Shown piece after piece: positions 1-23,575 of a DNA stretch of 23,575 nt. This DNA comes from Candidatus Cloacimonadota bacterium. Its GTDB lineage: Bacteria > Cloacimonadota > Cloacimonadia > Cloacimonadales > Cloacimonadaceae. The notes under the pieces are model-generated. The model was not told the DNA's origin. It saw nothing but the letters and a program-made list of their open reading frames with translations, and did no database searches. The stretch lies in assembly GCA_023228285.1 (NCBI GenBank), contig JALOBM010000034.1, positions 1-23,575 of the forward strand. Reading direction: 5' to 3'. The position numbers and the translations under genes were made by a program. Position 1 is the first letter of the stretch. Each line of letters opens with the position of its first letter.

Positions 1-821
1 GAAAAACTACCATAATAAGTGCCATCACAAGTACAACAGGTATCTCTACAATACAACTCTGTAGAAACTACATCTGGTGAATCGCACATCCATTCTAACG
101 TATATTGTTCATCTGCTCTAATAAATGGAGTATCATATCCAACAGCACGCAGATACTGATAGCCAGGAGTTGGTACTGTTACAGTAAGCTTTTCAATGTA
201 TGTCGGGACAAACGGATCATCATTACCGAACATGACATCGTGTGTGTCGTATTCACCAAGAGTCATTGTAGTCCCGGATATTGACAAAACCAACCCACCA
301 CTCCATATATCACCCAATTGTGGTGCTTCAAGACCTGAATAAACAAGAGTGTGCGTATTCCAATCAGCATATTGAGTAGTGAATATTGTATGATCTATGT
401 CTATGTCAATCGGTTGTGAAACATATTGATTTGTTTCTAAATTAGCAACTGTCACAGGATATGTTGTGTAAGCATCACTTAAAAAAGCTGAATAGTGTGC
501 AATATCAGGCCATCGACAAATACGTATTAGTGCTAAGATTGAATTTAGTGTGTCTTCGTCATAGGCTACAGAAATATTGTCCTGATTCTGGCTTTGCAAT
601 CTCCTATTGATTCTTGTTGTGACGCCTTTTTTGTCGGTCGATAATAGACTATCGACAGTAACATTTCCCCACATGTTGACGAAAGGAGTACCAGATATCA
701 TACTCGCATTCACAAAGCCAGTTATCATGTATCTGTTGTCGAATGATATTGCATATTCTCTAACAACAGTTGATGACACTGTTACTGCACTTGATAACTG
801 ATTTGAGGCCACAAATCCCAT
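1..821 (-). CDS. Virion/tail-fibre-like protein, 3' end cut by window edge
   Basis: The frame is open from an ATG at 821 to the left edge of the window, about 273 residues, with no stop seen. The start follows the stop of the 965-aa adhesin gene by one base and has an SD-like TGGAGC upstream, so the two are probably translationally coupled. The visible protein begins MGFVASNQLSSAVTV and is rich in Ser, Thr, Tyr and Asp, like beta-structured fibre or baseplate appendage proteins. Near the end of the visible part there is a cysteine cluster (CRDTCCTCDG), which could bind metal or form disulfides. I recognise no family. Its place after the adhesin gene suggests a second receptor-binding or appendage protein. 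Function is inferred from context only. Confidence 0.75.
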   Translation of the reverse strand, partial: MGFVASNQLSSAVTVSSTVVREYAISFDNRYMITGFVNASMISGTPFVNMWGNVTVDSLLSTDKKGVTTRINRRLQSQNQDNISVAYDEDTLNSILALIRICRWPDIAHYSAFLSDAYTTYPVTVANLETNQYVSQPIDIDIDHTIFTTQYADWNTHTLVYSGLEAPQLGDIWSGGLVLSISGTTMTLGEYDTHDVMFGNDDPFVPTYIEKLTVTVPTPGYQYLRAVGYDTPFIRADEQYTLEWMCDSPDVVSTELYCRDTCCTCDGTYYGSF

Positions 822-822
822 T

Positions 823-3720
823 TTATGCTCCATCTAGTACAGTAAACCAACAACTATATGCAGGTGATGTTATGATGCCGTTGTTGTCGGTGGCGATTAT
901 TGAATAAGTGTGTATACCAGATGAACGTGTACCTATATCAAATGTGAAGTCCATACCACCTATACTTGTATTGACCGTAGGCCCTGTAGTGATGTCGATT
1001 AGAATGCCATCTACCCATAACTCAATAGCATATACACCATAATAATCGTGAACATTGCAAGTAATCAATAGTTCTTGCCCAGCGTATAATGTTGTCTGCG
1101 TTTGTCCTGCTGTCGTAAATTGAGCTGTTCTTTCTGACTCATTATATTGTGTTATGACAACGTTTCGTATTGTTGAATAAGTGCTAGCAGTCACCTTGCA
1201 ATCAGCATTCGAAACTGTCGTGACTGTTGTCATATTTCCATTGATTGCTGTAATGTAAATTCTGTAATATTGATAAGTTGTGCCGTTTTTAAATGTCAAA
1301 TAATTAGACCAACTATTAGTACCAGGAGCAGAAACATTGGTCCTTGTATCCAATGTCACCCAAACAGAATTATCGTTAGATCCTTGCAATACGAAATCTT
1401 TCGGAAAGCCAGCATTTGTGTCATAATTGTTTTCCGAGACTATGGAACCATTTACAACAGACATGCCACTGTAATTCTGTTGTTGTATTGCATATTTGTT
1501 TATGACCTTCGACGCCCCATAACCAAAATCATATGATATGAACCATGGAGCGATTGATGCTGAACTCATCCATCTATCAGATTCTCCAGTATTTGTCTGA
1601 TTGAATGCCTTCCATCCTGAATAGTATGTATCTCGATATTCTGAATAATATTCACTACTTGCAACAACGACACTTGGTGTTGGCAGTACGTCTGATGACA
1701 TTATGGTCGTGCAAAATGATGTGCTAGAATTGTCTGCACCATCTATTGATAAACAAACTAGTTTAAGTTCTGCTAATCTAGCAATTAAACCGCCGCCAGA
1801 AACTGCATTTATCACTAATTTATAATAGCGATATTCAGTACCATTAACAAATGTAAAGTATGGTGTCCAAGAATATTCACCAGGTGGCGATATACTGTTT
1901 CTTGTATCTAATAACGTCCAATCAGAAGCGTTGTTTGATCCATATAACTGGAAATCTGTCGGAAAGCCATCATCTATCGCCTCTTGTAATGCGTATTTAT
2001 TGACTACAACACCGCTGTTGAAATCATATTGCAGCCAATGTGTGGTAGCAGATCCACTAATCCAATAATCAGTTGTTTGGTCAAATGCTTTATATGCTGG
2101 GTTAGCAGATGTCACGTTTCTGCACCCAATTTGGCTTACCATATTATTGCCCATAACAGAAGCTTCACTACATCTAAATGATGTGCCATCCCAATTGCTC
2201 AAATAATAGGTATGACCAGCTTTTGTTACTGTGATTTTATCAATAAAATTATTGCTCGTATCTGCGGCATTGAGACATATGAACCGCGAACCATTCCAAT
2301 AACTTATGTAATTATCATGTGGTGAATAATAGTGCCCTACAGTAGACGACACAACAGTGGCACCATTACCAAGGGCGATCTGTGCTACTATATTCATAGT
2401 CAATGAATCGTAATTCATTGAACCATCTGATATGTTTATAGTATCGGCACCTGGTAGACCAGAATATCTGCATAGATGAGCGACCCAATATGCAAAAGCA
2501 TAACTTTTTGTCTGTGATGGTACTAACGTAAAATGTGATTGCTCTGCAGATATTACGGTCGCACCAGCACCACAAGATATAGCGGCAATTTCATTTAATG
2601 TCGTAGTATCATAATTCATCGCACCATCTGAAGTATTAATTAGCCATGTACCATTTAAACCAGAATTAACACATAAATTTGTAATATCACCAGCACTATA
2701 GTACCATTTTTCGACAACAGATGTCTCTTCGCTATCTGCACTTACCACATATGGCGAAGGAGCCGTATTCGACGTCATTTTCGCAGTGCACGCTGTAGTT
2801 GACGTATTATCTGCACCATCAATCGAAAGACAAACCATCTTTACGTCACCTATGATGGCGACTGGTGATGGAAATGTATCAAGAATAATAGTTGGCGGAA
2901 TAGTTATTGTTGAAATCGTTATACCAACAGCGTCTGTTGTTGTAACCGCTGGCTCTGCTACAGTAACTTCTGCTGGCATTTCACTAGTATCTGTCCCAGG
3001 TAGCGGCAACCCAGTACCTGCTGGAATGACGCCAGTTGCACCAGCTATCTTGTTAAATCGTATTGGTAATATTTCGCTGGCCGCAATCCTAGACTTTATA
3101 ATATCAAATGTACATGACTCATCATATGTCCCACTACGGCATCCAGGCTTATATTCGTGGACTGGTTCAATTGCATCTATAGCAATGAACACAAGACTAT
3201 CTCTGCTTGCAACTGCGTCAGTATATGACGCTTCCGTTAAATCATTAGTTGCCAAATTCCTCTTGTAAACGACATAATCGCTAAGCGGAAATACATTTTG
3301 TGTACTGGCTACATCTTTTATTATTGCGACAAGCGATGGGTTTACTAAATCTCTCTGAATCTTGATATCTGATATCACATATGATTTTGTTACTGTGTTA
3401 TCTACCAGATTTTTATTCTTCAAATAATTTAGCATTTGTGCTAAATCTTTATCATCTACAATACCATCGCCATTCACATCAACATATGGTTGATTTGATG
3501 GTCTGACCTTAGGCAATACGCCACTACCATTTTCTGCGATATAATTAACAATGGTGTTATAGTCATTTATATCTATGCTATCGTCGGCAAGCACATCAAA
3601 GCGATTACCGGGGTTCTGCCATTTAGAAACACCAAGTATGATGTTGCTTTGGCTAAAACTACTCGACAGTGATGTAACTATAATCGATTCAATATAATTC
3701 GTCAATCCAATTTGTGTCAT
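823..3720 (-). CDS. Large multidomain tail adhesin with dockerin-like and discoidin-like domains
   Basis: A 965-aa protein, probably an appendage or receptor-binding protein of the virion. Residues about 41-103 form a dockerin-type pair of calcium-loop helices: the second loop (DVNGDGIVDDKD, residues 81-92) has Asp/Asn at loop positions 1, 3, 5, 9 and 12; the first (residues 42-53) is a weaker version. Residues about 230-280 are a Pro/Thr-rich linker. A motif CLSIDGADN occurs at about 297-305 and again at 657-665. Two discoidin (F5/8 type C)-like domains lie at about 535-655 and 680-830; both carry the pattern NKYA-, FP-DF-LQGSND/LYGSNN, W--LDTR and Y-YY+. Residues about 340-470 contain two copies of a 60-residue repeat with SDGxMNYD. 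Residues 852-963 look like a bacterial Ig-type domain. The start is 2 nt after the preceding gene. Domain calls come from motif recognition only. Confidence 0.8.
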   Translation of the reverse strand: MTQIGLTNYIESIIVTSLSSSFSQSNIILGVSKWQNPGNRFDVLADDSIDINDYNTIVNYIAENGSGVLPKVRPSNQPYVDVNGDGIVDDKDLAQMLNYLKNKNLVDNTVTKSYVISDIKIQRDLVNPSLVAIIKDVASTQNVFPLSDYVVYKRNLATNDLTEASYTDAVASRDSLVFIAIDAIEPVHEYKPGCRSGTYDESCTFDIIKSRIAASEILPIRFNKIAGATGVIPAGTGLPLPGTDTSEMPAEVTVAEPAVTTTDAVGITISTITIPPTIILDTFPSPVAIIGDVKMVCLSIDGADNTSTTACTAKMTSNTAPSPYVVSADSEETSVVEKWYYSAGDITNLCVNSGLNGTWLINTSDGAMNYDTTTLNEIAAISCGAGATVISAEQSHFTLVPSQTKSYAFAYWVAHLCRYSGLPGADTINISDGSMNYDSLTMNIVAQIALGNGATVVSSTVGHYYSPHDNYISYWNGSRFICLNAADTSNNFIDKITVTKAGHTYYLSNWDGTSFRCSEASVMGNNMVSQIGCRNVTSANPAYKAFDQTTDYWISGSATTHWLQYDFNSGVVVNKYALQEAIDDGFPTDFQLYGSNNASDWTLLDTRNSISPPGEYSWTPYFTFVNGTEYRYYKLVINAVSGGGLIARLAELKLVCLSIDGADNSSTSFCTTIMSSDVLPTPSVVVASSEYYSEYRDTYYSGWKAFNQTNTGESDRWMSSASIAPWFISYDFGYGASKVINKYAIQQQNYSGMSVVNGSIVSENNYDTNAGFPKDFVLQGSNDNSVWVTLDTRTNVSAPGTNSWSNYLTFKNGTTYQYYRIYITAINGNMTTVTTVSNADCKVTASTYSTIRNVVITQYNESERTAQFTTAGQTQTTLYAGQELLITCNVHDYYGVYAIELWVDGILIDITTGPTVNTSIGGMDFTFDIGTRSSGIHTYSIIATDNNGIITSPAYSCWFTVLDGA

Positions 3721-3722
3721 AG

Positions 3723-4592
3723 TTATGATATTGTAAGGACGAATTTACTGCTGCATCGTGTGGTCCCATCTGGCAAGAGTGCAGTGACTCTATATTGATA
3801 GGTGCCTTTTAAAAATTTTGACGTATCAACCATATATCTGAAAACATATGGATTTGAACGATACGACCCCTGCCTCAGTCCGATAGTCATGGGTGCTTCG
3901 TCTACAATAACTTCGTTATTTTCTGTTGAAACTGATATTGTGCCAATTAATTGTGGTAATATCGGTGCAACTAAATTGAAATCATAATCATAGAGAGGCA
4001 ATGGCATAATGCCAATTTCTAATGGTCTAATTTCTGGTTGGTTAAACTTCTGATCAAGCGGTTCAAATCCAAGCCTAATTGCAGTTAAAGAATCGTCACC
4101 ATCCCATGAATCAGCATAGACCCAAAACCTGCCACATGTTTGTAATATATAACCACTAAATTCCGGATTGTCCAGATCTGGACAACCATCGGTCCCTAAA
4201 ACACACCCAGTTATTCCAGTTGACTCCAATTCACATGGATTTGTTGGCATATAGCTCCAAACATCAAAATAAACATCTGGAACCGATGCATCTGCCGGAA
4301 TCTCTAGTAATAGCTTATATTCACCAGGTACGATAGCCCCAATTTCACCTTCTGTTCCGCATAGCCCACATTCAGTGTCTGCTCTTATATATTCAATAGG
4401 AGATGGATAATTCGGATCACATGGATCTACTACTACAAATGAAGCTATTAAATTAGACGGTATAATCTGTGTTTTGTAAATATCGACCTTTCGAATTGCA
4501 TACGGTGCGGTAGCGACACCACCACGCATGAACCTCATGTCTAATTCGACTATGTTGCCACGTCTAGCAGATATTCGTTTATATGTAGCCAT
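3723..4592 (-). CDS. Beta-rich virion protein of unknown function (289 aa)
   Basis: A 289-aa protein beginning MATYKRISARRGNIVELDM. A very strong SD (GGAGGTGG) lies just upstream of the ATG. The first ~150 residues look like a beta-sandwich with several cysteines (around residues 58, 75, 78, 118, 127, 135 and 151) that may pair. The last ~100 residues, ending in a strand pattern such as GTYQYRVTALLPDG, look like an Ig-like fold. No signal peptide or membrane segment is visible. It lies between a gp26-like baseplate gene and the large adhesin gene and is almost fused to the latter (2-nt gap), so a role as a baseplate or adhesin-attachment protein is reasonable. I do not recognise a named family. 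Confidence 0.8.
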   Translation of the reverse strand: MATYKRISARRGNIVELDMRFMRGGVATAPYAIRKVDIYKTQIIPSNLIASFVVVDPCDPNYPSPIEYIRADTECGLCGTEGEIGAIVPGEYKLLLEIPADASVPDVYFDVWSYMPTNPCELESTGITGCVLGTDGCPDLDNPEFSGYILQTCGRFWVYADSWDGDDSLTAIRLGFEPLDQKFNQPEIRPLEIGIMPLPLYDYDFNLVAPILPQLIGTISVSTENNEVIVDEAPMTIGLRQGSYRSNPYVFRYMVDTSKFLKGTYQYRVTALLPDGTTRCSSKFVLTIS

Positions 4593-4638
4593 ACACCACC
4601 TCCAGTTATAATATCTTTGCTAGGGCTAAAATAGATTA

Positions 4639-4818
4639 CTAGTGTGGCAGATTGGGCATTGAACCAGACGTATTTTTATTGCGCTCTTCAGCTGTCTTCT
4701 CTAATTTCTTAGCCCACCAACTACGTTCTTCGCCAGTCATGGAGTTTTGCTCGAAGAGTGTTAGTGCTCCGGTCCCGCCAACTCCGCATCTCAACATGAA
4801 TTGCTGCTCCATCAGCAT
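4639..4818 (-). CDS. Small baseplate/tail assembly-like protein
   Basis: A 59-aa protein if the ATG at 4818 is used; a second in-frame Met 7 codons further on (MLRCGVGG) has a better SD (TGGAGC, 9 nt) and would give 52 aa. The frame stays open 80 nt upstream into the gp26-like gene, but that extension has no protein-like character. The centre carries the pattern MTGEERSWWAKKLEKTAEERN, split as a short loop followed by an amphipathic basic helix. Small proteins of this style lie directly downstream of the gp26-like hub gene in many T4-type phages, where they are thought to help baseplate hub assembly. The stop is TAG followed at once by TAA. The role is inferred from position and pattern. Confidence 0.6.
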   Translation of the reverse strand: MLMEQQFMLRCGVGGTGALTLFEQNSMTGEERSWWAKKLEKTAEERNKNTSGSMPNLPH

Positions 4819-4831
4819 ATTCCATTCTTTT

Positions 4832-5851
4832 TCACATTGATCGTGGGACCTGTGGACGAAAAAAGGATTCAGTAATTGGCAACATAGCGCTATGCGTCTC
4901 ACCGCAATTAGCACATTGTATTTCGATCATCGTCTCTATACTTGGGGTATGCTCTTGCAACCATTCCCTGATTACTGCAAGATCTGTAGAATGCATTTTG
5001 CTTACGATATTTCTGATCTTGAATCTATCAGTAACGCCCATGATATCAACGATCACAGTCTCAATGTTCTGAGTTACGATATCATCAAGTGCTATTTCGT
5101 CGCGGTTATGATTCGCAGTTGCCGCTATACGGTCTCTTGGCTTTATTTTGGCCCTAGATGCACCACCAATAATACTTTGAGCTTTTTTGGCTCTTTGTAT
5201 ACCACTCGCATCGCGAACACGCAAGAATCTAATTGATGCCGATATTTCTCTTCCGGTTGTCTTGGTAAGATATGGCAAGCTGATTTTAAATGGTTCAGTC
5301 CCTAATGACTCGTCAGCCCATACTATCGTATTAACCAATTCATTTAAATCAACAGAATTGGTAGATGCTTGTTGGCACTGCTGGTTCGGACATGTTGTAA
5401 TGAATTCATATTCATTACCATGTGTGATGCCACGCAGATAATACAATAAATATATCTGATCACCAACAAGCATATCTTGAATATCAAATCCATCAGGAAA
5501 ACGACAGCATTCCTTGAGCATATAGTCTATTGATTGCCCAGTTTGTGCTAATCTTGCTGTTGCCAAGATTTTGTCGATTTTCGCAGACCACGCCTTAACT
5601 TGCACTACACCAGAAGTCCATCCATAGTACAATCCCTTACTTGGAAGTGTCGTGTCTTCCCATGGAATCAATTGTTCTGGTGAAGCTTTTGAAATTATAT
5701 CGACAACATCAATATCTGATGTCGCATTACTAACAAGCTTAGCAAGCTCGGATGTTGGTCTATCTTGTATTTTGTCTTGTGGTTTGACTGGTTGTACTGG
5801 CTTAGTATTACCGTCTGTCAAGCTCACTTCTTCAGTTTTATCGTCGAGCAT
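4832..5851 (-). CDS. T4 gp26-like baseplate hub protein
   Basis: A 339-aa protein. T4 gp26 (about 208 aa) is a baseplate hub component; this version is longer. Residues 1-60 are a charged, probably disordered leader. The family signature is the stretch around TTLPSKGLYYG (residues 67-77) followed by the region KIDKILATARL. Two cysteine pairs, C154/C159 and C313/C316 (CANCGE), look like the two halves of a zinc ribbon brought together in the fold; the first pair sits in TCPNQQC, the second near the C-terminus. The SD is AGAGGA close to the ATG. The gene follows the tail tube paralogs and precedes a small assembly-like gene, which fits a tail/baseplate operon. The family call is from the recognised motif and context; the zinc site is inferred. 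Confidence 0.8.
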   Translation of the reverse strand: MLDDKTEEVSLTDGNTKPVQPVKPQDKIQDRPTSELAKLVSNATSDIDVVDIISKASPEQLIPWEDTTLPSKGLYYGWTSGVVQVKAWSAKIDKILATARLAQTGQSIDYMLKECCRFPDGFDIQDMLVGDQIYLLYYLRGITHGNEYEFITTCPNQQCQQASTNSVDLNELVNTIVWADESLGTEPFKISLPYLTKTTGREISASIRFLRVRDASGIQRAKKAQSIIGGASRAKIKPRDRIAATANHNRDEIALDDIVTQNIETVIVDIMGVTDRFKIRNIVSKMHSTDLAVIREWLQEHTPSIETMIEIQCANCGETHSAMLPITESFFRPQVPRSM

Positions 5852-5923
5852 AAAATCCTCTCAATCTTGATTGCTATAGTGTATCGTCTAGACTATATAC
5901 CACCCAGTAGTGAGTACTAATAG

Positions 5924-6466
5924 TTATTGTGTCGATTCATCAAGCTCGGCCCAATCGTATGATATTGTTACTTCTATCACTTTTACATCAGTACTAGTAT
6001 ATGTCAAATCGCCTTCTTTTACAACGCTTGGCCAACTACCATGTAATATCCATGTTGACTTGGTAGTCCAGTCTAGATTATATACATATATTGTTGAATC
6101 TTTCTTATAATCTGTCGGGCTCGCTAAGCCGGTTTTACTTGACCATACTTTTTTACGCCAATTTTGTAATATCGTCGATACTTTCAACTCAGATCCAGAA
6201 CTACCACTTATTACCATATCGTAAAATGTTACTCTTATATCTTCCCAAGTCACCATTCCTGCATATTTATAGACCAATGATGATCCATCGACCGTTTCTT
6301 TTCCTATAGTAAAAGTCGGTAATGTAGCATCCTTGGCTAATATCTTAGATGTATTATCATCCTTATCTTCAAATAAATTGTGGATGTGCCATGTATAGCT
6401 ATAGACTGGCTTTACGCTAGATGCTGCATAACCTTCGCCAACTCCGCCAACTATAAAGCCAGGTAT
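5924..6466 (-). CDS. Tail tube paralog 2 (gp19-like) with apparent ATA start
   Basis: The reading frame runs from a TAG about 75 nt upstream to the TAA at 5924 and contains no ATG, GTG, TTG or CTG before the conserved N-terminus. Starting at the ATA at 6466 gives 180 aa beginning (M)PGFIVGGVGEG, which aligns with MPGFNICGTGNG of the major tube protein. Later landmarks also align: YAGMVTWEDIRVTFYD with FAGKQTWEPVSMKWYD, and GSWPSVVKEGDLTYTSTD with NAWPKEVNWGDLDYTATD. The SD GGAG at 6474-6477 lies in the 13-nt gap after the previous gene and is 7 nt from ATA. A conventional start at the in-frame TTG at 6277 would delete about 63 conserved residues. The protein probably forms a minor ring in the tail tube or baseplate end. 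Confidence 0.8.
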   Translation of the reverse strand: MPGFIVGGVGEGYAASSVKPVYSYTWHIHNLFEDKDDNTSKILAKDATLPTFTIGKETVDGSSLVYKYAGMVTWEDIRVTFYDMVISGSSGSELKVSTILQNWRKKVWSSKTGLASPTDYKKDSTIYVYNLDWTTKSTWILHGSWPSVVKEGDLTYTSTDVKVIEVTISYDWAELDESTQ

Positions 6467-6477
6467 GGTATGTCTCC
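6467..6477 (-). promoter_or_regulatory. Shine-Dalgarno deciding the ATA start of tube paralog 2
   Basis: On the minus strand the sequence reads TTGGAGACATACCATACCT. GGAG (6474-6477) is 7 nt upstream of the ATA at 6466-6464 and lies just after the stop codon of paralog 1 (6480-6482). The spacing is the same as that for the ACG start of paralog 1, which supports ATA as the real initiation site. Confidence 0.65.
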
Positions 6478-6479
6478 AA

Positions 6480-7016
6480 TCATTCTGAATTGTCTTCGCT
6501 GTCTTTGCTGATAAGCTCTTCTTTTGCCTTATCCATCTCTAATGTAAAAGTTATCTCACTAATTTTCGACGATGCATAATCTAACTCATCTGGTGTTACT
6601 TTAGATGGCCAACAGCCATACATTGTATATCTATATATTGCATTATCTTCTCCATCCAATAATTCTAATGTACATGTCTGCTTTATTAGGTTAATTTTTG
6701 ATGTATTGATATCTAATACATTCGTCGACCACCATTGGTATATCTTATAAGCTGCATCAGATGCACCAACAACATGATAGAATGATATATCAATTGGAGA
6801 CCATTTGTTCTTTCCTGGAAACCAAATTACATCCTGTTTTTGATGTACTGGCGTTTTATCGAATTCAATTTTTGGTCTACCAGCTTTATGTGCATAGATT
6901 AAAATGTCCTTTAATGGATCTAGAGTAGTAAACTTCCAACGATGCTGCCGTGCTAACTCGATGGTTGCACCTGGTTGATTCGATTGATTAGTCTGGCCAA
7001 TGTTAAATCCGGGCGT
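6480..7016 (-). CDS. Tail tube paralog 1 (gp19-like) with apparent ACG start
   Basis: A 178-aa frame that lacks any ATG, GTG, TTG or CTG upstream of its conserved N-terminus; the frame is closed by a TAG about 30 nt upstream of the ACG. Read from ACG at 7016 it begins (M)PGFNIGQTNQS, matching MPGFNICGTGNG of the major tube protein. Further matches are RQHRWKFTTL with RKHRWVFRTL, FPGKNKWSPIDISFY with FAGKQTWEPVSMKWY, and GCWPSKVTPDELDY with NAWPKEVNWGDLDY. The C-terminus has an extra charged tail (KAKEELISKDSEDNSE) that the major protein lacks. An SD GGGAG is 7 nt upstream. An out-of-frame ATG at 7030 would give only 25 codons. The long intact homologous frame shows that it is not a pseudogene by decay. 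It is probably a minor tube or baseplate-junction subunit. Confidence 0.82.
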   Translation of the reverse strand, partial: TPGFNIGQTNQSNQPGATIELARQHRWKFTTLDPLKDILIYAHKAGRPKIEFDKTPVHQKQDVIWFPGKNKWSPIDISFYHVVGASDAAYKIYQWWSTNVLDINTSKINLIKQTCTLELLDGEDNAIYRYTMYGCWPSKVTPDELDYASSKISEITFTLEMDKAKEELISKDSEDNSE

Positions 7017-7028
7017 GATATATCTCCC
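7017..7028 (-). promoter_or_regulatory. Shine-Dalgarno deciding the ACG start of tube paralog 1
   Basis: The minus strand reads GGGAGATATATCACGCCC. GGGAG (7024-7028) is 7 nt from the ACG at 7016-7014. An ATG overlaps the start of this SD (7030-7028) but is out of frame and has no SD of its own. Confidence 0.65.
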
Positions 7029-7065
7029 ATAAATGTTCTATATTTAAGTTTGATATAAATACAGA

Positions 7066-7104
7066 ATCAGCCAGTTATATACTATAATGATATAACTGGC
7101 TGAT
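7066..7104 (-). terminator. Perfect 15-bp hairpin after the major tail tube gene
   Basis: The arms 7066-7080 (atcagccagttatat) and 7090-7104 are exact reverse complements around a 9-nt loop. The hairpin starts 7 nt past the tail tube stop codon. On the minus strand it is followed by TCTGTATTT, a poor U-tract, and preceded by AAAAGG, so it may act as a leaky terminator, an mRNA 3'-end stabiliser, or both. It separates the highly expressed sheath/tube genes from the tube paralogs. No other long gene lies in this gap (7017-7111). Confidence 0.75.
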
Positions 7105-7111
7105 CCTTTTA

Positions 7112-7618
7112 TTAGCTCTTTATAGCGCGATCAAATCTCAACGTCGCTTCAATCGTCGAAATATCGGTCGCAGTATAATCTAGGTCTCCCCAATTGACCT
7201 CCTTGGGCCAAGCATTACACATGGTCCAAGTTTCTGTTGTATTACCAGCAGAACCAATCATCTCCAAGGTCGCTTGTTTCTTGTAGATTGACGGGGCGTA
7301 GACTGTTGCTGTTGGCAGGTCGCAGACAGTATTTAGCCAATCATAAATAGTAGCCGATACATCTGGGTCTTGCTCAACATCATACCACTTCATGCTAACC
7401 GGTTCCCAGGTCTGCTTACCAGCAAAGTAAGCGACTTCCTGATCGTGGTGCATTTCAGGCTCTGCAAATTTGAAATTTGGACGTGACGCAGCCTGCAGCA
7501 CAAGCAATGCGGCAGAACTAATGTCGCCAAGAGTCCTAAAGACCCAGCGATGCTTTCTACGTGTTTCCAAATTTGCGGCCGGACCATTACCAGTACCACA
7601 TATATTAAAACCAGGCAT
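7112..7618 (-). CDS. Major tail tube protein (T4 gp19-like)
   Basis: A 168-aa protein, close to the 163 aa of T4 gp19, that stacks in hexameric rings to form the inner tube through which DNA passes. It starts MPGFNICGTGNG, an N-terminus typical of this family, then has RKHRWVFRTLGD, a central FAGKQTWEPVSMKWYD and a C-terminal NAWPKEVNWGDLDYTATDISTIEATLRFD. The SD AGGAGG is 6 nt from the ATG, the strongest of the three tube genes. It follows the tail sheath gene, the same order as T4 18-19. Two diverged copies lie downstream behind a hairpin. Its G+C is higher than that of the paralogs, which fits high expression. Confidence 0.92.
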   Translation of the reverse strand: MPGFNICGTGNGPAANLETRRKHRWVFRTLGDISSAALLVLQAASRPNFKFAEPEMHHDQEVAYFAGKQTWEPVSMKWYDVEQDPDVSATIYDWLNTVCDLPTATVYAPSIYKKQATLEMIGSAGNTTETWTMCNAWPKEVNWGDLDYTATDISTIEATLRFDRAIKS

Positions 7619-7648
7619 TTGAAGCCTCCTTTTGATTGTCTTCGACTA

Positions 7649-10513
7649 TTAGGCTGTCACGACACCACCAGCCGCCAAGACTTCCTCAGAACTAAAGGAA
7701 GCCGATGACTGCATAACCACGAGGTTCAGTACGATGAACTCAATCGCACGAGTTGGTTTGATGAAAACCGATACCCACAATTGATTGAGATCTCTTCTTG
7801 CCGCAGTATTGTTGGTTGCATCACAAACAACATTGAAAGCATCTAAACCACGACGAGCTTGAACGTCTGCCAAGTACGGGTTAATAAGCGTCTTGACTTG
7901 TGCCCATGTTGTTGAATCATTTGGCTCAAAGATGAACGATCGAAGTGTTTCGATCAGATTCTTCTTAAGGTTGATCAGCAACATTCTGACATTAACTCTA
8001 TCCAAAGCCGTGTCAGCTCTCTGTAATGTGCGTTGGCCAAACACCACAATGCCGTCATTCGGGAACGACACCAATGGATTAACAGCATTGCCGCTACCAT
8101 ATAATAAGTCGCGCTCACCTTGACTTGGATTGTATTCGACAGCCAATGGCGTGGTTAAAACGCCACGATTTAAACCGGCAGGAGCCATCCACTGTTCTGC
8201 GACATTCGCAGTGTTTGCAAAAACTCCAGCGACCTGTCCAGACGGCGGAACCCAAATGTTCTGGGCACTGTATTGGTCGTATATTTCAAGCCAACCCCAG
8301 TACAAGGCACCATAGCTACTGTTAATGGCCGATGATAGATCGGAAAGTAACATGCCGTTATGCCAATCGACAACTTGCTGTGGCCTCAATCCAAATGGTG
8401 GATCAACGATGTACAACACATCACCACGGCTTTCGCACAATTGTAGTCCCTGGCCAATAACTGCACCAGATGTCATACCAGGTATCACCAGCAAGCTAAT
8501 GTCGTATGTTTCAGAATTCTGTATGCCATACATGCCGCTCGAACTCGCAGAGTTACCAATTATGGCGGCATCAAGCTCGCTAGAATATGCTGGATCGGTC
8601 GGGATACCATTCGCACCGCCGCTGAACGAATGCTTTGATAATTGTGCTGGTTGTCGTGCCTCGTAAGCATTCGAGCCAGTTGTCTCATCAACATCATTAT
8701 TCAAGAACGATGGGCGATCTTCCCAATTTACAAAATCGTTTCCGTTCGCCCCACCAATCGATGTACCAGGATTCAGGACGTTAGCGATATATCTGGCATC
8801 GTTCTTGTCGAAACTGATGTTTTGGATGCTATCGGCAGTAGCGCCATCTGAATCAGTGATAACAAGCTGATATCTTGCTGCAGAATTACCAGCAATTGTC
8901 GTTTGTAGCGACAATGTTAATGTGTAATCATCTAACCAAGTACCGGCACTAGTAGCCACAAACCATCCAACAATGCTGGAAAAGTATGCGGAATCTAACG
9001 CACATTGCGAACCGTCTGGATCTGTTTCGCAAGACAACGGAACAGATGGTGTGACCTCTCCAGTATCAGGCAATGAAATACGCGTATCGTAAAATCCTCG
9101 GTACGCTTTAGTGTAAGGAGAAAGTATTCCAATCTCTTCAGCAAACATTAATGTCTTAAGATTGGAATATGTCGCCTTCATGTACAATTGATCGAGCCGG
9201 TGGGTGTCAGCTGTCACTATGACAACATGATCAATTCCACCAGGTGCAGTCAACGCAAATGAAGTGAAGTATGTTTCTCCAGAATATGTCCCATTACCAT
9301 CAATAGCAGCAGCAATCGTGGTTGCTGAAAGATTGGTACCGGTTGGTAGTGTGAAAACGATATTGATCGTATCGCTTCTGTCTGCTGGTATCACATCAAG
9401 CGAAATGCGATTGCTTGATGTGTTGATGAAATATGGACCAGCATCGGAGCCATACAAGTAGCTTCGTGGTATGTCGTAAACGTACTGTTGAACGCCAACC
9501 TCAGAAGCGAACGCACAAGATCCAGTAAGCTGAATTCGATCGCCAGCATCTTTGGTGCGTAATTGCGGATAAACTGTGTCGGTGCCATCGTCAACTGTAG
9601 TGGCAACAGCAATGTAGTCGTCGGCGGCAATAAGCGCATTGATCGCATTAACTAAATCTTCAGCACTTGTGTATGATGCAGCCGACATAGTGTGCGTAGT
9701 GCCAACGCCTTCAACCTCTACAATAAACTCTCTATTGTATGGCTTTGCAATGAATGAGAACATATCGTTCACATCAAGACGGCCATCGGTCACGACTATA
9801 TTGCATGTGAGGCCGTCACCAATTTCAATGTTTTCGCTTGTTCCAGGTATTTTCTCAGACAAAGTACCACTAGCCATGATGGCACTATCTGACGCGCGGA
9901 AAATCTTGAATGTCGCACCTTCGAGTGCGTACCCATCATTCGATTGACCGGTGATGAAAACGGTGAAGTTTTCGTCTGAACACCCTATATAGTTGTCGCT
10001 GAGATCGGTCTCGCCAGAAAATTGTAGTGTTGCGTCAGTAGGTCCATCTGTGACCGAGACACTTACATCAGTAAATGTAATGTTCTCAATTCCAGCGTCA
10101 TGGAATGTGACTGGCGAGCTAGCCGTTACAGCACGCATTGTGATTTTGCCGTAATCGATACCTGTGAAGACTGGTATGCGATTCCAGCCATTCAATCGAT
10201 TTCCTGATGTATCGATGCACACTTCGCTGAGTGCTTCGTCTTGACCATCTTGACATTCAATACCAACACGTATCACATATGCCTGATTACTATTTTCCAA
10301 GTATGCGAGCACAGCATACATCAAATAGCTTTCAACAAATGGCTCACCGAATGTATCGATGGCCGATTGTGCTGTACTCACAAAAGTTGGAGTATTCATA
10401 GGACCTTTTTTGGCAGTACCGACAAATGCTGCCCGAAGCGGGCCCGCACCACCAGTGACTGCACTAAGGTCTATTTCCCGTGGGTAAACACCAGGGCTCA
10501 AATATGTGGCCAT
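7649..10513 (-). CDS. Contractile tail sheath protein (T4 gp18-like), enlarged
   Basis: A 954-aa protein that forms the contractile outer tail cylinder. The N-terminus MATYLSPGVYPREIDLSAV and the block to about residue 85 (VGTAKKGP, AVLAYLENSNQAYVIRVG) are classic for the tail sheath family. The last ~250 residues hold the conserved core and C-terminal arm: GVLTTPLAVEYNPSQGERD, INDGIVVFGQRTL-like segment, RMLLINLKKNLIETLRSFIFEPND, then a C-terminal strand domain with KPTRAIEFIVL. T4 gp18 is about 659 aa, so about 300 extra residues sit in the middle (roughly residues 90-650), rich in Thr, Ser and Asp, and probably form domains on the outer face of the tail. The SD GGAG is 8 nt from the ATG. 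The following gene is the tail tube. Confidence 0.95.
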   Translation of the reverse strand: MATYLSPGVYPREIDLSAVTGGAGPLRAAFVGTAKKGPMNTPTFVSTAQSAIDTFGEPFVESYLMYAVLAYLENSNQAYVIRVGIECQDGQDEALSEVCIDTSGNRLNGWNRIPVFTGIDYGKITMRAVTASSPVTFHDAGIENITFTDVSVSVTDGPTDATLQFSGETDLSDNYIGCSDENFTVFITGQSNDGYALEGATFKIFRASDSAIMASGTLSEKIPGTSENIEIGDGLTCNIVVTDGRLDVNDMFSFIAKPYNREFIVEVEGVGTTHTMSAASYTSAEDLVNAINALIAADDYIAVATTVDDGTDTVYPQLRTKDAGDRIQLTGSCAFASEVGVQQYVYDIPRSYLYGSDAGPYFINTSSNRISLDVIPADRSDTINIVFTLPTGTNLSATTIAAAIDGNGTYSGETYFTSFALTAPGGIDHVVIVTADTHRLDQLYMKATYSNLKTLMFAEEIGILSPYTKAYRGFYDTRISLPDTGEVTPSVPLSCETDPDGSQCALDSAYFSSIVGWFVATSAGTWLDDYTLTLSLQTTIAGNSAARYQLVITDSDGATADSIQNISFDKNDARYIANVLNPGTSIGGANGNDFVNWEDRPSFLNNDVDETTGSNAYEARQPAQLSKHSFSGGANGIPTDPAYSSELDAAIIGNSASSSGMYGIQNSETYDISLLVIPGMTSGAVIGQGLQLCESRGDVLYIVDPPFGLRPQQVVDWHNGMLLSDLSSAINSSYGALYWGWLEIYDQYSAQNIWVPPSGQVAGVFANTANVAEQWMAPAGLNRGVLTTPLAVEYNPSQGERDLLYGSGNAVNPLVSFPNDGIVVFGQRTLQRADTALDRVNVRMLLINLKKNLIETLRSFIFEPNDSTTWAQVKTLINPYLADVQARRGLDAFNVVCDATNNTAARRDLNQLWVSVFIKPTRAIEFIVLNLVVMQSSASFSSEEVLAAGGVVTA

Positions 10514-10570
10514 TTATTAATCTCCGTTGTCGAGTAACCAAACTATGATAGATTTGCCGACAACTACGCA

Positions 10571-10614
10571 CAAGACAAAACAGATCGCAATTTCTTTTAT
10601 CGATCTTTGTCTTG
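10571..10614. repeat. Imperfect inverted repeat in the leader of the sheath gene
   Basis: Arms caagacaa plus agatcg (10571-10578, 10582-10587) pair with cgatct plus ttgtcttg (10601-10614), with a 3-nt bulge and a 13-nt loop. It sits in the 151-nt space between the 81-aa gene and the sheath gene. Without a U-tract on either strand it is more likely an RNA processing or 5'-stabilising hairpin for the sheath mRNA than a terminator. Apart from this and the sheath SD, I see no clear promoter in this gap. Confidence 0.45.
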
Positions 10615-10664
10615 ATATATATAATCACAAGCTAGCATATCGTACTGTACTGGTAGCCACAAGC

Positions 10665-10910
10665 CTATTTGTTTGCGGCCTTTTCACTATCGTGTAGAAT
10701 TTTTAGTTTTCTCTTTGTAGTCAGATTCGCTATTTGCGAATCGTTCAGAAAGCTCTTTGGTAGCCGAACATTTTTACCCGGCTGGAGATAGATTGTCTGC
10801 TCATGTAAGAAGAAGTCACCCCTTGGCGGTCTGACAGAAATCGGCACCATCTGATTACTGCAATTGTAAATCTGGACTACGTGATTTGCTTCTCTTGAGA
10901 GTTGTTTCAT
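10665..10910 (-). CDS. Small virion-like protein (81 aa)
   Basis: An 81-aa protein with no membrane segment. Residues about 12-70 read as a small beta domain: HVVQIYNCSNQMVPISV, then TIYLQPGKNVRLPKSFL. The same layout (xTIxLxxGKxVRLPxxF) is found at the N-terminus of the 612-aa tandem glycosyltransferase in this window (NTIHVRKGRRVRLPEFF), so the two probably share a domain. The gene is between the gp15-like tail terminator and the sheath genes and has an AGGG SD 7 nt from the ATG, which fits a minor structural role such as decoration or anchoring. The function is not known; the domain similarity is seen by eye. Confidence 0.7.
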   Translation of the reverse strand: MKQLSREANHVVQIYNCSNQMVPISVRPPRGDFFLHEQTIYLQPGKNVRLPKSFLNDSQIANLTTKRKLKILHDSEKAANK

Positions 10911-10928
10911 TTGCTTACCCTATTATTG

Positions 10929-10961
10929 GTGTCGATGATTATATTATTTACTTATCGACAC
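10929..10961. repeat. Hairpin between gp15-like gene and 81-aa gene
   Basis: gtgtcgat (10929-10936) pairs perfectly with atcgacac (10954-10961); two more pairs, one of them G-T, extend the stem inward. It lies in the 78-nt gap between two minus-strand genes. There is no U-tract on the minus strand, so an mRNA processing or weak termination role is possible but not shown. Confidence 0.5.
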
Positions 10962-10988
10962 GTAAGAATTGGAATTTTTGTATATTTA

Positions 10989-11840
10989 CTATGTCGGTTC
11001 GTAAAATGAACTTGTAGTATTACCGCGACTGACCGCCAGTATATCGTTTGTCGTCGCCTCTCTTATAGATGTAACATGACCAAGTATAGTTGGTACTATC
11101 AATTCTGGTAACGGTAGCCATGCCTCGGCTGTCATAGAAAATTCATATCGCGTTTTCGCCTTCTGATCGAATCCAGCTTCCTTTTCACTAGCATCAGCAG
11201 ATCCTTCATATCTGAGCTGAACACTACCTCGTAAATGCTGGTCACACATTACAAATTCTGCCAGCGGATTAAAACGTGGTAAAATCTGTTCGAGTGCATA
11301 ATCGGCCTCTCCCTTATATGATGCCCATACAGTAAGGGTATACTTCACTAAGAATGGTACTGGTCTCCTTATTAATGCTACACGATCCATTCTGTGGCTA
11401 GTATATCTCCTTGCCATAGCTAGTACTGGAGAGCTAAATTTTTGTGGATTGAATTCGTGGCTAATTCTACTAATAGAAGCCACAGGAAACTTAACTCTAC
11501 CATCCTTTAATTGATCTCTCCATATAAGAATGCTCTTATCACCGCCAGCTATCTTTATTCTCATAAATCGATATGAGTCTTTTGTCGGTATTCTTATCCC
11601 AGACCAATATGTTTTCATCGCCTCGTCGAGGGCGCGAAAACCAGGCATCAAAAATTCTTGAACATATTCTGGCTGCGTTCCTAGCGGCTCGCCCATAATT
11701 TTGCGGCCACCCTGAACATCACTACTCTGCGCAACACCGACTGGAATTCGCTCTATATATGGATTAAATTCTGGGCCAGGGACTGGGCGTGAAGTCCTTG
11801 TCTGCTCTAGAACATTCGGTGTAAATTCATGTATCGCCAT
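10989..11840 (-). CDS. T4 gp15-like tail terminator / sheath stabiliser
   Basis: A 283-aa protein; T4 gp15 is 272 aa and forms a hexamer capping the finished tail and joining it to the neck. The matching pattern is KYTLTVWASYKGEADYALEQILPRFNP (residues roughly 165-190; in T4, a similar hydrophobic strand followed by VEQILPYFQP) and later KTRYEFSMTAEAWLPLPELIV, which resembles the T4 strand ending in FEVNGWMYPP. The first 60 residues are Pro-rich and specific to this protein. The SD AGGTG is close to the ATG. Its place before sheath and tube genes and after the gp14-like gene is the T4 order. The call rests on pattern and synteny; no search was run. Confidence 0.68.
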   Translation of the reverse strand: MAIHEFTPNVLEQTRTSRPVPGPEFNPYIERIPVGVAQSSDVQGGRKIMGEPLGTQPEYVQEFLMPGFRALDEAMKTYWSGIRIPTKDSYRFMRIKIAGGDKSILIWRDQLKDGRVKFPVASISRISHEFNPQKFSSPVLAMARRYTSHRMDRVALIRRPVPFLVKYTLTVWASYKGEADYALEQILPRFNPLAEFVMCDQHLRGSVQLRYEGSADASEKEAGFDQKAKTRYEFSMTAEAWLPLPELIVPTILGHVTSIREATTNDILAVSRGNTTSSFYEPT

Positions 11841-11847
11841 CGTTCAC

Positions 11848-12171
11848 CTATCTCAAAAATGCCACTAAAGTACCTGGGACAGCCCCATTACAAGAGCCAG
11901 ATCTAGTGGCACCAATACGATCCATTAAATCTTTGAATTCCTCTATTATTCTATTCCTTTCTAATTCCTCAACCCAATCTTCGATTGTTAACGATATAAC
12001 AGATCCATTTTGTGTCTGCTTTATCGATACACTAATTTCTTTCTTATCACCAAGTCCTTCTAATCCTTTACGAATGTTATCTCTGAAAGAGCTACCAACC
12101 TTACCGGCCTGGACACCGAGATCTAAGCTAATTTGTCCAATCAATTCTCTGACATTTGTGAATTCTTTCAC
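11848..12171 (-). CDS. Unknown small protein of the neck module (107 aa, GTG start)
   Basis: The start is a GTG at 12171, directly after the TAA of the preceding gene; the SD GAGG lies inside the end of that gene, 5 nt from GTG, so translation is coupled. The protein is 107 aa, charged, with an alternating strand-rich section (EISVSIKQTQNGSVISLTIED) followed by an amphipathic helix (WVEELERNRIIEEFKDLMDRIG) and a glycine-rich end. No family is recognised. It lies between gp14-like and gp15-like genes, so it could be a tail-completion or chaperone-type protein, but this is inference from place alone. Confidence 0.7.
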   Translation of the reverse strand: MKEFTNVRELIGQISLDLGVQAGKVGSSFRDNIRKGLEGLGDKKEISVSIKQTQNGSVISLTIEDWVEELERNRIIEEFKDLMDRIGATRSGSCNGAVPGTLVAFLR

Positions 12172-12774
12172 TTATACCTCATCAGTATATTCTTCAATAG
12201 TTTCCACAATGTCTTGTGCTGGCCGTATATTAGTATCGCCAACTATCAACGTTGTCGAACATTTCAGATATAGCCAATTATATCTGAAATTACCAACCTC
12301 AGATGCATTGTCAATCATGAAATATTTTGGTTTTTGCTGTGATTTAGAATCGAACGGCAGTTCTATAAGGTCTCCAGGTCTAAATAATCTATTTGGATAA
12401 GCGGCGACAACTTGTTCAAGCGCAAATATAATTTCTTGTTTATTAGCGCAATCAACTCCCCATTGCGTTAACTCGTATTCCATTGGATTTGGAACAAAGA
12501 ACCCTTTAAAGCTAATTGGTTTCCAATATGTTGGGTTAGCGTCTTCATCGAACACTTTATCGTGATCCATATTGTCTGTTCTGACGTGAATTAAAACAGA
12601 CGCGCCATTAACTTGGATCATTTCTAGAGCAATCTTTTTCGCCAATGCAATATCTGGAGCATTCGCGTCTTGGACTTGATATAAAGGATTACTTCGCTCT
12701 ACGTCACTGCGAAAATCCATTTGAGATTGAGATGATAACGACTCATCATTCATGCCAGTAAAGCTATATATCAT
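12172..12774 (-). CDS. T4 gp14-like neck protein
   Basis: A 200-aa protein; T4 gp14 is 256 aa and joins the head to the tail with gp13. Matching pattern elements: a helix ending in ALEMIQVNGASVLIHVR (T4 has an ESIQMRGVECYYVPR segment at this place), FDEDANPTYWKPISFKGF, a stretch with WGVDCANKQEIIFAL, and RPGDLIELPFDSK, matching EGDLIYFPMDNS in T4. The C-terminal VGNFRYNWLYLKCSTTLIVGDTNI follows. The first ~40 residues are polar and probably flexible. The SD is weak (GAG). The next gene starts on the adjacent base. The assignment rests on recognised pattern and on T4-like order 13-14-15. Confidence 0.62.
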   Translation of the reverse strand: MIYSFTGMNDESLSSQSQMDFRSDVERSNPLYQVQDANAPDIALAKKIALEMIQVNGASVLIHVRTDNMDHDKVFDEDANPTYWKPISFKGFFVPNPMEYELTQWGVDCANKQEIIFALEQVVAAYPNRLFRPGDLIELPFDSKSQQKPKYFMIDNASEVGNFRYNWLYLKCSTTLIVGDTNIRPAQDIVETIEEYTDEV

Positions 12775-12781
12775 ATATTAC

Positions 12782-13309
12782 TCACATTGATAAAGGAATG
12801 TCGTCTGTTACTGGACTATCTCTTGGATCATTACCATAGTAGTATGGCCCAAAGAGAAGCGATGGAGTAATACCGAAAATTTCACCTTCTGGAACATAGC
12901 GTTTAACTGGTGGCGGTAATTGTTCTTCGAAGTTCTTCGCTGGACACCATCCCTGATCGAGAACTGCGCAGTCAGGTAGATTGTTCTCAACAGTATCGTC
13001 GCTTCCACCAAGGCTACGCAAAATACTGTAATAATCGGGCATTGGAGTACACGGACAATCAACATTATATGGCGGCAATACAAACCATTTACTGGTTGAT
13101 CCGTTGGACTGAGCATTATTTACCTGCCACTCTATAGTGGATCCTGGAATGGCGGCTAAAGCAACAGATAATTTTACATATGTGCTCTTACACATACGCA
13201 AGAAAGATAGACTTGATGTTGTAAATGACGCTTCTGGCTCGCAACCAGGTATAGCAACACTGTCTTGACCCACTACTTCGAGTTTATTGGCTATATAGAT
13301 TTGTCGCAT
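12782..13309 (-). CDS. Unknown Cys/Pro-rich virion-region protein (175 aa)
   Basis: I chose the ATG at 13309 because GAGG sits 6 nt upstream; a TTG start at 13342 would add 11 residues but has no good SD. The protein is 175 aa with six cysteines, including DCPCTP and WCPAKN, and a proline-rich end (LPPPVKRYVPEGE). It begins MRQIYIANKLEVVGQD, which looks like the start of a globular beta domain, not a signal peptide. No family is recognised. It lies between the gp13-like and gp14-like neck genes, together with another unknown gene, and so is likely a virion neck or head-completion accessory. Function unknown. Confidence 0.75.
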   Translation of the reverse strand: MRQIYIANKLEVVGQDSVAIPGCEPEASFTTSSLSFLRMCKSTYVKLSVALAAIPGSTIEWQVNNAQSNGSTSKWFVLPPYNVDCPCTPMPDYYSILRSLGGSDDTVENNLPDCAVLDQGWCPAKNFEEQLPPPVKRYVPEGEIFGITPSLLFGPYYYGNDPRDSPVTDDIPLSM

Positions 13310-13355
13310 GTGTAGCCTCATTTCAGCTATCTTATATTTCAATGCGACTTATCAG

Positions 13356-14207
13356 CTATATTATTCTTGCTTCAAACCTATCGGCCATTTTATTGATCTT
13401 ATCAGTCCACAGGGGACGACCATAAACTGAATCATATATCCCTAAAAATTCCTCGACTGTAGATGCCATACCAAGCAACTTATATTTCGTAGCAGCAAAA
13501 TCAAACACATCTTCTGGCCCAAACAATGTAGTGAGCTGTTGCTTTAATTGTTTTGAACTCATCGTATCGCGATGTGCCCATGTCACTGTAGCATCTGATA
13601 ACCATCCAGTTCTCAACCAAGGATTATCACAGGTTGCTATCTCTAGAACAATCAGATCAGGAATTCTATCATTAAGAAAACGTTCTAAGTTCGGACCTAG
13701 CCAACTCTCTGGCTTTATCGAGTTAATTTTAAATTTACCAATCATATAGTCAACAACTGGCTCTTCACTCTCACCTATATGTCCAGAAGAAACCGATCCA
13801 CGTAAGCCTTTGTGTTGAATTAACCGATCAGCTTTTTCCTTAATACTTCTTAGTCTAGCGATCGCCTCACCAGTTGAACTTGTTGTATAAAAATCGTCTA
13901 TATTGAGAATGCTCGCTAAATTCTTTTTACCAGTTTTGTCAATATCACTAGGAATTTGAATTCTTACTCTATCATCATCCTCTATTGTTACCATTATCGT
14001 CTGAGATTCTGACGTTAGTGCGTTCTGACCAGCCTCTACATAAACTATAGCATCGTCTGTAGGATTTTCAGCTGGTTTCATATTTGGTTTTCTGAAACCT
14101 ATTTTCGCGAGTGCTATCATTAGCTGTTCAGCTAAGGAATTCTTCAGTCTGGTGATGTCACCAAGCTCGGATGCAGCAGTGCCCTCTGATAACAATCGTA
14201 ATTTCAT
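13356..14207 (-). CDS. Unknown protein of the neck module (283 aa)
   Basis: A 283-aa protein starting MKLRLLSEGTAASELGD, with AGGA upstream of the ATG. Residues about 20-105 look like a small alpha/beta domain with a clear strand VYVEAGQNALTSESQTIMVTI; residues about 110-135 are a charged helix; the rest (FKINSIKPESWLGPNLERF, DLIVLEIATCDNPWLRTGWL) looks globular and aromatic-rich. There is no membrane segment and no recognised catalytic motif. It may be a structural neck protein or a late regulatory/assembly protein; the sequence does not decide. It is transcribed with the neck genes on both sides. Confidence 0.78.
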   Translation of the reverse strand: MKLRLLSEGTAASELGDITRLKNSLAEQLMIALAKIGFRKPNMKPAENPTDDAIVYVEAGQNALTSESQTIMVTIEDDDRVRIQIPSDIDKTGKKNLASILNIDDFYTTSSTGEAIARLRSIKEKADRLIQHKGLRGSVSSGHIGESEEPVVDYMIGKFKINSIKPESWLGPNLERFLNDRIPDLIVLEIATCDNPWLRTGWLSDATVTWAHRDTMSSKQLKQQLTTLFGPEDVFDFAATKYKLLGMASTVEEFLGIYDSVYGRPLWTDKINKMADRFEARII

Positions 14208-14223
14208 TTAAATCATCCTATCA

Positions 14224-14421
14224 CTACTTACTACTCTTGAAGAACGCATTAACACCGCTGATTGCTGCCGAACTTACAAAGAAAATAAGTAAAGTCAGAA
14301 ATGCTTTTGATGTTATTTCTGGATCGATATTGGTCCATATCATAGCCAGACCAAGTAAAGAGCTAATAACAATCGAAACAATACAAACTGCAAAGCACAC
14401 CTTGTTTAATGGACTCATCAT
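14224..14421 (-). CDS. Small two-helix membrane protein, holin-like
   Basis: A 65-aa protein with two hydrophobic segments, about residues 8-28 (VCFAVCIVSIVISSLLGLAM) and 40-60 (AFLTLLIFFVSSAAISGVNA), a short polar loop (NIDPEITSK) and a Lys-ending tail. GGGG lies upstream; the second of the two adjacent ATG codons (14418) has the better spacing. Size and layout fit small phage holins, which make holes in the inner membrane at lysis, but no lysin is next to it, and many phages carry other small membrane proteins. It is the only membrane protein seen in the neck/tail block. Confidence 0.6.
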   Translation of the reverse strand: MMSPLNKVCFAVCIVSIVISSLLGLAMIWTNIDPEITSKAFLTLLIFFVSSAAISGVNAFFKSSK

Positions 14422-14456
14422 ATACCCCGATCTTCTAAATTGTTAATCTTGTTTAG

Positions 14457-15218
14457 TTATGCTTTAATTATCGGCATAGGCTCTCCGAGATGCACAGCCT
14501 TCTCAATCAATGCTGCTTTTTCTTCTTTTCCCTCAGCAACAAGTGCTTCACCATCAAGTGCTAAAGTTCCACCATCCGGCATAGGCACTCCCGCGATTTT
14601 TCTGCGTGCACCGCCAACCATAATCTTGGTCTCAGCTAGCAACATCTCTGAAGCTAACATACGCGCTTGTGGACTGCGGAAATGTGTTATGGCCGGATAA
14701 TAAAGCACTGTTACTGGGAAAGCACCTTTTGGTGTCGGATAAAGCCTAATTAATTGATTATTCGGACCATCTCCGCCCTCGTTTAAAACATCCCAATGAC
14801 CAATAGTTCCAAGTATTTGTTGTGATGATCTTCTATATGCCTGTAGAAGGTAATAATCTGTTAGAATATTCTGTACACCAGATATATTTCCTATATTAAA
14901 CAAAAAGCTCTCAGCACCAAATACGTCATCTATACGTGTGGTAACTGGATCCCATTGGACCTCTTGAATCCAATATGCATCATCTGGCATGGGATATGTA
15001 GCGACAAGAGGCTCAGTATAAAACAATGCTAGTTTTTGTTCTCTTGGAAAATAACCACATATGAAGTCGCACGTAACTCGCAGTGCTATTTCAAATTGAG
15101 CTTCTGTTATTTCGACCGCTACAGCCGGATGTCCAAGTTGAGCTAAACAATATGCCTTCATCGGGTCGGCATTTAGCTTCAATACAACAGGAAGATCATT
15201 TGGTCCAACTATAGCCAT
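14457..15218 (-). CDS. T4 gp13-like neck protein
   Basis: I chose the ATG at 15218 because GGAGC is 7 nt upstream; an in-frame GTG at 15251 has no good SD. This gives 253 aa; T4 gp13 is about 309 aa and forms the neck with gp14. The N-terminal block KAYCLAQLGHPAVAVEITEAQFEIALR is typical of gp13-like proteins (a helix, then LGxPxVxVxITxxQ). Then follow the segment YPMPDDAYWIQEVQW and a region LIRLYPTPKGAFPVTVLYYPAI, characteristic of this neck family; the C-terminal third is helical and alanine-rich (KEEKAALIEKAV). It is first of the recognised neck genes in the transcript, and gp14-like and gp15-like genes follow. Assignment by pattern and synteny. Confidence 0.72.
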   Translation of the reverse strand: MAIVGPNDLPVVLKLNADPMKAYCLAQLGHPAVAVEITEAQFEIALRVTCDFICGYFPREQKLALFYTEPLVATYPMPDDAYWIQEVQWDPVTTRIDDVFGAESFLFNIGNISGVQNILTDYYLLQAYRRSSQQILGTIGHWDVLNEGGDGPNNQLIRLYPTPKGAFPVTVLYYPAITHFRSPQARMLASEMLLAETKIMVGGARRKIAGVPMPDGGTLALDGEALVAEGKEEKAALIEKAVHLGEPMPIIKA

Positions 15219-15285
15219 ATTAGTGCTCCATTCTGTAATATGTTTGAGCACTAATACATAATATCTTCATCAAGCTCTTTCTTAA

Positions 15286-15822
15286 TTATACCGGGAATGT
15301 CAAACCAGCGTCACCCCATACTATATTCTTATATGTGAGCCTGAATAGCTCTGGGTGACCACCAGACTCGTCGGTAATCGCAGATGCTGCAGTGTTTAAA
15401 AGACCACGCAATGTTGATACTTCAGAAGTCACAACGGAAGTCGGATAGCCGGTTGCACCATCCCATAATCGTGGACCTCTTGGACCGCTAAGGACTTCAT
15501 TACAATGTATCAGAGTTAATGCTGGTGCCGGTTGATCGCTAGGATTACTAGCAGCAGTATAGAATCCCTCAATCATTAGTAGTGATGGATTATTGCCTAT
15601 TTGTGGACGTACTCCAGCACCATTGGCGATGCTACCAAAACCATTGCTTAGCTGGTTTTGTCCGCCACCAGGGATTGGCAACGTGATTTGCGTCACTGGT
15701 TCAAGAGCATCATATAATTGAATGCTAAGACGCTGTAGATCTCTGACGTAATCCCACTTGCTATCATTACTACGTGCGGGAATTGTCCTGAAATAAGCGG
15801 TGAATGGTACTAAGGCTGACAT
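15286..15822 (-). CDS. Unknown virion protein leading the neck operon (178 aa)
   Basis: A 178-aa protein with an SD GGAG 7 nt from the ATG, the first minus-strand gene after the divergent gap at 15823-15909. It starts MSALVPFTAYFRTIPARS, has a Gly/Asn-rich middle (PGGGQNQLSNGFGSIANG) and ends in LFRLTYKNIVWGDAGLTFPV. Codon use is fairly G+C-rich, as for expressed structural genes. No family is recognised. Its place just ahead of the gp13-like gene suggests a virion component, perhaps head-completion or decoration. Function unknown. Confidence 0.78.
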   Translation of the reverse strand: MSALVPFTAYFRTIPARSNDSKWDYVRDLQRLSIQLYDALEPVTQITLPIPGGGQNQLSNGFGSIANGAGVRPQIGNNPSLLMIEGFYTAASNPSDQPAPALTLIHCNEVLSGPRGPRLWDGATGYPTSVVTSEVSTLRGLLNTAASAITDESGGHPELFRLTYKNIVWGDAGLTFPV

Positions 15823-15909
15823 GTTTTATCTCCAATTGTTGCCATAACTATCTTTGGCGGGCAAATATTTTTTAGATGTATTTGAAGTGGGAACCAAAAA
15901 GAGGATAAA

Positions 15910-16194
15910 ATGACTCACGACGAGATCAGAGCAGAATCATTCAATAAATTTTCAACAGCTCTGAATGAAGTCTTCCCCGGCATTAAATCTGAAACTGACG
16001 GGGATGTAATAACTTTTGATGATAATGCAGTTAAGGTCGAAATGTCAAGTAATGATATTTATGAAGGATATTTCGAAGTATCAAACGATATTTCTAATTT
16101 CGGTGCATTGTGGGGCATAAAGCCAGTCGTGTCAGTATTGATTACAGAAATATGTAGAGTAAGAAAATATAATCTGCTAAACAAATTAAGATAA
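15910..16194 (+). CDS. Unknown small protein on the opposite strand (94 aa)
   Basis: A 94-aa acidic protein on the plus strand with AGAGGA 5 nt from the ATG. It begins MTHDEIRAESFNKFSTAL; residues 10-60 are an alpha/beta pattern (FSTALNEVFPGIKSE then VITFDDNAVKVEMSSNDIYEG), ending with a basic helix (RVRKYNLLNKLR). The gene runs divergently from the neck operon and ends one base before the end of the next minus-strand gene. A promoter must lie in 15823-15909, but no convincing -35/-10 pair is visible. Small phage proteins of this kind are often regulators or host-takeover proteins; nothing here decides it. Confidence 0.7.
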   Translation: MTHDEIRAESFNKFSTALNEVFPGIKSETDGDVITFDDNAVKVEMSSNDIYEGYFEVSNDISNFGALWGIKPVVSVLITEICRVRKYNLLNKLR

Positions 16195-16494
16195 CTAAGT
16201 TTGCTCTGCCTTGCTAACGAGATGGCGTAGCATCCATGTTGCTAGGTTATCACCACGTTCTGACTTCTTTTTCATTGCCTTTATAAAATCCGGATTATCC
16301 TTTCCAGCTTCATTTATATATTCCTCGAACTCATCTGCATTATCATCTGTCCTAAGTGCCCATATCTTCTGTCTAATTTCTTCAGCTTTATCTTCATTGT
16401 TTTTATGATCGCCCCATTGATTTAGTAATTCCTTTAGTGTGTTTTTTACATCTTGCTCTAAAGCCTCAGACAATATTTTATCGAAATATTTCAT
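16195..16494 (-). CDS. Unknown small helical protein (99 aa)
   Basis: A 99-aa, highly charged, mostly helical protein: MKYFDKILSEALEQDVKNTLKELLNQWGD, then acidic EDKAEEIRQKIWALRTDD and a basic MKKKSERGDNL segment. No membrane or signal segment. The SD AAAGG is 8 nt from the ATG. Its stop (TAG) touches the stop of the convergent plus-strand gene, leaving no room for a terminator between them. Unknown function. Confidence 0.7.
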   Translation of the reverse strand: MKYFDKILSEALEQDVKNTLKELLNQWGDHKNNEDKAEEIRQKIWALRTDDNADEFEEYINEAGKDNPDFIKAMKKKSERGDNLATWMLRHLVSKAEQT

Positions 16495-16520
16495 ACCTTT
16501 AACCTTTCACATTATGTTTG

Positions 16521-16560
16521 GATACAGAAACAGCGGCTTTTTGGGCCGCTGTTTCGTATC
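16521..16560. terminator. Strong G+C-rich hairpin behind the 136-aa gene
   Basis: gaaacagcggc (16527-16537) pairs exactly with gccgctgtttc (16545-16555), extended outward by gatac/gtatc with one unpaired base at 16526; the loop is tttttgg. It lies between the highly G+C-rich 136-aa gene and the 99-aa gene on the minus strand, so it most likely ends or protects the 136-aa mRNA. The minus strand has no good U-tract after the stem, so 3'-end stabilisation is an equal possibility. Confidence 0.7.
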
Positions 16561-16581
16561 TTAAGTTCGCGAGAAACTTAA
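16561..16581. repeat. Second hairpin at the 3' end of the 136-aa gene
   Basis: ttaagtt (16561-16567) and aacttaa (16575-16581) are exact reverse complements around a 7-nt loop (cgcgaga). It directly precedes the stop of the 136-aa gene and directly adjoins the larger hairpin, so the gene has two stem-loops in a row behind it. Confidence 0.55.
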
Positions 16582-16585
16582 AACG

Positions 16586-16996
16586 TTAGGCATTAACTGG
16601 CGGAACATAAGTATCGTTCCGCAAATCGCCTTGGAGGTCTCGGGTGAGCGAAGCATGGACGTTCGCCAAGAACATGTCGCTTCCAATTTGGAAAGCGAAA
16701 TCGATGCCGGGCAGACCCTCTTGAGCCGCACCAAACGTCTTGATCTGGTAAAGACCGACGACGATTGGGAAACCACGACCTGCACCGAAACGAGCTTCGC
16801 CGCAGTAGGGGCTGAAATCTTGGACTGTGGTGTCTCTTGTCAAGACGCCAACCAAAACTTCCTCGCCAGGCACGCTCATGATGAGCGGGCGGAGCCGCTT
16901 GGTCAAAGCAGCAACGGCCTCGTGGCGGAGGGCCTTACGGTAGCTTCGCACATTACGATAGACAGAAATCGAGGTATTAGCTGGTTGAGCTGACAT
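16586..16996 (-). CDS. Highly expressed, G+C-rich virion protein of unknown family (136 aa)
   Basis: A 136-aa protein starting MSAQPANTSISVYRNVRSY. The reading frame is markedly richer in G+C (about 58% in a sampled line) than most of its neighbours (about 40-45%), and uses codons typical of strongly expressed genes. The SD AAGGAG is 7 nt from the ATG, behind a leader of about 150 nt. Two hairpins follow the gene, so it looks like its own transcript. The protein has an Arg-rich helix (RKALRHEAVAALTKRLRP), then strand-rich parts (EEVLVGVLTRDTTVQDF, GFPIVVGLYQIKTFG) and a C-terminal FAFQIGSDMFLANVHASLTRDL. Copy-number logic suggests a capsid decoration or other major virion protein. No family is recognised. 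Confidence 0.8.
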   Translation of the reverse strand: MSAQPANTSISVYRNVRSYRKALRHEAVAALTKRLRPLIMSVPGEEVLVGVLTRDTTVQDFSPYCGEARFGAGRGFPIVVGLYQIKTFGAAQEGLPGIDFAFQIGSDMFLANVHASLTRDLQGDLRNDTYVPPVNA

Positions 16997-17094
16997 ACCA
17001 AATCTCCTTACAGTTATTGTTTGATTGTTTTTATTATTTCTCTGCCCACATAATAATTTTGACGAAAATCGATAATTCTTATGTTACGACTACC

Positions 17095-17117
17095 AAGTAT
17101 TTTAAATGTAAATACTT
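17095..17117. repeat. AT-rich inverted repeat in the gap upstream of the 136-aa gene
   Basis: aagtattt (17095-17102) and aaatactt (17110-17117) are exact reverse complements around a 7-nt loop. It lies in the 181-nt gap between the minus-strand 136-aa gene and the plus-strand 106-aa gene, where promoters for both should be. It could be an operator or a leader hairpin. No certain promoter could be read. Confidence 0.4.
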
Positions 17118-17177
17118 CTAATAACAGACTATATAGGTGATTAGTTGGCGTACTGTCTTTTCTGCACCCAGGGTCAT

Positions 17178-17498
17178 ATGACTCTGAAAGAACTAAAAGA
17201 TGAATGTACATCTGGTAAATGGCTACCTATTCTTGTTATGCGAGCTAACGATAATGGCAAGCCAATTTTGCCGATGTTTGATACTGCTAGTTTGGCGGCT
17301 AAATTTTGTAAAAGGAATCTACCCCCAAATTGGTTATGTGGCATAGTAGATCTGCGATTACGTGACGCCCAATGGATGGATGATAATGGGTGGAAGGCCA
17401 TTAAATTCGACTACCCAAGAAAACTAAGTGATATTGTTGAATTTGATGTAGAAGTAGTAGAGTTCGAACCAGAGCACAATCTAGTAATAAAAATCTAA
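17178..17498 (+). CDS. Unknown plus-strand protein (106 aa)
   Basis: I chose the ATG at 17178 (AGGGT upstream), giving 106 aa; a TTG at 17145 in the same frame would add 11 residues, preceded by AGGTG, and cannot be excluded. The protein begins MTLKELKDECTSGKWLPIL and has a mixed alpha/beta pattern with the segments PILPMFDTASLAAKFCKRNLP and IVDLRLRDAQWMDDNGWKAI; the end is acidic (VVEFEPEHNL). Its last 4 bases overlap the end of the convergent minus-strand gene. No family is recognised. It is one of only two plus-strand genes in the window. Confidence 0.68.
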   Translation: MTLKELKDECTSGKWLPILVMRANDNGKPILPMFDTASLAAKFCKRNLPPNWLCGIVDLRLRDAQWMDDNGWKAIKFDYPRKLSDIVEFDVEVVEFEPEHNLVIKI

Positions 17499-17803
17499 TC
17501 GATTGCCAAATCATCGGCAAATTGGATTTTAAACTTATCAAGCATCTTCTTTGCTTCTTGCTCGTTGCTAAAATTATGTGGAATACATATGACATAAATT
17601 GGTTGCTGATGTCCAACCAAATAGACTTTTCTTGATACTTTGACATAAAAGAACTCGTTTGATTCAACCAAATCGAATCCTATTTCATCGCCTTTAGATA
17701 GTCCAGTAACATGGTCATCTGGTATGTTGTTTATCGTGAATCTGTAGATTTTCGACGGCTCACGAAAGCATTCAATATCAAACTCTAAGACTATATGGGC
17801 CAT
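17495..17803 (-). CDS. Unknown protein after the glycosyltransferase genes (102 aa)
   Basis: A 102-aa protein beginning MAHIVLEFDIECFREPSK, beta-rich in the first 70 residues (EFFYVKVSRKVYLVGHQQPIYVICIPHNF) and ending in an acidic helix (EQEAKKMLDKFKIQF). Its start lies inside the last 26 nt of the upstream glycosyltransferase gene, with AAGAGC as SD, so it is translationally coupled. It overlaps the convergent plus-strand gene by 4 nt. No family is recognised. Confidence 0.7.
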   Translation of the reverse strand: MAHIVLEFDIECFREPSKIYRFTINNIPDDHVTGLSKGDEIGFDLVESNEFFYVKVSRKVYLVGHQQPIYVICIPHNFSNEQEAKKMLDKFKIQFADDLAID

Positions 17804-18752
17804 ATTTAGCTCTTTCTAAAATCATTTTAAACTGTGCTAGCTGCGACCAATGGCTTAAGTAGTCTTTAGTCGCATTGGCTGCCATGATTTTCCATGCGGG
17901 TAAATTGACTCTTGTATTCAAATCACTCCAATTTTTCACTAGTATTGCATTATGACCATCCACTAGTGGCGGTAAATATGGCGATATTTGTTTCTTACCT
18001 ATCGTAACGCGATTGAATATGACCGCTTCTGTGAAACGTAGGCTTTTATCGCCGTTACCACGCAAATCAATGCAAGCATGATGAGATAACAAATGCTTTA
18101 TATAATCATGTGCTGAGGCATCAACTCTAAACGACAACTCTGCCCAGTCTGGCATCCCGATAATACCAACACGCTCACCATAGCCACCACGACCAAGAAA
18201 ACCAGCTATTTTATTCGCATCATATGGAAATGCATCTCTGATTGCTTGTATATCATCATCAAGATATGCATAATCTAATTTCATCTTAGCAAATAAATCA
18301 AAAACTTGCGTAGAAGTGCGATGTGCAACTGGTATCGTTTTATGGCCGCGACTTTTTAAAAGCTTAGCACTACAATTAACTGGCATATATAAATCACAGC
18401 GATCTTGCACTGGATTGCCATGTCTACCCTTCCATGTTTGTTTTCTCTCCCTAAACAATCTATCAGATGAACTAAGACAAACCTTGAATGCTGGTAGATG
18501 CTCAATGTTCTTCCAATTTTCGTCAAAAAAGAACGTATCGGATTTTGCGATATAGATATCAATATCGTTATAGTTATCTGATAACAAATGCTTTACACGA
18601 CTTAAGATACTGTGTTCTTTGGCTTGCCCTTTTTTAACTATAACTTTAACAGGCAAATTCATCCGATCTGCTATCTCTGCCAAATTAGCAAGCTGATAAG
18701 CACAACGTGGCAGCCTATTGTCACCTAACATTGTAAAATCGACTGCAATCAT
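17778..18752 (-). CDS. Putative glycosyltransferase, GT-B-like (324 aa)
   Basis: A 324-aa protein beginning MIAVDFTMLGDNRLPRCAYQLA, a start layout seen in GT-B type enzymes. The C-terminal half has IAGFLGRGGYGERVGII and then HACIDLRGNGDKSLRFTEAVIFNRVTI (residues about 226-251), resembling the sugar-nucleotide part of exostosin-like and related glycosyltransferases (Gly-Asp...Arg-x2-Glu-Ala...Phe). The start ATG shares ATGA with the stop of the upstream GT-B gene, so the two are coupled. Substrate and acceptor cannot be read; with the neighbouring transferases it probably modifies a virion or host glycan. The family is inferred from motif shape. Confidence 0.65.
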   Translation of the reverse strand: MIAVDFTMLGDNRLPRCAYQLANLAEIADRMNLPVKVIVKKGQAKEHSILSRVKHLLSDNYNDIDIYIAKSDTFFFDENWKNIEHLPAFKVCLSSSDRLFRERKQTWKGRHGNPVQDRCDLYMPVNCSAKLLKSRGHKTIPVAHRTSTQVFDLFAKMKLDYAYLDDDIQAIRDAFPYDANKIAGFLGRGGYGERVGIIGMPDWAELSFRVDASAHDYIKHLLSHHACIDLRGNGDKSLRFTEAVIFNRVTIGKKQISPYLPPLVDGHNAILVKNWSDLNTRVNLPAWKIMAANATKDYLSHWSQLAQFKMILERAKYGPYSLRV

Positions 18753-19729
18753 CTTGTGTTGAACCTCTCTGATGCTATCTCGGTGAGTAATTTAGTAGCT
18801 ATATCGTCAAATCCTAATACAAACAACAATGTCGCCATTCTATGATGATATGTGTGTGCCGAAAGCACATCTTTATGTTGCTTTCGTGCAATCTCTTTTA
18901 AAGCATTAGCATCAAGCCTTAGTAAATCCTTTATTTTAGCGTGATATCCGTTTGGAGTTTCTGCCCATATAGCACTTGTTGGTAAGTATCTAGATATATC
19001 AAATGCAGGATCGTGGACAGCAACAGCACCACTCAAAATGACTTTAAATACACGTTCTGGTAAATCGATACCAGACGTTATCGTATGTGGCTCACTAATG
19101 CACGGAGCTATTTTACAGTTTGCTAATAATATCGGTACTTCGTTATCGGCTATAATCCCATTACAAAGATTTTCGGGCCAAGTTCCCCATCCACATACTT
19201 TGTGTGATATTGTTCTATCACGCAGAACTGGTAATAAATAAGCATCAATGTCTTTCGCTTTATATGGCCATCTACCACCAACATAGCCAATGTCATATTT
19301 ATCATGTGTGCCGTTTGATGTTTTAAATATTGTAGCATCACCAGCTGTTGCTAATGGAACCCATGGCATACCATCTCTATCCCAAAAAGACCAATAATGG
19401 CGATCTGTTTCATGGCCATATCCAAAAACCGCATCTGGTCGTATTGAAGATACCCAATTGATGGCGTCTTGCGATTCATTAATATTTGGTTCAATTCTTT
19501 TTGGTCCATATGGGTTAACATGTAAAGCTATTTTACATCTTCTGTCTCTTGGAATGTCTTGCCGATGACCTGAACATCCTATGTAGAGATCTGGGTCAAA
19601 GCTGTACCACGAGCCCTTTTTACCGTCCCAACGCTCAGCTACACAACCAATGTCGCGTAAAGCATTAATCATACCCTGCGTTATAAATGTAAATGCGCCG
19701 CCTGGTGGATTACATAATAAGATTTTCAT
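18749..19729 (-). CDS. GT-B glycosyltransferase, CgeB-like (326 aa)
   Basis: A 326-aa protein. N-terminus MKILLCNPPGGAFTFITQGM is the nucleotide-fold start of a GT-B enzyme. Then WVPLATAGDATIF and DIGYVGGRWPYKAKDI (residues 146-161), the conserved centre of CgeB-like enzymes; KVCGWGTWPENLCNG; and the C-terminal signature ERVFKVILSGAVAVHD (225-240), in which the Glu, Phe-Lys and Gly-Ala are characteristic. It transfers a sugar from a nucleotide sugar to an unknown acceptor. It starts 2 nt after the 612-aa gene and overlaps the next gene by 4 nt, so it is part of a coupled glycosyltransferase operon. Confidence 0.82.
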   Translation of the reverse strand: MKILLCNPPGGAFTFITQGMINALRDIGCVAERWDGKKGSWYSFDPDLYIGCSGHRQDIPRDRRCKIALHVNPYGPKRIEPNINESQDAINWVSSIRPDAVFGYGHETDRHYWSFWDRDGMPWVPLATAGDATIFKTSNGTHDKYDIGYVGGRWPYKAKDIDAYLLPVLRDRTISHKVCGWGTWPENLCNGIIADNEVPILLANCKIAPCISEPHTITSGIDLPERVFKVILSGAVAVHDPAFDISRYLPTSAIWAETPNGYHAKIKDLLRLDANALKEIARKQHKDVLSAHTYHHRMATLLFVLGFDDIATKLLTEIASERFNTR

Positions 19730-19731
19730 GA

Positions 19732-21570
19732 TTAATCCAATAAGTGCCCTCGGCCGCTTCTAGTAAGTAATTGCCGTTGTCTTGCTATTCTATCGCCAAT
19801 AGACAATGACGACAATTTTGCACCAAGCTCTTTATTCTTTTTGTGGTATATACCCCAACCATCAACTCTACCATGATTCAGATGTAATAGATCGAAGATA
19901 CGGTTATCATGATAGTTAGTGCCTTTTGATAGTCTGAAATAAAAATCATTATCTTCAACACCATATCCAACAAATTCTTCAGAAAATCCGCCAATTTTCC
20001 AGTATGACTTGCGGCGACACGCAATAGATCCGCCCTCAAAATAGTCAACCATATAGTCATATGACGGATGATCTACTGTGCCACTAGTATTGATGTTATT
20101 TGTGTCTGCTACACCGACATAAAATATCTGCTTACATAAATGGCAAGCATCATATTCATTAAGCTCTTTCGCAACTGATTGAAAGTAATTGCTTGGTATT
20201 AATGTATCTGCATCATGTAAAACAAGCATATCTGATGTACAAGACGCCACTCCAAAATTCCATGCTCTACTTTTATTAAATGCTGCACCAGATGTTCCGG
20301 CAGTAAAAACATATTTTGCTGGTACAAACTCACGGTCTTTTATCTTTTGAGTTGCGTCTTCTTCTGTCATTACAATTTCGATATTTGGAAAACGCTGTGC
20401 TCTGATATTGCCCAATACTGTGAATATAGAGTCTTTTCTACCGATCTCTCTAAACGGAATAACACATGAAATAGATGGCACAATCGATATGTCAGTCGCA
20501 TCGATATAGACTGGTCTTGCCCCTATCGCATTCAAGACTGTTCTGGCATGTTTAAGTTTATCAACTCTATTTTCGACAGACGAGCTTTCTCGATGTACTA
20601 AGAAGTATGATTCTGAGCCATCAACATCCAAAAATCCAGTGTGTTGTAGTTGACTATTCGATAATCTAGTAGACCAATCAACGTGTTCTACGCCATATTG
20701 TCCAAATTGTTCGTCAAAGTATCCGACCTTTGAGAATGCGTCGTGATCAAATGCCATCACAGCGCCTTGTGGCTTATCGTTGACGATGCTCATTGCCACG
20801 CCATTTATAGTGATGCCATCACCTTTTTCAGCACCATACACGCCTGGCTGTCTATAACAAAAATGATGCGATCCAGATCGCTGCATTGCTAGAAAGTAAA
20901 AATTGTCCCATCCCAGATTTAATATCTCTACGTCATCGTTCAACAAAATTTTCTTTGGAAATCTAGAAAGGCATCGCATTAAGCGATTGCTATTACCAGC
21001 CACACCAAGCTGCTGTTGGTTTTTAAGAATTACAATATCACCACGCTGCTCCAATTCCGATAGATATTGCAATTGTTCTTGGTTAGTGCTACCATCGTCG
21101 CTAATAAATATCGTCGTATGGCATAAATCTGTATACTTTATAATTGAATTTATCAATCGTCGCAACGATCCTGGGCGGTTATATGTCAAAATACCAACGC
21201 CAATATTATTGCTAATCGAATATGCGCTATTTGTAAATGACTTAGACAGAGCTTGGCTAATGTTCTTTCTCACATGTCCAACAATAGTACGTTTCTTAGC
21301 ATCTTTAGGTTCTTGATTTACTAATCGTACTGGCCTTGATAACTGTTTTGCTATCGATCTGACAGCTTTTACTTCTTGTTTTGGTGGAGATGCTACTCTT
21401 GTGTGTTCAACATTTACAAGATAGCCCTTTGCACCAGTACCACTCTTATTAACATAGCGATCAAAGAATTCTGGAAGTCTTACTCGACGACCTTTCCGTA
21501 CGTGTATAGTATTGCCATCTGGCCCGACTAAATATAAGTCGTGCGGGTGTGGGTTTAAGTATTCTGGCAT
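19732..21570 (-). CDS. Two-domain GT-A glycosyltransferase with a virion-type N-terminal domain
   Basis: A 612-aa protein. Residues 1-60 are a small beta domain (NTIHVRKGRRVRLPEFF) resembling the 81-aa virion-region protein of this window; 60-120 is a basic linker. The first GT-A domain runs about 122-345: VGILTYNRPGSLRRLI, SDDGS at 157-161, NDD at 211-213 and FDEQFGQYGVEHVDWSTRL at 285-303. The second runs about 365-600: ISCVIPFREIGRKDS, a DxD-type HDAD at 452-455, then GGSIACRR and GGFSEEFVGYGVEDNDFYFRL at 527-547, the acceptor-side motif of chondroitin-polymerase-like GT2/GT7 enzymes. Both sets of acidic residues are present, so both sites may work. It may build a two-sugar unit. The start overlaps the end of the P-loop gene by 16 nt. 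Confidence 0.85.
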   Translation of the reverse strand: MPEYLNPHPHDLYLVGPDGNTIHVRKGRRVRLPEFFDRYVNKSGTGAKGYLVNVEHTRVASPPKQEVKAVRSIAKQLSRPVRLVNQEPKDAKKRTIVGHVRKNISQALSKSFTNSAYSISNNIGVGILTYNRPGSLRRLINSIIKYTDLCHTTIFISDDGSTNQEQLQYLSELEQRGDIVILKNQQQLGVAGNSNRLMRCLSRFPKKILLNDDVEILNLGWDNFYFLAMQRSGSHHFCYRQPGVYGAEKGDGITINGVAMSIVNDKPQGAVMAFDHDAFSKVGYFDEQFGQYGVEHVDWSTRLSNSQLQHTGFLDVDGSESYFLVHRESSSVENRVDKLKHARTVLNAIGARPVYIDATDISIVPSISCVIPFREIGRKDSIFTVLGNIRAQRFPNIEIVMTEEDATQKIKDREFVPAKYVFTAGTSGAAFNKSRAWNFGVASCTSDMLVLHDADTLIPSNYFQSVAKELNEYDACHLCKQIFYVGVADTNNINTSGTVDHPSYDYMVDYFEGGSIACRRKSYWKIGGFSEEFVGYGVEDNDFYFRLSKGTNYHDNRIFDLLHLNHGRVDGWGIYHKKNKELGAKLSSLSIGDRIARQRQLLTRSGRGHLLD

Positions 21571-22079
21571 AGTTTTTTCCAGACATCATGTAACTCAGTC
21601 TTGAGTTGCTCTAATGTGCCATTATTTCTTACTACCAAAAACAAATCGCATGACTTCTTGTAATGAGGCAACGATGTTTTAAATCTGTTGGCATAATCAC
21701 GAAGTAGCGGCTCAGTTAACTTTGAATCCCTGGCTAGACACAACTCAATATTCGATTGTACGAATAATAAGGCTACTTCATGCATTGCAGCCTTAGCATC
21801 CGTAATTATTGTTAGAAGAGTAGTGTGTTTGGAATTGCAGCTATCTAAGACTATAAATTCATTTGGTGGTACTTCAGATATTGCCTCTCTGGTTTTATCT
21901 ATCGCCATCGACCAGCAACCAATGTTATATTGACGCTGATTCTCGTCGCTCAATGAAGATAGATTATCTGGCACCCAATCAGATGGCCTGATTATATGCC
22001 ATGTACCATCGGATTTAGATAAAAAATCGATTGTCCTAGATTTTCCTGCTGACGGCAGGCCCGAGGTTATGATTAACAT
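21555..22079 (-). CDS. P-loop kinase-like protein
   Basis: A 174-aa protein with Walker A GLPSAGKS at residues 7-14, directly after the first strand (MLIITS), as in small nucleotide, polynucleotide or sugar kinases. A second strand FIVLDSCNSKH (around residues 75-85) ends in Asp, a fair Walker B-like position, and a lid-like part with Arg follows (CLARDSKLTEPLLRDYANRFK). The length fits this kinase group. Substrate unknown; in a glycosyltransferase cassette it might phosphorylate a sugar or nucleotide, but this is inference. Its ATG overlaps the stop of the preceding gene by 7 nt. Confidence 0.75.
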   Translation of the reverse strand: MLIITSGLPSAGKSRTIDFLSKSDGTWHIIRPSDWVPDNLSSLSDENQRQYNIGCWSMAIDKTREAISEVPPNEFIVLDSCNSKHTTLLTIITDAKAAMHEVALLFVQSNIELCLARDSKLTEPLLRDYANRFKTSLPHYKKSCDLFLVVRNNGTLEQLKTELHDVWKKLCQNT

Positions 22080-22684
22080 TGTGTTCCTACGTAAAGTGGT
22101 ATTTGCTTATCTTCTTTTTCCATATATCTGAATCTGCTCGGCTTGATTATTGCACCACTTTCAAATAATCCGGCTTTGTCATTTATTTGTTCTAGGATCT
22201 GTTCAGACATAACATCTATTTTTAGCACCATTTGCGTATCGTATGTCTTGCCGAACACATCTCTGATCATACCAGGACCAAGAAATTTGTTCAAACTTAG
22301 CCTGATGTCAACAAGTACAGGTATACCAGTATCTATGGCAAAGTAATAAATAGCTTGTTTAACACCAGCTGCATTGGATATTGCAATTAAACGACTAGCT
22401 TGACTTTTTAAAAAATCAACAGCTATTAATGTCAAAGAGTCTTTTATGTTTGTTAGATCTAAAATATTGCCATTCCAGTCACCCATTGTGACTGCGACTT
22501 CGCCATTTTTGTTGTGCGATATTAAACAGCTAATACCAGCATTTTGATAATATTTAACTACATAACAAAGCATTCCAGAAACTAATGCCGTATCTGTAAA
22601 TGGTTCCGGGTGTGGTAGCATCACCGGAATAATTCTAGGTTTAGATGTACCAGATTGTGTTCCCATCTGCATGCTGCTGGACAT
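22073..22684 (-). CDS. Unknown protein (203 aa)
   Basis: A 203-aa protein. The ATG at 22684 has AGGA about 7 nt upstream and starts within the last 44 nt of the upstream gene. The first 20 residues are polar (MSSSMQMGTQSGTSKPR); the rest is an alpha/beta fold with ALVSGMLCYVVKYYQNAGI, a central SLTLIAVDFLKSQASRLI, and GIPVLVDIRLSLNKFLG. It contains no motif that I can tie to an enzyme family. The gene sits in the same coupled run as the kinase and glycosyltransferases. Confidence 0.72.
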   Translation of the reverse strand: MSSSMQMGTQSGTSKPRIIPVMLPHPEPFTDTALVSGMLCYVVKYYQNAGISCLISHNKNGEVAVTMGDWNGNILDLTNIKDSLTLIAVDFLKSQASRLIAISNAAGVKQAIYYFAIDTGIPVLVDIRLSLNKFLGPGMIRDVFGKTYDTQMVLKIDVMSEQILEQINDKAGLFESGAIIKPSRFRYMEKEDKQIPLYVGTQC

Positions 22685-22952
22685 ACCAGCGTCCTCGTTT
22701 ATTGTTACGAATATCGTCTAGATCGAATACATAAGAGTTCTTCTTCATCTCTGATTCAGTCAATGTGAATAATAATCTTGGAGTCCCTTCAAAAATTATT
22801 GATAATTTATTGTTTTTGACATCAAAGTCGTTCACAAGACCGAACCATATGCGAAACCAGCCAGCCCAAACAACAAAATCAGAATAACGAGGTGTCCATA
22901 CTGATAATGCTTTATATGTAGCTAGCGGTGGTAATTCTACTTCTCGTGGCAT
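22641..22952 (-). CDS. Unknown beta-rich protein (103 aa)
   Basis: A 103-aa protein, aromatic and beta-rich: TYKALSVWTPRYSDFVVWAG, WFRIWFGLVNDF, KLSIIFEGTPRLLFTLTE, ending in RGRWYVQQHADGNTIWYI. The pattern suggests a small barrel or sandwich. Its start is 2 nt after the stop of the 172-aa gene. No family is recognised. Confidence 0.72.
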   Translation of the reverse strand: MPREVELPPLATYKALSVWTPRYSDFVVWAGWFRIWFGLVNDFDVKNNKLSIIFEGTPRLLFTLTESEMKKNSYVFDLDDIRNNKRGRWYVQQHADGNTIWYI

Positions 22953-22954
22953 TG

Positions 22955-23473
22955 CTATACTTTCTTAAATTTGGTCAATTTATGCGCAAATATGTCATAT
23001 CGATAGGTGTATCCGTCTGACAAATCCCATTGAACAAAATGTCCCTCTCGGTAACCACCAAGCATTCTGCTTATGACGGGATCGATAGAGGCAAAACTAT
23101 TTTCCGCTATTACTGGTGGCGATTTCATCTCCTTACCATTAACATCTATTGATGCTCTTTCTCCCGAAACCTTAGCAGCAGCATCTTCGCGCTGCTTTAT
23201 CATATTTAGGCCGTCGATTAAAACGTCCCGAGCAGAATTAGTTTTTGTCTTAGCAGATACTTTAAATGGCTTGCTTTTACTGTCGATATCTGTGCCAGTC
23301 ATCTTAATCGTAAGCGTAACGTCCTCTGTTTTAGCATTAAAGCGAGCATTCGGTTCTAATTGTGCTAAAACATGTCTTATATCAGAGACTGTTCTTATCG
23401 CAACAGACTCAAATCGCTGGCGATTCAACTCCGATTGCGTCCTCCTGGCCATTTCTCTCTCTAAGCTCTCCAT
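22955..23473 (-). CDS. Unknown protein (172 aa)
   Basis: A 172-aa protein with an excellent SD (GGAGG, 5 nt from the ATG). The first ~40 residues are a charged helix (MESLEREMARRTQSELNRQ), followed by a strand-rich Lys/Thr segment (VTLTIKMTGTDIDSK) and a globular end with GGYREGHFVQWDLSDG. It overlaps the end of the upstream partial gene by about 65 nt if both starts and stops are right. Function unknown; no signal peptide or membrane segment. Confidence 0.72.
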   Translation of the reverse strand: MESLEREMARRTQSELNRQRFESVAIRTVSDIRHVLAQLEPNARFNAKTEDVTLTIKMTGTDIDSKSKPFKVSAKTKTNSARDVLIDGLNMIKQREDAAAKVSGERASIDVNGKEMKSPPVIAENSFASIDPVISRMLGGYREGHFVQWDLSDGYTYRYDIFAHKLTKFKKV

Positions 23474-23575
23474 TTAAACCTCCAAGATTATCTGCATCAT
23501 CAACCATATGCAGGTTTACATCAACCGCAGCAACACGCCCATTATGTAATAATCTAAATACGGAATGAAAAGTAT
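23409..23575 (-). CDS. C-terminal end of an upstream gene, cut by the window edge
   Basis: The minus strand is open in one frame from the right edge to a TGA at 23409-23411, giving about 54 residues that include HNGRVAAVDVNLHMVDDADN and end in GVESPAI. The codon pattern resembles that of the neighbouring genes. It overlaps the start of the 172-aa gene by about 65 nt, and the SD of that gene lies inside it. A second frame gives a shorter end (stop near 23516) and cannot be excluded. Too short to name. Confidence 0.45.
   Translation of the reverse strand, partial: TFHSVFRLLHNGRVAAVDVNLHMVDDADNLGGLNGELRERNGQEDAIGVESPAI

What the first reader, a model, noticed from the sequence alone, without database searches (positions are those of the whole stretch)
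6464..7028. Two tandem tail tube paralogs appear to start at ACG and ATA
Seen in the sequence: the two gp19-like copies (6480-7016 and 5924-6466) are intact and align with the major tube protein along their length, but at the site of its MPGF start they read ACG-Pro-Gly-Phe and ATA-Pro-Gly-Phe. No ATG, GTG, TTG or CTG lies in frame between the upstream stop (TAG in both cases) and that site. Each has an SD (GGGAG, GGAG) exactly 7 nt upstream. Each differs from ATG by one transition. Known: non-AUG starts such as AUU in infC exist but initiate weakly and depend on IF3; ACG and AUA are very rare. Inference: the phage keeps paralog output low by weak start codons, setting subunit ratios in the tail. 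Alternatives are two linked point mutations in one genome, an assembly or base-calling error, an RNA-level change, or a phage change to initiation. Two genes with the same departure at the homologous codon makes chance less likely.
Basis: partly seen in the sequence, partly recalled or inferred. Interest (0 to 1): 0.85.

Follow-up and report, generated by a model that had tools for sequence, protein, structure and literature searches.

The report
Phage tail-tube genes with non-AUG starts
Two neighbouring phage tail genes lack any normal start codon and most likely begin at the near-miss codons ACG and ATA; related phages repeatedly show weak starts of this kind in the same genes, probably a way of making few copies of minor tail parts.

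Summary
Two gp19-like tail-tube paralogs (t1 6480-7016, t2 5924-6466, minus strand) read ACG and ATA where the major tube gene has ATG. Neither has an in-frame ATG, GTG, TTG or CTG between the upstream stop and that site; each has GGAG 7 nt upstream. The stretch before any usual start (118 residues in t1, 62 in t2) is about as conserved as the rest, so it is translated.

It is not peculiar to one contig. In well-supported clades around the window, 14 of 21 t1 rows (six of them GTG) and 11 of 19 t2 rows lack ATG there; outside, 5 of 34 and 2 of 53. In IMG/VR DNA the codon is ATT in six distinct major tube genes. In a scan open to any codon ending in A, C or T behind GGAGG, all 6 tube genes found read ATT. 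Sheath genes keep ATG.

Best reading: genuine near-cognate start codons. With a strong t0-t1 hairpin they probably keep t1 and t2 scarce. Against a simple dosage rule: in relatives the AUU gene is the major tube gene itself. Non-AUG initiation is known; its repeated use here is a new variant. No reads or proteomics were available.

The parts
7112..7618 (-). t0, major tail tube gene (gp19-like), ATG start at 7618
   Evidence: Pfam PF06841 33.9 bits, PHROG 4542; 111 of the 120 listed relatives begin with M at the Pro-Gly-Phe site
7625..7631 (-). AAGGAGG Shine-Dalgarno of t0
   Evidence: read; strongest pairing energy of the 14 ATG t0 genes compared, -11.6
7063..7107 (-). hairpin between t0 and t1 (about 18-19 bp, loop 6)
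   Evidence: z -6.0 on the 95-nt gap; z -6.8 on 7120-7040; 16 of 18 folded t0-t1 gaps, this one included, have z of -3 or below
7024..7028 (-). GGGAG Shine-Dalgarno of t1, 7 nt from ACG
7028..7030 (-). out-of-frame ATG ahead of t1, 24-codon frame, no Shine-Dalgarno seen
   Evidence: read
6480..7016 (-). t1, tail tube paralog, inferred start ACG 7016-7014
   Evidence: PF06841 36.9 bits; relatives up to 77% identical; no standard in-frame start until 6659
6481..6483 (-). out-of-frame ATG overlapping the t1 stop, 10-codon frame
   Evidence: read
6474..6477 (-). GGAG Shine-Dalgarno of t2, 7 nt from ATA
5924..6466 (-). t2, tail tube paralog, inferred start ATA 6466-6464; public prediction starts at TTG 6277 (117 aa)
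   Evidence: PF06841 34.8 bits; profile of t2 relatives matches the T4 gp19 chain (E 0.0005); public record P0039 is the 117-aa truncation
7649..10513 (-). tail sheath gene (context), ATG start
   Evidence: PF04984/PF17482; ATG at the N-terminus in 13 of 13 non-edge homologs, this one included
4832..5851 (-). T4_baseplate-family gene (gp26-like, context), ATG start
   Evidence: PF12322 43.5 bits

Best explanation
ACG (7016-7014) and ATA (6466-6464) are real translation start codons of two intact tail-tube paralogs, reached through a well-placed Shine-Dalgarno sequence and read by initiator tRNA as fMet. Near-cognate starts have arisen repeatedly at this site in the tail-tube genes of this group of uncultivated contractile-tail phages. 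In the window's phage their likely effect is low output of t1 and t2, which are probably single-ring tube adaptors or terminators, beside abundant t0. A hairpin after t0 probably helps by cutting or stabilising the message. Shown by sequence: the intact conserved frames, the absence of other starts, the recurrence in relatives, the hairpin. Inferred: initiation itself, the drop in output, the single-ring role.
For: (1) No ATG/GTG/TTG/CTG in frame, while the residues before any usual start are about as conserved as the rest: t1 68-74% against 60-81%, t2 58-69% against 60-79%, nine chosen relatives each. (2) Recurrence: t1 clade 14 of 21 rows without ATG (6 GTG, 3 internal Leu, 1 Ile, 1 ACG, 3 late starts) against 5 of 34 outside; t2 clade 11 of 19 (8 late, 1 Leu, 1 Thr, 1 ATA) against 2 of 53 (Fisher 1e-4 and 2e-6, ignoring kinship). 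Leaving GTG and Leu aside, 5 of 21 and 10 of 19 have no usual start at the site. (3) DNA of relatives: ATT at t0 in L093, L097/L101/L114/L116, L112, L118, L119, L120, and at t1 in L095. L093 (to the contig edge), L112, L119, L120 and L095 t1 have no ATG/GTG/TTG upstream in frame. (4) A scan behind GGAGG, open to all 48 codons ending in A/C/T, found 23 stretches, of which 6 are tube genes and all 6 read ATT; the 17 others show eleven different codons. (5) Controls: sheath ATG in 13 of 13 non-edge homologs; gp26-like genes ATG within 40 codons in 23 of 24 (the other TTG); gene 3723-4592 ATG near its N-terminus in 14 of 16 (the other two GTG/TTG). (6) Shine-Dalgarno pairing of ATG genes: median -8.7 for t0 (13), -3.7 for t1 (14), -4.7 for t2 (19). 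(7) t0-t1 hairpin in 16 of 18 folded gaps. (8) In print: S. aureus AUU/AUA starts gave about 10% of AUG output in poor medium, up to 30% for one gene in rich medium (PMC13009471, passages); T4 tail has 138 gp19 and 6 each of gp48, gp54, gp3 (PMC3004832, passages).
Against: No reads, transcript or proteome. No DNA for the nearest relatives, so their 'late' starts and Leu/Ile/Thr letters are read from protein records, not codons. The relatives with ATT at t0 in DNA are 57-61% identical to the window's t0. AUU stands on the major tube gene there, where low output would not be expected. Most t1/t2 outside the clades use ATG, and 7 of 21 and 8 of 19 inside them do too. ACG and ATA themselves were seen at DNA level in the window alone. 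L115 and L118 have an in-frame ATG upstream, L097 and kin an in-frame TTG.
Confidence: 0.66

Rival explanations
1. Genuine near-cognate starts, but tolerated drift rather than regulation: with strong Shine-Dalgarno pairing and abundant late message, the start codon can wander among near-cognates with little cost.
For: Codons vary between close relatives (ATG, GTG, Leu, Ile, ACG) with many changes on the trees (11 changes for t1, 8 for t2; 13 for t0); ATT also on the major tube gene; non-ATG t1/t2 genes have stronger pairing than ATG ones (5 against 33, p 0.005).
Against: Not seen in the control genes: sheath ATG in 13 of 13, gp26-like and gene 3723 homologs with usual starts in 24 of 24 and 16 of 16; concentrated in particular clades; codons stay one step from ATG in 8 of 8.
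Confidence: 0.22
2. Sequencing, assembly or consensus error, or fresh inactivating mutations in one genome.
For: Each codon is a single transition from ATG; no reads available.
Confidence: 0.07
3. The ribosome starts at the out-of-frame upstream ATG and shifts by -1 into the gene frame, or a leader peptide couples re-initiation.
For: Upstream ATGs 14 and 17 nt before the sites lie in the same relative frame (window t1, t2); similar in L097 t0 (8 nt) and L095 t1 (5 nt) (read).
Against: No slippery heptamer and no Shine-Dalgarno for the two window ATGs seen by eye; L112, L119 and L120 have ATT with no ATG in the 40 nt shown; GGAG-to-codon spacing varies by 6, 7 and 8 nt (read), so no fixed frame links leader and gene; t1-t2 gaps occur in all three frames.
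Confidence: 0.04
4. The phage or its host has altered initiation (changed IF3 or initiator tRNA), so near-cognate starts are read well.
For: Several different near-cognates in one operon; AUU on the major tube gene in relatives.
Against: Other genes in the window use ATG/GTG; no tRNA gene in the window; the rest of the genome and the host are unknown.
Confidence: 0.06

Closest known systems
IF3-discriminated AUU/AUA starts of bacterial genes (infC, pcnB; S. aureus infC AUA, cvfC1 AUU, ccpN AUA; PMC13009471, passages)
   Same: Conserved genes with a near-cognate start, a strong Shine-Dalgarno sequence and correct spacing; lower output measured there, about 10% of AUG
   Different: Those are bacterial, several of them regulatory; here phage structural genes, recurrent and varied codons, ACG included; nothing measured
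Streptomyces sigR GTC start repressed by IF3 (PMC5472188, abstract)
   Same: Non-canonical start setting the ratio of two partner proteins from neighbouring genes
   Different: Two-substitution codon, single regulatory gene; IF3 dependence shown there, not here
T4 gene 26* internal AUU initiation (recalled from the literature, not found)
   Same: AUU initiation in a tail gene of a T4-like phage
   Different: Internal second product of one gene there; here the sole start of whole genes
T4 gp19 tail tube with gp48/gp54 and gp3 rings (PMC3004832, passages)
   Same: Tube fold and place beside sheath and baseplate genes; one tube protein in large excess over 6-copy rings
   Different: t1 and t2 are close to gp19 in size, and their ring role is inferred

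Membership tests
Phage_T4_gp19 tail tube family (PF06841) | Profile score above the curated cut-off | tested here: met
   t0 33.9, t1 36.9, t2 34.8 bits against 28.2; PHROG 4542 tail tube for all three
Phage_T4_gp19 tail tube family (PF06841) | Tube-protein fold | tested here: met
   Models of t1 and t2 of moderate confidence (pLDDT 69.8 and 68.6) match phage tube and contractile-system tube or cap chains, best E 7e-7 and 2e-6, TM about 0.5-0.6
Single-ring tube adaptor or terminator (gp48/gp54/gp3 type) | Six copies at one end of the tube | not testable with these tools
   Fold matches do not separate tube from adaptor or terminator
Near-cognate (IF3-discriminated) start genes | No standard in-frame start ahead of conserved coding sequence | tested here: met
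Near-cognate (IF3-discriminated) start genes | Shine-Dalgarno at proper spacing from the near-cognate codon | tested here: met
   GGAG 7 nt upstream in both
Near-cognate (IF3-discriminated) start genes | Non-canonical start conserved or recurrent in relatives | tested here: met
   Recurrent, not conserved as one codon; ACG and ATA themselves not seen at DNA level in a relative
Near-cognate (IF3-discriminated) start genes | Initiation there shown, lowered output, response to IF3 | not testable with these tools
   needs reporter, ribosome profiling or peptide data

The most novel reading that the evidence does not exclude
A lineage of contractile-tail phages uses the start codon itself as an evolvable dial on each tail-tube gene (AUG, GUG, UUG, AUU, AUA, ACG), traded against Shine-Dalgarno strength and a terminator-like hairpin. 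Several such genes carry AUU behind a shared leader (TTAGATTTGAYTGGAGG-like), possibly so that translation rises when IF3 is outnumbered by ribosomes late in infection.
Probability: 0.25. Interest if true: 0.85.

Novelty: new variant of a known kind. Interest (0 to 1): 0.62.

Why it matters
Near-cognate starts in bacteria are known, to my knowledge, from a handful of genes. Here they recur at one homologous site in phage structural genes, even in a major tube gene, which gives many natural replicates for studying start-codon strength. They also hide genes: t1 of this window has no entry of its own among the protein search hits and t2 is stored as a 117-residue stump, so counts of tail genes and of non-AUG starts made from gene callers are biased. 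The proposed dosage role can be tested directly with reporters and virion proteomics.

Tried and rejected
Rejected: programmed frameshift from t1 into t2 or from an upstream ATG (t1-t2 gaps in all frames; no common upstream ATG). Rejected: genome-wide loss of standard starts (control genes). Rejected: an internal standard start. Rejected as evidence: TATAAATA late-promoter matches in the window (46 found, 55 expected) and sigma-70-like sites (10 found, 17 expected).

Led nowhere: blastn against phages (no match); tblastn against phages (t1 103 records, best listed 27%; t2 1 record, 27%); two scans of GTDB contigs (no relative); own genome (none held); no DNA for the 60-77% relatives. The exact 17-base leader in IMG/VR gave 7 stretches, of which only L119 and the L093/L124 contig hold tube genes.

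Weak points of my counts: ATT loci L112, L115, L116, L118, L119 and L120 came from a pattern that demanded ATH, so they are no measure of frequency; the second scan was free in the codon but demanded GGAGG, excluded codons ending in G, and returned no tube gene that the first had not. Several of its 17 other stretches are near-copies of one another. L115 has an in-frame ATG overlapping its Shine-Dalgarno and L118 has one 13 codons upstream; L097 and kin have an in-frame TTG 6 codons upstream. Protein records sometimes write M for another start (P0039 does for TTG), so ATG counts are upper bounds. GTG is a usual start, and I count it as 'not ATG' only. The t1 tree leaves out P0033 and the t2 tree P0039; rows of low score, short rows and near-copies were dropped too, and L016 was left out of the energy tables. 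Sixteen tube-like frames without a Pro-Gly-Phe motif (in L002/L023, L004-L008 and L094) were not counted. Loci L024-L092 (69 partial, weak matches) were not examined for starts. For L093 only the first 140 nt of the gap were folded. Fisher and uniform-codon values ignore kinship.

Full report
What is there. The minus strand carries, in order, a tail sheath gene (7649-10513), the major tail tube gene t0 (7112-7618), two paralogs t1 (6480-7016) and t2 (5924-6466), and a T4_baseplate-family gene (4832-5851). Families come; a sheath-stabiliser gene lies upstream at 10989-11840. All three tube genes pass Pfam's gp19 cut-off. The stretch 4832-10513 has no blastn match in the phage collection, and no host genome is held.

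Check of the observation. Reading the strand, the stop-to-stop frames and a listing of in-frame starts confirms the finding in every detail: ACG at 7016-7014, ATA at 6466-6464, TAG upstream of both frames, no ATG, GTG, TTG or CTG before the site, and GGAG exactly 7 nt away in both. The first standard start inside t1 would leave 59 residues, inside t2 117. The other frames of the window that I judge to be genes have ATG or GTG starts, so this is not a general habit of the genome.

Are the frames translated from there? Yes, by conservation. The 118 residues of t1 ahead of any standard start are 68-74% identical to nine relatives, against 60-81% for the rest; the 62 residues of t2 are 58-69% identical, against 60-79%. 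A protein search with t1 returned 34 relatives of up to 77% identity but not t1 itself. The search with t2 returned the window's own protein only as a 117-residue stump that starts at the internal TTG (P0039). Gene callers miss these genes.

Relatives, protein records. Many records write start codons literally. At the Pro-Gly-Phe site, t0 relatives show M at the first position in 111 of the 120 listed (239 were found). Of 34 t1 relatives, 17 do so; another 2 have M internally, 6 have V at the start, 4 an internal L, 1 an internal I, and 4 have no such motif. Of 48 t2 relatives, 37 have M first, 1 an internal T (P0041), 1 starts with L, and 9 have no motif. On trees built without the start codon, the window's t1 lies in a well-supported clade of 21 rows with 14 not ATG (outside 5 of 34), and its t2 in one of 19 with 11 not ATG (outside 2 of 53) (Fisher 1e-4 and 2e-6, which ignore kinship). 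Six of the 14 are GTG, a usual start, and three more are internal Leu, which may be TTG or CTG; the rows without any usual start at the site are 5 of 21 for t1 and 10 of 19 for t2. Rows called 'late' begin inside the gene. On long contigs this means, I infer, that the caller found no ATG/GTG/TTG at the site, but I could not read those codons. Two contigs, matched only by their length (234376 and 12931), appear to lack a usual start in both t1 and t2.

Relatives, DNA. Among loci found by protein homology alone, 8 distinct tube genes have a codon other than ATG at the site: L093 t0 ATT and t1 TTG, L095 t0 GTG and t1 ATT, L097 t0 ATT and t1 GTG, and the window's ACG and ATA. All 8 are one substitution from ATG; 46 others read ATG. 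A scan for GGAG-spaced ATH codons found 16 stretches, of which nine are tube genes reading ATT, on loci L101, L112, L114, L115, L116, L118, L119, L120 and L124; three of these (L101, L114 = the L097 contig, L124 = the L093 contig) had been seen already. Because that pattern demanded ATH, I ran the last scan free in the codon apart from its last base (A, C or T), behind GGAGG. Of 23 stretches, six are tube genes and all six read ATT; the other 17 are not tube genes and show TTA, TCA, ATA, ATT, GCT, AGT, GCA, AAA, CTC, TAA or TTC. In L112, L119, L120, L095 t1 and L093 there is no in-frame ATG, GTG or TTG between the previous stop (or the contig edge, for L093) and the ATT. The ATT t0 proteins are 52-84% identical to one another and fall in separate parts of the t0 tree: seven rows, six changes, at least three forced by well-supported branches. 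Control genes keep usual starts: sheath ATG in 13 of 13 non-edge homologs, including L116 and L095 whose tube genes do not; gp26-like genes ATG within 40 codons in 23 of 24 and TTG in L017; gene 3723-4592 ATG near its N-terminus in 14 of 16, GTG/TTG in L108 and L109.

A shared leader. A TTAGATTTGAYTGGA-like sequence ends in the Shine-Dalgarno of ATT genes L093, L097 and kin, L112, L119 and L120, and recurs before the TTG and GTG starts of t1 in L093 and L097. In the loci held it was seen with non-AUG starts only, but the sample is small and partly pattern-selected. The window does not carry it. GGAG-to-codon spacing varies from 6 to 8 nt, so the leader is not a fixed N-terminal extension.

How it most likely works. 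Pairing with the anti-Shine-Dalgarno is strong before ATG-started t0 genes (median -8.7, 13 genes) and weak before ATG-started t1 (-3.7, 14) and t2 (-4.7, 19). The five non-ATG t1/t2 genes pair better than the 33 ATG ones (p 0.005). Between t0 and t1 lies a strong hairpin: z of -3 or below in 16 of 18 folded gaps, the exceptions being L093 and L118; a nineteenth gap (L105) is 5 nt. This is what one would expect if t0 is made in excess and t1 and t2 are held down, by a weak Shine-Dalgarno in some lineages and by a weak codon in others. T4 tails hold 138 gp19 beside 6 each of gp48, gp54 and gp3 (PMC3004832, passages), and S. aureus AUU and AUA starts gave about 10% of AUG output, up to 30% for one gene in rich medium (PMC13009471, passages); the orders of magnitude fit. 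Folds of t1 and t2 match tube, adaptor and terminator chains alike, so the single-ring role is inferred.

What does not fit. The same kind of weak codon stands on the major tube gene of several relatives, where scarcity makes no sense unless the message is very abundant or translation is timed. Start codons also change often between close relatives. Tolerated drift under strong Shine-Dalgarno pairing is therefore the main rival (0.22). Error (0.07), frameshift or leader coupling (0.04) and altered initiation (0.06) are less likely.

Known or new. Non-AUG initiation is established: infC and pcnB AUU (infC of E. coli recalled; the pcnB title seen in a reference list), S. aureus AUU/AUA (passages), sigR GTC with IF3 (PMC5472188, abstract), and T4 gene 26* AUU (recalled only; not found; a T4 review, PMC3014915, passages, did not show it). 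SPP1's annotation lists AUG for 90% of ORFs and otherwise UUG or GUG (PMC6316719, passages). Searches for non-AUG with start codon, phage and tail tube (none), AUU start codon with phage (3 papers, none on this by title) and ACG start codon with bacteriophage (3 papers, none on this by title), and the wider listings, showed no report of such starts in tail-tube genes; the library holds open-licence papers only and I saw listings, not texts. I file it as a new variant of a known kind.

Noticed in passing
L094:5402-5431: t1 of L094 has ATG-PGF at the site but an in-frame TAG after nine codons; the frame then stays open and conserved. Not read through.
   Followed up: no
L094:4981-5400: The t0-t1 gap of L094 holds an extra open frame that looks, by eye, like a cysteine-rich HNH-type homing endonuclease; L093 likewise has a 989-nt t0-t1 gap against 58-138 nt in the other gaps longer than 5 nt.
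   Followed up: no
L093:17-31, L097:4580-4594, L119:2252-2266 and others: A TTAGATTTGAYTGGA-like leader is shared before non-AUG tube starts of phages (L093, L097, L112, L119, L120) whose t0 proteins are 52-84% identical.
   Followed up: partly
window 7063-7107: Strong hairpin after the major tube gene; a hairpin of different sequence sits at the same place in most relatives.
   Followed up: yes
window 16501-17000: Local GC of 52% against about 34-49% in the window's other 500-base steps, over an ORF (16586-16996) with no Pfam or PHROG match at 0.01.
   Followed up: no
window 18749-21570: Two glycosyltransferase-like genes upstream of the neck and tail genes (18749-19729 and 19732-21570).
   Followed up: no
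window 823-3720: Large protein with F5/8 type C and dockerin type I domains, a combination I find unusual for a tail gene.
   Followed up: no
P0039: The public record of t2 is a truncated 117-aa prediction with three member sequences in its cluster, so other samples may carry the same missing start.
   Followed up: no
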